Shown: piece after piece, positions 1 through 64,000 of the stretch
How the letters are laid out: every line of letters begins with the position of its first letter
Numbering within the stretch: the stretch's first letter is position 1
DNA from: Roseobacter sinensis
GTDB lineage: Bacteria > Pseudomonadota > Alphaproteobacteria > Rhodobacterales > Rhodobacteraceae
NCBI RefSeq assembly: GCF_025755255.1
Contig: NZ_JALIEB010000014.1
Span: 1 to 64,000 of the forward strand
Reading direction: 5' to 3'
DNA: 64,000 nt
Program-made: the position numbers and the translations under genes
The notes under the pieces: model-generated
Told to the model about the DNA's origin: nothing
The model's input: only the letters and a program-made list of their open reading frames with translations
Database searches by the model: none

Positions 1-858
1 CCGATGTCCGAAGGTCTTCCTCTCCGCAATCGCTCTCGCAGCAACAGTCATCTATTGGTTATGAGTCCTGACCCTAGTGCCCGCGGGTTTACAGGTGGTT
101 CACAAGGCACCTGTTCATTAATGTTTCAGGCTCAAACCTTTTCGCGATCCAAGCCTGGTGGCGGTTTGCCGACTCAAAGTGATGCAAGTGCCCGGCCCAG
201 CAACAAGAGTGTGTCCGTATTCCAGCTGGCAGGCGTTTTTCGGCCGACACTGCCGGCTGTAACTCTGCGAGTCCGGTCTGGCTCAGAAACGGCCGGCTGC
301 AGCGAGAGGCCCGAGTTGGAAACCCGCTACACTAGGGCTTGGAAGATCAGCGTTGAGTTTCCGAAATATCCATAAAATCATGGCCTTGAGCCACTTTTGA
401 CCAGTCGACGGTGAGGGCAACTATGAAGCCGTTGTTTGTCCTCCCATGGTCAAAGCGGCGAACATCGAAATAGCGCTGAAGTATGCCGAAGGCGATAGCC
501 TGTGAGCCCCGTTCGTACGCCGGTCCGGCAGGCGAAGCCGGAGGTCATTTTCTACATGCCGCCTAGCTGAACCAAAACTGAAACATGATCCCGAGGTCAC
601 TCACGCCGCTCTGCCCCTCAAACATAAATTGGATAAAATGTCGCAGATTCAATTTTCGCGCTATTGCCGCTTTTTTGGGCGAGGACAGCAATTCTCTCAG
701 TGTGCCCGGGTGTGAATATCCTCTTCGGCGCTATTCCCGGAAATCTTGGAGAAATTCGTAGCAATTATGCACGCCTCAGAACCGTAGATTAGATCAGAGC
801 TTCAATTGGTGCGCCCGGACTCCGGATTAGACGAATCTGCGACGACCCAGATTGGTCA
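1..858. other. left flank without a convincing gene
   Basis: I see no gene here that I can support. The longest open frame (4-375, plus) encodes a Ser/Arg/Pro-rich sequence without recognisable motifs and without a ribosome-binding site, as expected by chance in GC-rich DNA. Short pieces after about 420 run into stops quickly. The part next to 858 lies downstream of the minus-strand operon that starts near 10633 and may hold its end of transcription, but no hairpin followed by a T-tract stands out. Confidence 0.45.
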
Positions 859-1590
859 TCAGATTTCGAGGGCGTGGAAATCCCGAATGACGATTTCGGA
901 TCGCGTGATGTCCAGAACACCTTCTGCCCGCAGCTTGTCCAGTGTCTGGGTGACCCATTGGCGGGTCGCTCCGACCACAAAAGCGATTTGCTCGTAGGTA
1001 ATGGTTCGGTCGATGATGATCGTGTCACCTTCGTGGCGACCGTGGGTGTCGGCGAAGATCACGAGGAACTGACGCAGACGTTCCGTGACAGAACGTGTGC
1101 CCAGCATCTGTATCAGCGCTGAATAGCATTTTCCTTTCGCAATCAGCCCGTGGATCACCGCAATCGCCACGTCGGGGATCTCACGGACAAGCTTTTGCAG
1201 GCTCATGCCCGACAGAAAGACCATCTCACAATCTTCAACCGCATCCGCGGACCAGACGTGGCGCCCGCGACCGAACACCTCCGGCCCACCGATGAAATGA
1301 CCCGCTGTCCAATAGGCCAGGGTGATCTCGCGACCCGTCGGCCCCACATAATAGGTCCGCGCCTTGCCTTTCTCAATAATCCAGACACCGGTGTGGCTGG
1401 CCCCTTGCAGGAAGATGCTGTCCCCTTTGGCAAAGGTGCAGCGCGTCCCCATCTTGCGAACCGTTTTCTGGTCTTCGTATGAAAGTGCGGCCAGAAAACC
1501 CGAGCCTTCATTGATGTCCAGAATGTATTCCGAAAGGTAGATCGCACCCTCCGCGTTGTCCTGCAACGCCTCCTCACGCGGGTGGATCAT
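859..1590 (-). CDS. Crp/Fnr family transcriptional regulator
   Basis: A 243-residue one-component regulator: an N-terminal cyclic-nucleotide-binding-like beta roll (about residues 30-145, with a glycine-rich GxxIFLQG-type turn) and a C-terminal winged helix (about 165-240). The recognition helix segment ATRQWVTQTLDKL matches the CRP/FNR fold. The N-terminal cysteine cluster of oxygen-sensing FNR is not seen, so it is unlikely to be a classical [4Fe-4S] FNR; the signal could be cAMP, NO/heme or another redox ligand. It is the last gene of a long minus-strand operon, and its ATG overlaps the cytochrome c stop by four bases, so it probably controls the copper/redox and transport genes upstream of it. 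I found no clear TTGAT-N4-ATCAA box near them. Confidence 0.9.
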   Translation of the reverse strand: MIHPREEALQDNAEGAIYLSEYILDINEGSGFLAALSYEDQKTVRKMGTRCTFAKGDSIFLQGASHTGVWIIEKGKARTYYVGPTGREITLAYWTAGHFIGGPEVFGRGRHVWSADAVEDCEMVFLSGMSLQKLVREIPDVAIAVIHGLIAKGKCYSALIQMLGTRSVTERLRQFLVIFADTHGRHEGDTIIIDRTITYEQIAFVVGATRQWVTQTLDKLRAEGVLDITRSEIVIRDFHALEI

Positions 1591-2165
1591 GGCCGAGCCT
1601 CCGCAGCAAGATAGACCGCGATAGCGCCGATGTCGGCATCGGGGATCGAAAGCAGGTCTTTGTGCAGACCAGGCAATGCAGCGGCGTCGCGGCGTTCCTC
1701 GCGGAAATCCGTCATCTGCTTGATCAGATAGCCCGGATGCTGTGCGGTCAGGAACGGCACCAAGGGATCGCCGTCAACGGCGTTGTCGTGACATGTGTCG
1801 CACCCCAGCTCGACCACCTTGGCCCGGCCAGCGGAAGTCTCTAAAGCCGCGTAGGGCTCGGGTGGGTCTTGCGACGCGAACCAGTCGGTCACGTAAGGGA
1901 TATCCTCGGGTTGTAACTCGGTCACGATAGCCGCCATCTGGCCGCCGTCGTTCGTGCGGTGCCCGCTCAGAAACCCGCGGATCTGAGCCTCGATATACGC
2001 TGGTTTCTGACCGCCGAGATTTGGAAACTTCGCCGTGTGCGAGACGCCAAACAACCCATGGCAAAGGGCGCAGGTTTCATAGGCCGGGTACTGCGAGGGG
2101 TCGTAATCTGCCTGAGCTGTCGAAGCCAGCAGGATAACGACGCCGGCGAGCCCCCTACGATCCAT
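1587..2165 (-). CDS. diheme cytochrome c (c4/c553-like)
   Basis: A 192-residue periplasmic cytochrome. The start is placed at MDRRGLAG, giving a Sec signal peptide that ends around TAQA; a longer frame to 2192 would lack one. Two CxxCH heme motifs are present: CALCH near the mature N-terminus and CDTCH in the second half, the tandem layout of c4 cytochromes. The first domain has a candidate Met ligand in GGQMAA. The second has LPGLHKDLL where c4 proteins usually show an Asn-rich loop with Met, so the sixth ligand of heme 2 may differ. It overlaps the end of the PCuAC gene by 11 bases and the Crp/Fnr gene by four. Likely role: electron carrier between a periplasmic or membrane oxidoreductase and a terminal oxidase or reductase. 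Confidence 0.88.
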   Translation of the reverse strand: MDRRGLAGVVILLASTAQADYDPSQYPAYETCALCHGLFGVSHTAKFPNLGGQKPAYIEAQIRGFLSGHRTNDGGQMAAIVTELQPEDIPYVTDWFASQDPPEPYAALETSAGRAKVVELGCDTCHDNAVDGDPLVPFLTAQHPGYLIKQMTDFREERRDAAALPGLHKDLLSIPDADIGAIAVYLAAEARP

Positions 2166-2604
2166 GGTCACCCTGTGATCCGTGACCACCATGTATCATT
2201 TTCACGACCTTGGCGCTGACCGCATCTGTCGAACCGTCCGAAAACTCAAGCGTCAGAGCGACGGTGTCCCCTACCCTCGCTGGCGCTTCGGGGTGCATCA
2301 GCATCAGATGCAGCCCTCCGCTTTCGAAGACCACGCTTTGGCCGGGCGCAATCTCCAAGACATCAACGGCCAGCATAGTGGCGACATCGCCTTTCACCTC
2401 CGTCTTGTGCATATGAGCCATCGCGTAGCCTTCGGCAGACACGCCGACCAGTTGCTTGACCACATCATCAGTGTTCGAAATCGTCATATATGCTGCATGA
2501 ACCATCGCGCCGGGCGGTGCGAGCGGGATGATCGGCTTGTCGACCGTGATATCGGCGACGAGGCCCGTGGCCGGAACCAACAGCAAAGCAAGCGCCATGC
2601 GCAT
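2155..2604 (-). CDS. PCu(A)C periplasmic copper chaperone
   Basis: A 149-residue PCuAC/DUF461 protein with an N-terminal signal peptide. It shows the family's methionine/histidine copper site: an AHMHKTE segment in the middle and a GGLHLMLMHP segment about 35 residues later. The C-terminal tail (MIHGGHGSQGDHGS) is His-rich and could add metal affinity. PCuAC proteins carry Cu(I) in the periplasm and load the CuA or CuB centre of cytochrome oxidase together with SCO proteins. The start ATG shares a base with the SCO stop (TGATG), so the two are translationally coupled. The start is placed at the internal ATG, because the frame extends one codon further only through TTG. Confidence 0.92.
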   Translation of the reverse strand: MRMALALLLVPATGLVADITVDKPIIPLAPPGAMVHAAYMTISNTDDVVKQLVGVSAEGYAMAHMHKTEVKGDVATMLAVDVLEIAPGQSVVFESGGLHLMLMHPEAPARVGDTVALTLEFSDGSTDAVSAKVVKMIHGGHGSQGDHGS

Positions 2605-3197
2605 CAATTTGAAAGCTCCTTGCGATAGGTGATCTGCAGCCGCGCCAGAAACTCCGCCGTCGCGCCCGGATCGAAGGGCGGCTGCAGCTTTGCGCGCAGC
2701 GTTCCATCCGGCGCGATGACCGAGACGGACGAGCTGTGTTGCACTTCGTAATGTCCGGTGTGATCCGGTTTGAGCAGGCGATAGAAGCTGTCTGTCGCCT
2801 CGATCAGCGTGTCGATCTGTTCGCGATCGCCGGTGAAGCTTTCGAACTCGGGGTGGAAAAACTTGGCATACTCGCTGACGAATGCCGCGTCGCGTTCAGG
2901 GTCGACCGAGATGAAGACAACGTTCGGGACATTGTCGGGCCTCACCCGAAGACCGGTTTCGCTGATCGCGGCCTCGAGATTGCCGAGCGTGAAGGGGCAA
3001 ACATCCGGACACGATAGGAAGCCAAACATCACGATGGTCCACTGGTCTTCCAGATCCTTGTCGGTGAATTCTTCGCCCAACTCGTTCGTGAAACCAAAAT
3101 CCGGCAACTCGACTGGCGCATCGAGCATGACACCCTGGACTTGAGCGGCGGCAGGTGTCGCGACAAGCGCCAGGAGAAGTGCAGCAAGTTTTTTCAT
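2604..3197 (-). CDS. SCO1/SenC/PrrC family copper/thiol protein
   Basis: A 197-residue SCO protein with a thioredoxin fold. It has a Sec signal peptide (MKKLAALLLALVATPAAAQ), the copper-binding CPDVC (CxxxC) motif around residue 63 and the downstream copper-ligand His in VQHSSSV. SCO proteins bind copper with the two Cys and the His, reduce target cysteines and help assemble CuA centres; in Rhodobacter the homologue PrrC also feeds redox signals. Here it sits between an ABC ATPase gene (4-base overlap upstream) and PCuAC, so copper delivery seems tied to whatever the transporter supplies. No cytochrome oxidase subunit gene lies in the window. Confidence 0.92.
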   Translation of the reverse strand: MKKLAALLLALVATPAAAQVQGVMLDAPVELPDFGFTNELGEEFTDKDLEDQWTIVMFGFLSCPDVCPFTLGNLEAAISETGLRVRPDNVPNVVFISVDPERDAAFVSEYAKFFHPEFESFTGDREQIDTLIEATDSFYRLLKPDHTGHYEVQHSSSVSVIAPDGTLRAKLQPPFDPGATAEFLARLQITYRKELSN

Positions 3198-4027
3198 GCG
3201 TTCTGATCCTCGAAGGCTCTGCGGCTTTCGGCCTTGATTGTGTCGAGGCAGAATTGCCGGGCTTTGATGTATTCGGAGGTTGCAGCCAGGTCGGTTGTGC
3301 GCGGGCGGGGCAGCTCGATCTTGACGTCTTCGATAATGCGCCCGGGGGCCGCACTCATGATCAACACACGGTCGGCCAAAAAGACCGCTTCGTCGACGTC
3401 ATGGGTCACAAACACGACCGTGGTGCCGAAATGCTTCCAGATGTCCAGAAGACTCTCCTGCATCATCAGCCGGGTTTGTGCGTCCAAGGCACCGAAGGGT
3501 TCGTCCATCAGCAGGACGGAAGGGTAGTTCGCAAGCGCACGGGCAATGCCCACGCGCTGCTGCATACCGCCCGAAAGCTCGGCCGGGTACCGGTTGCCGA
3601 ACTTCTTCAGACCGACCAGTTCCAGGAAGGTGTTTGCCGTTGATCCAGCCGATGTCCGGCTGGCGCCTGCCATCTTCGGCCCGAAAGCCACGTTTTCATA
3701 GACGGTCTTCCACGGCAGAAGCGAATATTGCTGGAACACCATGCCGCGATCCGGGCCAGGCTTTTCGACCATCACGCCGTCGACGATGACCTCGCCGGTT
3801 GTGGGCTTCACATATCCCGCGACCGCGTTCAGCAGCGTGGACTTGCCGCAGCCGGAGGGACCGAGGATACAGACGAACTCGCCGGCTTTGATCTCGATCG
3901 AAGTTGTCTCCACCGCCAAGTGCGCGTCGGGCCCCGTCCCGAAGGTGATGGATACCTCGTTGACGGAGATATGGCCCTTTCCCTTAGACGCCGCCTTGGG
4001 GTCCTCGAACTTCAAGACATCAAGCAT
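3194..4027 (-). CDS. NitT/TauT-type ABC transporter ATP-binding protein
   Basis: A 277-residue ABC ATPase of the nitrate/sulfonate/taurine class (NrtD/TauB/SsuB). Walker A GPSGCGKST is at residues 56-64, followed by the Q-loop, the signature LSGGMQQR, Walker B LLMDEP and the switch His in VTHDVDEA. A GGAGAA ribosome-binding site precedes the ATG. The gene overlaps the end of the upstream membrane-protein gene by eight bases and the SCO start by four. It should energise the permease encoded at 4685-5569. Substrate specificity cannot be read from the ATPase. Confidence 0.93.
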   Translation of the reverse strand: MLDVLKFEDPKAASKGKGHISVNEVSITFGTGPDAHLAVETTSIEIKAGEFVCILGPSGCGKSTLLNAVAGYVKPTTGEVIVDGVMVEKPGPDRGMVFQQYSLLPWKTVYENVAFGPKMAGASRTSAGSTANTFLELVGLKKFGNRYPAELSGGMQQRVGIARALANYPSVLLMDEPFGALDAQTRLMMQESLLDIWKHFGTTVVFVTHDVDEAVFLADRVLIMSAAPGRIIEDVKIELPRPRTTDLAATSEYIKARQFCLDTIKAESRRAFEDQNA

Positions 4028-4685
4028 TGGCCGGTTCTCCTTCCGATACGGGCGCCGGCCGGCATTTGCGCCAAGCCAAGACCAGGATCAGAGCAAACAA
4101 CAGTCCGAAGCCCGCGCCAGAGAGCACCGGCCCCATCGTCTCAAGCGCAAGCGACGTGGACACGCCCAGCCCCAACATCGCGAGGCCGACAACCCAGCTG
4201 GGTGTTGCGCAGCAGACGACCCAACTCATCGTGGCGTTGGTCATCGCGACGAGAAGCGCGCCGAAGCCGGTCGTGGCGCGCAAAGTCGTGGAGGCCCCAG
4301 CCTCGCAGCTGTCGCGCCTCAAGAGCGCCAGGCACAGCGATACCATCGCGCCCAATGCAAAGAGCACCAGCAGACGCGACGGCACCACATTCAGGCTCCA
4401 CTCGGAGATTCCGGTGCCGTAGTCGTAGTTCATTTTGCCGATCTCGATCAGCCATTCCTCCCAAATGATCGGGAGGATGTCGCTCCAAGCCGGGGTGGAT
4501 TGAACGATCCAACTGACGTTGCCGATCCAGTCGTAGAAGGTCACGTAATTCGGAAAGGCCTGAAAGCGCAGGATCAGGGCCAGCATCATGAAGACCTGAA
4601 AGACCAATGCAAAGATCAGGCCGTGCACAACCATGGTTTTCCAATTGGCGCGCAGGTCGGTCCAAAGGGTACGGAGAAGTGCCAT
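4020..4685 (-). CDS. polytopic membrane protein with an intramembrane Cys-Cys pair, inside the ABC operon
   Basis: A 221-residue inner-membrane protein with about five or six hydrophobic segments; I do not recognise the family with certainty. One segment carries a vicinal cysteine pair (MSWVVCCATPSWVVGLAM), which recalls the Cys pair in the first helix of MerT/MerF-type metal transporters; more Cys occur in the loop RRDSCEAG and near the C-terminus (WRKC). The start at 4685 shares a base with the permease stop (TGATG) and has AAGGA eight bases upstream; a frame to 4706 is also open. Placed between the permease and ATPase genes, it may be a second membrane subunit or a metal/thiol partner of the importer. 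It lacks the EAA-loop signature of ABC permeases, so it is not a second permease copy. Confidence 0.75.
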   Translation of the reverse strand: MALLRTLWTDLRANWKTMVVHGLIFALVFQVFMMLALILRFQAFPNYVTFYDWIGNVSWIVQSTPAWSDILPIIWEEWLIEIGKMNYDYGTGISEWSLNVVPSRLLVLFALGAMVSLCLALLRRDSCEAGASTTLRATTGFGALLVAMTNATMSWVVCCATPSWVVGLAMLGLGVSTSLALETMGPVLSGAGFGLLFALILVLAWRKCRPAPVSEGEPANA

Positions 4686-5569
4686 CAGCGCGTCCTTTCT
4701 TGCCATTTCAACATGGGCCGGGTGATGGCTCTTACCGCCGCGGTGGAGGCGGTGCCGAGAAGGCCGATCACCAGCATTCCGACGACGATGTCTTGATAGT
4801 TGATCAGGCTGTAGGCATCCCAGGTGAAGTAGCCGATGCCGTACTGGCCCGAGATGATCTCGCCCGCCAGAAGCGAGAACCAGCTCACACCCATGCCGAT
4901 GGCGAGCCCGGCGGCAATGGACGGCAGGGCAGCCGGGATCACCACATGCCGGAACACGGCCCAGCGAGACGCACCAAGGGATTGAACAGCGCGGACGAGA
5001 ACCTCAGGCGTCTGTTCGACGCCATGCAACGTGTTGAGGACAATGGGGAACAGAGCTCCGAGAAACGTGATGTAGATGATCGAGCTTTCTTCGGTCGGCC
5101 ACATCAGGATGGCCAGCGGGATCCAGGCAACCGCTGGGATGGGCCTGATCACCTCGATGTAGGGCATGATAAAGGCGCGGGCGAACTTGGATCGCCCCAT
5201 GATCAATCCGATCCCGATCCCAAGGACGACGGCAATCGAGTAGCTGATCAGAATGCGGCGCATCGAAACGCCGATGTGGGTCCAGAAAATCTCGGTCTGG
5301 ATGTGAGCGACGAAGGCCATAAACACCTTCGCGGGCGACGGCACATTCGAGAAGTTGATGTAGAAGTCGAGATTGACCGACGTCACCAAATGCCACAGCA
5401 GAACACCGATGGTGAGCGACAAACAGGCAATGCCGAGGCTGGAGAGCTGATCGCGGGTCAGGGTCGGAAGCTTGGGTGCCGACACCGCATCCTTGTGCGC
5501 ACGCGGGACCGCGTCGGGACGGCCCTTTGCCGCGGTTTGCGGCGCCTCGGCCTTCAGTGCAGTTTCCAT
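4685..5569 (-). CDS. NitT/TauT-type ABC transporter permease
   Basis: A 294-residue permease of the TauC/SsuC/NrtB family with about six transmembrane helices after a 45-residue cytoplasmic N-terminus rich in Ala, Pro and Lys. The BPD_transp_1 loop is visible as QSLGASRWAVFRHVVIPAALP, the coupling helix that contacts the ATPase. The first segment (LSLTIGVLLWHLV) and the GRSKFARAFIMPYIEVIRPIPAVAWIPL stretch fit the family. It lies 69 bases downstream of the substrate-binding-protein gene, separated from it by a hairpin, and is coupled to the next gene through a TGATG junction. Confidence 0.93.
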   Translation of the reverse strand: METALKAEAPQTAAKGRPDAVPRAHKDAVSAPKLPTLTRDQLSSLGIACLSLTIGVLLWHLVTSVNLDFYINFSNVPSPAKVFMAFVAHIQTEIFWTHIGVSMRRILISYSIAVVLGIGIGLIMGRSKFARAFIMPYIEVIRPIPAVAWIPLAILMWPTEESSIIYITFLGALFPIVLNTLHGVEQTPEVLVRAVQSLGASRWAVFRHVVIPAALPSIAAGLAIGMGVSWFSLLAGEIISGQYGIGYFTWDAYSLINYQDIVVGMLVIGLLGTASTAAVRAITRPMLKWQERTR

Positions 5570-5591
5570 CGTCTTGCCTTTCCCGTGCGGT

Positions 5592-5616
5592 GAGCCGAGG
5601 CGCGCAACCTCGGCTC
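5592..5616 (-). other. 9-bp perfect hairpin between the binding-protein and permease genes
   Basis: GAGCCGAGG (5592-5600), a 7-base loop and CCTCGGCTC (5608-5616) form a perfect inverted repeat in the short space after the substrate-binding-protein gene. There is no T-tract on the minus strand after it, so a full terminator is unlikely. Hairpins at this place in ABC operons commonly protect the binding-protein transcript from 3' decay and so raise its level over the permease; this is inference from position. Confidence 0.6.
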
Positions 5617-5638
5617 CTCTTGCTTGGTGCGGTCCGCT

Positions 5639-7009
5639 TCAGCCTTCAGTGATGAAGTCGGCGATCGCCTCGTCAAAGCTGACGAGTGTGCCATCGTTGG
5701 CCGAGGCAAAGGCTTCTGCTTCCCCCTTGCGCAGGAAGGTCGCATAATCGTCGCCCGCCTTGACCCAGAAGGCCGTTTTGCCGAACAGCTTCAGCCCGGT
5801 CTCGACGTCATAGACATACGTGGCATTGAGGAGCGCGCCGGTGCCCTGCATCTCGGCAACAGCGGTCAGGAACTCGGGCAGCGACGGGTAGGTAGAGACA
5901 CCGTCTCGGGCGTGCCAGATCTCCATCGGCAGGCCTTTGTTGGCGACGACCGGGTCGACGACCGTAGCCTTGTCAACCTCATAGTCGATGCCAAGATCCG
6001 CGTAGGCGCTCTTGATATAGTCTTCCGTGATCCAGGCATCGAAGTCGAGCGGCGGGATCGCCTTTTCCTTGACGAGAACGCCATGGTTGAACTTGAGCGC
6101 ATCGACCCATTCGGTCTTGATCGATGGCTCCAGGGTCAGGTGACCGCCTTCGGAGAAGTAGAGATACAGCACCTCTTTCTCGACTCCGGTCCAGCCTTCC
6201 ATCAGCGACACCGCTTCCATGGGGTCCTCGCGGATCCACTCGCCGGCTTCCCAGACCGCCTTGATAAAGGCCTCGACAACCTCGGGATACTCGACCGCAA
6301 AGTCCTCGCGCACAACGACACCGTGCAGATACGGGACGCCGGTCTCCGAGCCGTCATAAATCTTCCGTCCGGTGCCGCGGAACTCCATAATCTCGGACCA
6401 GGGGCAGAAATCGCTGTGCGCGTCGATCTTGCCGGCTGCGATATTGGCCGCGCCAACGGCCGGGCTCTGGTTCTTCAAGACGTACTCGGAGGTCGGAATG
6501 TTATTGTCCTGCATGGCTTTCAGCAGCATACCCCACGCCGCCGAACCGACCGGCGTCGACACCTCTTTGCCTTTCAGGTCGGTGATCGAGTACATGTCGC
6601 TGTCGACAGGCACGACAATCGCGTTGCCGGAGCCTTTGAGGTTGTACCCCGTACCCGCCACGTAAAGTGTGCGCAGGCTTTCCGTCTCCTGAAACTTGGC
6701 ACCGTTCACGATCAGCGGATAGTCACCCATCACACCAAAATTCAGCTTGTTGGCCAGCATCTGGTTGGTGATCGGACCACCCGAACTGTAGTCCGCCCAG
6801 GTGACGTCATACTCCGCATCGGCGTATTTGCCATCGGTGGGCAGGTACTTCTCAAGAAGACCCAATTCCTTGACCACGATGCCGGCGGTATAGGTGTCGG
6901 TACACATCGACTGGTGTCCAATAGCGATGCTGATCTTTTCCGCCGATGCCATCCCGGCAATGGGCAGAAGCGCTGCAGCAAAGAAAGCGCTCTTGGTGAG
7001 TTGCTTCAT
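5639..7009 (-). CDS. NitT/TauT-type ABC substrate-binding protein with a NosL-like C-terminal tail
   Basis: A 456-residue periplasmic binding protein. The start MKQLTKSAFF is chosen because it gives a clean Sec signal peptide (ending ASA) and follows AGGGG; a frame to 7069 is open but adds 20 non-signal residues. Residues about 24-385 have the NMT1/THI5-like two-lobe fold of nitrate, sulfonate and thiamine-precursor binding proteins. The mature protein has two notable Cys, in HQSMCTDT and HSDFCPWSE, both likely at or near the ligand cleft. The last 65 residues, after LLNATYVYD, read as FGKTAFWV...FLRKGEAEAFASANDGTLVSFDEA, which resembles the C-terminal half of NosL copper proteins, but the NosL Cys/Met metal motif is absent. 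First gene after a 250-base leader. The ligand is unknown. Confidence 0.85.
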   Translation of the reverse strand: MKQLTKSAFFAAALLPIAGMASAEKISIAIGHQSMCTDTYTAGIVVKELGLLEKYLPTDGKYADAEYDVTWADYSSGGPITNQMLANKLNFGVMGDYPLIVNGAKFQETESLRTLYVAGTGYNLKGSGNAIVVPVDSDMYSITDLKGKEVSTPVGSAAWGMLLKAMQDNNIPTSEYVLKNQSPAVGAANIAAGKIDAHSDFCPWSEIMEFRGTGRKIYDGSETGVPYLHGVVVREDFAVEYPEVVEAFIKAVWEAGEWIREDPMEAVSLMEGWTGVEKEVLYLYFSEGGHLTLEPSIKTEWVDALKFNHGVLVKEKAIPPLDFDAWITEDYIKSAYADLGIDYEVDKATVVDPVVANKGLPMEIWHARDGVSTYPSLPEFLTAVAEMQGTGALLNATYVYDVETGLKLFGKTAFWVKAGDDYATFLRKGEAEAFASANDGTLVSFDEAIADFITEG

Positions 7010-7094
7010 AACTAGCCCCTGTTGTGTTTTTTGAGTTCTGTTACTCAAGGCCAGTGTCGGCGCATTCATTCCGGCTTCAAAATCCGTGAGGCGT

Positions 7095-7111
7095 ATTTTT
7101 TATTAAAAAAT
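7095..7111. promoter_or_regulatory. AT-rich palindrome upstream of the transporter operon
   Basis: An 8-bp perfect inverted repeat around one base (six Ts against six As) lies about 90 bases upstream of the binding-protein start, in a markedly AT-rich 200-base leader (7010-7258) within otherwise GC-rich DNA. It could be an operator, an UP-element or part of a promoter for the transporter, copper and cytochrome genes. It does not match the FNR/DNR consensus, and I cannot assign a regulator. Confidence 0.35.
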
Positions 7112-7258
7112 CGTTCACTTTTCGCATTGCCTGTTTTTGAAGCAGGATTTGCGACTGTTTTGTCGAAAAATGGGGCAGCCAGAGTGAGCTGTCAGGCGAA
7201 TCGATTCGAGGTAAAAATCTTTTTATTTCAAATATTTAAGGTGGCACTGGAGTGCAAG

Positions 7259-7292
7259 ATCCACCCCTCGAACTGAGGTTCGAGGGGTGGAT
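7259..7292. other. perfect 15-bp stem, 4-base loop hairpin between HEAT and binding-protein genes
   Basis: The sequence reads as a 15-bp arm (7259-7273), loop TGAG, and an exact complementary arm (7278-7292). It begins 34 bases after the HEAT-repeat gene stop on the minus strand. No run of T follows immediately in the direction of transcription, although an AT-rich stretch lies about 20-45 bases further. It may be a terminator, an RNA-processing or stability element, or an attenuator dividing the flavoprotein genes from the transporter genes. The perfection and length of the stem make chance unlikely. Confidence 0.7.
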
Positions 7293-7326
7293 TGATCAGA
7301 ATGATCCGGGGCGAAACAAACCCCGG

Positions 7327-8289
7327 TTAAGCGGCCAATTTCTCCAATGCCCAGCGGACATTCTTGCGAACATCCGGGTCACGGTCATCGGCGTATTTCT
7401 CGAGAAATTGTGCCGTTTCAGGCACCGCCAATTCGCCGAGCGCTGCCGCACATTCCTTTCGAAGATTTGGCACCGGCACGTCCATCATGGGTCCGATTTC
7501 CATCGCCGCTTCGGTTGCACGAAGCTTGCCCAGGGAGCGCACCGCCTTCAGGCGCACCTGCCAGTACTCGTCTCCTAGCACGCCCCGCAGCGCAGCGATA
7601 CAGGACGCGCCGCCGGTCTTCGCCAAGGTCTCGGCCGCAGCTTCACGCACCATCCATTCCGGATCGGCCAAAGCGTTGACCAAGGTGGCCTCGGCATGGT
7701 CCGACTTCGAAAATCCAAGCGCGGACAGGGCTGTCCGCCGCACTTTCACGTCGGCGTCTTTCGCCGCGTCGCGCAAGGCAGGCAACGCGCTTTCATCCTG
7801 CAGCCAGCCGATCACGCCAACAGCCTGCTCCCTTACCTCGGCCGAGACATGTTGCAAAGCCGCAATCGCAGGCCCCATCGCTTCGACCCGGCGCAGCTCC
7901 TTTATGCCGGCCAGGCAGGCTCTCAGCTTCACGTCATTCGCGGCACTCAGATGCGGCAGGATCGCGCCGCCGGATTTCGGGTCCTTCAGCTCTGTCAGGC
8001 TGCGGGCCGCCGCGTCGATCACGGCGGGGTCATCGTCGTCCAAAGCGCTGACCAAGGCCGCAGCCGTCTCTACGCCATCGAAATCGGTGAGAGCCTGCGC
8101 CGCCTGCTTCCGCACGCCGGCGTCGTCGTCGGTGATAGCCCTGGCAATGAACGGAATCGCGGCGGGATCTGCGGTATCGGCCAGTTCAATCACCGCCATG
8201 ATGCGCGCGCCAGGCGACGGATCATCCAACCCCTCGGCCAGATCCGCGATATCGTCAAAGTCTTCGAACAGTTGGTCCACGGCGGTCAC
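7327..8289 (-). CDS. HEAT-repeat (PBS-lyase-type) protein
   Basis: A 320-residue all-helical solenoid of about nine HEAT repeats of roughly 31 residues, each with the pattern of a small-residue helix, a D-P/D-x-x-V turn and AA-x-x-L, for example DDDPAVIDAAARSL and ADPEWMVREAAAETLA. No catalytic residues or signal peptide are seen, so it is probably a cytoplasmic scaffold or adaptor. The start is a GTG at 8289 whose last two bases form the TGA stop of the ferredoxin gene (GTGA), indicating coupled translation and suggesting that it binds the ferredoxin/flavoprotein pair. PBS-lyase-type HEAT proteins are known as assembly or cofactor-handling partners in several metabolic systems; its exact role here is not known. 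Confidence 0.88.
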   Translation of the reverse strand: MTAVDQLFEDFDDIADLAEGLDDPSPGARIMAVIELADTADPAAIPFIARAITDDDAGVRKQAAQALTDFDGVETAAALVSALDDDDPAVIDAAARSLTELKDPKSGGAILPHLSAANDVKLRACLAGIKELRRVEAMGPAIAALQHVSAEVREQAVGVIGWLQDESALPALRDAAKDADVKVRRTALSALGFSKSDHAEATLVNALADPEWMVREAAAETLAKTGGASCIAALRGVLGDEYWQVRLKAVRSLGKLRATEAAMEIGPMMDVPVPNLRKECAAALGELAVPETAQFLEKYADDRDPDVRKNVRWALEKLAA

Positions 8290-8528
8290 TTCAGCAGATA
8301 AGGGAGATTGACGGTCACCGCATCCGTTGGGCAGTCGGCCTCGCAAGGCATGCAATACCAGCACTCGTCATACTTCATGTAAGCGGTCTTCTTGCCGTTG
8401 TCTTTCTCGACGATGCGCAGCACATCAAGAGGGCAGACATCGACACAAACGGTACAGCCCTTGTCGGCGATGCAGAGGTCGTCGTTGACAACGACGGGCA
8501 CGGTTGTGGCGGTTTGAGCAAGGGGCAT
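8286..8528 (-). CDS. 2x[4Fe-4S] ferredoxin, AprB-like but short
   Basis: An 80-residue ferredoxin with eight Cys in two clusters: C19-x5-C25-x2-C28-x3-C32 followed by Pro, and C56-x2-C59-x2-C62-x3-C66 followed by Pro. The longer gap in the first motif (CIADKGC) is unusual for bacterial 2[4Fe-4S] ferredoxins and recalls the beta subunit (AprB) of adenylylsulfate reductase. It lacks the long C-terminal tail by which AprB embraces AprA, ending at NLPYLLK. The gene lies five bases after the AprA-like flavoprotein gene, so the two should form an alpha/beta electron-transfer unit. Confidence 0.9.
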   Translation of the reverse strand: MPLAQTATTVPVVVNDDLCIADKGCTVCVDVCPLDVLRIVEKDNGKKTAYMKYDECWYCMPCEADCPTDAVTVNLPYLLK

Positions 8529-8533
8529 TGGCG

Positions 8534-10282
8534 TTACTCCGCGGCAACCGAAGACGTCGCGCCGACGCGCTGCTTGTAATAGGCGTCTTTCTCGTCTTCA
8601 GCGATTTCAACAATGTAGGGTTTGACATCCTGCTTTTCGTGCGCCGGCTTGCCGTCTTCGCCCTTGGTCAGCATCGTGTGGCAGAACCAGTTTTCATCGT
8701 CGCGTTCATATTCCACCCGGTTGTGATAAAGACCCCAACGGCTTTCCGTCCGATACATGGACGCAGCGGCCGCCATCTCGGCGCAATCGAGAATGGTGGA
8801 GGCTTCGAGCGCGCGCATCAGCTCATGCGCATCGCGGACATACATGCCGTGTTGCATGTCGTCGCGCACCTCCTCGAAGCGCTGCTGCGCCAACTCCATT
8901 TTCGCGGTGACTTTCGGCGGTTGCAGATAGTCGTTCACCAGACGGCGCGTCTTGTACTCGATCTGATTGGGCGGGACGCCGTCGTCCCGCTTGGTCGGTG
9001 CCATGACGCGGGCGCGCTCGGCGTCGACCTCACCTTTGTCAAAGGCCGCAAAATCCACATTTGCGACGAAATCGGCAGCATCCAGGCCTGCAAAGGCGCC
9101 GTTGGTAAAGGCGCCGAGCATGTAGTTGTGCGGAACGTTGGCCATGTCACCCGCGGCGTAGAGACCGGGGATCGTGGTACGGGCGTGTTCATCGACAAAA
9201 ACGCCCGAGGCCGAGTGGCCGGAACAGAAGCCGATCTCCGAGATATGCATCTCGATCATCTGCTTGCGATAATCCGTGCCGCGCCCTTCATGGAAATGGC
9301 CCCGCGTCGGACGCTCGACGATATGCAGAACACGCTCGATTTCCGAAATCGTCTCTTCGGCAAGGTGGTTGAGTTTCAGGTACACTGGCCCCTTCCCGCC
9401 TTGAAGCTCGTCGTAGAATTCCTGCATCATCTGGCCTGACCAGTAGTCACATTCGATGAACCGCTCGCCCGAGGCGTTGGCGGTGTAGCCGCCCATGGGG
9501 CCGGCCACATATGCGCAAGCCGGACCGTTGTAATCCTTGATCAGCGGGTTGATCTGATAGCATTCGAGGTTCGCGAGGCCCGCACCGGCGTGATAGGCCA
9601 TCGCATAGCCTTCGCCGGAGTTCGACGCATTCTCATATGTGCCATAGAGATAGCCGCTTGTCGGCAGGCCCAACCGTCCGGCCGCGCCGAGGCCCATGAT
9701 GACTGCCTTGGCGCGCACCACGAGGAACTCCGCCGAGCGGGTATTGACGCAGATCGCTCCGGCCACGCGACCTTCGCCAGTCAGAAGCCGCGTCGCCATA
9801 AAGCGGTTGATGATGTTGATCCGTGCCTTGCGCAGTTGCCGGTAGAGCGCCTTCTTTACGGTGTCGCCATTCGGCATCGGAAGAACGTATGTGCCGATAT
9901 GGTGCACCTTCTTGACATCATATTCGCCGTTCTGATCCTTCTGGAACCGGATCCCGAAGCTGTCGAGTTCCTGGATGATCCCGTAGCACTCCTGCGCATA
10001 GCGATACACGGCGGCCTGGTCGCAGATGCCGTCATTCGCAATGGTGATTTCCTTGGTGTACTGCTCGGGTGTGGCGTAACCGGGGATGACCGAATTGTTC
10101 AGCCCATCCATCCCCATGGAGATTGCGCCGGACCGCTTCACATTGGCCTTGTCAAGCAAGACAACATTCGCCTCGGGGTTCTTGCGCTTAGCTTTCAAGG
10201 CCGCCATCGGCCCGGCGGTACCCCCACCGATGACCAGGATGTCACAGTCGATCTGTGTCAGTCCGTCGAGTATTTCGTCCAT
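8534..10282 (-). CDS. AprA-like FAD-dependent oxidoreductase (fumarate reductase/APS reductase alpha family)
   Basis: A 582-residue flavoprotein. The N-terminus has the FAD-binding GGGTAGPMAALKA motif with an acidic end (VVLLDK), then a KRSGAISMGMDG segment typical of AprA and succinate dehydrogenase/fumarate reductase flavoproteins, and AGLYAAGDMANVPHN near residue 400 for the second FAD contact. The C-terminal helical domain shows ESRWGLYHNR...NWFCHTM, closest to AprA from sulfur metabolism. It is cytoplasmic: no Sec or Tat signal. The start follows AGGGGTGAAG. True APS reductases occur beside sat, aprM or qmoABC; none is here, and the partner ferredoxin is short, so the substrate is probably not APS. 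Next to a NitT/TauT importer it may oxidise or reduce the imported compound. Confidence 0.85.
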   Translation of the reverse strand: MDEILDGLTQIDCDILVIGGGTAGPMAALKAKRKNPEANVVLLDKANVKRSGAISMGMDGLNNSVIPGYATPEQYTKEITIANDGICDQAAVYRYAQECYGIIQELDSFGIRFQKDQNGEYDVKKVHHIGTYVLPMPNGDTVKKALYRQLRKARINIINRFMATRLLTGEGRVAGAICVNTRSAEFLVVRAKAVIMGLGAAGRLGLPTSGYLYGTYENASNSGEGYAMAYHAGAGLANLECYQINPLIKDYNGPACAYVAGPMGGYTANASGERFIECDYWSGQMMQEFYDELQGGKGPVYLKLNHLAEETISEIERVLHIVERPTRGHFHEGRGTDYRKQMIEMHISEIGFCSGHSASGVFVDEHARTTIPGLYAAGDMANVPHNYMLGAFTNGAFAGLDAADFVANVDFAAFDKGEVDAERARVMAPTKRDDGVPPNQIEYKTRRLVNDYLQPPKVTAKMELAQQRFEEVRDDMQHGMYVRDAHELMRALEASTILDCAEMAAAASMYRTESRWGLYHNRVEYERDDENWFCHTMLTKGEDGKPAHEKQDVKPYIVEIAEDEKDAYYKQRVGATSSVAAE

Positions 10283-10351
10283 GCTTCACCCCTGGATACC
10301 GCTTGCCCCCGATCCTGCGCCGCAGCGCAGAAAGGGAATGTCAATTAATTG

Positions 10352-10633
10352 TCACGCGCGCTCGGAAAGTTCGCGAAGATACGGAAACGGGTAGATCGCC
10401 TTTTCGTGCCCGTCGGAGAAATGCACATTCACGCCATTTCCAACCTGTCGCAGCTCGGTGATCGTGATCCCCGGCGCCACGGCCACCTCACCAAAGTCCA
10501 GTCGTTGACGAATCGACCAAGCATCCTTGGCCTCGCGGCGCAGGTAGGCTGCCGAGAAGACGCTTGTCTCGCCAGTGTTCCAGATCACCGTCAGGTGCTG
10601 GGCGTCCGCGCTTGCAGTCAGACTCTCGATCAT
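10352..10633 (-). CDS. DUF971-like (GBBH N-terminal-like) small protein
   Basis: A 93-residue protein with the DUF971/gamma-butyrobetaine hydroxylase-like fold pattern: LTVIWNTGETSVFSAAYLRRE near the N-terminus and the closing GVNVHFSDGHEKAIYPFPYLREL. The CPCAxC-type cysteine motif found in many DUF971 domains of Mrp/ApbC Fe-S scaffolds and GBBH is missing. The start at 10633 follows GGGAG; an in-frame ATG at 10690 gives a 19-residue longer product without a ribosome-binding site. It lies 69 bases upstream of the AprA-like gene, on the same strand, and may act in Fe-S or cofactor maturation of that enzyme; this is inference. Confidence 0.72.
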   Translation of the reverse strand: MIESLTASADAQHLTVIWNTGETSVFSAAYLRREAKDAWSIRQRLDFGEVAVAPGITITELRQVGNGVNVHFSDGHEKAIYPFPYLRELSERA

Positions 10634-10754
10634 CTTGGGCTCCCATCGTCTGCGAGCAAATTGCAGAACCCGGAGCGCCGCAAATAGCAATTAGTTGACG
10701 GACACCCCCGCTGCATTGCGGCAGGAAGAGCGAAACATCGAGGAATGTCGCGCC

Positions 10755-11096
10755 ATGACTTATGTCGTCACTGACAACTGCATTGCCTGCAAATACACCG
10801 ACTGCGTGTCTGTTTGCCCAGTCGACTGTTTCTATGAAGGTGAAAATATGCTGGTCATTCACCCGGACGAGTGCATCGACTGTGGCGTTTGCGAACCCGA
10901 ATGCCCTGCGGACGCTATTCGGGCGGATACCGAAGCCGGCATGGGCAAATGGGTGGCGTTCAATCGAAAGTACTCGGAGCTCTGGCCTGTTATCCTCGAG
11001 GCCAAGGAGCCCTTGGCGACCGCGGACGCGCTCGACGGCACCGAAGGCAAGCTCGAGACGCACTTCTCTGAAAAGCCCGCAGCCGAGGCCGCCTGA
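10755..11096 (+). CDS. fdxA: 7Fe ferredoxin ([3Fe-4S][4Fe-4S], FdxA type)
   Basis: A 113-residue ferredoxin starting [17 protein letters not shown]. The N-terminal Cys pattern C9-x2-C12-x4-C17-x3-C21-P and the second motif C-x2-C-x2-C-x3-C-P ([12 protein letters not shown]) are those of the Azotobacter/FdxA 7Fe family, which also has the long C-terminal extension with WPVI seen here. The start is set at 10755 by homology; the frame is open to 10695. Its stop TGA shares a base with the ATG of the reductase gene (TGATG), so the ferredoxin is made together with its reductase. Transcribed divergently from the DUF971 and AprA-like genes, it is the likely electron donor or acceptor for them. Confidence 0.93.
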
Positions 11097-11884
11097 TGAA
11101 CGTCCGCGCCAAAGTCCTGCCCGATGCGCAAACCGTCACAGCGGTCACGCATTGGACCGAGACGCTGTTTTCCTTCCGGGTCTCGCGCCCGCGATCTCTG
11201 CGCTTTCGGTCGGGTGAGTTCGTCATGATCGGTCTTCTGAAGGACGACGGCAAACCGCTTTTGCGGGCTTACTCCATCGCCTCGCCCTCATGGGATGACG
11301 CGTTGGAGTTCTATTCGATCAAGGTGCCTGACGGCCCGCTGACCTCGCGCCTCCAGAAAATCGAACCGGGCGACCAGATCATTCTGCGCCCCAAGCCCGT
11401 CGGTACCCTTGTCCTTGACGCGCTCCTGCCCGGCAGACGCCTGTGGATGATCTGCACCGGCACGGGCATTGCACCTTTCGCGTCGCTTCTGCGCGATCCC
11501 GAAACCTGGGAGAGCTATGAGCAGGTGATCGTCGCGCATACCTGTCGCACCCAAGCAGAGCTCGCTTACGGGGCGGCGATTGTCGACGCCCTCCCGCGCG
11601 ATCCGCTGATCGGCGAGTTGGTCGACGAAAAACTGCACTACTATCCAACGACAACACGCGAAGCCTCCGATATCGAAGGGCGCGTCAGCGATCACATTCG
11701 CGATAACCGCATCTTCAGCGCGCTTGGCATGCCCAGATGGTCCGCCGACGCCGACCGCGTGATGATATGCGGCAATCTTGCGCTGAACAAAGACGTGATG
11801 GCTCTCTGCGAAGAGCACGGTTTGGAGGAAGGTGCCAACTCCGATCCCAAACACTTCGTCGTCGAGAAAGCCTTCATCGACTGA
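11096..11884 (+). CDS. fpr: ferredoxin-NADP+ reductase, bacterial FPR type
   Basis: A 262-residue flavoenzyme that exchanges electrons between NADP(H) and ferredoxin. The FAD-binding RAYSIASP motif lies near residue 60, the nucleotide-binding CTGTGIAPFASLLRD near residue 118, and the C-terminus ends HFVVEKAFID, matching FPR of Rhodobacter and Azotobacter (about 255-275 residues). Coupled to the 7Fe ferredoxin gene upstream by a one-base overlap. The last 11 bases overlap the convergent DsbA-like gene. With the AprA-like flavoprotein nearby this completes a chain NADPH - FPR - FdxA - flavoprotein/ferredoxin. Confidence 0.95.
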   Translation: MNVRAKVLPDAQTVTAVTHWTETLFSFRVSRPRSLRFRSGEFVMIGLLKDDGKPLLRAYSIASPSWDDALEFYSIKVPDGPLTSRLQKIEPGDQIILRPKPVGTLVLDALLPGRRLWMICTGTGIAPFASLLRDPETWESYEQVIVAHTCRTQAELAYGAAIVDALPRDPLIGELVDEKLHYYPTTTREASDIEGRVSDHIRDNRIFSALGMPRWSADADRVMICGNLALNKDVMALCEEHGLEEGANSDPKHFVVEKAFID

Positions 11885-12581
11885 GCCAAACCTCCGACAG
11901 CGCCTCGATATCCGTCGAGCCGAAGACGACACTGTCCGGTGTCACAAAGGCCGGCGTGCCCAGAACTCCCAGCGCAATTGCCACATCACGGTTGTAGGTT
12001 ATGCGGGATGTCACGGCCTCGCTCTCCATGACTGGCGCGATCTTCGCAAAGTCGAGGTCGAGCGTCCCGGCAATCCGCTGAAAGCCAGCGGTGTTCAATG
12101 GACCCCGCACATCCCACAACCTGTCGTGGACCGCACGATATGTCTCGTCGCCATAGATCTCGCGGCTGGCCAGGGCAAAGCGCGCCGCCCGCTCGGAACC
12201 GGGCGTGAGGATCGGCAACTGCCGCATTTCGAGCCGCACCTCCGGATGCGCCGCAACAAACTCCACGAGGGCAGGATGGATCGTTTTGCAGGGCACGCAT
12301 TTGTAATCGAAGAACTCGACAATCCGGCGCGGCGCCGCCACATCTCCCTCTCCCAGTCGTGCAGCGTCTGCGAACAACTCCGGATAGGCCGCAAGCCGCG
12401 CCTGCGTCTCGGCCCGCGCTTCGCGCTCCGCGAGGATTTCCAGCGCTTCGACAATGATTTCTGGGTTATCGAGAATGAACGCACGCACCCTGTCTTCAAA
12501 CGAAACGCCCTCGGCTTGCGCAGGCCCAAGAGACAGCGCGACCGTAGCGGCAGAGAACAAAATCCCAAAAAGAAACTTCAT
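11874..12581 (-). CDS. DsbA/ScsC-like periplasmic thiol-disulfide oxidoreductase
   Basis: A 235-residue secreted thioredoxin-fold protein: Sec signal peptide ending around AQAEG, a helical region (about 25-85), then FFDYKCVPCKTIHPAL with the CVPC active site near residue 97, the DsbA helical insert, and the cis-Pro loop GTPAFV near the C-terminus. This order is that of Com1/ScsC-type DsbA proteins. In copper-handling clusters such proteins keep cysteines of Cu chaperones or cytochromes in the right redox state; the SCO, PCuAC and cytochrome c genes in the neighbouring operon are plausible clients. Convergent with fpr, so it needs its own promoter upstream of 12581. Confidence 0.9.
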   Translation of the reverse strand: MKFLFGILFSAATVALSLGPAQAEGVSFEDRVRAFILDNPEIIVEALEILAEREARAETQARLAAYPELFADAARLGEGDVAAPRRIVEFFDYKCVPCKTIHPALVEFVAAHPEVRLEMRQLPILTPGSERAARFALASREIYGDETYRAVHDRLWDVRGPLNTAGFQRIAGTLDLDFAKIAPVMESEAVTSRITYNRDVAIALGVLGTPAFVTPDSVVFGSTDIEALSEVWLSR

Positions 12582-12864
12582 TCAGAAGAAAGGGCGCTGC
12601 TGGCGTTGCGGTCTCAAGCATTCTTTATTCTCAGCTTTCACAGCAGAACATATTGCCCAAAAATGTCCCACCTCTGATTGCACCTGATCAAATCTAGAAC
12701 AGTTGCAGGACACCTTCGTCCGACTAGATGGTCGTTCTGGGTCGCAGCGCCGAAGAAAGCTGGGCCGTCTGAAACGCACGCGGAAAGGGAGGCGTCCGCC
12801 CCGTCGACCGCATCGCAGGAAACGGCACTCACCCTCACGCCCGATCGGTGCAAAACCCCTGTCT
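12582..12864. other. intergenic stretch without a gene
   Basis: This 283-base gap separates the starts of the minus-strand DsbA-like gene and the end of the minus-strand OmpA-domain gene. Frames on both strands are short and motif-free. The part next to 12581 should hold the DsbA-like gene promoter. No clear hairpin terminator for the OmpA-domain gene is visible. Confidence 0.4.
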
Positions 12865-14127
12865 CTACGGCGCCTCGAAGAACAGCCAGAATTGCCTTTT
12901 GACGGCGGCGCCCGGCACGAAGGAGAAGCCGGTGTCATAGGACAGGCCAGCTGTAATCCTGCCCAGGATGGGGAATTTCGTTGCTTCCGCCGCGCCCGCA
13001 TGTCCTGCCAGACCGGCGCCCAGGCTCTCGGTCACCAGAAGCGTGCCGTCGAAGTCATCGAATTCCAGACACTGCTTGCGACCAAAAATCGCCCAGGTGT
13101 CCACAAGATCTGTCGACAAAGATGCAACCGTCATCATGCTGGAGAGCGATGAAGCCTCTATGATCTTCTTCACCTTGGTCACGGCCTCTGCAATCTGTTG
13201 GACTTCCTTGGAGAAGGCCAAAGGGTCAAAATCCGCAACGGCCCCGCCGCCGACGGCCATGAACCGGCGCGTTTCAGCAACGCGGCGGGTCTGGTCGTCC
13301 AGACGGTCGGGATCCAACCGGTTCAGGTCGAAGACCCGCATGGCAATCCCACCGCCTAGGCCAATGGCGCCCAGCACCGGGATGGTGATATCGAGCGCGA
13401 TCTCGCCTTTTTGATCCAGCGCCCAATAGGCCGACCCATTGCCGCTGCAATGTATCCTCGGTCTCGGTGTGGGCGTCGGGATCTCGACCTTCTTGGGCGG
13501 CGTGTCATCCGGTTTGCGCAAGGCGACCGAGAAGGTGACAATCACGTTGCGATTGAGCGGTTCTTCGAGGCCGTCGGGATGGCCGGTGCGGTCAATCACC
13601 GGTCTGGCGGAGCCAAAACTCGCCGAATGGATGTCCCCCGGCTTGACCCCCAACTCAAACACCAGCCACGAGGCCACAACAGCAGCCCGCTCAGACGACA
13701 ACGCGGCATTCCCCGGGCTTGTGGCGGTTCCCGCTTCTGGCCCGGTCTGGCTCGCGCCTCCGATGATGCGCTCAATCCTGAAGTCATTCCCGATGGCCTT
13801 GGGCACACGCAGGAGCGTCAGCATCCGCTGGTGGCTGTCCTCGAGGTCGGTCTTTCCAATCGCGAAGCTGTGCAGCAGCAGATGCACGCGCTGGCGCCCT
13901 GCACTGGGGGCTTCGGCCGAATAGCCCGCGATGGCCAGATCTGCCGCCACAAGCGGCGACAGTTTGTCGGGTTCCGTCCCCAGGCGGGCGTCGCCCGCTT
14001 TGGGAAACGTGTCCTTTGCCACGGCCACCGCGCCGCGCGCGACATTTTCGGCCGATCCCTTGATCGCCTTCCACAACATCCGGCGCAGCGTCTCAGGATT
14101 GGCAATGCTCGGAAGATTGAGAGTCAT
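12865..14127 (-). CDS. OmpA/MotB-like domain protein, no signal peptide
   Basis: A 420-residue protein. Residues about 80-205 match the OmpA/MotB C-terminal fold: a VHLLLHSF strand, IERIIGGAS, then LSSERAAVVASWLVFELGV followed by IHSASFGSARPV and LNRNVIVTFSVAL, which is the RAxxVxxxL...G...P...NRRV pattern for binding peptidoglycan or related polymers. The rest is unassigned: an N-terminal helical part, a Pro/Thr-rich linker (PTPTPRP) and a C-terminal region of amphipathic strands and helices that could form a beta-rich domain. No Sec, Tat or lipoprotein signal is seen, which is odd for a peptidoglycan binder. The start overlaps the stop of the 1251-residue gene by four bases (ATGA), so they are one functional unit. 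Confidence 0.72.
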   Translation of the reverse strand: MTLNLPSIANPETLRRMLWKAIKGSAENVARGAVAVAKDTFPKAGDARLGTEPDKLSPLVAADLAIAGYSAEAPSAGRQRVHLLLHSFAIGKTDLEDSHQRMLTLLRVPKAIGNDFRIERIIGGASQTGPEAGTATSPGNAALSSERAAVVASWLVFELGVKPGDIHSASFGSARPVIDRTGHPDGLEEPLNRNVIVTFSVALRKPDDTPPKKVEIPTPTPRPRIHCSGNGSAYWALDQKGEIALDITIPVLGAIGLGGGIAMRVFDLNRLDPDRLDDQTRRVAETRRFMAVGGGAVADFDPLAFSKEVQQIAEAVTKVKKIIEASSLSSMMTVASLSTDLVDTWAIFGRKQCLEFDDFDGTLLVTESLGAGLAGHAGAAEATKFPILGRITAGLSYDTGFSFVPGAAVKRQFWLFFEAP

Positions 14128-17100
14128 CGCGTGGGCCTCCTGCGCAGGATCGAGATGTCTTCATTCGCAGTCGGTGGACCGGAAAAGAGTTGAGAAACGA
14201 TGCGACCTTGTGCCGTGCGCAGCAAAAGCCGTTCCGCATCGTTGTTCAGAAGAGCAATCGGCCCGCGGCCGTAGTCCTCGATCCAGTTCAGTTGGCCGGC
14301 TTCGCTGCTCTTGCCGATGACCACGGAGATCCGCTCTCCCGCAGCCAGTTTTATGCGCGGCGGGAAACGGAAAGTATGCCCGCGCGCATCTTCGATCTCC
14401 CAGTCGGCAAGCTCCGTGCTGACACTGTCTGAGCGGTTGTGGATCACGATCACCTCGCGATCATCAGGGCGGCCGCCACGGGCATCCTGATGGTCGTCCC
14501 CTTTTGAGTTGATCACAGTTGCCGCCCGATCAAAGCCGATCGTGTTGGACGGCCGGTCAAAGGAGTTGGCGTCTCGCAGGAAGGCCACGTGGTGCATGAT
14601 CGGTGGCCCCAGACTGAGCGCAGGCGCGGCGTAGACCACAAGCAGGGCGTGGTTGCGCCCGGGCCGCAGCAAATCCTGCGGCAAGGTTCCGGAGAGCCGG
14701 GTGCCCTTGCGCTGCATGTCCTTTAGCGCGAGTTCTTCTCCGTTGACGAAGAAACGAATATCGAAGAGCGGCGCATTCTCCACATCCAAAATCGCTCTGT
14801 CCAGAAGGCTGCGCATGTTGTCCGCGCCGGATGCGGGTGCGCCAAACCGGTCGATGCTCAGATCTTGGAACGGCAGGTCGAGCGCGTCGTCTATGAACTC
14901 TACGGGAAAGGGGCCAAGCTCGATCTCCACATGCACATGTGGTCCGTAAATCGGGAGATCGGCGGGGCGTTGACCGGTATCAGGCGCGGGGTCCGCAGAG
15001 AGCGGCGCGTTAAATCGGATCGACGGCGCCGCTCTCATCGCAGCGCCGGCATCACGGGTCTGTTTGAGATGACGGGCGCGTTTGGCCAGCATCGCGGCGC
15101 GCAATTCGGTCTGACTGCCGATCTGCAAATGCTTGGATTCAAGCGTGACAATCTCATTCTCGATGACCTGCCGCGCTGCAACCATGCCGCCAAACTTGCG
15201 ATCTCCCGCATCCTCGAAGGACACACCCGCACGCAGCGGCAACGCGTGCATCAGGTCTTGTTCGGCGGAGGAGAATATCCCGGCCCGCACAGCACGATGC
15301 GCGGCCAGCATATCTGCAGTATTGCCGTGGCGCGATGCCAGCGCTGTGGCCTCCAGATCCGCGAATGCCGCAGGCGCCAGGCGTGAGGTCAGCGCCGATT
15401 TCACCCGGCGCAGTTCAGCGCGCGCGGCGGCCTCGTTGTCAATCGGGTTGGACGCCCCGAGCAGCTCGGTGACAAAGTCTGCAATCGCTTCGAAGATACT
15501 GTCAGCCGCAAAATCGAGCGCTGCCAAAAGGTCATCGATCACCGCCTCCGCCCAGGCCAGGGTGGCGCGCCGCAGATCTTCAACGCCGTCCTTGATCGCC
15601 TCAATTGCCGCGTCCAGTTCCTGCTGCAGCCGTTCCAACGCAGCCTCTGCCTCGTCCAGCCGGTCCTCCGCCCATTGCAGGGCCGCGGCAACCCCATCGG
15701 CGATCACGTCAACCGCCTCCTCGCCCACGGCAAACACAAGTTCGCGCCCCAGCGCGGGAAGGTGGTTCGCGATGATGCCCGGGACATACAGCAAGAAGAT
15801 GCGCGCCTGGGCCACGCCGATCTCAGCAAGGTCCTGTCCGACGTCTTCCACAGCGGTCTTCAAGCTGCCCACCAAAGGCGGGCAATCCGCCAGCGCATCG
15901 ATCCTGCGCCGCAGGTCCTGCGAGGACAGTCCGGCCCAGTCAATCCCGCCGTCATCGGCGCCCGTGGTCAGGGTCAGCAGCGCGCCTGACAAACGGTCAA
16001 TGCGCGCTTCCGACCAGGTTTGCGAGCCGAATGCGATCTGCGAGGCATCGCAGAGCTGCAGCATAAAGGACCGGACAATCCGCAACATCTCGGCCCGCCG
16101 CGGCGTGCGTCGCAAATCGTCTCCTGGCAGGCAATCGGCAAGGCTGCCGAGGATCGGATCAACCAGCCGTTCGGCAAAATCCGACGCCGGAGCGGTGACC
16201 TCTCGGCGGAGCTGATCAATGCGACGCTCGAAATCCTTGACCGATGATTTCAGGAAGACGGCACAGATTTCACTGATCTGCTGCACCATGAAGGTCGCGG
16301 CCATTTGCGTCGCGTAGTGGCCAAGCTTTTGCTGAAGCGCGAACCTTTTCTTGCCGTCTGTTTCCTGGGCCAGTTCGGCAAGGACCGGGATGATGAGCTT
16401 CGATGTCCCGTGCAGCAAGGCGTGCATCAGGTCCGCAAGGATGGGCGGCAAGGCACCGTCATCTTCGAGCGTCTGCAGCGCCCGCGTCGCATCGGGCACG
16501 AACACCTCGGCAATCACCCGTTGAGCGAAGTTCGATGCGAGTGTGTTCAACGTCTCCTGATCCGGAGTTTGACCGGCGAAGTAAGCCCCGAGGCCAAGGC
16601 CCGCATCGTTGAGCGAACCGAGCAGCGCCTTCATCACCAGGTCGAACGGATGTGCCAGCCGTGCAATCTGCGCATCCAGGAACCCACCATCCAGAAGCGC
16701 GATGGCCTCAAGGGTGTTTGTGAAACGATCCGCACCGGCCGGTAGATTGGCCTGCCGAATGACATGCGCCGGGAGCGGCCGATCAAACAGCGCATCCGCC
16801 GGGTCTATCACAAAGACCAGCGCATGGAACGCAGCCGACATGCGTGAAATGGGACGTTCCTCTTGGCCTGCCGCCGGCGGCGTACCAACCTCGGCAAACT
16901 GCGAGAAGATGCCAACCAGCGTGGCCAGGTCCGGCAGGTCGGTCCTCTCGGCAAGACTGGCAAGGTCCTGTTGCAGCGCTGCGGGAACGACTGCAATCTC
17001 CCCCAAGGCAGCCGAAAGAGCCTCGTCCAGCGCCGTTTCAATCACGGACTCCAGCGCGGCCCCGGCAACCGCGTCCAACATGTCGATCAGGGCTTCGGTG

Positions 17101-17879
17101 CTGTCTTGCTCCTTGGCTTTCTCCTCTGCCACCATCCCGGCCACAACGGCCCGCCCGGCGGCGGTCAGACCGGCAGCCAGGATGCGCGATGCGGCATCGT
17201 CCTGTTGCGACGTGATCTCGCTGGCGACGATAGAAACCGCATCATCAAGGTAGTCTTTCAGGCTCGGCAGCCTGCCCCGCATGAAAACAGACAGATCCTT
17301 GCCATAGAGGAACCCCGCCCCCGCGTTGACACGCAAATCGAACCCGGGCTCGTCGTTTTCACCCGGCTGAAGGTTTATACGGGCTGCGATCTCAGCGGCG
17401 GCGGAAACGGCAATCTCGGCGCTGGCCTCGACGCCCATCTCGAAGGCGATCTTGTCGACCAGCGCCAAAAGCAACCGGTCCTCCAACCCCAGGTCACCCT
17501 CTCGATTGCGCAGGGCGTTTCCGATCACCTCTCCAAGCGAGAGGCCAACGGCCAGACGCGCGCGAATATAGGCCTTGAGTTGCGCTGCCGCGACCACATG
17601 CAGACCGAAGACGCCGGTCACATCAGGTGACAGCTGCGCGGCGAGTTCCGCGCGAAGCTGAGCGCCGGCCTCAAGCTCAAGGGTGGCTTCTATGAAGTCG
17701 GCAAATTCGACACCTGCGCTGCCTCTGGCGGCAAAATTGGCACCAAGTGCGACCCGAAAGCCGCTGCATATCTCGGCCCCCAGCGTAACGCCCGCATCAT
17801 AACCCAGCTGTGCATAAGCGGTATCTGACGCCGTTCCGATGTCGCCGCGGCTGCGTAGATCAAGAATTTGTCCAGTCAT
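14124..17879 (-). CDS. giant helical protein (1251 aa) with a C-terminal lamin-tail domain
   Basis: A large, mostly alpha-helical, Ala/Leu/Asp-rich protein that I do not recognise as a whole. Residues about 20-220 are Gly/Ala-rich with alternating short repeats; 220-720 are helical; about 730-800 look like a coiled coil (EDRLDEAEAALERLQQELD). A beta-rich region (about 970-1110) with FDIRFFVNGEEL may be an immunoglobulin-like fold. Residues about 1141-1230 fit the lamin-tail domain (LTD): VIVIHNRSDSVSTELADWEIED, then FRFPP, LAAGERISVVIG and ERLLLRTAQGRIV. Bacterial LTDs usually sit on secreted nucleases or surface proteins; here there is no signal peptide, nuclease motif or membrane segment. 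It is followed, with a four-base overlap, by the OmpA-domain gene. Role unknown: structural, adhesive or effector-like. Confidence 0.75.
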   Translation of the reverse strand: MTGQILDLRSRGDIGTASDTAYAQLGYDAGVTLGAEICSGFRVALGANFAARGSAGVEFADFIEATLELEAGAQLRAELAAQLSPDVTGVFGLHVVAAAQLKAYIRARLAVGLSLGEVIGNALRNREGDLGLEDRLLLALVDKIAFEMGVEASAEIAVSAAAEIAARINLQPGENDEPGFDLRVNAGAGFLYGKDLSVFMRGRLPSLKDYLDDAVSIVASEITSQQDDAASRILAAGLTAAGRAVVAGMVAEEKAKEQDSTEALIDMLDAVAGAALESVIETALDEALSAALGEIAVVPAALQQDLASLAERTDLPDLATLVGIFSQFAEVGTPPAAGQEERPISRMSAAFHALVFVIDPADALFDRPLPAHVIRQANLPAGADRFTNTLEAIALLDGGFLDAQIARLAHPFDLVMKALLGSLNDAGLGLGAYFAGQTPDQETLNTLASNFAQRVIAEVFVPDATRALQTLEDDGALPPILADLMHALLHGTSKLIIPVLAELAQETDGKKRFALQQKLGHYATQMAATFMVQQISEICAVFLKSSVKDFERRIDQLRREVTAPASDFAERLVDPILGSLADCLPGDDLRRTPRRAEMLRIVRSFMLQLCDASQIAFGSQTWSEARIDRLSGALLTLTTGADDGGIDWAGLSSQDLRRRIDALADCPPLVGSLKTAVEDVGQDLAEIGVAQARIFLLYVPGIIANHLPALGRELVFAVGEEAVDVIADGVAAALQWAEDRLDEAEAALERLQQELDAAIEAIKDGVEDLRRATLAWAEAVIDDLLAALDFAADSIFEAIADFVTELLGASNPIDNEAAARAELRRVKSALTSRLAPAAFADLEATALASRHGNTADMLAAHRAVRAGIFSSAEQDLMHALPLRAGVSFEDAGDRKFGGMVAARQVIENEIVTLESKHLQIGSQTELRAAMLAKRARHLKQTRDAGAAMRAAPSIRFNAPLSADPAPDTGQRPADLPIYGPHVHVEIELGPFPVEFIDDALDLPFQDLSIDRFGAPASGADNMRSLLDRAILDVENAPLFDIRFFVNGEELALKDMQRKGTRLSGTLPQDLLRPGRNHALLVVYAAPALSLGPPIMHHVAFLRDANSFDRPSNTIGFDRAATVINSKGDDHQDARGGRPDDREVIVIHNRSDSVSTELADWEIEDARGHTFRFPPRIKLAAGERISVVIGKSSEAGQLNWIEDYGRGPIALLNNDAERLLLRTAQGRIVSQLFSGPPTANEDISILRRRPTR

Positions 17880-18353
17880 TCGTTACGTTTCTCTCTATGC
17901 GCTTTTGGTCTTCACACGGAAGACCGTGCAGGTTTGGGCAGGTTCTGGTTCAGTGCGGAGATCTCGGCACAGGAGGTTGAAAGCCGCCAATCCAACAGAG
18001 ATCGCCGGCAGCAGGTGGCGTGTGCGAGCCTTTCGCTGCGATTCAGCGGTCAGTGGTTTCGGCAAGGGTTCTCGAGCTCTGGCAACATGTTACTTTTTCT
18101 TTTTTTCAAAAAGGAGTGAGCTCGCTTTGAAATCGGATGGTGTGAGATCTGAACTTCATCTTAAAATTGTCAGTCATTACAACAACACACACAAAGGTAG
18201 CATTGCCAGCCGTGCATCCATCCCGGCAAAAAAGGGAGTGTCGGCTCGGGCACATGTTCTTACCGTCCGGTGTTGGAACACCTGTATCACGTCATCCGAA
18301 TGGACCCTCCAGGTCCACGATGCGCACCGTTCAAGCCATTTGCGGGATTTCCC
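17880..18353. other. intergenic region between divergent transcription units
   Basis: A 474-base region without a supported gene. It must contain the promoter of the lamin-tail/OmpA-domain pair on the minus strand and borders the MerR-type promoter on the plus strand. An open frame (18331-18669, minus) is antisense to the MerR gene and was not accepted. A short T-rich run (TTTTTCTTTTTTTC near 18090-18105) is the only compositional feature. Confidence 0.4.
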
Positions 18354-18384
18354 TTGACCTAGAGTAACTCGAGGCCGGTATCTC
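18354..18384 (+). promoter_or_regulatory. MerR-type promoter with 19-bp spacer and operator dyad
   Basis: A -35 box TTGACC (18354-18359) and a -10-like TATCTC (18379-18384) are 19 bases apart, the over-long spacing that MerR-family activators correct by DNA distortion. The spacer region holds an imperfect dyad CCTAGAGTAACTCGAGG (18358-18374), read as CCTnGAGTnACTCnAGG, much like SoxR/MerR operators. It lies 25 bases before the MerR gene, so the regulator most likely activates its own three-gene operon. Confidence 0.8.
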
Positions 18385-18408
18385 ATATGGAATTGGGAGA
18401 AAGCCGCC

Positions 18409-18762
18409 ATGCGCATTTCCGAGGCTGCAACCGCATCCGGGCTCAGAGTTGATACGATCCGCTACTACGAGGCGACCGGCCTGGTGCCGAAGGTCGCGCG
18501 CGGATCCGATGGGCATCGTCGGTTTTCGCCGGAGAATGTGGAATGGCTGAGCTTGCTCTACTGGCTGCGCGAGACCGGAATGCCGATGAAGGTCATGAAA
18601 CGCTTTGCCGAGCTCTACGCCGCCGGGAACGAGACGATCCCCGAACGCAAGGCCATTCTCATGGATCATTCCAAACTGCTCCAGATGCGTCGCGAAAACC
18701 TTGATCGATGCGAGGACGTCCTCGCGCGCAAGCTCGAAATCTATGAGGACTACCTGACATGA
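18409..18762 (+). CDS. MerR family transcriptional regulator
   Basis: A 117-residue activator with the MerR N-terminal winged helix: MRISEAATASGLRVDTIRYYEATGLVPKVAR, followed by HRRFSPENVEWLSLLYWLRETGMPMKVMKRFAELYA. The C-terminal part is a short dimerisation coiled coil (LLQMRRENLDRCEDVLARKLEIYEDYL) and carries only one Cys, so metal sensing by a Cys cluster is unlikely. It resembles the small MerR proteins that control SDR or oxidoreductase genes in response to aldehydes or quinones. Ribosome-binding site GGGAGAAAG. The stop overlaps the start of the SDR gene by four bases. Confidence 0.93.
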   Translation: MRISEAATASGLRVDTIRYYEATGLVPKVARGSDGHRRFSPENVEWLSLLYWLRETGMPMKVMKRFAELYAAGNETIPERKAILMDHSKLLQMRRENLDRCEDVLARKLEIYEDYLT

Positions 18763-19358
18763 AGATCATTCTGGTTGGCGCGTCTGGTGATGTGGGCCAA
18801 GCCGCCTACAACGCATTGTCGGAGCGCCACGAGATCATCCGCGCCGGCCGCCGAACGGGAGACGTGCACGTCGACATCGGCGACAGGCTGTCAATTGCTG
18901 CCATGTATGACACGGTCGGCGCCTTCGATGCGCTTGTCTCTGCGGCGGGGAACGTGCATTTCGCGCCGCTCGGCGACCAGACCGAAACCACCTTCAAGCT
19001 CGGGTTGGACAGCAAGGTCATGGGGCAAATCAATCTGGTTCTGGAGGGTCTCACGCGGATCGCGGACAAAGGATCTTTCACGTTGACGAGCGGCGTTCTT
19101 GATCGCGACCCTGTTGTCGCTGGAACCGGAGCGGCAACTGCGAACGGAGCTTTGGCCGGCTTCGTTGCAGGCGCGGCGATCGAACTGCCGCGGAACCTTC
19201 GGATCAATGTGGTCAGCCCTGGCTTGCTGAAGGCGTCTGAAGAGCGGTACGGCTCATTCTTTCCGGGCCACGAGCGTGTTTCGTCGAACCGGGTCGGTCG
19301 CGCCTTTGTCAAATGTGTCGAAGGGGCGATCACCGGGCAGGTCGTGATTGTGGAGTGA
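18759..19358 (+). CDS. short-chain dehydrogenase-like protein with a degenerate active site
   Basis: A 199-residue Rossmann protein: MKIILVGASGDVGQAA is the GxSGxxG dinucleotide-binding motif, DVHVDIGD the acidic strand end, ALVSAAGNVHFAPL the NNAG-like position and INVVSPGLL the motif after strand 6. The catalytic YxxxK is not visible where expected; the segment reads GTGAATANGALAGF. Short SDRs of this type (about 200 residues) are common beside MerR regulators; they may bind NADP(H) or act on unusual substrates. Second gene of the MerR operon. Confidence 0.87.
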   Translation: MKIILVGASGDVGQAAYNALSERHEIIRAGRRTGDVHVDIGDRLSIAAMYDTVGAFDALVSAAGNVHFAPLGDQTETTFKLGLDSKVMGQINLVLEGLTRIADKGSFTLTSGVLDRDPVVAGTGAATANGALAGFVAGAAIELPRNLRINVVSPGLLKASEERYGSFFPGHERVSSNRVGRAFVKCVEGAITGQVVIVE

Positions 19359-19368
19359 GGCGCGGCGC

Positions 19369-20076
19369 ATGAAGGTTGCATATCTCATCGAACCGCCCTT
19401 CAACGACCGGGATGCGGCCGGAGCCGTTACGGGGTGCGACATAGAGCTTGCACGGCAGGTTTTTCGCAGGCTGGGGCTGGACGAGCCGATTTTCGTGGAA
19501 ACGGAGTTTGCGGATCTCCTGCCAGGTCTGGAGCGGGGCGCTTGGCAGATGACCACCGGGCTTTTTGCGACCGAAGAACGACGGTCGCGCGCCTTGTTCA
19601 GTCGGCCGATCTGGGCCTTACCGGACGGCCTCTTGATCCGAACTGCCGATCGTCATCGTCTCACTGGCTATGGAAGCCTGGTCAGAGATCGAACTCTGCG
19701 CCTCGCCACCATACGCCATCAGGCCCAGTACAGAAGTGCCATCGAGATCGGCGTGCGCCCCGATCAGATATCCACTTTCGACCGGTATCGCGAGGCCGCG
19801 GAGGCGGTCCGTGATGGTCGGGTCAGTGCATATGCCAGCGTTGCACGGGCTCACGAGGGGTTTCTGAGAAGAAACCCGGGTTCGGAGATGACCTGGCTCG
19901 TCGTTCCAGCCTCCGAGAAACCGGCGGCGTTCGGCTGCTTTGCGTTTGCCAAGGCCAACGCAGGCCTGAGGGATGCCGTTGACGGTGCATTGAATGGTAT
20001 GATTGGCAGCCAGGCGCATCGCGAGTTGATGGCAGGCTTCGGGTTCTCCGACGATGAGGTCGATCTTCTGACCTGA
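19369..20076 (+). CDS. SBP_bac_3-like solute-binding protein without signal peptide
   Basis: A 235-residue protein with the family 3 periplasmic binding-protein pattern: an N-terminal strand with MKVAYLIEPPFND, GCDIELARQVFRRLGL, then MTTGLFATEERRSRALFSRPIW and a second lobe with DRYREAAEAVRDGRVSAYAS. Unlike true periplasmic members it begins directly at the first strand and has no signal peptide, so it should stay in the cytoplasm as a ligand sensor or carrier domain, perhaps coupled to the MerR/SDR pair. No permease or ATPase for it lies nearby. The start at 19369 is chosen because it begins the fold; the frame is open to 19348. Confidence 0.82.
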   Translation: MKVAYLIEPPFNDRDAAGAVTGCDIELARQVFRRLGLDEPIFVETEFADLLPGLERGAWQMTTGLFATEERRSRALFSRPIWALPDGLLIRTADRHRLTGYGSLVRDRTLRLATIRHQAQYRSAIEIGVRPDQISTFDRYREAAEAVRDGRVSAYASVARAHEGFLRRNPGSEMTWLVVPASEKPAAFGCFAFAKANAGLRDAVDGALNGMIGSQAHRELMAGFGFSDDEVDLLT

Positions 20077-20307
20077 CGACCCATCTCATCCATTTGACCT
20101 CGACCCGACGCCCAATGGTGCGGCGTGACCCCATCAACGGCGCGAGGATTTTCGGTCATCATCGCATCTTTGGCGACGTTGCTCATCGCCCTCGCCAGTT
20201 CTGTTTCGGCAGAGTATCACCACGGTACGGCCACGACGTCGTTGTCGCTCCGGGCCTTTCACTGCAAAGCGAAAGACCAGATCGATAGGCTGTAAGATCC
20301 TAAGCTG

Positions 20308-20338
20308 CCCATCGGCTGCCCTTCTGGAAACCGATGGG
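20308..20338. terminator. possible hairpin terminator of the liv-type operon
   Basis: CCCATCGG (20308-20315) and CCGATGGG (20331-20338) form an 8-bp perfect stem around a 15-base loop, 17 bases beyond the stop of the liv-type binding-protein gene on the minus strand and between two convergent units. There is no T-tract, so intrinsic termination is not assured. Confidence 0.4.
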
Positions 20339-20355
20339 GTTCGACCTGCGACGGA

Positions 20356-21618
20356 TCAGTTCAGCGACGCGATGAAACTGTCGACTTCGTCCAACGAGAG
20401 ATATTCGACCTCTTCCGTGCCGCTCTCCGTGAAGGACCAGATCACCGCGGGCGCGGAGACGTCGCCGTTCGCATCGAAGCGCACATTGCCTGTGGCCCCC
20501 TGGTACATCACCGTGCCACCGCCTGCGAGGACCTCCTTGGCTGTCGTAAAGCCCGCCGTGTCCGCCGTGATGGCCGTCCCATTGGGGTCGGTGACCTTGC
20601 GCACGGCGGCAGCGATATCGGCACCCGAGGCATCCTTGCCCGCCGCTTCCATCGCCAGCAGCGCAATCATCGTGGCGTCATAGCTGTTTCCGAGGCCGGG
20701 GCCGTTGGGCTCGCTCTCAAACCTTTCGACATAGGCGGCGCGGAAGGCGTCGGCGCTCTCAGAGCGCGGCGACGCGGTATCGGTGCCGACGGTCTCTCCG
20801 AGGTACTGCAGCCCGACGTTTTCGCGGAATTCATCGGACTTGAGCGAATTGGCCAGGATCATCTTTTGCGTCCCGCCGAGCGAAATCCACTCGCGGACCG
20901 CTGCCGTGCCTTCCGCCGGATAAAGCGCGAGGTAGAGCGCATCGGGCTGGGTGCCGAGCGCCTCGGTCACCTCGGCGCGGTAGGAGGGCTGACCGTCGTT
21001 GATCGCAACCGAGGCCGTGACGGCAACGCCAACGGCTTCGAAGTCAGCCGCGATCAGGCGCGCCATGTCCTGGCCCCAGTCGTCGTTCTTGTAGAGGATT
21101 GCGACGGAGCCGTAGCCCTTGTCCTGCGCGATTTTCGCGCCCATGGCGGATTGCACCGCCGTGGTGGCGAAGGTGCGGAACCACAGACCCTCGGTCTTGC
21201 CCTCTTCGGCCAGGTTCGTGAAGGCGGTGGAAGAGGAGCAGCACGACATCTGCATCACACCGCCGGGTACCGTGACGGAGGTGAGGATCGGCATGGAGAC
21301 ACCGGAGGAGACCGCGCCCAAGAGCACCTTCACGCCTTCCAGATCGACCAGCGCCTTGGCGGCATCGACGCCGACCTTCGGGTCCACCTGGGTGTCGCGT
21401 AGCACCATCTCGATCTTGCAGCCCCCGGCACCACCGGCGGCATTGACCTGATCGACGGCGAATTGCGCCGTCTCGGCAATCGGGCGACCCCAGTCGACGG
21501 AGGTGGGCAGCACCGTGCCGATCTTCGTCGTGCAGTCCTGCGCCAGCGCAGAACCCGCCATCAAGGTCAGGCCAACGGCCACGCCCATCCCGCCCGCGAG
21601 ATGTCTCAGCAATGTCAT
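20356..21618 (-). CDS. branched-chain amino acid-type ABC substrate-binding protein (LivJ/K-like)
   Basis: A 420-residue periplasmic binding protein. The start MTLLRHLAGG (GGGAG upstream) gives a signal peptide ending SALAQ; the longer open frame to 21819 has no signal and was rejected. The mature protein shows KIGTVLPTSVDWGRPIAET, the first strand of the Peripla_BP_6 (LivJ/amide-binding) fold, and QMSCCSSSTAF, a Cys-Cys segment at the position of the usual Ser-rich ligand loop. It is the last gene of the operon, unusual since binding proteins are often first. The ligand is not necessarily an amino acid, because Liv-type importers also take urea, amides, aromatic acids and polyols. Confidence 0.92.
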   Translation of the reverse strand: MTLLRHLAGGMGVAVGLTLMAGSALAQDCTTKIGTVLPTSVDWGRPIAETAQFAVDQVNAAGGAGGCKIEMVLRDTQVDPKVGVDAAKALVDLEGVKVLLGAVSSGVSMPILTSVTVPGGVMQMSCCSSSTAFTNLAEEGKTEGLWFRTFATTAVQSAMGAKIAQDKGYGSVAILYKNDDWGQDMARLIAADFEAVGVAVTASVAINDGQPSYRAEVTEALGTQPDALYLALYPAEGTAAVREWISLGGTQKMILANSLKSDEFRENVGLQYLGETVGTDTASPRSESADAFRAAYVERFESEPNGPGLGNSYDATMIALLAMEAAGKDASGADIAAAVRKVTDPNGTAITADTAGFTTAKEVLAGGGTVMYQGATGNVRFDANGDVSAPAVIWSFTESGTEEVEYLSLDEVDSFIASLN

Positions 21619-21635
21619 ATCAATACTCCCTGTCG

Positions 21636-22586
21636 TTATTCTTTTGATCCCCGCTGCGAGACCACCAGCCGTTCCGGCAGTAGCCCTTGCGGGCGCCACA
21701 TCAGCATGCCGACGATCACCACACCGATCAACACAAACTGCATCGATCCGGTGTAGAGTTGGGCCTCGACCGGCGCGAACCGCGACAGTGCCCAACCGGA
21801 CGCCGTCCAGGCGCCCCAAATGAGGAACGCGCCGAAGATCGCGCCGCGATTGTTGCCCGCGCCGCCGACGATGAGCATGGCCCAGATCTGGAAGGTGAGC
21901 GTCGGCAGCACGTCCTGCGGGCTGACGAAGGCGTAGAAGGTGCCGTATAGCCCGCCTGCGAGCCCAAGGATGACGGAGCCGGTGATAAAGGCCGTCAGCC
22001 GGATGCGGCTGGGGCTCTTGCCAAGGGATGAGGCGGCCTCCTCGTCTTCACGGATGGCGCGCAGCAGACGGCCGAAGGGCGATGCGACGAGGCGTTCGAG
22101 AAAGAGGTAAACGGTGATAAGAATGATCAGGACGGTGATGAAAAAGGCGATGTTGTAGAGAAACCCGTCCCCCAAAGCGTCGCGCAGCGGGCGCTCGAAC
22201 CCGCGCACACCTTTCGCGCCGCCTGCGAGCCACTCGGCGTTGCGCATCAGGTTCTCGAAGGCGACGGCGACGCCGAAGGTCGCGATGGCCAGATAGTCGT
22301 GCCTCAACCGAAGTGTCAGCAGCCCAACGATCCAGGCCATGACGCCCGCAGCGGCCATCCCGCCGAGAAGGGCCAGCGGATAGAACAGCCCATATCCGCC
22401 CAGATGCCCGTCCTGCGGCGTGCCGCCCAGGATCAGGGTGCCGTAAGCACCGGCGCCGAAGAAGGCCACGACACCGCCGTTGAAAAGCCCAGTGTTGCCC
22501 CATTGCAGATTCAGCCCCAACACAGCGATGGCGAGGATCGAGGCGGTGGTCGCGAAGAACACCAGATAGGAGATCGTCCCGATCAC
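21636..22586 (-). CDS. branched-chain-type ABC transporter permease, LivM family
   Basis: A 316-residue permease with about nine hydrophobic segments and the LivM signature (LRLRHDYLAIATFGVAVAF; GRLLRAIREDEEAASSLGKSP; IQIWAMLIVGGAGNNRGAI). The start is a GTG at 22586 whose TGA overlap joins it to the LivH gene; the open frame runs to 23537, but that part is antisense-like shadow over LivH. It ends 17 bases before the binding-protein start. Confidence 0.93.
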   Translation of the reverse strand: MIGTISYLVFFATTASILAIAVLGLNLQWGNTGLFNGGVVAFFGAGAYGTLILGGTPQDGHLGGYGLFYPLALLGGMAAAGVMAWIVGLLTLRLRHDYLAIATFGVAVAFENLMRNAEWLAGGAKGVRGFERPLRDALGDGFLYNIAFFITVLIILITVYLFLERLVASPFGRLLRAIREDEEAASSLGKSPSRIRLTAFITGSVILGLAGGLYGTFYAFVSPQDVLPTLTFQIWAMLIVGGAGNNRGAIFGAFLIWGAWTASGWALSRFAPVEAQLYTGSMQFVLIGVVIVGMLMWRPQGLLPERLVVSQRGSKE

Positions 22587-23497
22587 GCGCGCGCTTCCCC
22601 GAAGAGCCCGTGGGGCCGGATCATCAGCACGATCAGGATCAGCATGAAGGGGATCGAGGGCGTGTAGCCCGAGGGCAGCACCACCAGCGCCAGATTGCCC
22701 GCGATGCCGACGATGAACCCGCCCAGCACCGCGCCATAGACGCTGCCGATGCCACCAACGATGGTCGCGGCGAAGATCGGCAGCACGAGGTCGCGGCCCA
22801 TGACCGGGATCACCTGATGGCTGAGGCCGTAGAAGACACCCGCCACCGCGGCAAGGCTTCCGCCAATCAGCCAGACCGCCATGACGGTGCGCGCGAGGTT
22901 CACACCGTTGACCTGCGCCAGCGACGGGTTCTCGGCCACCGCGCGCAGCGCGTAGCCGAAGGTGGTGCGCGAGAGGATCAGGTGCAGGACAAACATCAGC
23001 GCAAGGGCCGCAACAAGCACAAAGACCTGATCGGGCTTCACAAGGATCAGCGGGTCGCGGCTCAGGATCATCGCAAACGCGATGTCCTTGGAATAAAGCT
23101 CGGGCGAGAGGCCGAAGATCAGGCCGATCACGTTGCGGATGATCAGCGCCATACCGAAACTGGCGAAGACCATCGACAGCTCCCACCCCTTCTCGCGCAC
23201 CCGCTTGAAGACCAGCCGGTCGATGAGCACGGCGGAGAGGCCGGTCAGCACCATGGAAATGAGGATGGCGAACAAAAGCGCATAGGTCAGGGATAGGGGC
23301 CCCAGCTTCGTGGCCAGCACGGGTGCCAATGCCGTGACCAGCGCGTCGAAGACGAGGGCCGCGTAAGCGCCGAGCGACAGCAACTCCGCATGAGAGAAAT
23401 TGGCAAACCGCAGGATGTGCATCACCAGCGTGAGGCCAATCGCGCCCAACGACAGGTAGGAGCCCGTCAGCACCCCGTCGATCAGGTTCTGAATCAT
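22583..23497 (-). CDS. branched-chain-type ABC transporter permease, LivH family
   Basis: A 304-residue permease with about eight transmembrane helices, LSLGAIGLTLVMHILRFANFSHAE near the N-terminus and RAVAENPSLAQVNGVN, IVGGIGSVYGAVLGGFIVG as the LivH coupling and Gly-rich motifs. It pairs with LivM to form the pore. Four-base overlaps with the LivF gene upstream and LivM downstream. Confidence 0.94.
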   Translation of the reverse strand: MIQNLIDGVLTGSYLSLGAIGLTLVMHILRFANFSHAELLSLGAYAALVFDALVTALAPVLATKLGPLSLTYALLFAILISMVLTGLSAVLIDRLVFKRVREKGWELSMVFASFGMALIIRNVIGLIFGLSPELYSKDIAFAMILSRDPLILVKPDQVFVLVAALALMFVLHLILSRTTFGYALRAVAENPSLAQVNGVNLARTVMAVWLIGGSLAAVAGVFYGLSHQVIPVMGRDLVLPIFAATIVGGIGSVYGAVLGGFIVGIAGNLALVVLPSGYTPSIPFMLILIVLMIRPHGLFGEARA

Positions 23498-24225
23498 GCG
23501 GCGCCCATCCGCCGCCCACCAAGGTAGATCTCGCCAACCACCTTGTTACCGATCAACTCGGCTGCGGGGCCGTCCACCTGATTGCGCCCCTCCGCGAGGA
23601 TATAGCAGTGATCGGCCAGCTTCATCGCCTGGCTGACATTCTGCTCGACCAGCAGGATCGAGACGCCATCGGCGGTCAGCTTGCGCGCGTGCTCGAGCAC
23701 CTCCGCGGTCGCCTTGGGGGACAACCCCGCGGAGGGCTCGTCCATCAGGATCAGGCGCGGTGCCCTGGCGAGCGCCATGGCAATGGCGAGAAATTGGCGC
23801 TGGCCGCCCGAGAGCGTGCCGGCCCTGTCGTGCTGCTTGTCGGCGAGCGCCGGAAACTGCGTCAGCAGTTGGTTGCGTCGGGCCGCGGCATCTCCACCCG
23901 CCCGGCGCAGCGCCAGATCGAGGTTCTGACGGATGGTCAGGCTGCGAAAGATGTTGTCGGTCTGCGGCACGTAGGCGATGCCGTACGCAGCGAGCTGATC
24001 GGGGCGGATGTGCGTGACGTCCTGCCCGTCCAGTGTGAGGCGACCGGCACTCACCGGGATGAGACCCGCTATCGCCTTGATCAGAGTTGATTTTCCGGCA
24101 CCATTCGGGCCAATGATGAGAGTGATCCGACCCCGTTCCGCGGTCAGCGACACCCCATGCAGGATCGGCAGATCGGGTACATACCCAGCCGTGACGTCAC
24201 TGACTTGCAGCACCGGATCAGGCAT
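23494..24225 (-). CDS. branched-chain-type ABC transporter ATP-binding protein, LivF family
   Basis: A 243-residue ATPase: Walker A GPNGAGKST near residue 39, signature LSGGQRQF, Walker B LILMDEP, and LLVEQNVSQAM as the switch region, all typical of LivF, the shorter of the two ATPases. Overlaps the LivG gene by eight bases and LivH by four. Confidence 0.94.
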   Translation of the reverse strand: MPDPVLQVSDVTAGYVPDLPILHGVSLTAERGRITLIIGPNGAGKSTLIKAIAGLIPVSAGRLTLDGQDVTHIRPDQLAAYGIAYVPQTDNIFRSLTIRQNLDLALRRAGGDAAARRNQLLTQFPALADKQHDRAGTLSGGQRQFLAIAMALARAPRLILMDEPSAGLSPKATAEVLEHARKLTADGVSILLVEQNVSQAMKLADHCYILAEGRNQVDGPAAELIGNKVVGEIYLGGRRMGAA

Positions 24226-24991
24226 GGAGCGGCGTCCCGAGATAGGCGTCGAGCAACCCGGCGTCGGTCATCGCCTCGTCCGCACTGCCCTGGAATACGA
24301 TCCGCCCCTCGGACAGCGCAATGATCGGATCGCAGTGGCGCATCACCAGGTCCATGTCGTGCTCGATGATGACAAACGTCGTGCCCTGCCGGTTCAGCTC
24401 CTCGATCTTGCCGATCAGCGTCTCGGTCAGCACCGGGTTTACTCCTGCTGCGGGTTCGTCGAGAAGGATGAGTGCGGGATCGCCCATCAGCACGCGTGCA
24501 AGTTCCAGGAGCTTCATCTGGCCACCTGATATCTTGCCGGCAGGGTGATCCGCCAGCGCACCGAGGGTCACGAACTCAAGCACCTCCATTGCCTTGTCCC
24601 TGATCTGCCGCTCCTGATCCCGCATCTGTTTGCGCGACAGGAATGGGCCCCAGACCGTCTCGCCCACCTGGCCCGTCGGCGCCAGCATGACGTTTTCAAG
24701 CACGCTCATGCGCGCAAAAGGGCGGGGGATCTGAAAGGTGCGGCCCATGCCAAGCTCGAACAGCCGCGAGGGCGGCAGGCCCGTGATGTCTTGACCGGCC
24801 AGCGTGACCGTTCCCGCATCCGGTGCCAGCGCACCGGTCAGCAGGTTGAAAAACGTGGATTTGCCCGCGCCGTTGGGGCCGATGAGCCCGGTGATGGTGC
24901 CCCGTGCGATCTCCAGCGACACGCCGTCCACCGCCTTGAACGGGCCAAAGCTGCGGCTCAGCCTATGCGTCGACAGCACCGTCTCAGCCAT
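24218..24991 (-). CDS. branched-chain-type ABC transporter ATP-binding protein, LivG family
   Basis: A 257-residue ATPase with Walker A GPNGAGKST, the LivG-specific GMGRTFQIPRPFARMSVLENV segment, signature ISGGQMKLLELAR, Walker B LILLDEP and the LivG C-terminal IIEHDMDLVM. It overlaps the aldo/keto reductase stop by eight bases, showing that the reductase and transporter are one operon. Confidence 0.94.
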   Translation of the reverse strand: MAETVLSTHRLSRSFGPFKAVDGVSLEIARGTITGLIGPNGAGKSTFFNLLTGALAPDAGTVTLAGQDITGLPPSRLFELGMGRTFQIPRPFARMSVLENVMLAPTGQVGETVWGPFLSRKQMRDQERQIRDKAMEVLEFVTLGALADHPAGKISGGQMKLLELARVLMGDPALILLDEPAAGVNPVLTETLIGKIEELNRQGTTFVIIEHDMDLVMRHCDPIIALSEGRIVFQGSADEAMTDAGLLDAYLGTPLHA

Positions 24992-26066
24992 CAGCGTGGC
25001 CCAGCACCTTGTCGTCGGGGCGGGTGTTGAGGTTGTACTTCATGATCCGTCCGTGCCGCCCGGCGCGGTCCCGCTCCAGCCTGAAGACCGGCCCTTGCGG
25101 GCCCGGGGCGTCGTCGAGCAGGCCCTGGATGGCGGTCCGGTCGTCCTCGTCGAGGGCGAAGCGGAACACCTCCAGCGTCATCGGTAGGTGACGCGCGGTG
25201 CGTGCCCCGACGATGGCGGCTCCGACCTGGGGCTGATCCAGCACCCAGCGCGTGGCTACGGACGCGAGCGACACGCCGTGCTTGTCCGCGATGTGCTGCA
25301 GCGTCCGCAGCAGGTCCTGAAACCGCTCCCAGGATCCGAATTCGTCGATGATCAGCCGGTATTTGACGAGGCTGCGGTTCTCAAAGGCAAAGCCCGGATC
25401 GGGTGCGCCCAGCCATGCCTTTGTCAGGAAGCCGCCTGCCAGCGTGCCATAGCACAGAAGCTGCATGTCGTTGGCCGCGGCCCAGTCAGCCAGCCCGGCG
25501 GCAGGGCGGCGGTCAAGCACCGAATACTGGACCTGCGTCGACACCAGATCAAAGCCCGCGTCGATGAAAGGCCGGGTCTCGACGATGTCCCAGTTCGTGG
25601 TGCCGAGATGGGCGATCTTTCCCTTCCTCTGACAGTCCTTCAGCACCTCGAACCCCTCCTGCGCGTTGCCTTGCGCGAGATCCCACCAGTAGAATTGCAC
25701 CAGATGCAGCTGTTCGATCTGGAGCCGCTTCAGCGAGCGGTCGATGATCGCCTCGACATCCGCCGCTGTGATGTCCGCGAGCAGCCCAAGGTCCGGCACC
25801 AGCTTGGTATGCACCTGGACACGGCTCGCCACCTCGGCGCCGCGGCGCTGTCGAATATCGGCGATGAACTCACCGATCATCTCCTCGACACCGGTGTAAA
25901 TATCGGCGCAGTCGAAGGTGGTGATACCAGCCTCCAGAAACGCCTCCATGTCACGGATGGACTCCGCGCGGTCGACAGGACCGTGATCGCCCGCCAACTG
26001 CCAGCCGCCCTTGATCACGCGCGAAATCTCATAGCCCGGGCGCAGGGCCGTGGTTTCGACGCTCAT
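24984..26066 (-). CDS. aldo/keto reductase (bacterial catabolic type)
   Basis: A 360-residue NADP(H)-dependent oxidoreductase with a TIM-barrel fold. FDCADIYTGVEEMIGEF carries the catalytic Asp and Tyr, HTKLVPDLG the Lys and LVQFYWWDLAQG the position of the usual active-site His (here Tyr/Trp), a change also seen in the paralogue at 26555. GTTNWD, and ATRWVLDQPQVGAAIVGART are the barrel's C-terminal cofactor contacts. The start MSVETTAL is chosen by GAGGG spacing and by its ATGA overlap with the TIGR04076 gene; the frame extends to 26183. Co-transcribed with the Liv importer, so it likely acts on the imported compound. Confidence 0.9.
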   Translation of the reverse strand: MSVETTALRPGYEISRVIKGGWQLAGDHGPVDRAESIRDMEAFLEAGITTFDCADIYTGVEEMIGEFIADIRQRRGAEVASRVQVHTKLVPDLGLLADITAADVEAIIDRSLKRLQIEQLHLVQFYWWDLAQGNAQEGFEVLKDCQRKGKIAHLGTTNWDIVETRPFIDAGFDLVSTQVQYSVLDRRPAAGLADWAAANDMQLLCYGTLAGGFLTKAWLGAPDPGFAFENRSLVKYRLIIDEFGSWERFQDLLRTLQHIADKHGVSLASVATRWVLDQPQVGAAIVGARTARHLPMTLEVFRFALDEDDRTAIQGLLDDAPGPQGPVFRLERDRAGRHGRIMKYNLNTRPDDKVLGHADG

Positions 26067-26446
26067 GTGCCCTCTCCGCCCTGCCAGTAGGGCGTGCCGC
26101 GCGCATCGGGCAGGCCGGTGGTCGAGGCGTGCGAGAACCAGCGTTTTTTGGACAATCGCGTGATCCGGAAGCGACCGCCGCAATGCGGGTCTGGGCAGGC
26201 AATCTCGGTATCGGTGCTCATCCAGTCGTCGGGATCGGTCATGCGCTGCTTTGCCGGCAGCAAGGGCAGCAAGGCCGCCATCGCATACATGGAGACACGC
26301 GTTCCGGGGTCGAACACGAGGGTCTCGCCCTCAACGCTAAAGCTCTCGCCCTCGACATGGCGACACACGGGCGTGCGGCCATCCAGAACCGTCTCGACCC
26401 TCAGATCATAGAGCCAGAAGCCCCTCTCGCCGCTGTCGTTCTGCAT
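26063..26446 (-). CDS. TIGR04076-like small protein
   Basis: A 127-residue cytoplasmic protein. The mid-segment VCRHVEGESFSVEGETLVFDPGTRVSMYAMAALLPLLPAKQR follows the TIGR04076 pattern (a short beta-barrel with a Gly-x-Phe turn and an Ala/Leu helix), and two Cys pairs (CPDPHC, and VCRH earlier) might bind a metal. Start at MQNDSGERGF with GGGGCGGG upstream; ATG at 26473 is an alternative. It is the first gene of the reductase/Liv operon. Function of the family is not known to me. Confidence 0.7.
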   Translation of the reverse strand: MQNDSGERGFWLYDLRVETVLDGRTPVCRHVEGESFSVEGETLVFDPGTRVSMYAMAALLPLLPAKQRMTDPDDWMSTDTEIACPDPHCGGRFRITRLSKKRWFSHASTTGLPDARGTPYWQGGEGT

Positions 26447-26554
26447 CCCGCCCCTTCTGCTGGACGGGATCACCCGTCCGTCGTAACGATGTGCATGTTA
26501 CCCAATGTGGCGCGGCCCTCAAGGACTATCGCGCGCAAGGAAGGATGCCCCGCC
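26447..26554. promoter_or_regulatory. divergent promoter region between the two aldo/keto reductase units
   Basis: About 108 bases separate the starts of the TIGR04076/reductase/Liv operon (minus) and the reductase-RidA gene (plus). It must drive both directions. No regulator gene is adjacent and no clear palindrome stands out. Confidence 0.45.
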
Positions 26555-28030
26555 ATGCCGATCCCCGACCGCCCGGACCGTATGCGATTGTCCGACACTC
26601 TCGAGATTTCGCGTGTGCTGACAGGGCTTTGGCAGGTCGCGGATATCGAGAAAGGCGGCGATGTGATCGATCCGGAAACGGGCGCCGGATGGCTCGCCGC
26701 CTATGCCGACCGGGGCTTCGATACATTCGACATGGCCGATCACTACGGTACGGCCGAGATCATCGCTGGCCGGCTCTTGGTGAAATCCGAAGGTTCCCGC
26801 CCGCTGGCCTTCACCAAATGGTGCCCCGCGCCCGGCCCGATGACGCGCGAGGTGGTCCGCGCGGGGGTGCAGGAGCGGCTGGACCGGCTGGGCGTGGATC
26901 GGGTGGACCTGCTGCAGTTCCACTGGTGGGCGTTTCAGCATCCCGCGTGGCTGGACGCGCTGCACGAACTCACAGCCCTGCGCGACGCGGGGCTGATCGC
27001 CGAAATCGGTGTCACGAATTTCGACGCAGCCCATCTGGCCCTGGCACATGCGGACGGGGTACCGCTGCTGACCAATCAGGTGTCCTTTTCCCTTGTCGAC
27101 CGTCGCGCGGCGGGCGCGCTCTCGGCGCTGTGCGGGCGGACCGGGATGAAGCTGCTGGCCTACGGCACCTTGTGCGGCGGGTTCCTGTCGGAGCGCTGGC
27201 TGGCACAGCCGGAGCCGGTCGAGATCGCCGATTGGTCCAAGATGAAGTACAAGCGGTTCATTGACACAGCCGGCGGTTGGGCAGCGTTCCAGGGCATCCT
27301 AGAAGCGGCAAACGAGATCGCGCGCAAACATGGCGTCTCCATCGCCAACGTGGCCACGCGCTGGGTGCTTGAGCACGAAGCTGTCGCCGGTGTGATCGTC
27401 GGTGCGCGCTTGGGCGAGCGGGTGCACGCGGAGGACAACCTGCGGCTCTTCTCCTTCGCTTTGGACGCCGAAGACGATGCACGCCTGGCCGAGGCCTTCG
27501 CACAGATGCAGCCGGTCCCCGGGGACTGTGGCGACGAATACCGCAGACCGCCGTTTCTGACGGCGTCCGGCGATCTCAGCCACCACCTCGATACGATGCC
27601 CTTGCCCTTTGATGCCGAGCCCAATCCGCTGCGCGCAGGCGGCATGCGCGTGATGAGCGGGTCGAAATGGGAAGACATCGCCGGCTACGCGCGTGCGCAA
27701 CGGATCGGGAACCGCATCCTGGTCTCCGGCACGACAGCGACGGCGGGTGAGGATCGTGTCGTTGCCCCGGACGATGCGGGCGCGCAGACCACTTACGTGA
27801 TCGACAAGATCCTCGCGGCTCTGGCCGCTTTTGGAGCCTCTGCCGAGGACGTGGTGCGCACGCGCATCTACATCACCGACGACGCCGACGTCGAAGCGAT
27901 CTCGCGCGCGCACGGCCGCGTGTTCGGAACGGTGAAGCCCGCAAACACATTGGTTGTCGTGGCGGGGTTGATCGGCGGCTACCGGGTGGAGATCGAGGCC
28001 GAGGCCATTTTAAGAGAGGGCGTGTCTTAG
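26555..28030 (+). CDS. aldo/keto reductase fused to a RidA-like domain
   Basis: A 491-residue two-domain protein. Residues 1 to about 345 are an aldo/keto reductase with FDMADHYGTAEIIAGR (catalytic Asp/Tyr), AFTKWCPAP (Lys) and LLQFHWWAF, then ATRWVLEHEAVAGVIVGARL. After a linker, residues about 365-491 match the YjgF/RidA barrel: RIGNRILVSGTTA, ILAALAAFGASAEDVVRTRIYITD and YRVEIEAEAIL. The catalytic Arg of RidA deaminases (usual P-A-R-S) reads PANTL, so imine hydrolysis by the standard mechanism is unlikely; the domain resembles the broader RutC-like group. The start MPIPDRPDR follows AAGGAAGG; upstream frame is open but not convincing. Fusion of these two families is rare in my knowledge and suggests sequential reactions on one carbonyl/imine or enol intermediate. 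Confidence 0.9.
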   Translation: MPIPDRPDRMRLSDTLEISRVLTGLWQVADIEKGGDVIDPETGAGWLAAYADRGFDTFDMADHYGTAEIIAGRLLVKSEGSRPLAFTKWCPAPGPMTREVVRAGVQERLDRLGVDRVDLLQFHWWAFQHPAWLDALHELTALRDAGLIAEIGVTNFDAAHLALAHADGVPLLTNQVSFSLVDRRAAGALSALCGRTGMKLLAYGTLCGGFLSERWLAQPEPVEIADWSKMKYKRFIDTAGGWAAFQGILEAANEIARKHGVSIANVATRWVLEHEAVAGVIVGARLGERVHAEDNLRLFSFALDAEDDARLAEAFAQMQPVPGDCGDEYRRPPFLTASGDLSHHLDTMPLPFDAEPNPLRAGGMRVMSGSKWEDIAGYARAQRIGNRILVSGTTATAGEDRVVAPDDAGAQTTYVIDKILAALAAFGASAEDVVRTRIYITDDADVEAISRAHGRVFGTVKPANTLVVVAGLIGGYRVEIEAEAILREGVS

Positions 28031-28248
28031 CGCTCTCGCAAGTACGACGACCGATGGAGCGCGATCCATGATGCCGCTGATCACGCAGCGCCGCGCATTG
28101 ACCATGAGCAAAGCCTCCTCGATGGCCATCGTCTCGGGCCCTTCTCAGGTCTTGGTCAGGTGCGACGCCGCCGACAAAAGTCTGGCTGCGCGGGGTATGG
28201 GCTGACGCACCCTTTCCGAATAGGATCCGGCAAAAAGGGGAGGTCATC

Positions 28249-29544
28249 ATGAACCTGGCACGGCTCGGCTTGGAGGCCGATCAACGCGGCGCGCCCGTCA
28301 AGGCAGGGCTTGTCGGATCGGGGAAGTTCGGCTCCATGTTCTTGAGCCAGGTCCCGAGCATTTCCGGTCTGGAGGTCACCGCTGTTGCAGATCTGGACCC
28401 GCAAGGAGCCCGCAACGCTTGCCGGACGGTCGGGTGGGAGGAGGACCGCATCGGCGCAACCGAGTTTCTCGAAGACGGCGCGGCGCTGGCTGAACTCGAT
28501 CAGGTCGATGTGGTGATCGAGGCGACCGGCGATCCCCGTGCAGGCATTGCCCATGCCGAGGCCGCGATCCGGTCCGGCAAGCATTTGGTCATGGTGAATG
28601 TGGAAGCCGACGTTCTGGCCGGGCCGGTTCTTTCCCGAGAGGCCGAGGCCGCCGGGGTGTGCTATTCGATGGCCTATGGCGACCAGCCAGCGCTTGTCGC
28701 TGAGATGGTGGATTGGGCGCGGGCCACTGGCTTCTCCGTGACCGCCGCCGGCAAGGGTACGAAATACCTGCCGTCCTATCATTCCGTCACACCGGACGAC
28801 GTGTGGGCCCACTATGGGTTGACGCCGGAAGAGGCGCGCGCCGCCGGCATGAACCCACAGATGTTCAATTCTTTCCTTGATGGAACAAAGAGCGCCATCG
28901 AGATGGTGGCGATCGCCAATGCCTGCGGCCTTGATGTACCGCAAAATGGTCTGACTTTCCCGCCCTGCGGGGTGGACGATCTGGCGCATATCCTCCGCCC
29001 GCAGGAGGTCGGCGGTCAACTCAGCAAAAGAGGCATGGTCGAAACCGTGTCGTCACTGGAACGAGACGGGCGCCCGGTCTTTCGTGACCTGCGGTGGGGC
29101 GTCTACGTCGTGCTGGAGGCGCCGAACGACTACGCTGCTGCCTGTTTCAGGCAATACGGTCTGCCGACCGACACCACCGGGCGTTTTGCCGCGATGTACA
29201 AACCGTTTCATCTCATCGGCCTTGAACTTTCGGTCTCGGTTCTGAGTGTCGGCCTGCGGCACGAGCCCACCGGATGCGCGCGTGACATGCGCGGAACGGT
29301 TGCCGCCGTGGCAAAGCGCAGGCTCAATGCGGGTGAGATCCTGGATGGTGAGGGCGGGTCTTGCGCCTGGGGAAGGGCGCTGCCCTGCGCGCGGGCCGGC
29401 ACCGCGCTTCCAATTGGACTGGCGCATCGGGTGAGGCTCAAAAAGGATGTCGAGATCGGAGAGCTGATCTCCGTCGAGCACGTCGACCTGGCAGAGAACG
29501 ATCCCGCCTTGGCGCTTTATCGCGAGGCCATGCGCGGTTCCTAG
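28249..29544 (+). CDS. NAD(P)-dependent oxidoreductase with C-terminal SAF domain (homoserine dehydrogenase-like)
   Basis: A 431-residue dehydrogenase. GLVGSGKFGSMFLSQ is the Rossmann motif, VVIEATGDPRAGIAHAEAAIRSGKHLVMVN the NAD-binding end as in homoserine dehydrogenases, and GKGTKYLP/YHSVTPDDVWAHYGLTPEEA a substrate segment. The C-terminal 100 residues (RRLNAGEILDGEGG; LKKDVEIGELISVEHVDLAE) form a SAF-type antifreeze-like domain. Such enzymes are often annotated as SAF-domain or FlgA-like proteins and occur in sugar-acid/erythronate-type catabolism; the substrate here is not known. Ribosome-binding site GGGGAGG. It follows the reductase-RidA gene by 218 bases on the same strand. Confidence 0.87.
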   Translation: MNLARLGLEADQRGAPVKAGLVGSGKFGSMFLSQVPSISGLEVTAVADLDPQGARNACRTVGWEEDRIGATEFLEDGAALAELDQVDVVIEATGDPRAGIAHAEAAIRSGKHLVMVNVEADVLAGPVLSREAEAAGVCYSMAYGDQPALVAEMVDWARATGFSVTAAGKGTKYLPSYHSVTPDDVWAHYGLTPEEARAAGMNPQMFNSFLDGTKSAIEMVAIANACGLDVPQNGLTFPPCGVDDLAHILRPQEVGGQLSKRGMVETVSSLERDGRPVFRDLRWGVYVVLEAPNDYAAACFRQYGLPTDTTGRFAAMYKPFHLIGLELSVSVLSVGLRHEPTGCARDMRGTVAAVAKRRLNAGEILDGEGGSCAWGRALPCARAGTALPIGLAHRVRLKKDVEIGELISVEHVDLAENDPALALYREAMRGS

Positions 29545-29589
29545 ACCAGAGATCGGACCAAGCCGAACGTGCTGCCTTTGATGCGCGGG

Positions 29590-31734
29590 CTACGATGCAA
29601 CAAAGGGGAGCCGTCGCGGCGTTTGCCCCGTGAGAGCACGCAGCGCGTTGCCAACGGCCGGCGCAATGGGGGGCGTGCCCGGTTCTCCGATGCCGGTTGG
29701 GCTCAACCTGCTCTCGATGATCGCGACCTCCACCTCGGGCATCTCGGCGTTTCGCATAATGCGGTATGCGTCGTAGTTCCACCGATCCACGTCGCCGCCC
29801 TCCAGCAACCTGATCTCCTCGAACATCGCCGCCGACAGGCCGAAGCCGAGACCGCCTGCGACCTGCGCCTCGATGATCGAGGGGTTGATTGCGATGCCAC
29901 AGTCGACAGCGGCCCAGACCTTGTGGATGCGGGGTTCGTCACGTTCGATCGACACATCGGCGATCATGGCCACAAAGCTGCCGAAACTCTTGTGCAGTGC
30001 AACGCCGCGCGCGATCCCATTGCCCGCATCCGGGCCTTGCCAGTCCGCGATCTCCGCCACGCGCTCCAGCACGCCGCGATGGCGGTCGGCATCCTCGGCG
30101 TCGAGCAGGTCAAGCCGGCCCTGCACCCGGTCCTTGCCGCCGCGCTCCAGAAGCTCGTCCAGGAACACCTCGGTCGCATAGGCTGTGTGCGTGTGACCAA
30201 CGGCCCGCCACCACAGTACAGGCACAGAGCTTTCCATCGTCGCGAGCGCAACCCGCGCGTTCGGCAGCCTGTACGGCAGGCCGCGTGACCCCTCGACCGA
30301 GCTACCGTCGATCCCGTCAGCGATGAACTGCTCGAACGGAGAGTCTGCGAGAAGCGACTGGGTGGCGACGTTATTGCGCCAGGCGACGATATTGCCCTTC
30401 GCGTCGAGCCCGCCTTGCATGTAGTGGACGGTCAGCGGGCGATAGTAGCCGCCGCGCATGTCGTCTTCGCGGCTCCAGATCAGCTTGTAGGCTCCCGGCC
30501 CGGCGGCCTTGGCAATCTCCGAGAGCTCCGCTGTAAAGTGGTTGTCCGCGGTGGTGCGCCGTCCGAAGGATCCGCCCGTCAGCATCGTATTGATCGCGAT
30601 GTTCTCCGGCGGGACACCGAAGCGGGCGGCGGCCTCGTTCTGATCGGAGGTCTGCCACTGCGACCCCATCCAGAACTCCGCCCGGTCCAGGGACAGTTCG
30701 ACCACGCCGTCCAGGGGCTCCATCGCGGCATGCGACAGGAACGGGAACCGGAACTCCGCCTCGATGACCTCGTCTGCGCTGGCCATGGCGGCATCGACAT
30801 CGCCCCGGTCTTCGGCGACAGCGGGTGCCGTCCGGGCGGCTTCGGCCCAGACCGTCATCATCTCGTCGGAAGAGCGCGTCTCCGCCCCGGTCTCATCCCA
30901 CACGATATCCAGCGCGTCGCGCCCCCTGAAGGCGGACCATGTATCATCGGCATAAACTGCGACCCCGGTCGGGATCTGTTCGACCCGTCGCACACCGGGC
31001 GTTGCAAGGGCCGTGGCCGAGTCGAACTCGACGAGCCGCGCACCGAACTTCGGTGGCCGCGCGACCGCAACTGTCAGCATGCCGTCACGGACGACATCGA
31101 TGGAGTAGATCGCCGTGCCATTCGACTTCTCCGGCGCGTCGATCCGCGGCACATCGCGGCCGATGAGTGTAAACTGGTCCGGCGTCTTCAGGATCGGGTC
31201 GGCCGGTGGCACCACGTTCTCGGTCAACGGCACCAGCTCTCCAAAGCTGGCCCGCAAATCACTCGACCGCCCCTGGTGCGCCACCACGCCCCTGCTGACC
31301 GTGATCTCTGCCCCGGGCACGCCCCAGGCGCGCGCAGCCGCCTCGACCAGAACCGCCCGCGCAGCAGCGCCCGCCTGCCGCATCGGCAGCCAGGAGGCTG
31401 GCGTTGCCGTCGATCCACCGGTTCCCTGCACGCCGAAGATCGAGCTGGCATAAAGCTGCACATTCGCGGGCGCGTTCTCGGCCCACATCTGCGCCCAGTC
31501 CGCATCGAGCTCTTCAGCGACCATGGTGGTCAGGCCTGTCCAGGTGCCCTGCCCAAGCTCGCTATGCTTGACGAGGACCTTTACGATATTGTCGGGTGTG
31601 ATCCGGATGAAGGCATTCGGAGCGAAAGGCCAAGCCTCCTGTTTCGCCCGGCCCGGCAGCGGAATGGCCGCCGCAACGATCAGCCCGGCAGCGCTTGCGA
31701 GCACAGCGCGGCGGTTTGGTGTAAGGTCGGTCAT
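29590..31734 (-). CDS. molybdopterin-binding xanthine dehydrogenase-family subunit (isoquinoline 1-oxidoreductase beta-like)
   Basis: A 714-residue catalytic subunit with a Tat signal (RRAVLASAAGLIVAAAIPLPGRA), so it is exported folded. Segments match the single-subunit periplasmic Mo-hydroxylases: GRRTTADNHFTAE, TGIGEPGTPPIAPAVGNAL as the Moco-binding glycine loop near the C-terminus, and GQGTWTGLTTMVAEELD early on. A catalytic Glu is in GIGEPGTPP. Its partner is the 2Fe-2S subunit encoded upstream with an ATGA overlap. Typical reaction: water-derived hydroxylation of an aldehyde or N-heterocycle, electrons going via the 2Fe-2S subunit to a cytochrome or other carrier. The substrate is unknown. 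Confidence 0.92.
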   Translation of the reverse strand: MTDLTPNRRAVLASAAGLIVAAAIPLPGRAKQEAWPFAPNAFIRITPDNIVKVLVKHSELGQGTWTGLTTMVAEELDADWAQMWAENAPANVQLYASSIFGVQGTGGSTATPASWLPMRQAGAAARAVLVEAAARAWGVPGAEITVSRGVVAHQGRSSDLRASFGELVPLTENVVPPADPILKTPDQFTLIGRDVPRIDAPEKSNGTAIYSIDVVRDGMLTVAVARPPKFGARLVEFDSATALATPGVRRVEQIPTGVAVYADDTWSAFRGRDALDIVWDETGAETRSSDEMMTVWAEAARTAPAVAEDRGDVDAAMASADEVIEAEFRFPFLSHAAMEPLDGVVELSLDRAEFWMGSQWQTSDQNEAAARFGVPPENIAINTMLTGGSFGRRTTADNHFTAELSEIAKAAGPGAYKLIWSREDDMRGGYYRPLTVHYMQGGLDAKGNIVAWRNNVATQSLLADSPFEQFIADGIDGSSVEGSRGLPYRLPNARVALATMESSVPVLWWRAVGHTHTAYATEVFLDELLERGGKDRVQGRLDLLDAEDADRHRGVLERVAEIADWQGPDAGNGIARGVALHKSFGSFVAMIADVSIERDEPRIHKVWAAVDCGIAINPSIIEAQVAGGLGFGLSAAMFEEIRLLEGGDVDRWNYDAYRIMRNAEMPEVEVAIIESRLSPTGIGEPGTPPIAPAVGNALRALTGQTPRRLPFVAS

Positions 31735-32198
31735 GGCCGTCCCTCCAGGCTGTTGGCCGCCTGACGGACCGCTGCGCGGATCCGAGTGTAGGTGGCACAG
31801 CGGCAGAGGTTGCCATTCATCGCGGCAACGATGTCGTCATCTGTCGGGTTGGGGGTCTCGCGCAGGAACGAGACCGCCGTCATCACCTGCCCGGACTGGC
31901 AGTAGCCGCACTGAGCCACCTCGACCTCGGTCCAGGCTGCCATGACCGCCTCGGCTTCGGGCCCCTCGATCCCTTCGATCGTCGTGACCTCCATGCTCTC
32001 CACGCGTCCCGCCGGCGTGACGCAGGAACGCTGAGCGATCCCGTCGATGATGACGGTGCATGCGCCGCACTGAGCGACGCCGCAGCCGTACTTCGTCCCC
32101 GTCAATTGGAGATCCTCGCGAATGACCCAGAGAAGCGGTTTGTCCGGATCGACCTCGAGCTCCCGATAAACTCCGTTGACCGTGAAACCTATGGACAT
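31731..32198 (-). CDS. 2Fe-2S subunit of the Mo-hydroxylase (isoquinoline 1-oxidoreductase alpha-like)
   Basis: A 155-residue iron-sulfur protein with the plant-type cluster KYGCGVAQCGACTVIIDG and the second helical cluster CGYCQSGQVMTA ... NLCRCATYTRI, the invariant pattern of xanthine dehydrogenase small subunits. It transfers electrons from the Moco to the acceptor. Its stop overlaps the start of the large-subunit gene by four bases. No signal peptide, as expected if it is co-exported with the Tat-bearing large subunit. Confidence 0.94.
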   Translation of the reverse strand: MSIGFTVNGVYRELEVDPDKPLLWVIREDLQLTGTKYGCGVAQCGACTVIIDGIAQRSCVTPAGRVESMEVTTIEGIEGPEAEAVMAAWTEVEVAQCGYCQSGQVMTAVSFLRETPNPTDDDIVAAMNGNLCRCATYTRIRAAVRQAANSLEGRP

Positions 32199-32324
32199 GG
32201 CGCGATCCTCCCTGTGGCGTTTGCTGACGTGCGACAGGAGGTGATATGGGGCGCTGGCAGCGCAGCGGCAGTGCCCAGAAATGAAACGGGGCTTTCAGCC
32301 CAGAAACGAGCGCGGAAACAGCGG

Positions 32325-32897
32325 CTATCGCCCGTGTTGCGGGATCGCATGCCCCATCAACAACTTCACGAAAAGCAGCGGCACGAACCATTCCAATCCA
32401 TAGGTCGGTCCCGTGACGTAGAGCACAAGACCGGTCGCACCCACGTAGAGCGTCACCGCAAGCGGGGTCTTGACGGTCAGCGGAGCGGTCAGCACCACAA
32501 TTGCCGACATCGCCAGCCAGCCCGCTATGACGCTCATGAAGAACAGATCGAACCCGGGGCCCCTGAACACCAGAGCGACGCAAGCGATGTGCAGCACATG
32601 GAGGCCGATGAAGACGAAGTGATCCTTCGACCGTTGTCCCTTGCGATGATACCACCGCTTCGTCGTGTCCGTCATATTGCAGACCGCACCGCCGATGATG
32701 TCGAACGCAATGAAAGCGCCCAGAGTGACGCGGAGCCAATCCATCCCGAGCGATTTGAGGTAAAGGCCGACGAAGCCGGCACTTGCAAAGCTCACACCCA
32801 GCACCAGCGTGTTTTCCGCAAGCGTCATCCCCGGCCCAACCAGACGGTCCCAAAGGCCGAGGGGGCCCGCACGCGGCTTTGGCAAAGATCGGGTCAT
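32325..32897 (-). CDS. small polytopic membrane protein of unknown function
   Basis: A 190-residue protein with about five transmembrane segments and a cytoplasmic, Arg/Lys-rich loop (TTKRWYHRKGQRSKDH). It starts at 32897 after AGGAG; the frame is open to 32930. It shows no motif I recognise. It is 126 bases upstream of the Mo-hydroxylase genes and 66 bases after the LysR gene on the same strand, so it may be a membrane anchor or electron carrier for the exported enzyme, but this is inference. Confidence 0.7.
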   Translation of the reverse strand: MTRSLPKPRAGPLGLWDRLVGPGMTLAENTLVLGVSFASAGFVGLYLKSLGMDWLRVTLGAFIAFDIIGGAVCNMTDTTKRWYHRKGQRSKDHFVFIGLHVLHIACVALVFRGPGFDLFFMSVIAGWLAMSAIVVLTAPLTVKTPLAVTLYVGATGLVLYVTGPTYGLEWFVPLLFVKLLMGHAIPQHGR

Positions 32898-32963
32898 GAG
32901 GTTGCTCCTTGCAGGGGGTCCATGGCCCAAGTCTCGCTCATCAGACCAGCGGGGTCACGGGTT

Positions 32964-33803
32964 TCATCCCGCAAAACGCGCGGCGTCGCGCGTGACGATA
33001 GAGACCAGCCGGTCGATCACTTTGCGCACATTGGGGCGGTGGCGATCTGCCTGATGCGTGACCATCCAGCTCTCTGATGCCAGACCCGTGATCGTATCGC
33101 TCACCCGCACGAGCCGTTCATCGGGATCGCCGATGAAACATGGCAGAACCATGCGCCCGACGCCCGCGAGGCAAAGCTGGAAGGCCGAAATGGGTGTGCT
33201 GGCACCGATCACCGTATCCGGGCGGTGGTGCTGCCGGACCCACCGCGCTGACGGTGTGTCAGCGCCCACCTCGATCCAGCCCCGGACATCCCGCCCCACT
33301 GCGTAAGCCGCATATCCCAACGGGCAAAGCCGTCGCATGACCAGATTGGCTTCCTCAGGTCGCTTGTTCCGAAACCCGATCAGCGCCTCGCGACGTCCAA
33401 TATCGGCCCGGCGTTCCTCGGCGCTGAGATAGAGCTGGAAGCCCTCTCCAGGTGTGCAAATTTCCGAAATCTTCTCTGTCAGATAGGTGGTCATCCAGGT
33501 CCCGGCCGACACGTGGACGACTTCCGGGCCAGCCTCAAGGGCCGCCTCCTGTTTCGCCTCGATCACTCTCTGCTCGATCTCCTGAACGCGAGTCAGAAGC
33601 GACGCGCCATGGGCGGTGAGATCGTAGCCCCGCGCGTGGCGCTCGAAGAGCCTGACACCCAGCGATTGCTCCAGCCGATCCATTCTGCGACCGAGGGTCG
33701 GCGCACTCGCACCGGTCTTGTCAACCGCGCCCGCAAGGCTGGCAGCCTCGGCCACACCCAGAAAGAGACGCAGGTCGTCCCATGCGACATTGCCTTCATT
33801 CAT
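32964..33803 (-). CDS. LysR family transcriptional regulator
   Basis: A 279-residue LysR protein: WDDLRLFLGVAEAASLAGAVDKTGASAPTLGRRMDRLEQSLGVRLFERHARGYDLT is the N-terminal helix-turn-helix and linker; the rest is the effector-binding periplasmic-binding-like domain. It lacks some standard features and seems short at the C-terminus but complete. It lies upstream of the membrane protein and Mo-hydroxylase genes on the same strand and probably controls them; the gap to 33986 holds the divergent control region with the AraC gene. Confidence 0.9.
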   Translation of the reverse strand: MNEGNVAWDDLRLFLGVAEAASLAGAVDKTGASAPTLGRRMDRLEQSLGVRLFERHARGYDLTAHGASLLTRVQEIEQRVIEAKQEAALEAGPEVVHVSAGTWMTTYLTEKISEICTPGEGFQLYLSAEERRADIGRREALIGFRNKRPEEANLVMRRLCPLGYAAYAVGRDVRGWIEVGADTPSARWVRQHHRPDTVIGASTPISAFQLCLAGVGRMVLPCFIGDPDERLVRVSDTITGLASESWMVTHQADRHRPNVRKVIDRLVSIVTRDAARFAG

Positions 33804-33985
33804 GAAATGAACCTTTCAGTTTCAATTCATTACCGCAGCATCTCTTAGTGCTACAGTTTGGTCCACGTGAAAAATCAAAATCGGGTGTGCGGATGCCGGG
33901 CAATGGCCGTACCGAATGGACGATTCTGGCAAGGAACTCTCGTCTTGCGCAGTTCCGCCTATGGCTCCGCTGCCGAAGCGGTTAG

Positions 33986-34975
33986 ATGTTCGGCATGCTG
34001 GATCGCTTCACCGTCCATCACAGCGATGACCTGGCGCACGCCCAAGCGTTTCTGCAGGAGAAACACGTGACGCTTCGGGCTCTCCGGAGCGGTGACGACA
34101 GCGGTTTCCGGTCACGGATCAACGCGATCTACGGGAAAGCCTCTTACGTCGGCTATATCGCCTACGGCGGCAAGGTCGTCGTCGAGACACCGGCGGAACG
34201 CCCGGACTTCAGCATATCCTTCCTGCTGCGTGGTCAGATGGCCTCGCGCGTGGGCGACGACATGGTGGCATCCAACGCCCAACGCACCGTCATCAGCTCG
34301 CCCGGCGACCCATCCGTGCAGGTGCTTGAGCAGTCCCGACGCTTGACCCTGTCACTGTCTGAGAGACTTCTCGCCGACAAGCTGGAACTCCTGAGCGGTG
34401 AACCGATCCGAAATGCGCTGCGGCTCGAGCCTATTCTGGATTTGAAATCGCCCGTCGGTGCAGCGCTGCTCGCTCACGCTCACATCCTTGTGGATGCAGC
34501 CGAGATCGCCGGGCAGCGCGGCGTCGACGGGCGGCACATGGATCACTTTGAGGATGTCGTATCATCCCTGCTCCTGCTGCATCATCCGCATTCCCACAGC
34601 TCGGTGCTCGACCGGCCGGCGCCCGGGCCGGCATCCGCGGATGTGAAGCGGGTCATCGACTTCATCGCCGCCCATCATGACCAACCGCTGACCCTCGCTG
34701 ACCTCGTCGAGATTGCCGGTGTGCCGGGGCGGTCGCTGAACGCACATTTTCGGCGGTTCACCGGCCATTCTCCGGTGTCCTATCTCAGGCATGTCAGGTT
34801 GCAATGGGCGCGCGACCAGCTCGAAGGCGGTGCACCGGTCAGCATATCGGACATCGCGCTCGATTGCGGCTACAGCAATTTCGGGCGGTTCGCGCATCAT
34901 TATCGGCGGGCGTTCGGTGAGCTGCCGTCCCAGACCCGCGCACGCGCGCAGCAGATCTTGAGACCCGTCCGGTAG
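33986..34975 (+). CDS. AraC family transcriptional regulator
   Basis: A 329-residue regulator. The C-terminal 100 residues contain the paired helix-turn-helix: ADVKRVIDFIAAHHDQPLTLADLVEIAGVPGRSLNAHFRRFTGHSPVSYLRHVRL and ISDIALDCGYSNFGRFAHHYRRAFGELPS. The N-terminal 200 residues look like the AraC-binding-like cupin (AraC_binding_2). No ribosome-binding site is evident at 33986; ATG at 33995 is an alternative. Its targets are not obvious; the next gene downstream (35089) is the closest candidate. Confidence 0.9.
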   Translation: MFGMLDRFTVHHSDDLAHAQAFLQEKHVTLRALRSGDDSGFRSRINAIYGKASYVGYIAYGGKVVVETPAERPDFSISFLLRGQMASRVGDDMVASNAQRTVISSPGDPSVQVLEQSRRLTLSLSERLLADKLELLSGEPIRNALRLEPILDLKSPVGAALLAHAHILVDAAEIAGQRGVDGRHMDHFEDVVSSLLLLHHPHSHSSVLDRPAPGPASADVKRVIDFIAAHHDQPLTLADLVEIAGVPGRSLNAHFRRFTGHSPVSYLRHVRLQWARDQLEGGAPVSISDIALDCGYSNFGRFAHHYRRAFGELPSQTRARAQQILRPVR

Positions 34976-35088
34976 CGTAACTTACCAGCCGAAACCGTCC
35001 AGCCCGACCAGAAGCGGCTATACGGAGATTTGCCGCACTGAAACACTCGTGAAAGACCGCGTAATCACGAGTGCAGGAGGATGGTGTG

Positions 35089-35697
35089 GTGTTCAAGTCC
35101 AAGGCAAGATATCGCAGATTGATGGACAGACTGGCCGCCGAACGCCCGAACCAATCCGCCATCGAACGCCTCTGTTCGGACTACGAAGCCGATATCGTCT
35201 TTGACCGGGCTGATTGGGTCAGTGCCTTGGTCGACACCGGCAATGTCGTTGAATTCAGCACCAAGAAGATGACGGCCACACGGGCCATGACACTGCAGGG
35301 CAAGCTGATCTGGTTGATCCGGTCCGCGCAGTACAGGCGCGCCTATCATTCATCCGAGACCGATGCCGCCTCCGCGGTCGAGGATGCACTGCGCGCCTGG
35401 AAGCGTCGGTCCGACATGCGGCGGTATCGCGACGATGTCCGCGCGATTGTCAGCGACCTGCGCTGGGGCCGCAAACGGTTCCGCATCCATGTGGACGATG
35501 CCTATGCCTCACCGCTCTGCAACGAGGGGGTGGACGGTTTCCTGAGGTCCATCGGCGTGGGGCGGTTCACCGATTTTCCGGGGTGGTTCATCGCCTGGTG
35601 CTTTGCGCTGGATCGACAGGTCGGGTTCGTCATCTGGGAGGCCTACAAGAGGACCCAGGCCGAACCCTGCGTTCCAACGGACAACACGGTCCGTTGA
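35089..35697 (+). CDS. hypothetical protein, orphan
   Basis: A 202-residue soluble protein of unknown family, starting with GTG eight bases after AGGAGG (GTG at 35086 is equally in frame and possible). It has Arg/Tyr/Trp-rich helices (RRSDMRRYRDDVRAIVSDLRWGRKRF) and an aromatic end (FPGWFIAWCFALDRQVGFVIWEAY). No signal peptide, no catalytic motif that I recognise. It could be related to restriction/regulation or stress proteins, but I cannot say. Confidence 0.6.
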   Translation: MFKSKARYRRLMDRLAAERPNQSAIERLCSDYEADIVFDRADWVSALVDTGNVVEFSTKKMTATRAMTLQGKLIWLIRSAQYRRAYHSSETDAASAVEDALRAWKRRSDMRRYRDDVRAIVSDLRWGRKRFRIHVDDAYASPLCNEGVDGFLRSIGVGRFTDFPGWFIAWCFALDRQVGFVIWEAYKRTQAEPCVPTDNTVR

Positions 35698-36069
35698 ACT
35701 CGCCTGCGCAAGCGTCGTGCTGCTGACGCGGAGCCAAGTCCAGCGTTCGATGCCCCAGTGGCGTCTGATCACCGCACGAGATCCCCGCCCAGGCCGGACA
35801 GCGTGCGTGTGATCTGCAACCGAAGGCGCTGGCGCTTGATGGGCCCGACACACCGCGGCACCACGGCAAACAGCGAAAGCCAGACCGGTGCGGCTAGGCA
35901 ATGCCGATGGCGCAAGACCATGTCCGGGCCGGAACAACAGCACAGAGGAGCCGCCACACGAAAGACAGATTCCGGCCAGATCCGGACAGCCTCTGCGAAA
36001 AGCGGATAGCGCCGCCCCTCATTGGCACTCAATCTCAACCGGTGAAAGTTGGTTTATGGCGAGGGTAAG
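35698..36069. other. intergenic region before the VPLPA-CTERM gene
   Basis: About 370 bases without a supported gene. The reading frames here are short. The last 30 bases carry the GAGGGTAAG ribosome-binding site of the surface protein gene at 36070; the region must contain its promoter. No clear terminator for the orphan gene is seen. Confidence 0.4.
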
Positions 36070-36657
36070 ATGCATAGAGTCAATCAATGGGTAGCTTTGG
36101 CTGTGATGATGGGGATTGCGGGGCCGACCACGGCAGCCACACTCACAGGTGACACGATCAGAATGGTCGCAATCAATGAAAGCAGGGTGTTGTTGGACAC
36201 CATGATATTGGTCGAAGACGGCCCCGATCTTCTGGGAGGTGGCAATACGGTTTTTGACTTTGACACAGGATCCGCTGGCAACGAATTCGAGCTCTTCATG
36301 GAGCCGCTTGGAGAGTACGGAGGTGTCTTTTCCACGTTTGGCACGACAGAGATCACCTTGTCCGGTCTCGACTTTTCCGGCGATGAAAGGCTCTTTGACT
36401 GGGCGTTTTTGCAGGTTCCGCCCGAAATTCCGATGACCGCTGACCTGCTGAGCCCATCGTCCATCAAGTTTTCCTGGACAGAGAGCCGGTTTGTAGGCGG
36501 CACCTTTTTTCGGGGCCGATTCCTGACGCGGGGTGAGGAACCGGGGCCGATCCCCAGTCCAATCCCTTTGCCCGCGGGCGGTTTGCTTCTGATGTCCGCC
36601 GTGGGGCTGGCCGTCGGCCTAGGGCGCCGACACCGAACGTCACGGAGCGCCCACTAG
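36070..36657 (+). CDS. VPLPA-CTERM-type sorting-domain protein
   Basis: A 195-residue secreted protein. It begins MHRVNQWVALAVMMGIAGPTTAATL (Sec signal) after GAGGGTAAG. The end has IPSPIPLPAGGLLLMSAVGLAVGLGRRHRTSR: a PEP-CTERM/VPLPA-CTERM tripartite signal (P-L-P-A motif, hydrophobic helix, basic tail), processed by an exosortase-like peptidase in Rhodobacteraceae. The mature part is short, Phe/Gly/Asp-rich and probably beta-structured; it is not recognisable. Likely linked to the cell surface or extracellular polysaccharide. No exosortase is in the window. Confidence 0.85.
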   Translation: MHRVNQWVALAVMMGIAGPTTAATLTGDTIRMVAINESRVLLDTMILVEDGPDLLGGGNTVFDFDTGSAGNEFELFMEPLGEYGGVFSTFGTTEITLSGLDFSGDERLFDWAFLQVPPEIPMTADLLSPSSIKFSWTESRFVGGTFFRGRFLTRGEEPGPIPSPIPLPAGGLLLMSAVGLAVGLGRRHRTSRSAH

Positions 36658-36727
36658 CAAGCACAGGTCCACCGCGACCACGGCCAGCGTCGACGGGCCG
36701 TCAAAGCAGATGGTGCCGCGCCTCAGG

Positions 36728-37480
36728 TCACGACAATGGCGTCGCGAAAGACCTCGAGGCGTGGCCGTCTTGCGCCCGGCACTCTTCCTCCTCCGCGATT
36801 GCGGCGTCCAGTGGTGTTCGATCAGTCAGGCCCGAGAAATTGCCACGGGTCGGCATCACCTGCGCCACATGCAGAAAACGCTCCTGCGCGACGTCGTAGA
36901 GGCGGCGCAATTCCGGCAAGGGATCTGCGTGATCGTCGACACGCATATCGAGCCAAGGATAATCCTCGCCGCGATGGATCCGCAGTGCGGCCGACTGCTT
37001 GCCGCGCTTGTCGCCGCCAGCCGCTTCTCCGGCCTCCATCGCCGTCATCAGACGCTCGGCGAAGGGAAGATCGAGGTTCGACTGATAGGCCGCGAGGGTT
37101 TCCGTGATGACCGCCTGGCCGGCCAGCATGTTCCCCGCAACCGAAATCCCGTCGCCGGACACATGCCCGCACCAGTCGACGCAGTCTTCACCCGTATGGG
37201 AGGCGATGCGCCCTGCCGTGTCGATCATGTGGGCCTGCCGTTGCGCCTGACCGCCGTCCCGGGCGACAAGATCGTCCAAAACCGTCTGCGCTGCTTCGCC
37301 TGCCGCCAACCTGTCGGCGGCCTCGATGCCCCAAAGGGGGTTGACGAAGGCCTGCGTTGCGACGGCGCATTTCCCGCCGCGAATGTGCGGCACGAGCGCG
37401 CCAACGGCGAAGAAGCGCGAGGCGACGGCGATACCGAGGTCGCCGCTGGCTGGGTCTCGGGCCACAATCGAATAGGTCAT
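36728..37480 (-). CDS. DUF1028 domain-containing protein
   Basis: A 250-residue protein beginning MTYSIVARDPASGDLGIAVASRFFAVGALVPHIRGG, the hallmark of DUF1028 (Ntn-hydrolase-like fold), with ATQAFVNPLWG, SGDGISVAGNMLAG and LPFAERLMTAMEAGEAAGGDKRGKQSAAL also typical. The family is thought to be a putative peptidase/amidase; function is not proved to me. Last gene of the minus-strand peptide-importer/GGT operon (12 bases after the GGT gene), which supports a role in peptide or amide processing. No signal peptide. Confidence 0.92.
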   Translation of the reverse strand: MTYSIVARDPASGDLGIAVASRFFAVGALVPHIRGGKCAVATQAFVNPLWGIEAADRLAAGEAAQTVLDDLVARDGGQAQRQAHMIDTAGRIASHTGEDCVDWCGHVSGDGISVAGNMLAGQAVITETLAAYQSNLDLPFAERLMTAMEAGEAAGGDKRGKQSAALRIHRGEDYPWLDMRVDDHADPLPELRRLYDVAQERFLHVAQVMPTRGNFSGLTDRTPLDAAIAEEEECRAQDGHASRSFATPLS

Positions 37481-37492
37481 CTTCGTGCTCCT

Positions 37493-39283
37493 CTATCGTC
37501 CGATGGCGTAGGCCTGCATCATGCGGGGCGTGGCCGCAGCGCTCAACACACCATCCGACGCGCGGCTGGCTGCGGTCAGACGGCCGACGGTCCATGGCTC
37601 TGCCACCTCCACATCATGTCCGCGCGCCGTGAGGTCGTCTATGACGGCCTTGCCAAAGGCGGGTTCCAGCATCAAATGGCCGGGCCTTGCGGTGCGCGGA
37701 TAGAAGGATGACTGGACATGGCCGGTGTGGAACAGCGGCGCGTCAATCGCTTCTTGCAGGTTGAGATCCCCGTGCACGAGCCGCAGCAGGAGGATCAACT
37801 GCCACTGGTCCTGCTGATCGCCACCCGGTGTACCGAAAGCGTGCCGCGTGCCATCGGGCGCTTCGGCCATGGAGGGGGAAAGGGTCGTGCGGGGACGCCG
37901 GCCCGGCGCGAGCGCGCTGGGCAGCCCCTCCTCCAGCCAGAACATCTGGGCGCGCGAGTTAAGGGGCATGCCGAGACCGGGCACAACCGGCGAAGACTGG
38001 AGCCAGCCGCCCGACGGCGTGGCGGATACCGCGTTGCCCCACTGGTCGATGACGTCGATATGCACCGTATCGCCGCGCCGTTCGGTCAGATGGGCCATCG
38101 TCGGCTCACCGGCGCCAACGCCGGGGCCTGTGGCATGCGAGGCAGAGGCGCGGGCCGCGGCAGCATCCGCCCACTGCTCGTACCCGTCGATCCGGCCTGG
38201 CCGTTGCGCCTGCGAGCACGTTGGACCGATCAGGTCCCGCCGGCCCTCGGCATAGTCGCGCGCGAGAAGCGACGCGGTCGGGATGTCGCTGTGCAGCGGA
38301 TCGCCGTAGTAGGCCTCGCGATCCGCGTAGGACAGTTTCATCGTCTCGACGACGTGATGCACGAATGCCGCGCCTGTCGGATCCATCGCGCCAATGCCGC
38401 TGCCCTCGAGGATCCTGAGCGACTGCAAGAGCGTTGGGCCCTGGGTCCAGACACCGCATTTCCAGACCCGCCACCCTTCATAATCGACATCGAGCGGTTT
38501 CTCGTAGGTCGCCTCCCATGTGGCAAGGTCCTGCCCGGTCAGCACGCCTTTGCGACGCCCACCTGCGGCATCCATGACGCAGGCGTCCCGCATCCAGCTG
38601 TCAATCGCTTCGGCGATGAACCCCTCTCGGAAGGTCCGGCGCGCCGTCTCGATCTGCGCTTCGCGTCCGGTTGTGGCTTCGGCCTCGGCAAGCAGCCGAT
38701 CCCAGGTGTCGGCCAGCGTGGGGTTTCGGAAAAGCTCGCCTGCGGCAGGGGCCGATCCGTTCGGCAGCCATGTCTCGAAAGACGTCGGCCATTCCTCGCG
38801 AAAGAACTCGGCGAGCCCTGCGATCGTGCCGGCCACACGCGGCAGAACCGGGTGACCGTGGCGGGCATAGTAGATTGCAGGCGCCAACACCTCCCGCAGC
38901 GGCAACCGCCCGTGGTCGCGCAGCATCAGCATCCAGGCATCGAAGGCACCCGGACCGACGGTGGCCAGCAGCCCGGACCCCGGAATGAGATCCAGACCTT
39001 CGGCGCGATAGTGCTCAATCGTGGCGCCCGCCGGTGCAACGCCCTGGCCGCAGACGACAGTTGGTGCCGCGTCCCCTGCGAGCCGGATCAGGGCGGGCAT
39101 GTCGCCCAAGGGGCCGTTCAGATGTGGCTCGACCACGTGCAGTACAAAGCCCATGGCTGCGGCAGCGTCGAAGGCCGAGCCTCCCTGCTCCAGCAGTTTC
39201 ATACCCACGGCCGAGGCTATCCAATGTGTCGAGGCGCAGACACCGAAGGTGCCCTTGATCTCGGGTCGGGTTGTGAAGCGCAT
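37493..39283 (-). CDS. gamma-glutamyltransferase-family hydrolase
   Basis: A 596-residue Ntn hydrolase of the GGT/oxamate amidohydrolase family. The autoprocessing site is in RRGDTVHIDVIDQWGNAVSATPSGGWLQSSP, where the first Thr becomes the catalytic nucleophile of the small subunit; PRTTLSPSMA and GTPGGDQQDQWQLILLLRLVHG are small-subunit motifs. It lacks a Sec signal, so it is likely cytoplasmic, unlike periplasmic GGT. Next to a Dpp importer it may cleave imported gamma-glutamyl peptides or oxamate-like amides. Confidence 0.9.
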   Translation of the reverse strand: MRFTTRPEIKGTFGVCASTHWIASAVGMKLLEQGGSAFDAAAAMGFVLHVVEPHLNGPLGDMPALIRLAGDAAPTVVCGQGVAPAGATIEHYRAEGLDLIPGSGLLATVGPGAFDAWMLMLRDHGRLPLREVLAPAIYYARHGHPVLPRVAGTIAGLAEFFREEWPTSFETWLPNGSAPAAGELFRNPTLADTWDRLLAEAEATTGREAQIETARRTFREGFIAEAIDSWMRDACVMDAAGGRRKGVLTGQDLATWEATYEKPLDVDYEGWRVWKCGVWTQGPTLLQSLRILEGSGIGAMDPTGAAFVHHVVETMKLSYADREAYYGDPLHSDIPTASLLARDYAEGRRDLIGPTCSQAQRPGRIDGYEQWADAAAARASASHATGPGVGAGEPTMAHLTERRGDTVHIDVIDQWGNAVSATPSGGWLQSSPVVPGLGMPLNSRAQMFWLEEGLPSALAPGRRPRTTLSPSMAEAPDGTRHAFGTPGGDQQDQWQLILLLRLVHGDLNLQEAIDAPLFHTGHVQSSFYPRTARPGHLMLEPAFGKAVIDDLTARGHDVEVAEPWTVGRLTAASRASDGVLSAAATPRMMQAYAIGR

Positions 39284-39298
39284 TGCGGGCCCCGATCT

Positions 39299-40162
39299 CT
39301 ATGTGTCGCGGGGATCGAGCGCATCGCGCAACCCGTCGCCCAGAAGGTTGAACCCCAGCACCACGAGGAAGATCGCAATGCCGGGATAGAGCGCCATCCA
39401 AGGCGCCTGTTCGAGGAAGTTCTTGGCGATGTTCAACATCGAGCCCCAGGAGGGGGCAGGTGGCTGCTGGCCCAGCCCCAGAAAGCTCAGCGACGCCTCC
39501 GCGATGATGGCTGTCGCAATCGTCAGGGTGCCCTGAACGATGATGGGCGGAAAGATGTTGGGGAGGATGTAGCGCCAGATCAGTGCAAGGTGGCCCACAC
39601 CGATGGCCCGGGCACTTTCGACGTAGTCTTCCGTCATGACCGAAAGGGTCTGCCCGCGCGCGAGCCGGATGAAGATCGGCATTGCGGAGATGCCGATTGC
39701 GATCATCGCATTGGTCAGGGACGGCCCGAGAAACGCCGCGAGCGCAATGGCGAGGATAAGAAATGGCGCGGCAAGCAGGGCTTCGGTCACCCGGCTGATC
39801 ACCGCATCGGTCCAGCCCCGCCGGTACCCGGCCAGCACACCCAGCGGAACGCCGAGTGCAACCGCGATCATCACGGAGACCACACCGGCAAGCAGTGACG
39901 CCTGCGCGCCCCAGATCATGCGGGATAGCACATCGCGCCCGATCTCGTCCGTGCCGAAGGGGTGCGCGTCGCTTGGGGCCTTGCGGACCGCGGACCAGTC
40001 CGTCTCGACCGGTCCGGGCACGGGAAGCAAGGGGGCCAGGATCGCGATCAGGATGAAGAAGATCACGATTGCCCCGCCCAGAAGCGCGGAGGGGCTCTTG
40101 CGGAACTTGACCCAGGCGCGGCTCCGCCGCTTGGGGAGAACGGGGTCAGCGACGGCGCTCAT
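39299..40162 (-). CDS. DppC-type peptide ABC transporter permease
   Basis: A 287-residue permease with six transmembrane helices and the DppC/OppC features: HPFGTDEIGRDVLSRMIWGAQASL, YVESARAIGVGHLALIWRYILPNI as the EAA coupling loop. Overlaps the DppB gene by four bases and lies 15 bases before the GGT gene. Confidence 0.94.
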   Translation of the reverse strand: MSAVADPVLPKRRSRAWVKFRKSPSALLGGAIVIFFILIAILAPLLPVPGPVETDWSAVRKAPSDAHPFGTDEIGRDVLSRMIWGAQASLLAGVVSVMIAVALGVPLGVLAGYRRGWTDAVISRVTEALLAAPFLILAIALAAFLGPSLTNAMIAIGISAMPIFIRLARGQTLSVMTEDYVESARAIGVGHLALIWRYILPNIFPPIIVQGTLTIATAIIAEASLSFLGLGQQPPAPSWGSMLNIAKNFLEQAPWMALYPGIAIFLVVLGFNLLGDGLRDALDPRDT

Positions 40163-41103
40163 GCGTCCCTCATGCGTGGGTTCAAAACGCGGTAGGCCGC
40201 GTCAGCCAGGATATTCATGAAGATGAAGGCAATGCCGGTGCAGAGCACAATGCCCTGCACGACAGCGTAGTCCCGGTTGAAGACGGCATCGACAACCAGT
40301 TTTCCAAAGCCGGGGATGGTGAAGATCTGCTCAGTCAGAACCGCGCCGGCGAGCAGTTCCCCGAACAAGAGGGTGGTCACCGTGACCACAGGCACAAGCG
40401 CGTTCCGCAAAGCGTGCTTGACGAGCACTGTGCGCTCCCGCAGCCCCTTGGCACGTGCGGTGCGGACGTAGTCCGACTGCAACACACTCAGCATCGCCGA
40501 ACGCGTGTGCCGCATCAGCGTCGCGGCAATCGCTGTTCCGAGGACAAAGGCCGGCATCAGCATGGTGCGGATCGATTGCAGCGGATCCTCCGAGAGCGGC
40601 TGGTAGCCGGAGGCTGGCAACCAGCCCAGTTTCACGGAGACCAGCAAGATCAGCATGATGCCGAGCCAGAAATTCGGCACGGACAGGCCCGACAGGGCGA
40701 TGAGGTTCGCGAGCCAATCGACCCAGGTCCCCTTTTTGTAAGCGGAAAGCACGCCGGCCGGGATACCGATCACCATCGCGATGATCAGCGCCATGATGGC
40801 CAGCTGGAACGTGACGGGCAGCTTTTCTCCGATCAGCTGGAGAACCGGTTGATTGGTGCGCAGGGAGACACCCAGATCGCCCTGAAGCGCGTTCCCGGCC
40901 CAGGCGACATACTGCACAGGCAGCGGGTCGTTGAGCCGGTACTTCTCGCGCAGCGCCGCGATGACCTCGGGATCACGCTCTTCGCCTGCCATCACGAGCA
41001 CCGGATCCCCAGGCAGCAGCTTTTGCAGCGAGAAGACGAAGATCGAGATCAGGATGATCGTCGGGATCGCGATCAGGACGCGGCGGGCGAGAAAACCGAG
41101 CAT
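40159..41103 (-). CDS. DppB-type peptide ABC transporter permease
   Basis: A 314-residue permease, LLPGDPVLVM near the N-terminus and LQSDYVRTARAKGLRERTVLVKHALRNALVPVVT as the coupling helix, typical of DppB/OppB. It is separated from the binding-protein gene by a 54-base gap with a hairpin and is coupled to DppC by an ATGA overlap. Confidence 0.94.
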   Translation of the reverse strand: MLGFLARRVLIAIPTIILISIFVFSLQKLLPGDPVLVMAGEERDPEVIAALREKYRLNDPLPVQYVAWAGNALQGDLGVSLRTNQPVLQLIGEKLPVTFQLAIMALIIAMVIGIPAGVLSAYKKGTWVDWLANLIALSGLSVPNFWLGIMLILLVSVKLGWLPASGYQPLSEDPLQSIRTMLMPAFVLGTAIAATLMRHTRSAMLSVLQSDYVRTARAKGLRERTVLVKHALRNALVPVVTVTTLLFGELLAGAVLTEQIFTIPGFGKLVVDAVFNRDYAVVQGIVLCTGIAFIFMNILADAAYRVLNPRMRDA

Positions 41104-41125
41104 GGATCAATGGGCTCCAAAATGT

Positions 41126-41147
41126 GGCCCGGCCTTCCGACCGGGCC
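41126..41147 (-). other. 7-bp GC hairpin between binding-protein and permease genes
   Basis: GGCCCGG (41126-41132), an 8-base loop and CCGGGCC (41141-41147) form a perfect GC stem just after the Dpp-type binding-protein stop. As with the hairpin at 5592-5616, it likely protects the upstream transcript; no T-tract follows. Confidence 0.6.
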
Positions 41148-41157
41148 GTTGCGGCAC

Positions 41158-42666
41158 TCAACCCTTGCTGACGCCATGCAGCCGGATCATCCCATCGGGA
41201 TAGGCCTGGAAGCCCGAGACACTGTCGTCCAGCGCCCAGATCCACACCTGGTGGTAGAGGTAGATGACTGGCATATCTTCCTGCTGCAGCGCGACCGCCG
41301 CGTCGTAGCTTTGCTTACGCACGGCAGGATCGGTCGACAGGCGCGCCTCGTTCAGCAGCTTGTCCATCTCGGGGTTGGAGTATTTGGAGTCGTTGATGCC
41401 GCCGCCCGTGGTCATAAACTGATGGATGTTTCCGTCCGGGTCGACACGACCCGACCAGCCGACCTGGCTGGCGGTGTAGTCGCCCGCCGACTGGTCCGCA
41501 AGCAGCGTCGCGAACTCCTTGGCTGCGAGTTCAATCGTGATCCCCGCCTCACTGGCCATGGCCTGAACGACCTGCATCACCTGGGTCTGAACCGGGTTGT
41601 TGGCAACCTGAACCTCGATGCTGACCCCATCGGCGAAACCGGCCTCGGCGAGAAGGCCCTTGGCGGTCTCCACATCACGCTCGGGCACGGGGAAGTCGGC
41701 GTTGTACCATGGCGACGCGGGCGAGAATGGCTGGTTCCCCGGTGCGAAGGCCCCTTCGAACACAACCTGGTTCAACGCCGCACGGTCAATCGACAGCGAC
41801 AGCGCCTTGCGCACGAGATTGGACTGGCCCAGCGGGTTGTCGGCGCGATCGCCATTGCCGACGTTGATCGTCATGCCCTGATAGCCGAGGGATGTCGCAC
41901 GCTCGAGCAGCAAGCCGTCATCGCCTTCGACAGACGCCACATCTGTGGCCGCCAGGCGCTCAAGCATGTCGAGATCGCCGGCGCGCAGGTTTGCCAGACG
42001 CACGGTTGTGTCCGGGATGGGCAGGAAAGTCACCGTGTCAAAACTGATCTCATCCGCCCGATAGTACTCGGCGAATTTCTCCAAAACGATGCGGTCCTGC
42101 TGAATGCGCTCGACAAACTTGAAGGGGCCAGCGCAGACGGGCGCCAAACCAAAGTCATCGCCCGCGGCTTCGAAGGCTGTCGGGGACAGCATCATGCCGG
42201 ACCGGTCCGCGAATTGCGCGATCAGCGTGGCATCCGGGGCCGAGAGTGTCATCTTGATGGTGAACTCGTCCACCACCTCCCAGCTCTCGATCGAGCGCAC
42301 CTCCGACTTGCGGCGCGAGGTCTCGAGGTTTTTCGACCGGTCGATGTTGGCCGCGACGGCCTCCGCGTTGAAGGGCGTGCCGTCATGGAACACCACGTCC
42401 TCCCGCAATGTCATCGTCAATTCGGTGCCATCGGCGTTCCATTCCCAGCCCGTCGCGAGAGCCGGGACGATCTCGAGGTCTGGCGTGATATCGACCAGCT
42501 TGTCGCAGAGCGAGGCATAGACGATGCGGCCCACGAAGGTGCGGGACTGATCGGGGTCGAGAACGTCGGGGTCTTCCTGCAATCCGATCTTGAAATCCTG
42601 CGCCTGCGCAAGGCTTGTGCCGAGCGCCAGAAAGGCGGCGGCTGTGAGTGTTCTACCGATACGCAT
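41158..42666 (-). CDS. DppA-type peptide ABC substrate-binding protein
   Basis: A 502-residue SBP_bac_5 protein: signal peptide [23 protein letters not shown], then VLDPDQSRTFVGRIVYASLCDKLVDI and the family pattern ALATGWEWNADGTELTMTLREDVVFHDGTPFNAEAV. It binds peptides or amino-sugar conjugates in the periplasm and delivers them to DppBC. The 5' end overlaps the end of the ATPase gene upstream by 14 bases, so the operon continues through. Confidence 0.94.
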   Translation of the reverse strand: MRIGRTLTAAAFLALGTSLAQAQDFKIGLQEDPDVLDPDQSRTFVGRIVYASLCDKLVDITPDLEIVPALATGWEWNADGTELTMTLREDVVFHDGTPFNAEAVAANIDRSKNLETSRRKSEVRSIESWEVVDEFTIKMTLSAPDATLIAQFADRSGMMLSPTAFEAAGDDFGLAPVCAGPFKFVERIQQDRIVLEKFAEYYRADEISFDTVTFLPIPDTTVRLANLRAGDLDMLERLAATDVASVEGDDGLLLERATSLGYQGMTINVGNGDRADNPLGQSNLVRKALSLSIDRAALNQVVFEGAFAPGNQPFSPASPWYNADFPVPERDVETAKGLLAEAGFADGVSIEVQVANNPVQTQVMQVVQAMASEAGITIELAAKEFATLLADQSAGDYTASQVGWSGRVDPDGNIHQFMTTGGGINDSKYSNPEMDKLLNEARLSTDPAVRKQSYDAAVALQQEDMPVIYLYHQVWIWALDDSVSGFQAYPDGMIRLHGVSKG

Positions 42667-43774
42667 GGGGTTTTTCCTCTCTGCTGGATGAGTGTTGGGT
42701 CTTGGCTGGGTCGGTCCGGGCGCGCGCCGCGCTGTAGACGTCGAACCGTCGGGCGGCGGCCGGTGTGCGGCGCAGATCCCCGGGTTTGATGCGCTTGAGG
42801 GTCAGATCGCCTGCAAAATGGCAGGCCGCCTGATGACCGTCCCCCAGATCTCGCAGCACCGGTTCTTCGGTGCGGCAGGTGTCGATGGCATAGGGGCAGC
42901 GGGTATGAAACCGGCATCCCGACGGCGGGGCAATGGGGTTTGGGAGGTCCCCCTCGATGGCGACATGGGCCTTGCGGGCGCCCACGGTCGGGATTGGAAT
43001 GGCCTCGAGAAGCGCTTCTGTGTAGGGATGCGCCGGGCTCCGGAACAGCGCATCCGTCGGGCTGACTTCGACAATCTTGCCAAGGTACATGACCGCAACC
43101 CGATCCGACATATGCCGGATCACCGCGAGGTCATGCGCGATCACGATCAAGGTCAGGCCGAAGGCGTCTCGCAGGTCTTCGAGGATGTTGATCACCTGCG
43201 CCTGGATCGAAACGTCCAGCGCGCTGACAGGCTCGTCACCGATCACGACCTTCGGGCCGGAGACGAGCGCGCGCGCAATCCCGATCCGCTGCCTTTGCCC
43301 GCCAGAGAACTCATGCGGATACCGGTCAGCATGCTCGGGCCGGAGCCCGACGCGTGTCAGAATGCGGGCCACGGCTGTGCTGCGCGCCTCCAGAGTGCCG
43401 ATGCCATGGGTCCTGAGCGGCTCCTCGATCAGCGCTCCAACGGTCATGCGGGGGTTCAGCGATGAAAACGGGTCCTGAAAGATGAACTGCAGCTCCGCCC
43501 GCAGATCGCGCAGGGCTTGCTCTGACAGATCGCCAATGTCGTTGCCCTGATAGGCGACCTGGCCTTCGCTGGGTTCGATCAACCGCACCAGCAGCCGCGC
43601 GAGCGTTGATTTCCCGCACCCGGACTCCCCCACGATAGCGAAGGTTTCCCCTTCGCCGATGGTCAGGTCGACCCCGTCGACCGCCCGCACCACAGTCGGG
43701 TCGCCGAAAAACGGTGCCTTGGTGACGAAGTGCCGCTTCAGACCGCGGGCCTGGAGGATCGGTGTGTGGCTCAT
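42653..43774 (-). CDS. DppF-type peptide ABC transporter ATP-binding protein
   Basis: A 373-residue ATPase with Walker [10 protein letters not shown], signature FSGGQRQR, Walker [17 protein letters not shown] and the C-terminal oligopeptide-type segment [15 protein letters not shown], which is a Cys cluster seen in DppD/OppD/F proteins. About 45 extra residues ([17 protein letters not shown]..., Ser/Arg-rich end) follow the usual terminus and run over the start of the binding-protein gene; this tail has no known role. Confidence 0.92.
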
Positions 43775-44778
43775 GCGATCCGGGCCTCCGTTTCAGTCAC
43801 CGCATCCTCTAGCGGCGCGCGCCAGCAGGACACGCTGTGTCCGGACGAGATCTCGCGCGCTGCTGGCGCTTCTGCGCAGTCGTCACCGACAAACGGGCAG
43901 CGCGCCGCAAACCGGCAGCCGCGCGGCATGTCAATCGGGCTGGGAACAGAGCCCGGAATCGTGACCAACCGCTCGCGGCTGCCGCCCAGCGACGGCATCG
44001 AGCTCATCAGGCCAAGCGTATAGGGGTGTTGCGGGTCGTCGAAGATCTGCTGCGCAGATCCGGCCTCTGCGACGCGGCCCGCATACATCACCGCGACCTT
44101 GTCCGCCATCTCGGCCACCACGCCCAGATCATGCGTGATCATGATCAGTGCAGTGCCGCTTTCCTGCGAAAGCGATCGCATCAAATCGAGGATTTGCGCC
44201 TGAATCGTGACATCCAGCGCCGTTGTCGGTTCGTCCGCGATCAGGAGCGAAGGATCATTGGCCAGCGCCATCGCGATCATCGCGCGCTGCCGCATGCCAC
44301 CCGACAGCTGATGTGGATATTCGTTCAAGCGCTTTTCAGCCGCGGGAATGCGCACCCGCTCCAGCATCTCAAGTGCCCGCAGACGCGCCGCCTCGAAGCC
44401 GAGGCCCTGATGCTCCCGCACGGACTCGGCGATCTGCTCTCCAATCTTCAACGCCGGGTTCAGCGACGACATCGGTTCCTGAAAGATCATCGCCATGCGC
44501 CCGCCGCGCACCCGGCGCAGGGTCTCTCGCGGCATCTTGAACAGGTCCTCCCCCTGGAATTCGGCACGCCCGCCGGACTGTTGCAGCGGCGGGCTCGCCA
44601 GAAGTCCCATCAAAGCAAGTGCCGTCAAGCTCTTGCCGCAACCGGACTCCCCTACAATGCACAGCGTTTCCCCGGCATTGAGCGTGAACGAGACGCCGTC
44701 GACAATCGGCTCCGGCGCGTTTCCTATTCGGAGTTCGAGATCCTCGACCACAAGAACAGGAGGCGCCGGCGTGTTCAT
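43771..44778 (-). CDS. DppD-type peptide ABC transporter ATP-binding protein
   Basis: A 335-residue ATPase: Walker [10 protein letters not shown], signature [17 protein letters not shown], Walker [17 protein letters not shown] and C-terminal [15 protein letters not shown]. It is the first transporter gene after the regulator (four-base overlap with the GntR gene) and overlaps the DppF gene by four bases, so DppD, DppF, DppA, DppB, DppC, GGT and DUF1028 form one operon. Confidence 0.94.
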
Positions 44779-45479
44779 TCTGTTGAACTTTCCATGGAGG
44801 TCTTGAGGTTCTCCGAGAGCGCCTCGAGATGGGCGCGCATCGCCGTGGAAGCGGCCTGCCCGTCCCGACGCTCGATGGCATCGATGATGTCGCGGTGTTG
44901 ACGGTCATAGAGCGTCATGGTCTCCGGTGAGCGCGCGCGGTGCCGCTTCTCCTGCCAGTCCGAGCCCATTCTGACTTCGTCAAGCAGCGCGAAGGCCGTC
45001 AGCATGACCCGGTTTGCGGCGATCCGTGCAATCGCCCGGTGAAGCGCCCCGTCCCAAAGCTCTGCCGTGTCGGCATCGAGAGGCTGGGAGGCCCGGTGCG
45101 CCAGCTTTCGAAGCTTCTCGACATCCTCGCCGGTCGCACGTTTGGCGCAAAGATCCGCGAGCGCCGGCTCGATGCAGAGGCGGGCTTCCATCACCACAAG
45201 GGGGTCGGCATCCGGCGCAATCTCCGCCGCCAAAGCACCGGTCGGGTCAGGCGGCTGCCCGGCGAATGTACCGCTTCCCTGCTTGCGCCAAATCAGCCCT
45301 TCGGTCTCCAGCGCGTCGAGCGCGCGCCGCACGATGCGCCTGCCGCAGCCGAGTTCTGCCGCCAAGTCCCGTTCAGTTGGAAGGCGGCCGTTCGCAGGCA
45401 GTTTTCCCGTCTCGATCATCTGTCGGATCGCAGCGAGCGCCGCGGCAGCGTTGTCGGTCGAGTTCAGCGCGTAGTTCAA
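44775..45479 (-). CDS. GntR family regulator, FadR/FCD subfamily
   Basis: A 234-residue regulator: the winged helix AIRQMIETGKLPANGRLPTERDLAAELGCGRRIVRRALDALETEGLIWRKQGSGTF (about 18-75) and an all-helical FCD ligand domain (about 95-225) with the metal-binding His/Asp pattern ELWDGALHRAIARIAANR and H-x3 residues. First gene of the Dpp operon, probably an autoregulated repressor acting at the palindrome 45512-45527. Confidence 0.93.
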   Translation of the reverse strand: MNYALNSTDNAAAALAAIRQMIETGKLPANGRLPTERDLAAELGCGRRIVRRALDALETEGLIWRKQGSGTFAGQPPDPTGALAAEIAPDADPLVVMEARLCIEPALADLCAKRATGEDVEKLRKLAHRASQPLDADTAELWDGALHRAIARIAANRVMLTAFALLDEVRMGSDWQEKRHRARSPETMTLYDRQHRDIIDAIERRDGQAASTAMRAHLEALSENLKTSMESSTE

Positions 45480-45511
45480 GTGCCCCCACCTTGCGGTCGT
45501 ATCATTCCGTC

Positions 45512-45527
45512 ATTGGTGCCGAACCAT
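45512..45527. promoter_or_regulatory. probable GntR/FCD operator
   Basis: TGGT-N5-ACCA (45514-45526), within ATTGGTgccgAACCAT, matches the T-G-G-T-N-A-C-C-A type half-sites of FCD regulators and lies 33-48 bases before the GntR start. A second TTGGTCCA motif follows at about 45534-45541. Assigned to the adjacent regulator by position. Confidence 0.5.
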
Positions 45528-45840
45528 TAAGCTATTGGTCCATGCACGCAAGTCAAGCGCAGATCGCGATCTGGCACGGTGAGAACATCGCGAAGTCGTT
45601 CTTTTGACCCAGGAGAAGCGGCCCCACAGCGTCTGAAACACCTTTCGCTTCGACGCGCCCGCGTCCGGACAAGTCAGTTTCGACCCCTGTCGGCTCCGCA
45701 AGTCGGGAAATGATCGCCAATTTGGTGCGGCGGAGGCTGGTCTGCCTGAACAGGCTGAGGCAATTGCAGAAGATGCACCGTTTGGAGCCGTTGCTGAGCG
45801 CAAGTGAGACGCCGTTGAGCCACGGCGAGAGCTTCGCCGA
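45528..45840. other. intergenic region without a supported gene
   Basis: About 310 bases between the GntR control region and the end of the two-kinase gene. An open frame 45510-45857 on the minus strand is Arg/Ser-rich, has no ribosome-binding site and no motif, so I do not call it. The region may include a terminator for the minus-strand kinase gene, but no hairpin with T-tract was found. Confidence 0.4.
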
Positions 45841-48030
45841 TCAAATGGCGCGCGCATCCAGCCAAGGTAAGTTGAGCAGGATCGACGTCGTGTGGTGCCG
45901 GTCCTCGAAGCGCCGGGAGATATAGATGTGGCGCATCAGTGAGATGGCGCTCATCGTCTCGACGCTTCGACGCGGCAGGTCAAAGCCGGTGCTCTGGTAT
46001 CCGCTCAGAAAGGCCGCTTGCAGCGGCTCGGCGGCATCGGCTGTGCCTGTCTTGCGAATGGCGTATTCAGCCAGATGAGCCAAGAAATTCCCCACGTCGA
46101 TGGCCGGATCACCCAGGGCAACCAGATCCAGATCGATCAGCCAGACCAGCCCTTCATCGATGATCACCTGATCGGGATAGAAGTCCCTGTGGATGGGTGC
46201 TGGCGGCTGAGCCGGAAGGTCGCCCAGCGCATCTTCGGCCTGTGACAGCAGCTCCTTCAGTCGCGACGCTTCGCTCGGCAACATCCGTTCCGCCTTGCCA
46301 AGCGCGTGAGCCAGAACAGCCAACTCCTGAGCGCGCGACCACGATCTGCCTGGCACCACAGCGCTCTTGTGGAAATGGCCCAGCGCGGCGCCGGTGCGAA
46401 AGAACGGCTGGGTCTGGCCATCGTCCTGCAGATCCCGCAGGCAAGTACCCGGCACCTCTTCCATGAACCAAAGGGCCAGCGCATTCTCGATATCGATCAC
46501 ACGTGGTACGCCGGTCTTGTTGGGGCCTTCGCCGTCTAGTCCAGCCGCGCGCAGGGCGGACTGCATCGCGGGCGTGCGCCGGTCCGGCCCCTTGCTGCGC
46601 ATCTTGCCCAAAAGAGTGCAGGCGTCACCGGCTGGCGTCTGGCACTCGTACCGGACAAGCGCGCGCTGTCCGGGTTTGTGACGGGTGAGCAGGGGCGGCG
46701 ATGTCAGGGCCAGTCCAGTCTGGTCCGTGATGAGCGGCCCCATAACCTCGGCAGAGAGGGCCTTGGTCAGATAAGGCAATGCTTCGTCTGTCGGCATGAC
46801 CGCGCTCGGAGACAGCAACGCCTCGATGTGCGTCATGAGGGTGACGGTCAGCGCATGCCAATCTACGGCTTGTGTCCGGAACGGTTCGGTCAGCAGCAGT
46901 ACCAGATGACAGATATGCTGGGCCTTGTGGCTGCCCGGCAAAACCCGGCAGCTCCGATACCCCTCCAGAAACGCGACCCGCAGTTCGTCGGCCTGCGGCG
47001 CGGAAATCAGCCCGCCCAGCCGCTGCATATCCAGCCGCGCCAGGAAGCAGCCAAGGTCACGGCCCTGATCGCCCGTCGCGGTGCGGTCCCAGTCGATAAT
47101 GGAGAGCTCGCCGTTCTCAGCGATCACCTGATCGGCGCTGAGATCCCCGTGGATCAGCCCCGTCTGAGCGCCCTGCCGGAGAAGCACCGCCTTTGCCCGG
47201 GCTCCGATCTCCGCCAACCGGTCGGCGTGATCTGGCAGGAGCGTGGATACGTCCGACACCACCCGCCGCAGCGCCTCGACCTCCGAGGCGCGTGACAGGA
47301 TCGGCGGGTCGCAGGGCGACCGGTGGTGCTGCGCAATGCGGGCGCCGGCCAGCCGGAACAGCGCATGGTCCGCCTCACCGTTGACAGGGCAAAGCGATAC
47401 GCCGGGCAACCACTCGGTCGTGATTGCGCCACGCCTTGGCTCAACCGCCAGCACCTCTGGTCCGCCGAACTGACGGGCGATCTCGGCGCCGCGCTTTGCG
47501 GCGTCGAATGCGCCGGGCCGCTGTATTTTCAGGAGCGCCTTGGGTCCGCTGACCCCGTCGGTGACCTGCGCAACAAGGCGCCGGTTCGGTTTGTAGCGCA
47601 TGATGTGCAGGTCCGGTGCCGAGAAGACGCGGCCGGTGATCTTCGCCAGCCTGTCAGATCTGTGGTCCGGATCCAGCAGCCTGTAGAGCCCCTTCAGCGT
47701 CCGGTCGAGCTGGGGCGGGATCAGGGCGACGCGCTGGTCCTCGATCATGCGCACGCGCCAGGGCCCGGTATGCCAATGGGTCCGCTGCTTGATCTGCTCG
47801 AAGCGCTCGGCCGTGAAGGCCTTGGCACAAAACCACTGCTCGCCCCAGTCCGTCGCAACCACACGCAGCCCGACAACGCAGCTGACCCCGGGCTTGTAGC
47901 GCAGATCGACGCGGGTGACCGTTCTCGCGCCCAGCTGGCGCGCAAGCGCCGCCTCGTCCAGCAGGAGCTTCAGCCCGGGCAGTGCCGGGTCACGCTCTGC
48001 AACGGCACGGCTACTCGGCTGCAAGGACAT
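45841..48030 (-). CDS. tandem phosphotransferase protein (two APH-like kinase domains)
   Basis: A 729-residue protein with two aminoglycoside phosphotransferase/choline-kinase-like folds in one chain. The catalytic Brenner loops are GLIHGDLSADQVI near residue 290 with IIDWDRTATGD as the DFD-type metal motif, and APIHRDFYPDQVIIDEG near residue 616 with LIDLDLVALGDPAIDVGNFL. Each half also starts with a beta-rich N-lobe (VTRVDLRYKPGVSCVVGL; LTRHKPGQRALVRYEC). Both active sites look complete. The chosen start (MSLQPSS) follows a GGAAG; it overlaps the ABC exporter gene stop by 20 bases. Predicted to phosphorylate a sugar, lipid or glycoside head group in the glycan pathway encoded around it. Confidence 0.88.
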   Translation of the reverse strand: MSLQPSSRAVAERDPALPGLKLLLDEAALARQLGARTVTRVDLRYKPGVSCVVGLRVVATDWGEQWFCAKAFTAERFEQIKQRTHWHTGPWRVRMIEDQRVALIPPQLDRTLKGLYRLLDPDHRSDRLAKITGRVFSAPDLHIMRYKPNRRLVAQVTDGVSGPKALLKIQRPGAFDAAKRGAEIARQFGGPEVLAVEPRRGAITTEWLPGVSLCPVNGEADHALFRLAGARIAQHHRSPCDPPILSRASEVEALRRVVSDVSTLLPDHADRLAEIGARAKAVLLRQGAQTGLIHGDLSADQVIAENGELSIIDWDRTATGDQGRDLGCFLARLDMQRLGGLISAPQADELRVAFLEGYRSCRVLPGSHKAQHICHLVLLLTEPFRTQAVDWHALTVTLMTHIEALLSPSAVMPTDEALPYLTKALSAEVMGPLITDQTGLALTSPPLLTRHKPGQRALVRYECQTPAGDACTLLGKMRSKGPDRRTPAMQSALRAAGLDGEGPNKTGVPRVIDIENALALWFMEEVPGTCLRDLQDDGQTQPFFRTGAALGHFHKSAVVPGRSWSRAQELAVLAHALGKAERMLPSEASRLKELLSQAEDALGDLPAQPPAPIHRDFYPDQVIIDEGLVWLIDLDLVALGDPAIDVGNFLAHLAEYAIRKTGTADAAEPLQAAFLSGYQSTGFDLPRRSVETMSAISLMRHIYISRRFEDRHHTTSILLNLPWLDARAI

Positions 48031-49861
48031 CGCCGGGCTTCCGCTGCTGCGCCCAAAGACGTGCATAGGGGCCACCTCGTTTCACAAGATCGGTATGTTT
48101 GCCATCATCGGCGATCTTGCCGCCCTGCAGGCACAGCACCCGATCCGCCTTGGTGGCCAGGCGCAGATCATGCGTGATCAGCAGGGTCGTGCGCCCCTTG
48201 GCAAGCCGCCAGATCGCGTCCGACACCGCGGCTTCATTGGCGCTGTCCAGCCCGACGGTCGGTTCATCCAGGATCAGGATCGGACTGATCCGCAGATAGG
48301 CGCGCACCAGCGCGATGCGTTGCCGCTGCCCGGCAGAGAGCGTGCCACCCCGTTCCGTCAGCTCGGTCTCGTATCCGTCGGGGAGCGCCATGATGAACTC
48401 ATGCGCATTGGCGATCCGTGCCGCAGCCTCGATCGTGGCATCCGCCAGCGGCCGCCCTGCCCCAAGGGCTAGGTTCTCGCGCACGCTGGCCCGGAACAGC
48501 AGCGTCTCCTGAGGCACGAAGCTGATCTGGCGGCGCAGGCTGGCAAGCTCGACCGCCCGCAGATCGGTCCCGTCAATCGTGATGCACCCCTTGTCGGGAT
48601 CGTAGAGGCGCATCAGCAGGCTGACGAAGGTGGACTTGCCCGTCCCCGATGACCCCGTGATCACGACGCTTTGCCCCGGTTCGATGACGGTGGAGACAGC
48701 ATCGAGAACGGCGGCTGACTTGGGCTCGTAGCCGAACGTCACATCCTTCAGCTCGATCCGTCCCTTGGTGATCACGGCCGGTTTGGCGTCAGGCGTGCTG
48801 GCAATCGTGACGGAGGTATCAAGCAGCTCGATCACCCGCTCGCCCCCTGCCGTCGCCTTGGACAGGCGCGCGACGTATTTGGCGTAGTTCCGGACGGGTC
48901 TGAACATGTTCTTGAGGTAGGTGATGAACACCAGCAGATCGCCGGGGGTCATCCGCGCATCGAGCACGAAGAGCGTGCCGAAATAGAGGATCAGCGCGAT
49001 GGACAGTGCAGTCAGAACATCGACGAACCGCTCCAGCCCGGCGGACAGGCGCTTGACCTTGACGCCGGCCTTCATGCTCTTGGCATTGTCGCCTTCGAAG
49101 GTCGCTGCGATCTCTTTTTCCACACCCAGCGCCTGCACCGTGCGCATCGCTGTCATGATCTCGGCAGCGGTTGCGGCCATATCGCCTTCGTTGCGGCGCT
49201 GCTTGCGACTGACGGTCTGGATCTTCCTGCCGGTACGACGTGAGCTGAACCACAAGAGCGGCAGTGGCATCAGTGCGATCAGGGTGAGCTGCCAATTGAT
49301 CACCAGCATGACGGTCACCATGCCGAACAGGATCAGAGTGTTGACCGCAAGCGGCAGCGCCGCGGTGACGGCGGTTTCTTTCAGGATGCCGACATCGCTG
49401 ATCAGACGCATGGTCAGATCGCCGGTCTTGCTGCGTGAATGAAAGGCCATGGGCAAGGCAAGCAAGTGGCGGAACAGATCCGCGCGCACACGGGTCAGCA
49501 CCCGGTTTCCGGCGAGCGCAAAGGCGATGGCGGCGCCGTATTCGCAAAGCGCCCGAACCGCGATGACCGCAACGAGGCCGACCGCGCAGACCAGCAGCAA
49601 GGTCTGAAGCGACAGGCCGTCCAGAAACGGGCTACCAGTGCCGGCAACTCCGTCGCCGACCTGAACCACGTGATCGATAACGAATTTGAGGGGCCAAGGC
49701 TCCAGCAACTTCGCGAGAACTGAGGCCACCAGGGCGGTGCTTCCGCCCGCCACGAGCATCCGATGCTGCCGCAGATAGGGCAGCATGCGCATCACCACGC
49801 GGCGCAAGCCGGGCAACGTCTCCCGCAGGGTCGTCTGGCGATGGCCGCGTTTCGCCATCAC
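48011..49861 (-). CDS. ABC exporter, fused permease-ATPase (MsbA/ABCB-like)
   Basis: A 616-residue half-transporter: six transmembrane helices (about 40-330) with the intracellular coupling loops, then an ATPase with Walker A GSSGTGKST, signature LSAGQRQRIALVRAYL, Walker B ILILDEPTVGLD and the H-loop LITHDL. It likely exports a lipid-linked sugar, oligosaccharide or peptide made by the adjoining glycosyltransferases. Overlaps the GT4 gene by four bases; the operon reads GT28-like, GT4, GT4, exporter, kinase. Confidence 0.93.
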   Translation of the reverse strand: MMAKRGHRQTTLRETLPGLRRVVMRMLPYLRQHRMLVAGGSTALVASVLAKLLEPWPLKFVIDHVVQVGDGVAGTGSPFLDGLSLQTLLLVCAVGLVAVIAVRALCEYGAAIAFALAGNRVLTRVRADLFRHLLALPMAFHSRSKTGDLTMRLISDVGILKETAVTAALPLAVNTLILFGMVTVMLVINWQLTLIALMPLPLLWFSSRRTGRKIQTVSRKQRRNEGDMAATAAEIMTAMRTVQALGVEKEIAATFEGDNAKSMKAGVKVKRLSAGLERFVDVLTALSIALILYFGTLFVLDARMTPGDLLVFITYLKNMFRPVRNYAKYVARLSKATAGGERVIELLDTSVTIASTPDAKPAVITKGRIELKDVTFGYEPKSAAVLDAVSTVIEPGQSVVITGSSGTGKSTFVSLLMRLYDPDKGCITIDGTDLRAVELASLRRQISFVPQETLLFRASVRENLALGAGRPLADATIEAAARIANAHEFIMALPDGYETELTERGGTLSAGQRQRIALVRAYLRISPILILDEPTVGLDSANEAAVSDAIWRLAKGRTTLLITHDLRLATKADRVLCLQGGKIADDGKHTDLVKRGGPYARLWAQQRKPGDVLAAE

Positions 49862-51021
49862 GCAGCCCCTTTGGCCGGCTTGAGGTCAAGGCCCGTGCGC
49901 AACAGCACCCGCTCGGCCACGTGATCCCAGGTCTGAGTGGTGAGGACGCGGTGGCGCGCCTCATGGCCCATCCTCCGGACCAGATCGGGATTGCGGGCCA
50001 GTTGGCCCAGGGCCTCGGCAAGCGCCTCGGCACAATCCGGCGGGACGCTGACGCCGGTTTGTCCTTCGTTAATTGCCTCCACCAGATTGCCGACCTGACT
50101 CACCACCGAGGGGATGCCTGCAGCCATGTACTCGTACAGCTTCAGTGGGGAGAAGTAGAAGGGGTCATCGCCACGGTAGGTGGCCAGGCCGACATGCATG
50201 CGAGCAAGCCAATCGGGCACCTCTTCTGGAGGCACCGCGCCGGTAAAGCGCACCGCCGCGCTGACGCCAGTAGCCTCAGCTTGCCGCATAAGATTGGATC
50301 GTTCGGGGCCATCGCCAACGATCAGCAGTTCCGCGTCGGAGACGCCCTGCCGAAGCAGAGCGAAGGCTTCGAGGATCAGGGCGACATCATGCCAGGGCTT
50401 CAGTGTCCCCAGAAAGCCGACACGGAAGGGGCCCTCGAAGCGGGCCGCTTCAGGAAAGCGCGCGGGGTTCACCGCATTCGGTTCGACCTGAATGCGCGCC
50501 ACGTCGGCGCCCAGACCTTCCGCATAGGCGGCAACCTCGGGGCTGACCGCCACGATGTGACTTGCCGAGACAAAGGACCGACAGGCCAGAAGGATCGCAT
50601 CATCGAGCCGTGCAAGCGATCGATGCCGGGTTTGCTCGTCGATCAGCGGCGCATTGACCTCGAGGACAGACGGGATCTGCCGGGTCCGGGCATAGTCCAT
50701 CGCCGCGCAGGCAAAAAGCGCATGACGCTCGTAAATCAGATCAAAGGGGCCGAGCGCCTCCAGCGCCTGTGTCACCTGTCTGTTCAGCGAGATCTGCTGG
50801 GTCGCGCGCGCATCCGGTGCACCTTCGGGACGCGGCAGCGGCTGCCGGATGACGTTCTGCAAGTCCTCCGGCGGGGCTTCGTCCATACGCGGAGATATCA
50901 GCGTGACCTCCGCCCCTCTGGCCAAGAAGGCACGCAGCATCTCCTGAACATGAATGGACGCCCCCTTGCACCCGAATACAGGGATACCCGGGTCCGTCGA
51001 TACATAGGCAATCCGCATCAA
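49858..51021 (-). CDS. glycosyltransferase family 4-type enzyme
   Basis: A 387-residue GT-B enzyme beginning MMRIAYVSTDPGIPVFGCKGASIHVQEMLRAF. It shows VEPNAVNPARFPEAARFEGPFRVGFLGTLKPWHDVALILEAFA and the donor-binding pattern KLYEYMAAGIPSVVSQVGNLVEAI with the conserved Glu. Nucleotide-sugar donor and acceptor cannot be read. ATGA overlaps both with the following exporter gene and the preceding GT4 gene. Confidence 0.92.
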   Translation of the reverse strand: MMRIAYVSTDPGIPVFGCKGASIHVQEMLRAFLARGAEVTLISPRMDEAPPEDLQNVIRQPLPRPEGAPDARATQQISLNRQVTQALEALGPFDLIYERHALFACAAMDYARTRQIPSVLEVNAPLIDEQTRHRSLARLDDAILLACRSFVSASHIVAVSPEVAAYAEGLGADVARIQVEPNAVNPARFPEAARFEGPFRVGFLGTLKPWHDVALILEAFALLRQGVSDAELLIVGDGPERSNLMRQAEATGVSAAVRFTGAVPPEEVPDWLARMHVGLATYRGDDPFYFSPLKLYEYMAAGIPSVVSQVGNLVEAINEGQTGVSVPPDCAEALAEALGQLARNPDLVRRMGHEARHRVLTTQTWDHVAERVLLRTGLDLKPAKGAA

Positions 51022-52253
51022 ACCACCCCCTTGATGGGTTCCTGCGCGACGGCTGCCTCGTCAAAGACCTGCCGCAGCGCCGCTGCACTCCGCAGGATAT
51101 CGAACTCCTTTTCGATCAGCGCCCGCGCTTTCCTGGACACCCGTGTCCGCAGCATATGATCGTTGATCATGCGGGAGAGGGCCGCGGCCAACGCCGTCGG
51201 GTCTCCCTCGGCCACGCAAAGGCCAGTATCGCCATCGCGGACCAGCTCCGGAATGCCGGTGACCGCGGTTGCAACACAAGGTGTGCCAAGCGCCATGGCC
51301 TCCAGCAGAACGGTGGGCAGGCCGTCCCGATTGCCGTCGCGCCCCACGATACAGGGACAGGCGATCACGGCAGCTTTCTGCATCGCGATGATCACGTCGC
51401 GCTGGGGCATCGGGCCGCTCAGCGTGACCGCATCGGAGAGGTGGCTTGCCGCGATCTGCGCCCGCAGGTTCTCTTCTTCTTCGCCTGCGCCGATGATCGT
51501 GCAATGCGGCGTCTCGCCTTGCTGGCGCATCAGGGAAATCGCCTCGAGCAGAATGTGAAACCCCTTCTTTTCTACGAGGCGTCCAACGGCCAGGAGCTCG
51601 GTCGCGCCGGGTTTGGGCGGGGCATAGGCAAAGCGCCCCAGATCGATACCGTTGTAGATGCGCCGCACATTCGTCGCGCCATAGGCCGCGCGCAGATGAC
51701 CGAGATTGTAGTCCGACACCGTCACCACGGCAGCAGCATCGCGCAGCTTCAGATCCATCCGGGTGGGCGAGGCATAATCGTGATAGATATCCTTGGCGTG
51801 CGCGGTAAAGCTGTAGGGAATGCCGGCGATTGCGCCTGCAATCCGAGCAACGGTCGTCGCACATGTGCCGAAGTGTGCATGCAGATGCGTGATCCCGCGC
51901 TCCCCGCAGGCCAAAGCGAGGACGATCGCCTGCGCCACGTCATGCGCATCTGCGTGCTCCATCGCGAGAAGCATCGGAGTGCTGTCTGGGAACTGCACTT
52001 CCGCCTGCCGGATCAGCTTCCATAGGTCCTGCGGCTGCTTGAGCTTTGTCGGTATATGGGTGACGGGCGAACGAACCTTAGAAATCTGGTCCTGAAAGTG
52101 GGTCTCCTCGACAGTGCGCAGCGCGAAGATCTCGAGCGCGAGGCCCGCGGCCTCATGCGCAAGGATCTCGTTGACGATGAAAGTTTCGGAGAACCGCGGG
52201 TATCTTTTGCAGACGTAGGCGACCTTGCTCTGAAATCTGTGGTGGTGTGTCAT
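51018..52253 (-). CDS. glycosyltransferase family 4-type enzyme
   Basis: A 411-residue GT4: MTHHHRFQSKVAYVCKRYPRFSETFIVNEI, then HLHAHFGTCATTVARI, IYNGIDLGRFAY, ELLAVGRLVEKKGFHILLEAI and VLLEAMALGTPCVATAVTGIPELV with the EX7E motif. The ATG at 52253 is set by homology, the frame to 52406 being open but lacking ribosome-binding site. Part of the glycan operon. Confidence 0.92.
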   Translation of the reverse strand: MTHHHRFQSKVAYVCKRYPRFSETFIVNEILAHEAAGLALEIFALRTVEETHFQDQISKVRSPVTHIPTKLKQPQDLWKLIRQAEVQFPDSTPMLLAMEHADAHDVAQAIVLALACGERGITHLHAHFGTCATTVARIAGAIAGIPYSFTAHAKDIYHDYASPTRMDLKLRDAAAVVTVSDYNLGHLRAAYGATNVRRIYNGIDLGRFAYAPPKPGATELLAVGRLVEKKGFHILLEAISLMRQQGETPHCTIIGAGEEEENLRAQIAASHLSDAVTLSGPMPQRDVIIAMQKAAVIACPCIVGRDGNRDGLPTVLLEAMALGTPCVATAVTGIPELVRDGDTGLCVAEGDPTALAAALSRMINDHMLRTRVSRKARALIEKEFDILRSAAALRQVFDEAAVAQEPIKGVV

Positions 52254-52273
52254 ATGCGTTCTTCTTCTTGTTG

Positions 52274-53518
52274 TTAGGCCGCGAGGGAGGCGCCTGGGGT
52301 GTGGGCGGGGTCGAGGATCTCGGCGGCCAGGGTCTTGAAGCGGTCGAGGCCAGCCAGATCGAGCGTCCTCTTCGCCCGCGGTGCAGGCGTGGGTTGCACC
52401 ATCCAATCGGACAGCGCAGCGGCCGTCAGCGCATCGGGTGTGATCATGTCGATCAGCCCTGCGGACGCCAAACGCTCGGCTCGGAGGATTTGTTCAAGCC
52501 GGGGTGCTACACGCGGCACGATCAGGGCCGGCCGCCCCAGAGACAACACCTCGCAGACCGAGTTGTAGCCACCCATCGCGACGACGCGCGCGCCGTTTTG
52601 CATGAGGCCAACAGGCTCGGGCAGGAAATCGACGACCGTGAGGTCCGGGTTCCGGCGGGCCAGCCTTGCGACTTCGGCGCGACCCGCGGCGTCCAGCTGT
52701 GTGCCGGTGATCAGAATGCCGCGGTGACCCGGGGGCAATCCGGCCTGCGCGAAGGCGCGGCACACCGGGAGGCCATCACGCCCACCGCCCACCATGCAAA
52801 GCACATAGGGCCGCGGATCATTGCCTATGACACGCTGTTGCGATTTGCGGGCCTGATCGGCCACGTCGGCCACCTCGCGCTTAAGGTATCCGGTAAACCG
52901 CGTCTTGGCCCCGACCAGATCGCCAAGCCCGTATTCGTCAACGAGGTTGTAAAACTGCGGGTCCCCATAGATCCAGATGTCGGAATAAAACGACGAGATC
53001 GCCTCGAAGCTGCGGTTCTTGAGCCATTGGCGCCGCACCTTGTCGCAGGTGTCGATCACGTCGCGCAGCCCGAGGACAACGCGCGCAGTCGTCTTATGGG
53101 CCAGCCACGACAGGGTCGGATCAAGCTCTTCCTGAGCGCCGCGCGGAACGTTGTCGACAATCATCAGATCGGGGCGGAACGCTTTTACGGCGGACCGTAT
53201 CATCCGCGCGCGCATGGCCGTCAGCTGCCGCAACCCGATGGACAGGCGCCGCGATTGATAGCTGCCGTCGCTCTGCTTTGCGTAAGCGGGCAGAGTGATC
53301 AGGTCGACGCCGTCCGGGATATCAAATGACCCCGCCTCATGCATGCCGGCAATCAGCAAGACGTCCGGGGCGCATGGCAGTGACCTGAGGGCCCGCGCAA
53401 GCAACAGGTTTCGGCGCAGATGACCAAAACCGAGCGTGTCGTGCGAGTACAGCACAACCCGGGGAGCATGTTTCTCTAGGTCTTCGTTACAATGGTTTAG
53501 GGCGGTGTAGTGCATCAT
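52274..53518 (-). CDS. MurG/UGT-like glycosyltransferase (GT28-like)
   Basis: A 414-residue GT-B protein. The N-terminal SHDTLGFGHLRRNLLLARAL is a MurG-type acceptor domain motif; the C-terminal half has CMVGGGRDGLPVCRAF and the donor-site loop MGGYNSVCEVLSLGRPALIVPRVAPRLEQILRAERL, close to predicted glycosyltransferases of the YjiC/MurG C-terminal type. It is the first gene of the operon. The start is set at MMHYTALN; ATG at 53551 is an alternative. Confidence 0.88.
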   Translation of the reverse strand: MMHYTALNHCNEDLEKHAPRVVLYSHDTLGFGHLRRNLLLARALRSLPCAPDVLLIAGMHEAGSFDIPDGVDLITLPAYAKQSDGSYQSRRLSIGLRQLTAMRARMIRSAVKAFRPDLMIVDNVPRGAQEELDPTLSWLAHKTTARVVLGLRDVIDTCDKVRRQWLKNRSFEAISSFYSDIWIYGDPQFYNLVDEYGLGDLVGAKTRFTGYLKREVADVADQARKSQQRVIGNDPRPYVLCMVGGGRDGLPVCRAFAQAGLPPGHRGILITGTQLDAAGRAEVARLARRNPDLTVVDFLPEPVGLMQNGARVVAMGGYNSVCEVLSLGRPALIVPRVAPRLEQILRAERLASAGLIDMITPDALTAAALSDWMVQPTPAPRAKRTLDLAGLDRFKTLAAEILDPAHTPGASLAA

Positions 53519-53935
53519 GACTTTCACGCTTCTCTTTGGAGGCGTCCGCATCTGGCGGCCACCATTCCCGTAAAACTAGAGAAGAGAGCAGCGCGCTGTC
53601 ATAAAACCGTGATGAAAATGCTGTATAGGCAACATGAACGGCAGATGAACGCGCGCGCGGTTGTCCGGTGCCGATGCTGCTGTTCATCTCTCGCAAACCG
53701 CGCGAATGGCGCAGTGGGCCAACAGCTTGAAGCAATGGGCGCCAAGACCTCGTATCTGAACAGATTTTCAGAAGAGAACGCGCGACCTTTGGCCAATCTA
53801 ATCACCGCCCGAGATCCATCCGGACCGGCAGGATAGCCTCGGCACCTGTTTCCAAGTGATCGCGATTGCCCCGACATCTCACGTGCATGGTTGCAGGTGG
53901 TAGATGCTCTCCACGTCAAGACACCAAAGCGCGAC
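53519..53935. other. intergenic region upstream of the glycan operon
   Basis: About 400 bases with no convincing gene. It holds the promoter of the glycan operon (minus) and lies downstream of the protease-nuclease gene. One 15-17-base stretch around 53806 (atcaccgcccgagatcc) resembles another near 35771, which may reflect a small dispersed repeat or chance. Confidence 0.4.
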
Positions 53936-55834
53936 CTAGAAGGCAATCTCGCGATGATGCGTGATCTCGCGCGGCCTGGATTTGATGTTCATGCTTGCGA
54001 GGCGCTCGGCAGATGTGTCGCTCAGCAGTTTTGAGTTTTGCGTGACGTCGGCAGGGCCATAAGCGTCGAATCCCATACCGGTCCGGGTTGCGAGGTCCGG
54101 GACCGAGACCTGAAACAGCTGGAACGGGTCAAGATCGATCCCCTCGATATCGTGCAGCAGGTCGCGCTGCGACAGAACGAAACAGGCAGCCCGGAGCGCG
54201 TCATCCGCGCCACGGTAGGCAATCAGCTTCCAGAAGCTGCGCGGGATCAGCGTATTGCGATAGCTGGGGTCGTCATCGGCAAAAATCGGGCCGGCGATAC
54301 AGGAGATACGGATGCCCTTGGCGCCGGCCTCTTCCAAGATCAGGTCTTCCAACCGACCCCAAATACCACCCCGTTTGGACTGGTTGTAGCTTTCATGCTG
54401 CGGGGCGATGTTGGTGAAGAAGAACGACTCCCGGTTGGCCCGCCGGGCCTCGTCGACCGCGCCCCAGGCCAGATCGGCGCGGCGCGCGATATGTCCGCGG
54501 TCGAGCTTGTTATCGGCATAAAGCGTGTCATCCAGTTGATGCTTCTCTGCAATTCGATCGTCCAGCCGAAAGTCGTGGCGACCAAGCTGCACCTTCCGCG
54601 CCGCATCCGTGTTCCAGGCAACGAAGCGCGCCAAGCGCCGCTCCGCGCTCAGGCAGACTGAAAAATGCGTGTAGGGGATCGTCTGCGCCCTGCCGAAATT
54701 CACCGCATCACGCTTGAGCGCCAGAGAGAGCTCCGGCATCGGTGCCGGCCGGCCGAGGAATTCAGCGTCATAGCCACGCCGGGTCTCCTGCGTCGTGGCG
54801 CTGCCTTGCGCGGTGGTGGCGTTCGGCGGGGTCAGTTTGAATCGAAGCTTGCTCTGGATTGAGCGGGGGTAGCAGGCCAGCGCATGTTCATCTGCGCTGT
54901 TGCCGCTCTCGCCCGCGAAATGCAGACCAGCAAAGACGTCGGTTGCGCTTTCGCCATCCGAGATGATCCAGACGGAGCCCGAGTCGCCACCCATGCTGAT
55001 CTCTCCGTCCACCGCCGGACGGTCCGGGTTCGGCCCGATCTCGAAGCACCCGATGTTCTGACTGCCTGCCGTCTCTCCAAAGTCGATCTGAACAATGACA
55101 TCCGTGCGTCGGACGACGCCATAGGTGGTCGCGGTCGTGCGTCCGGTCTTCACGACCGTATCGCCCAGCTCCACCTCGGCCATCTGCGCCGGAGCCGTGT
55201 CGAGACCGTGGATTGCGCGTTCAAAGTCGCGGTCTTCGATCCGTGCGAGGGCACAGTCTCCGGCGATGCCGAGGTGGCTGCGCAACAGCGTGCCGCAGGT
55301 GTTGGCCGCTATGTTATTGTCGTCGAACGGGCCTGGCTGGACGACCTTGTCGCCGATCTGCCCCGTCTCTCCATGCAGGACGTGCCAATTCGACAGGATG
55401 CAGGCTGCGCCGGTCTCATCGTCGAAGACGATCGCGCCAAGGGTGCCCGCTGTGCCATCCGGGTGGCTGACACTCGCACCCGGCACCAGTGGGTCCAACC
55501 GCGTTTTCAGCACAGAGGCCTGCTCATGTTCGACAATCCGGTAGGACGGGCTGTATCCTCGCTGAATGACATCCGTCGGCACAGACAGACCGTTCGTGTC
55601 GATGCGTTCCGGGATCAGCTGCGAGCCGAGGCTTTCCAGCGCGGAGGCCTCGACCTTTTCCCGCACGGTAAAGACAATGCTCAGAGCACCATCCCCATTC
55701 TTGTGCCCAATGCCGATGGAGGTGATGTTGGGATCTTTCAGATAGCGCGCGCCTTCCGAGCGAACAAAGCGCCGCAGATCGCTCATGAGCTTCTGAGTTT
55801 CAGACATCTTTGATGTGCTTCGCTTCTTGGTCAT
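53936..55834 (-). CDS. trypsin-like protease fused to a DNA/RNA non-specific endonuclease
   Basis: A 632-residue two-domain hydrolase. Residues about 35-330 resemble Nal1-like/trypsin-fold peptidases with a complete triad: His151 in LSNWHVL, Asp193 in AGDCALARI and Ser285 in GGDSGSVW. Residues about 375-610 are a NUC1/NucA endonuclease: DRGH at 445-448 with His448 as base, TNIAPQHESYN (metal Asn484) and GRLEDLI (Glu496). A Gln/Ala linker (TTAQGSATTQETRR) joins them. No signal peptide, membrane segment or immunity gene is seen. Both catalytic sets are intact, so it may be a stress-activated killer, a defence effector or a secreted enzyme exported by another route. It stands alone, 37 bases from the next gene. 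Confidence 0.9.
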   Translation of the reverse strand: MTKKRSTSKMSETQKLMSDLRRFVRSEGARYLKDPNITSIGIGHKNGDGALSIVFTVREKVEASALESLGSQLIPERIDTNGLSVPTDVIQRGYSPSYRIVEHEQASVLKTRLDPLVPGASVSHPDGTAGTLGAIVFDDETGAACILSNWHVLHGETGQIGDKVVQPGPFDDNNIAANTCGTLLRSHLGIAGDCALARIEDRDFERAIHGLDTAPAQMAEVELGDTVVKTGRTTATTYGVVRRTDVIVQIDFGETAGSQNIGCFEIGPNPDRPAVDGEISMGGDSGSVWIISDGESATDVFAGLHFAGESGNSADEHALACYPRSIQSKLRFKLTPPNATTAQGSATTQETRRGYDAEFLGRPAPMPELSLALKRDAVNFGRAQTIPYTHFSVCLSAERRLARFVAWNTDAARKVQLGRHDFRLDDRIAEKHQLDDTLYADNKLDRGHIARRADLAWGAVDEARRANRESFFFTNIAPQHESYNQSKRGGIWGRLEDLILEEAGAKGIRISCIAGPIFADDDPSYRNTLIPRSFWKLIAYRGADDALRAACFVLSQRDLLHDIEGIDLDPFQLFQVSVPDLATRTGMGFDAYGPADVTQNSKLLSDTSAERLASMNIKSRPREITHHREIAF

Positions 55835-55872
55835 GAGGGTCTCTCCGATGCGAGGGGTCCGAGTGGCCGGAC

Positions 55873-57033
55873 CTAGGGGCGATGCGTGGTGGCATCCGCC
55901 ATCAATGACTTGGCAATCCGGCCCAGTTCGTAGTCGGGGATTGAGCCGGACTGCTCCGCGGCGCGCATGACATGTCGGTACAAGGTGTGCTGATCGACGT
56001 TCCTCGGGCGCATGTTCATCTTGTCGAGCCGGTCGAGAATTCCCGAGATGCCGCTGTGCCGCCCGATGGCGAATTCGATGCTGCGGCCGATTGTTTCGGG
56101 CGAGAACACGTCATCCATGACCGTCTTCGGAATCGATTGGTGAATGCCTGTTTCAACCAGAAAACTGATATCCCCGACCAAGGGCTTGTTCGGAGAGAAG
56201 CGCATGCCCGTCATGTCGACAAAGGCCTGGACGACATCTGCAAGCATTTCCGTTCGGCACCCGTTGGAAAACCGCGGATCGTCCGCTTCGAAATAGGCGG
56301 CATAGGCCAACACCTGCTCCAGAGCGGTGTTGCCGCCGCCATCACCGGTATTGCCGATGGTCACTTCGACCTGCGTTGCCCCTGCCCGCACGCCAGCGAC
56401 CGAATTTGCGAGACTGAGACCAAGCAGGTTGTGACAGTGGACCCCCAGAGTGGTCTCAGGTGGCAGAGCCGATCTGATCCGGCGCACCAGATCGCCAAAC
56501 CTCTGTGGTTCCATTGTGCTCAGCGTATCGGCCACCACGATCTGCGTGGCGCCCGCCGCCGCGGCGGCGGCGCTGAGGTCCATGAGAAACGCGGGATCGC
56601 GGTTGCCCGCGCATACCAGATAATACTGCGCTTCCGGAAAGTAGGTTCGCGCCTCATTCATGAGATCAACGGACCGATCAATGGTCTTGCTGCGAGCGCG
56701 ATTGTCGCGGTCAGCCGAGGGTGACAGCAAATCGAAGGGGCGCGCCGACGTCGCGATTCGCGAGCGGTGTTCGGCGCCGCGCAGCGCCTCGAACGCACGT
56801 CGGATATCCTTCTTGATGGGACGTGACAGCACGCTCAGCCTGACCGCATCGGTCTGATCGACGACCCGTTTGACCCCTTCCAAATCAACGTCCGAGGCTG
56901 CGGGAAAGCCCGCATCGATGATATCCACGCCCAGTGTTTCGAGCTTTCTGCCCATGTCGCCTTTCTGCTTGGCCGTGAAGTGCAGGAACGCTTGCTGCTC
57001 GCCGTCTCGCAAGGTCGTCTCGAAGATTTCCAT
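55873..57033 (-). CDS. LeuA/homocitrate synthase-like (HMGL-family) enzyme
   Basis: A 386-residue enzyme of the DRE-TIM metallolyase family: MEIFETTLRDGEQQ is the DRE-type metal motif (R-D-G-E-Q), IIDAGFPAASDVD follows, GVHCHNLLGLSLANSVAGVRAGATQVEVTIGNTGDGGGN is the second metal/substrate motif with HCHN and the GN-G-G-A-like loop. It lacks the LeuA regulatory domain, so a homocitrate- or citramalate-like acyl transfer is possible. The start MEIFETT follows AAGGACG; an upstream open frame to 57219 is a shadow. Substrate unknown. Orphan gene near the protease-nuclease gene. Confidence 0.86.
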   Translation of the reverse strand: MEIFETTLRDGEQQAFLHFTAKQKGDMGRKLETLGVDIIDAGFPAASDVDLEGVKRVVDQTDAVRLSVLSRPIKKDIRRAFEALRGAEHRSRIATSARPFDLLSPSADRDNRARSKTIDRSVDLMNEARTYFPEAQYYLVCAGNRDPAFLMDLSAAAAAAGATQIVVADTLSTMEPQRFGDLVRRIRSALPPETTLGVHCHNLLGLSLANSVAGVRAGATQVEVTIGNTGDGGGNTALEQVLAYAAYFEADDPRFSNGCRTEMLADVVQAFVDMTGMRFSPNKPLVGDISFLVETGIHQSIPKTVMDDVFSPETIGRSIEFAIGRHSGISGILDRLDKMNMRPRNVDQHTLYRHVMRAAEQSGSIPDYELGRIAKSLMADATTHRP

Positions 57034-57633
57034 GGTCTCACGTCCTTTCGTTCGGGCGTCAACTGCGCACCTCGGGAGTGACGGATCACTCTGCGTCGCG
57101 ATATGGGTGGCAGCGAACGCCTTTGGTCCTGACGCAGTGGCAGCTTGGCCGAAAGCAGCCGGCCTGCGCTCCTCTGCTATTTCTCGTGCTGCGGACGTAG
57201 GGGCCGGGTCAATGCGCAAGAAGGTGAGAAGATTTTTCTTAACGCGGAATTCATTGCGCGTTCATTTGCCGTTTATTGGACTGTCAGGAGGTCGGCCAAA
57301 ATCCCCCGCCAGCCTTCGAAAGCAGCAGTTTTCTGCTTGCTGTGTGGCTGTCGCGATGGCGCGTCCGACAACGTGCTTTCCGAGCGGAGTCGGACCTGTT
57401 GGGCCGCTGCACGTCACGAAGCCAAAACAACGGATCAGACGTATTGCGCCTGGGGTTGGACGACAGCGGTGCATTGCAAAACCGAGTGACCTTGCCCGCG
57501 CTCGACGAGACATATGCGCAAGATTAGGGGCTCAGAACCGGGAGATAAGGCAGGCTCAGCGGGTTGTCACCGATGGTTTCAACCAAGTTAACCCTCCTAA
57601 CGTCTTCAGAGGTGGGCAGATCTTTCTTGCGCC
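57034..57633. other. 600-base region without a supported gene
   Basis: No gene could be supported. Frames of 80-115 codons on both strands (57145-57489 plus, 57262-57513 minus) lack motifs and ribosome-binding sites. The region lies immediately downstream of the broken NapC-type gene; a partner gene may have been lost here, but I cannot identify remnants. Confidence 0.35.
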
Positions 57634-58373
57634 TCATTCAGTATCCTTCATCGGGAGGAAACCGCGCAGTTGCGCGATGGGCTCCCCTCCCGCGCGGAGC
57701 GATGCCGGATGGCCTGCCATGAAGTCGTCGGCGATCTTCCGATACTGCTCAAGATGCCTGGCGGGCAGCGAATGCGCGACACCCTGATGGCAATCAATGC
57801 AACTCAGCCCGTGATCGAGCGCGCGCTTATGCTCGCCAGCCGCGCGGGTCTTTTGCAAGCTGGGATCCATGTATTCGAACGCATGGCAATTGCGGCACTC
57901 GCGGCTGTCGGAGGCATTCATCTTGCGCCAGACGGCGGTGGCCATGGTCAGGCGATGCGCGTCGTAGGCGGCAAGCGCTGCAATGGTACCGGCACTCTCG
58001 TGGTCGCCGTCTTTCACGGTCATGATCTCGACCTTCATCTTGTGGTTCTATTCCTTAAGCCGATGGCAATCGGAACAGACAGCGCGCACGTCGGAGTGGT
58101 TGTTGTCGTGGATCCTCTCGCAGTATTCGTCCAGGCTGGTTTCCATGGCATGGCACGACACGCAGTAGTCCTCGCTCTTCGTGATCTCCAGCGGCCATGG
58201 AACCCACCCCAGGACAAGATCCCCGCACCGAAGCCTGCAAAACGCGCAAAGCCCAGACTGAGGACGGGGATCGGGCTCCAAAACCAGTCTCAGAGGCGAA
58301 GGATGAAGTTGCAGCGGTTTTGAGGGTCGGTCTGCTCTGCGATCTCAAGTCTCCTGGCGCGCGGTCTGTTCAT
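57634..58373 (-). pseudogene. broken NapC/NirT-type tetraheme cytochrome c gene
   Basis: Reading from an ATG at 58373, the peptide matches the NapC/NirT/TorC family but in several frames. First part: an N-terminus then FWSPIPVLSLGFARFAGFGAGILSWGGFH, the single membrane helix. It is interrupted by an in-frame TGA just before DWFW (a CGA-like position), then by a frameshift around 58190-58215, after which KSEDYCVSCHAMETSLDEYC and VCSDCH follow. A TAG at 58048-58050 stands where Trp (TGG) is expected in RLKE-W-NHK, and beyond it lie CRNCH and CIDCH. All four heme motifs survive, so decay is recent. In function the family passes quinol electrons to periplasmic reductases; it lies just after the Tat-exported reductase gene on the same strand. 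Confidence 0.82.
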
Positions 58374-58390
58374 TTTGCAGTGGCGGACGA

Positions 58391-59584
<1,194 letters not shown>

Positions 59585-60151
59585 TCAGCTGCCGGGTGTG
59601 TTGCGGACGAAGCTGTTGCCGCGTTCCGCAGTGGCGAAAAAGCTCATGGCATCCACGCGCCAGCCGTCTTCGGTGCGGGTGAAGCTGTGCTCATAGGTGC
59701 CCCAGACTTCCCAGAGCGCGTCACCGCCGTTCTCGGGCAAGGCGCCGCGATCCATGCGGTTCCAGGCATAGCCATGGCTGACCATGGTGGCTGCATCCTC
59801 GCTCTCGAAGGTGATGCGATGGTTGCCGCGCAGGTGGAACGAGGCCTTCTCCGCGGTCAGGTTTGCCGACCAGCCGTCGATCAGCGCATCCGCAGGGATC
59901 GTCGCCGGCGCGCCACCTGCCAGTGAGGTGAAGTCTATGCGGATCTCGTCGGTGAAGAAGCTGCGCGCAAGCGCCCAGTCCTTGGCATCGACGGCGGCAT
60001 CAATGGCATCGGCGATGCGGATCATCTCGGCATGGGCAACAAGTGTGTCGACCGTGACCGGCGTTCCGGCTGTGGTCTCAGCGGGTGCCGGCGCGCTCAT
60101 TGCAAGGGCAACGGCAGTGCTGGCGAGGGCGACTTTGAGTGTCCGTGTCAT
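59585..60151 (-). CDS. secreted SnoaL/NTF2-like protein
   Basis: A 188-residue protein: Sec signal MTRTLKVALASTAVALAMSAPAPA, then a cone-shaped NTF2/SnoaL fold (DAIDAAVDAKDWALARSFFTDEIRIDFTSL ... RTEDGWRVDAMSFFATAERG) as in SnoaL-like_4 proteins. Probably an isomerase, binding or hydrolytic partner for the exported reductase that follows 51 bases downstream. Start ATG at 60151 after GGAGAC; a frame to 60196 is a longer alternative. Confidence 0.85.
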   Translation of the reverse strand: MTRTLKVALASTAVALAMSAPAPAETTAGTPVTVDTLVAHAEMIRIADAIDAAVDAKDWALARSFFTDEIRIDFTSLAGGAPATIPADALIDGWSANLTAEKASFHLRGNHRITFESEDAATMVSHGYAWNRMDRGALPENGGDALWEVWGTYEHSFTRTEDGWRVDAMSFFATAERGNSFVRNTPGS

Positions 60152-60235
60152 GTCTTGTCTCCGTCGTTGCGTGTTTCGATGGGATAGACATGGCAATCAG
60201 ATTGGATAATTAAAAAGTCTGTTTAGGCATGAAAT

Positions 60236-61132
60236 CTATAACTTTTCAGCATCTAATTTAAGAACAGTGTCGACCAGCAGCTGCGTCAGGCTGCCCCGCG
60301 TGCTTTGTGTAAGAAACAGGAACTCGAGGGGCACCGACAGCCCGTCCACCTCGCGGAACTGCACCCGGCGCGGTGGGCGCTGCATGTTGGCGGAATTGAC
60401 AAAGGCACAGCCGACGCCGGCAGACACAAGGCTCAGCATCGTGGTCTCGTCAACCGCTTCCTGCACGATCTGCGGCGCGAACCCGATATCGGCGAGCGCA
60501 CCGAACAGCCTATCATGGTAGGCCGGGGCGACGCTTCTGGGAAAGGTGACGATCGGCAGACCATCGATGTCTTCGAAGGACAGCGGCCCCTCCCGGTCGA
60601 AGACCAGATCGACGGAAGCGGCGAGCACCACGTCATCGATGCGCAGCGGGTGCACGGCCAGCGCGTCCTCGAGAATATTGTCCTGCCGATAAACGAAGGC
60701 CGCATCGATCTCGCCGGCCAGAAGCGCATCGATCTGCTCAACCGAACTCATGGGCCGAATGTCGAGCCGTATCCCGTCATGCTGTCGCTTGAAGCGACTG
60801 AGTGTCAGCGGCACGTGACCCGCCCAGGAGGCGCTTTCCAAAAGACCAACACGGATGGTGCCAGCTTCACCCTTGGCAATGCGGCGGGCCGCCTCCGCGG
60901 CGTCCTCCGTTTCTCTCAGAATGCCCCGTGCACGCTCCGCGAAAGCGCGCCCGGCATCGGTCAGGACCACCCGGCGTCCTTCTCGCGACAAGAGGTCGAA
61001 GCCAAGTTCGAGCTCCAGATCTCTGATCTGACGCGATACGGCGGGTTGTGCGATGTGCAGACGCTCCGCAGCATGGCTGATCCCACTGTGCTCGGCAACG
61101 GCCACGAAGTAGCGCAAGTGGCGAAGCTCCAA
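60236..61132 (-). CDS. LysR family transcriptional regulator
   Basis: A 298-residue LysR: LELRHLRYFVAVAEHSGISHAAERLHIAQPAVSRQIRDLELELGFDLLSREGRRVVLTDAGRAF is a strong helix-turn-helix, followed by a periplasmic-binding-like effector domain. The start is set at TTG 61132 (GGAGG seven bases upstream, MELRHLRYF by family); ATG at 61150 is the longer choice. It is upstream of the NTF2/reductase genes on the same strand and divergent from the DMT exporter and SDR, both plausible targets. Confidence 0.93.
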   Translation of the reverse strand: MELRHLRYFVAVAEHSGISHAAERLHIAQPAVSRQIRDLELELGFDLLSREGRRVVLTDAGRAFAERARGILRETEDAAEAARRIAKGEAGTIRVGLLESASWAGHVPLTLSRFKRQHDGIRLDIRPMSSVEQIDALLAGEIDAAFVYRQDNILEDALAVHPLRIDDVVLAASVDLVFDREGPLSFEDIDGLPIVTFPRSVAPAYHDRLFGALADIGFAPQIVQEAVDETTMLSLVSAGVGCAFVNSANMQRPPRRVQFREVDGLSVPLEFLFLTQSTRGSLTQLLVDTVLKLDAEKL

Positions 61133-61235
61133 TACATAACCCTCCGGCATGAGAACGATCAGGTCATAGCATTGGAAAGTATCAAATCAAAACGACATCT
61201 TGGTTTGTGCAGATACCGCGGGGAGGACCGATCCA

Positions 61236-62159
61236 ATGCCCAGCACAACGACATCACCAGTTTCCGGGGTGGCCCTCGGCACTTTGACCGTGTTGTGCTG
61301 GGCCGGTTACAATGTTGCAGCGAAAGCGGGGATCGACGCCGGGCTGTCTCCGGCCGCGCTGAGTTTTCTGCGTTACCTCACACCCGGCCTCGTCGCGGTG
61401 CCGCTGTGGGTCTGGCAGCGGCGACGGTGGGAGAGCACTGGTCTACCCTTCATCCGCCTTATTGCGCTCGCAATCCTCGGGGGCCCCCTCTTCGGATTGA
61501 TCGCGGTTGCCGGATACCAATTCGCGCCGCTGTCTTACGGGCTGCTCTTTGCGCCCGTTGCGGTCTTCATGACCGGATTGCTCTGGGGCGGGATTCTGCT
61601 GAATGAACCGATCACCGCCCCCCGCATTTTCGGGGCCATCGTGATGTTCGGTGGCCTCGCGCTTGTTGTCGGCGTTCATAGGGGCGGGCTCGGGCCCCAA
61701 TGGCCCATCGGCATAGCGCTCTTCGTGATGGCGGGCTGCATGTGGGGCAGTTACACCGCATTGGTCAGATACTGGCGCATCCCGACGCTGGAAGGGACCG
61801 CTGCTGTCGCGTCGCTCGGCGCTGTCATCGCAGCTATTGCGCTTGGTCCCTGGGCCGTGGTGTCATTTGGAGAAGCGGAGGCCTCAATGCTTCTGACGCA
61901 GATCATCATGCAGGGGTTGGTGGGCGGCGTCCTGAGCGTCGTTGCGCTGATCGCGCTGCTGCGACGCGTGCCGGCCCAGATCGCGGCGATGCTGCCGACC
62001 TTCACACCGGCAGTCGCGCTGTTCATCGCCTGGGCCGCGCTTGGCACCAGACCGCAACCGGCCGAGCTTGTTGGTGCGGCCATCATCTTTGCTGGCTTCA
62101 TGCTCGCGACCAGACCGGAGCTATGCACGCCCCCATTCATGAGACGGAGCACACCATGA
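61236..62159 (+). CDS. DMT-superfamily EamA-type transporter
   Basis: A 307-residue membrane protein with two EamA repeats of five transmembrane helices each (ten in total), as in RhaT/YdcZ-type exporters of amino acids or metabolites. The start (ATG at 61236 after GGGAGG) gives the first helix VALGTLTVLCWAGYN. It overlaps the SDR gene by four bases, so both are one operon controlled, probably, by the LysR next door. Confidence 0.93.
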   Translation: MPSTTTSPVSGVALGTLTVLCWAGYNVAAKAGIDAGLSPAALSFLRYLTPGLVAVPLWVWQRRRWESTGLPFIRLIALAILGGPLFGLIAVAGYQFAPLSYGLLFAPVAVFMTGLLWGGILLNEPITAPRIFGAIVMFGGLALVVGVHRGGLGPQWPIGIALFVMAGCMWGSYTALVRYWRIPTLEGTAAVASLGAVIAAIALGPWAVVSFGEAEASMLLTQIIMQGLVGGVLSVVALIALLRRVPAQIAAMLPTFTPAVALFIAWAALGTRPQPAELVGAAIIFAGFMLATRPELCTPPFMRRSTP

Positions 62160-62851
62160 GCAAACAAAGAAGACTGGCCCTCGTCACGGGTGCGAACCGG
62201 GGCATCGGCAAGGAGGTGGCGCGGCAGCTTGCGTCCGAGCATGACCTCCACACGCTCGTCGGATCGCGCGACCTTGCGAAAGGAGACGCCGCCGCAGCCG
62301 AGATCGGGCATGGCGCTGAGGCGATCCAGTTGGACGTGGCCGACGATGCCTCCGTGGCGAAAGCGTTCGATGAGATCGAGCAGCGTTTCGGCAGGCTCGA
62401 CGTTCTGGTGAACAATGCGGGCGTCGACTACGACACCGACCAACGCGCAAGCTCCGCCGATCTCGGCAGAGTTCGCCAGACCTTCGCGACCAACCTCTTT
62501 GGCGCCTGGGCGGCCGCCCTCGCAGCGATCCCGCTTCTGCGTCGCGGCAGGTCGGCCCGCATCGTCAACGTCTCGTCAGGATCCGGATCCCTGAGCGACA
62601 TGGGCGGCGGAACGCCCGGCTACGGGGTCTCGAAGGCGGCCTTGAATGCGTTGACGTTGAAACTCGCCGATGAGTTGCGGCGCGACCACATTCTCGTCAA
62701 CGCGGTCTGCCCGGGTTGGGTGGCGACCGATATGGGTGGCGGCGGTCGGCCGATCCCGGAGGGTGCGCGCGGCGTGGTTTGGGCGGCGACACTGCCGGAT
62801 GACGGACCGACCGGGGGTTTCTACAGAGATGGCAAGCGCATTGCGTGGTGA
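62156..62851 (+). CDS. short-chain dehydrogenase/reductase
   Basis: A 231-residue classical SDR: VTGANRGIGKEVA (TGxxxGIG), LDVADDASV, LVNNAGVD (NNAG), RIVNVSSGSGS with the catalytic Ser, YGVSKAALNAL (YxxxK) and CPGWVATDMGG. NADP(H)-dependent, cytoplasmic, substrate unknown. Fused by ATGA overlap to the EamA gene. Confidence 0.93.
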   Translation: MSKQRRLALVTGANRGIGKEVARQLASEHDLHTLVGSRDLAKGDAAAAEIGHGAEAIQLDVADDASVAKAFDEIEQRFGRLDVLVNNAGVDYDTDQRASSADLGRVRQTFATNLFGAWAAALAAIPLLRRGRSARIVNVSSGSGSLSDMGGGTPGYGVSKAALNALTLKLADELRRDHILVNAVCPGWVATDMGGGGRPIPEGARGVVWAATLPDDGPTGGFYRDGKRIAW

Positions 62852-63123
62852 AACAGAGCCGAAACCCCCAGACATCAGCTCAGACAATGCAAGCAAGGAT
62901 GCCCCAACGCAGTGTCAGCGGCGCGTCCGGCAGCCATATGTGCGGCTCATATGATGCCGCTGCGCGCCTGAGCGGAGGGCTTGGAAGACGGTGGTCGCCC
63001 GGCGGATTACGAGACGTCGACTGACACAGGGCTCACCCAAAGGCGCGACGACGACCCCAAGACCATTGACCCGCGTGTAAATCGAAACAGGTCAGGCACA
63101 GGAGCGGACTGTCGGGGGGTCAA
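62852..63123. other. intergenic region before the beta-propeller gene
   Basis: 272 bases without a gene; the first part is the 3' end of the SDR unit and the last carries the promoter and weak ribosome-binding site of the secreted propeller gene. No hairpin was found. Confidence 0.4.
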
Positions 63124-63891
63124 ATGCGCAGAAGGTTCACATGTGCCGCAGCGATGGTTGTCGCGATGCCTGCGACCGCCCTGGATCTGCAGGAAACGGG
63201 CCGATACGACCTCAACCGCCCCGCCAGCCTGGATTATGATCCGACCTTCTGCGGCCTCTGGATCGCCAACGAGGGACCCGAGGCTGTGCTGGTCACGCTG
63301 CAGGGCGAAGAGCTCAGGCGTGTGAGCAGTGATCTGTCCCGCATCAAGGCGATTTCGCTGGAAGGCGATCACCTGCTTGTGGCCGACGGGTTTGGCCAGA
63401 TGCAACGGTTGACGAAAGACGGCGAAGTCATGGAGCCGCCTTTCGATCTGGACGGCGGGTATGCGGATACCGAAGGCATCGCGATTGCCGCGAGTGGCGA
63501 CATCGTCACCGTCGAGGACGATCCCGAGCGCCTGTCCTGGTTCAGCCCGGCCGGTGAGCTGAAAACCCAGATTGACACGATGGATCTGTCCCCGCCGCTG
63601 AGCGAGGCGCAGGGGATCGCGATTGACCCGCGCACGGGCCACCTGCTGATCGTTGACGATTGGGAAGGGTCCAACAGCCTCTACGAGTTCACCTCGACGG
63701 GTGAGCTGCTCGCCCAGGCGAGTTTGCTGGAATATGGCACTGACCCGGAGGGCATCGCTATACGGCCCGGCTCCGATCAGCTGTTCATCGCATTTGACGG
63801 TGGGGCGCAGATCGTGACATTCGATTACACGCCCACCCTGCCGCCCGGTGCCGCGCCGTTGCCGCCTGGCGCCGACTGCATGATGTTTTGA
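63124..63891 (+). CDS. secreted beta-propeller protein (SdiA-regulated/NHL-like)
   Basis: A 255-residue protein with a Sec signal (MRRRFTCAAAMVVAMPATA) and repeats of the SdiA-regulated/esterase-like phytase propeller: ISLEGDHLLVADGFGQMQRLTKDGEV, TEGIAIAASGDIVTVEDDPERLSWFS, GIAIDPRTGHLLIVDDWEGSNSLYEF and DPEGIAIRPGSDQLFIAFDGGAQIVTF. About five or six blades. No catalytic residues assigned; a calcium-type Asp/Glu pattern is visible. It ends with a Pro-rich tail with a Cys. Confidence 0.88.
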   Translation: MRRRFTCAAAMVVAMPATALDLQETGRYDLNRPASLDYDPTFCGLWIANEGPEAVLVTLQGEELRRVSSDLSRIKAISLEGDHLLVADGFGQMQRLTKDGEVMEPPFDLDGGYADTEGIAIAASGDIVTVEDDPERLSWFSPAGELKTQIDTMDLSPPLSEAQGIAIDPRTGHLLIVDDWEGSNSLYEFTSTGELLAQASLLEYGTDPEGIAIRPGSDQLFIAFDGGAQIVTFDYTPTLPPGAAPLPPGADCMMF

Positions 63892-64000
63892 ACGCAAAGA
63901 GTCTGCCGAGTTGCGGGTCGTCCGTCTGGGCGTGCGCCGAAGGCGGGAAACGTCGGTCGGCCAGGTCGCTCGAAGACCGTGACGCGGCCCAAAAACAGCC

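Follow-up and report, generated by a model that had tools for sequence, protein, structure and literature searches.

An AprA-like flavoprotein cassette with a TauA/SsuA-type importer and a separable copper module in Roseobacter sinensis

Introduction

Positions 859–12,581 of a 64,000-nucleotide stretch of the Roseobacter sinensis genome (contig NZ_JALIEB010000014.1; hereafter, the window) carry genes for an AprA-like flavoprotein, ferredoxins, a solute importer, and copper chaperones, raising the question of what these parts do together. The initial annotation read them as a single, apparently undescribed system of fourteen genes built around the flavoprotein. Profile searches of the open reading frames (ORFs) recovered every part it had named, and found neither cox nor nosZ beside the SCO and PCuAC genes among what proved to be 15 ORFs, a DUF971 protein having been overlooked. 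The cassette was likewise not found in the open-licence literature, which was the scope of the search. Here we describe protein families, conservation, module structure, and residue patterns as read from sequence, and propose a function for the locus.

Results

Organization of the locus

The minus strand encodes, in order of transcription, a DUF971 (GBBH-like N) protein (10352..10633, a frame start of our choice; PF06155 2.8e-13 on ORF 10352–10690), the AprA-like FAD flavoprotein (8534..10282, 582 aa), an 80-aa ferredoxin whose eight cysteines are expected to hold two 4Fe-4S clusters (8286..8528; PF12838 6e-10 and cysteine positions), and a HEAT-repeat protein (7327..8316; PF13646 3.5e-46 on ORF 7327–8364). 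These are followed by a long-form periplasmic binding protein of the TauA/SsuA lineage (5639..7009; TIGR01728 4.7e-34, under cut-off), an ABC permease (4685..5569; PF00528 1.2e-24), a membrane protein with a cysteine pair in the motif SWVVCCATPSW (4020..4706), and an ABC ATPase (3194..4027; PF00005 2.7e-32). The run ends with a SCO/SenC protein (2604..3197; PF02630 3.8e-29; one of five in the genome), a PCuAC copper chaperone (2155..2607; PF04314 4.8e-29; one of three), a diheme cytochrome c (1587..2192; PF00034 1.5e-6; PdsA-like 3.7e-15, under cut-off), and a Crp/Fnr-family regulator (859..1590; PF00027 5.9e-15, PF13545 1.7e-11). The plus strand carries the 7Fe ferredoxin FdxA (10755..11096; NF045490 161.8 bits, cut-off 135, on ORF 10695–11096) and a ferredoxin-NADP reductase (FNR)-like flavoprotein (11096..11884; PF00175 5.1e-9; NF008178 1.3e-37, under cut-off), beyond which lies a convergent, minus-strand gene for a DsbA-like thiol oxidoreductase with an ScsC N-domain (11874..12581; PF01323 7.8e-20). 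The metal and thiol motifs are intact: CPDVC in SCO, HM..M..HxM in PCuAC, two CxxCH in the cytochrome, all eight cysteines in the ferredoxin, and CVPC in DsbA.

From permease to Crp, every neighboring pair of genes overlaps, by 4 to 38 bases. Upstream, the DUF971–flavoprotein gap measures 69 bases, the flavoprotein–ferredoxin gap 5, and the binding protein–permease gap 69, while ferredoxin and HEAT overlap by 31. The HEAT and binding-protein genes are 317 bases apart and enclose an inverted repeat (~7253..7295), a possible terminator read directly from the sequence, suggesting that the minus-strand run may form two transcription units rather than one. The repeat is absent from the matches of our terminator scan, and promoter and terminator scans stayed at the shuffled level (4 found versus 4.2 expected; 12 found versus 12.0 expected). 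Transcription of the importer apart from the AprA-like gene had been named beforehand as grounds for rejecting a single system; it is likely, short of proof, because in two loci (L031 and L041) the importer–copper block sits on the far side of FdxA–FNR.

The divergent promoter region contains a conserved element, TAGCAATTAGTTGACGGAC (10685..10703, plus strand). This is its sole exact match in the genome, where a regulon search found no second site at fewer than two mismatches; at up to three mismatches there were 39 matches, versus 91 for a reversed-pattern control.

A core cassette from cyanobacteria to actinobacteria

Of 94 loci with 48 taxon labels, ranging from cyanobacteria to actinobacteria, nearly all contain the core of flavoprotein, 80-aa ferredoxin, and HEAT protein, and in most of them it is accompanied by a NitT/TauT-type importer; no long binding protein was seen in 17 of the 94 stretches. 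The gene-order check proposed in the initial annotation thus returned the same set in many genera, and no one-off mosaic. The core families have NCBI models, NF006131 and NF010374, the latter scoring 1568 bits on a Tsukamurella protein (L017) in which HEAT is fused to the flavoprotein. DUF971 or Mrp is present in 72 of 94 loci, and an Mrp/NBP35 gene lies near HEAT in three cyanobacterial ones (L014–L016); the DUF971 protein is perhaps an Fe-S maturation helper. Only 5 of the 80 genome-contig loci have a DsbA homologue close to the cassette. Amidase-cluster genes (11/95 loci; one checked by Pfam) were set aside because they belong to a large family and occupy mixed positions.

Relatives and residues of the flavoprotein

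The flavoprotein clears the cut-off of NF006131 (PRK08275 flavoprotein) with 1040.5 versus 587 bits and falls short of the AprA model TIGR02061 (123.5 versus 641.75 bits), just as the 80-aa ferredoxin does of the AprB model TIGR02060 (27.2 versus 135.65 bits). No aprA was found in the host genome at E 1e-100. A profile search of the PDB placed the alpha subunit of the Methanothermococcus thermolithotrophicus PAPS reductase first (8a8o, 1.1e-82), ahead of AprA (2fja, 7.1e-59) and SdhA (1e-37). Foldseek, run on a predicted model of moderate quality (pLDDT 62.7), also ranked 8a8o first, with FrdA next at an almost equal score and AprA after. Phylogenetically, the flavoprotein and the APS/PAPS reductases split with 97/99 support from SdhA/FrdA-type proteins and an AsfA candidate.

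We compared residues in 94 flavoproteins, from the window and 93 of the 94 loci (the interrupted L063 was left out). Equivalents of AprA Asn74, His398, and a Lys-Asp pair are retained in all 94. Arg265 is replaced by Leu, Gln145 by Val, and Glu141 by Ile, Leu, Met, Val, or Ser, again in 94/94; in six reference AprA proteins, Arg265 and Gln145 are each present in 6/6 and Glu141 in 5/6. Arg265, Glu141, and Gln145 are APS-site residues of AprA. The loss of Arg265 could signify quite different chemistry. The system shares with 8A8O and AprAB the fold and lineage of the FAD subunit, the Asn74 and His398 equivalents, and the partner's two 4Fe-4S clusters, and differs from them in these replacements, an added HEAT partner, a ferredoxin of just 80 aa, and the linked importer, FNR, and FdxA. 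We found no enzyme of the flavoprotein's family with an established reaction. In the M. thermolithotrophicus PAPS reductase, FAD N5 is described as attacking the sulfur to give FAD-sulfite (PMC10322725).

A TauA/SsuA-type importer and its copper block

All four PDB matches of the binding protein are of TauA or SsuA type (TauA 1.6e-21), counting one titled a nitrate transport protein and known as SsuA. The binding protein's scores lie below the NCBI cut-offs for SsuA (117.9 versus 163.5 bits) and TauA (70.3 versus 304.25 bits). Gln53 presumably corresponds to TauA Gln30, a match made by motif rather than on a printed alignment. Gly97 and Gly115 correspond to TauA Gly61 and Gly79 (our residue count on a printed alignment), which hold the sulfonate in TauA (PMC6906117). 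The predicted importer resembles TauA/SsuA systems in binding-protein lineage, these glycines, and permease family. It departs from TauABC in having Asn and His in place of TauA Glu106 and Asp205 and a binding protein that exceeds the solved TauA chain by well over 100 residues; moreover, in the copper variant the Cys-pair gene stands between the permease and ATPase genes. Counted along the 476-aa ORF 5639–7069, the binding protein also has Met55-Cys56 and Cys222 at positions predicted to lie in ligand loops.

The copper block, which marks a rarer form of the cassette, consists of the Cys-pair membrane protein, SCO, PCuAC, and the diheme cytochrome c. The Cys-pair protein occurs in 9 of 295 Rhodobacteraceae genomes, including this one, with CC invariant in the nine aligned members. 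In the other eight, the DUF971-to-Crp run and FdxA–FNR adjoin it, with two exceptions: PCuAC was not detected in L116, and L121, several of whose genes are split in two, yielded no cytochrome c. Four of the eight stretches also showed DsbA. Because these neighbors are kept, the grouping is more than chance. MerT is similar in its vicinal cysteines and, weakly, in the stretch that follows them: its family PF02411 matches 3/9 members, at best with E 0.0091, below the 32.9-bit cut-off. However, the Cys-pair protein has 228 aa versus 116 family positions, and no mer genes are among the 15 ORFs. No MerT was found in the genome at 1e-10, and a fold search with a poor predicted model (pLDDT 60.5) gave no match.

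Met-Cys plus the second cysteine are present in the binding proteins of 17/17 copper loci (12 and 5 further), versus both cysteines in 0/65 outside them. The 12 copper-type binding proteins form one clade (100/99), whereas the flavoproteins of the same 12 loci do not (p-AU 4.6e-6), and two loci without the block (L029 and L030) have flavoproteins that share 91 and 90% identity with that of the window. In these trees, the copper block is a swappable module that follows the binding-protein clade, not the flavoprotein. The anatomy drawn by the initial annotation, with solute import, cytoplasmic FNR/FdxA redox, and copper and thiol functions outside, fits these data; its single fourteen-gene system gives way to a widespread core and a separable, importer-tied copper module.

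Sulfite exporters near the cassette

Thirty of the 94 loci, from 12 of the 48 taxon labels, have a YeiH homologue next to the cassette. In 58 alphaproteobacterial genomes (~164 Mb by our sum), 16 genes exceeded the cut-off, so that ~0.2 would be expected in 1.88 Mb, far below the 30 observed; this background covers one class and is Pfam-based, versus BLAST at the loci. Identity checks assigned 4/4 YeiH homologues to PF03601 and 3/3 TauE homologues to PF01925, the latter occurring in only 6/94 loci. In L070, L085, and L088, FNR and YeiH are neighbors on the same strand (the L088 copy is short). YeiH is common, being present in 6/14 control genomes; none lies nearby in 64/94 loci, and the family is missing from the genome to which the window belongs. 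YeiH confers sulfite resistance in Salmonella (PMC12880088), and the portion seen of a Rhodococcus IGTS8 paper mentions YeiH and not the flavoprotein (PMC8557817).

Discussion

We infer the substrate class, the reaction, the electron order, and the whole job of the copper module from these observations. The locus would be a two-module system that uses an organic R-SO3- compound, most likely a sulfonate, through NADPH-fed FAD chemistry with release of sulfite, a reading we weigh about evenly for and against. Binding protein, permease, and ATPase would import the compound, and cytoplasmic electrons would pass from NADPH to FNR, FdxA, the small ferredoxin, and FAD. The flavoprotein, with HEAT as a subunit or scaffold and DUF971 possibly assisting Fe-S cluster loading, would attack the sulfo group of a non-nucleotide substrate and free sulfite through a FAD-sulfite adduct, as in APS/PAPS reductases. 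Hosts would then assimilate the sulfite or, in many cases, export it through YeiH or TauE. The variant seen in the window would use its periplasmic copper module, sometimes with DsbA, to serve the Met-Cys/Cys binding protein, whose substrate may be a sulfo-compound with a thiol or copper-bound other end, kept loadable by copper/thiol chemistry.

The flavoenzyme might instead act on the carbon moiety of an acid brought in by the importer, oxidizing or reducing it as do fumarate reductase and L-aspartate oxidase, with the exporters incidental or serving another step. It does belong to the same superfamily (PF00890, PF02910), FrdA structures come near the top fold match in score, and equivalents of His356, Arg511, and Arg515 also occur in the genome's own SdhA-type proteins; yet PAPS/APS reductases match far better by profile (1e-82 and 7e-59 versus 1e-37 for SdhA), and both the importer and the exporters indicate sulfur, which leaves this account unlikely. 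Flavoprotein and ferredoxin could also be a mere electron carrier for a separate sulfonate-removing oxygenase, as proposed for AsfA/AsfB, a reductase/ferredoxin pair required for arylsulfonates besides ssu (PMC4267179, PMC2864759). AsfRABC resembles the cassette in its flavoprotein, ferredoxin, binding protein, and sulfonate context, and differs in its LysR regulator; the portions seen of its descriptions mention no HEAT, FNR, or FdxA. Cupriavidus metallidurans CH34 possesses asfAB (PMC2864759), and a flavoprotein of this species overlapping a ferredoxin gene (L022) is probably the AsfAB pair, but it is distant (28% identity, E 1.3e-9), lies outside the Flavo-AprA group, and has a very long branch. 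Equating our flavoprotein with AsfA was also tried: CH34 was not among 54 plasmid-collection records at 1e-40, and later matches were only distant. An NtaA/DmoA-type FMN monooxygenase is annotated beside the cassette in Cupriavidus L011, but its ORF cluster occurs in just 5/95 loci, and a dedicated FNR–FdxA feed would render the flavoprotein a redundant carrier. We consider a carrier role decidedly improbable.

For the copper variant, the importer might itself serve copper uptake, with the binding protein, MerT-like protein, SCO, and PCuAC passing copper inward or on to a cuproenzyme encoded elsewhere. Met-Cys and Cys at the ligand loops, the vicinal cysteines with their weak MerT likeness, and two copper chaperones would suit such a route, which nonetheless seems quite unlikely given a core enzyme that hardly differs with or without the block (L029 and L030), the absence of a cuproenzyme gene from the block, and four further SCO and two further PCuAC genes in the host. 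A chance gathering of unrelated genes, which their mixed family names might suggest, is refuted by conservation of the gene set across many genera, where the promoter element is shared as well; its probability is negligible.

Returning to the two-module reading, its most specific form combines reductive non-nucleotide sulfonate cleavage through an FAD-sulfite adduct, by a soluble, NADPH-fed enzyme of the APS-reductase family with a HEAT subunit, with a copper-assisted, cysteine-lined importer of thiol or copper sulfo-compounds, among which a mercaptosulfonate like coenzyme M would be a suitable candidate, and is offered tentatively, as rather doubtful. To our knowledge, bacterial desulfonation of unactivated sulfonates requires oxygen or radical enzymes. 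An APS-reductase-type enzyme that achieved it would extend this repertoire and supply a marker gene for the organosulfur cycle of sea and soil. The copper block, tied cleanly to two binding-protein cysteines, offers a case in which copper's part in solute import can be tested.

Anatomy and conservation of the cassette

The anatomy of the cassette (window 859–12581) and its conservation are firm. ORF listing and family scans recovered every gene part named in the initial annotation but found 15 ORFs rather than the 14 reported there, the extra one encoding a DUF971 protein, and sequence inspection revealed intact metal and thiol motifs in the cassette proteins. Genes overlap throughout the run from the permease to the Crp regulator, and a 317-base gap holding an inverted repeat lies between the HEAT and binding-protein genes. 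The window starts where its contig does, on the Crp side, which limits the view beyond Crp. Genes for an OmpA-domain protein and a 1251-aa lamin-tail-domain protein (12865–17879) adjoin the cassette on the same strand, outside the conserved set tracked here. Keyword searches of an open-licence paper library listed no account of the cassette, in keeping with its description as apparently undescribed.

Flavoprotein distribution across the Alphaproteobacteria is patchy: a match at 1e-100 occurs in 4 of 289 genomes evenly sampled from the class, the own genome included. In a plasmid collection, tblastn matched 51 records at 1e-100 and 54 at 1e-40. A profile search of genome contigs gave at least 591 confirmed stretches; the best 80, closest to the window (26 labeled Bradyrhizobium), were analyzed with 14 plasmid loci of our choosing. 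These 94 loci (handles L plus a number) carry 48 labels, taken from record titles and not all genera. Genes were counted as BLAST matches at 1e-6 anywhere in a stretch, one label per ORF, with some stretches truncated at contig ends and short genes liable to escape detection. The core is nearly universal in this 94-locus selection (flavoprotein 94, ferredoxin 93, HEAT 91), and DUF971 or Mrp occurs in 72. Importer counts, which take in unrelated ABC importers, are 77 for the long binding protein, 80 for the permease, and 84 for the ATPase; electron-feed genes number 47 (FNR) and 27 (FdxA). Gene order varies, and copper and thiol genes occur in few of the 94 (Cys-pair protein 11, SCO 12, PCuAC 9, cytochrome c 11, DsbA 5), with the SCO of L079 standing without the remaining copper genes. 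One arrangement runs flavoprotein–ferredoxin–HEAT and then importer; another runs flavoprotein–ferredoxin–importer–HEAT–DUF971, with a GntR regulator. In Tsukamurella (L017), flavoprotein and HEAT are fused.

Decay or assembly error affects a few loci: cassette genes are fragmented in L121 and L112/L113 (genome G350), with several split matches, and the L063 flavoprotein (10001–11734) carries one stop. In 11 of 95 loci (L014, L012, L025, L030, and L028 among them), amidase-cluster genes stand close to the cassette, together with GNAT acetyltransferases in L012 and L014; they may point to a substrate with an amide group, or their presence may be chance.

The divergent units are separated by a region holding a 19-base element, TAGCAAyTArTTGACnGAC (10685–10703), whose pattern was derived by aligning 13 loci. 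With up to two mismatches it occurs 35 times in 133 loci, or at 30 distinct sites after duplicates, where a locus carries two names, are discounted. Assigned by position or locus homology, all sites except that of L008 lie beside a cassette FdxA, FNR, DUF971, or flavoprotein gene. The element is common to cassette promoters of Rhodobacteraceae, Labrenzia, Bradyrhizobium, Rhodopseudomonas, and Granulosicoccaceae, and in the own genome no place other than 10685–10703 matches it with fewer than two mismatches, the match there being exact. We infer a candidate site for a cassette-specific Crp-family regulator.

Flavoprotein lineage

A profile built from 16 relatives (57–77% identical to the window flavoprotein, 8534–10282, minus strand) matched the PAPS reductase 8a8o (1.1e-82), AprA (7.1e-59), SdhA (1.2e-37), and FrdA (6.1e-31). 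A predicted structure of moderate quality (pLDDT 62.7, pTM 0.72) ranked 8a8o best, FrdA a close second, and AprA next; fold alone separates these relatives weakly. In the tree, the flavoproteins and AprA split from SdhA/FrdA-type proteins and an AsfA candidate with support 97/99; the very long AprA and AsfA branches make finer placements unsure. Across 94 sequences (the window and 93 loci, excluding the interrupted L063), AprA Asn74, Lys267, Asp268, and His398 are retained, while Trp234 becomes Tyr, Arg265 Leu, Gln145 Val, and Glu141 Ile, Leu, Met, Val, or Ser. Judged by its sequence, the flavoprotein is a member of the APS-reductase lineage yet not an APS reductase, because of these kept and replaced residues and its relatives by profile and tree. 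PMC10322725 places Gln145 in the substrate pocket and describes an FAD–sulfite mechanism.

In C. metallidurans (L022:623–2604), a flavoprotein gene overlaps a 111-aa ferredoxin gene, probably an AsfA/AsfB pair; the NCBI models that fit this flavoprotein best are generic ones for fumarate reductase and aspartate oxidase, not AprA.

Importer and copper module

The four PDB relatives of the binding protein (5639–7009; residues numbered on the 476-aa ORF 5639–7069) are of TauA and SsuA types. In TauA the sulfonate is held by Gln30 together with backbone atoms of Gly61, Gly79, and Thr132 (PMC6906117). By residue count on the alignment, whose letters agree with the numbering in that paper, the counterparts of Gly61 and Gly79 are Gly97 and Gly115, whereas Glu106 is replaced by Asn149, Asp205 by His249, Thr132 by Ala177, and Trp176 by Phe221, adjoining Cys222. 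Gln30 corresponds to Gln53 by motif only; Gln at this position is kept in >95% of 77 binding proteins.

The Cys-pair protein, SCO, PCuAC, and cytochrome c are all found with one binding-protein type. All 12 loci with at least three of these genes, the window included, encode Met-Cys at 55–56 and Cys at 222; none of the other 65 binding proteins has both cysteines, and one (L080) has only the second, as does the non-copper L122 beyond the 65. The Cys-pair protein occurs in 9 of 295 Rhodobacteraceae genomes, the own included; the eight others, five of them new loci, have identical pocket residue letters. At 1e-8, among 299 Pseudomonadota genomes, only the own genome matched. The 12 copper-type binding proteins form a single clade (100/99, tree of 31), whereas forced grouping of the 12 flavoproteins, with L063 entered as an incomplete ORF, was rejected (p-AU 4.6e-6); in the flavoprotein tree L030, which lacks copper genes, pairs as sister (100/99) with L027, which has them. 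Copper genes therefore travel with the importer type, and since one origin suffices to explain the association, the perfect match does not represent 17 independent events. The CC segment of the Cys-pair protein weakly resembles MerT; one of the comparisons used five MerT sequences and a tiny database, which makes its E-values no more than suggestive. An AhpC/TSA-type thioredoxin-fold protein (L034:13783–14331; family checked for this locus) lies between GntR-regulator and binding-protein genes, and similar ORFs occur in L063 and L064, of the same sub-branch of copper loci.

Sulfite exporters and the probable substrate class

YeiH homologues occur in 30 of the 94 loci (12 of 48 labels) and TauE in 6 (BLAST 1e-6), both within the best 80 of at least 591 stretches plus 14 plasmid loci. 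YeiH arrangements are several: after Crp (L025, L026, and L068, and six of eight Rhodobacteraceae stretches, three of the six being duplicates of these loci), adjacent to FNR (L070, L085, L088), and near Mrp in two cyanobacteria. Because 58 genomes of the class, about 164 Mb by our sum, hold 16 YeiH genes over the cut-off, ~0.2 would be expected in the 1.88 Mb examined, against the 30 loci observed. Bradyrhizobium supplies 19 of the 30 in nearly one common arrangement, which brings the number of independent observations closer to the 12 labels than to the 30 loci. The family is also present in 6 of 14 control genomes and, counting against the association, a search of the own genome found no YeiH-family gene. 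The cassette substrate is likely a sulfo-compound; that the cassette enzyme would release sulfite from it reductively is less certain.
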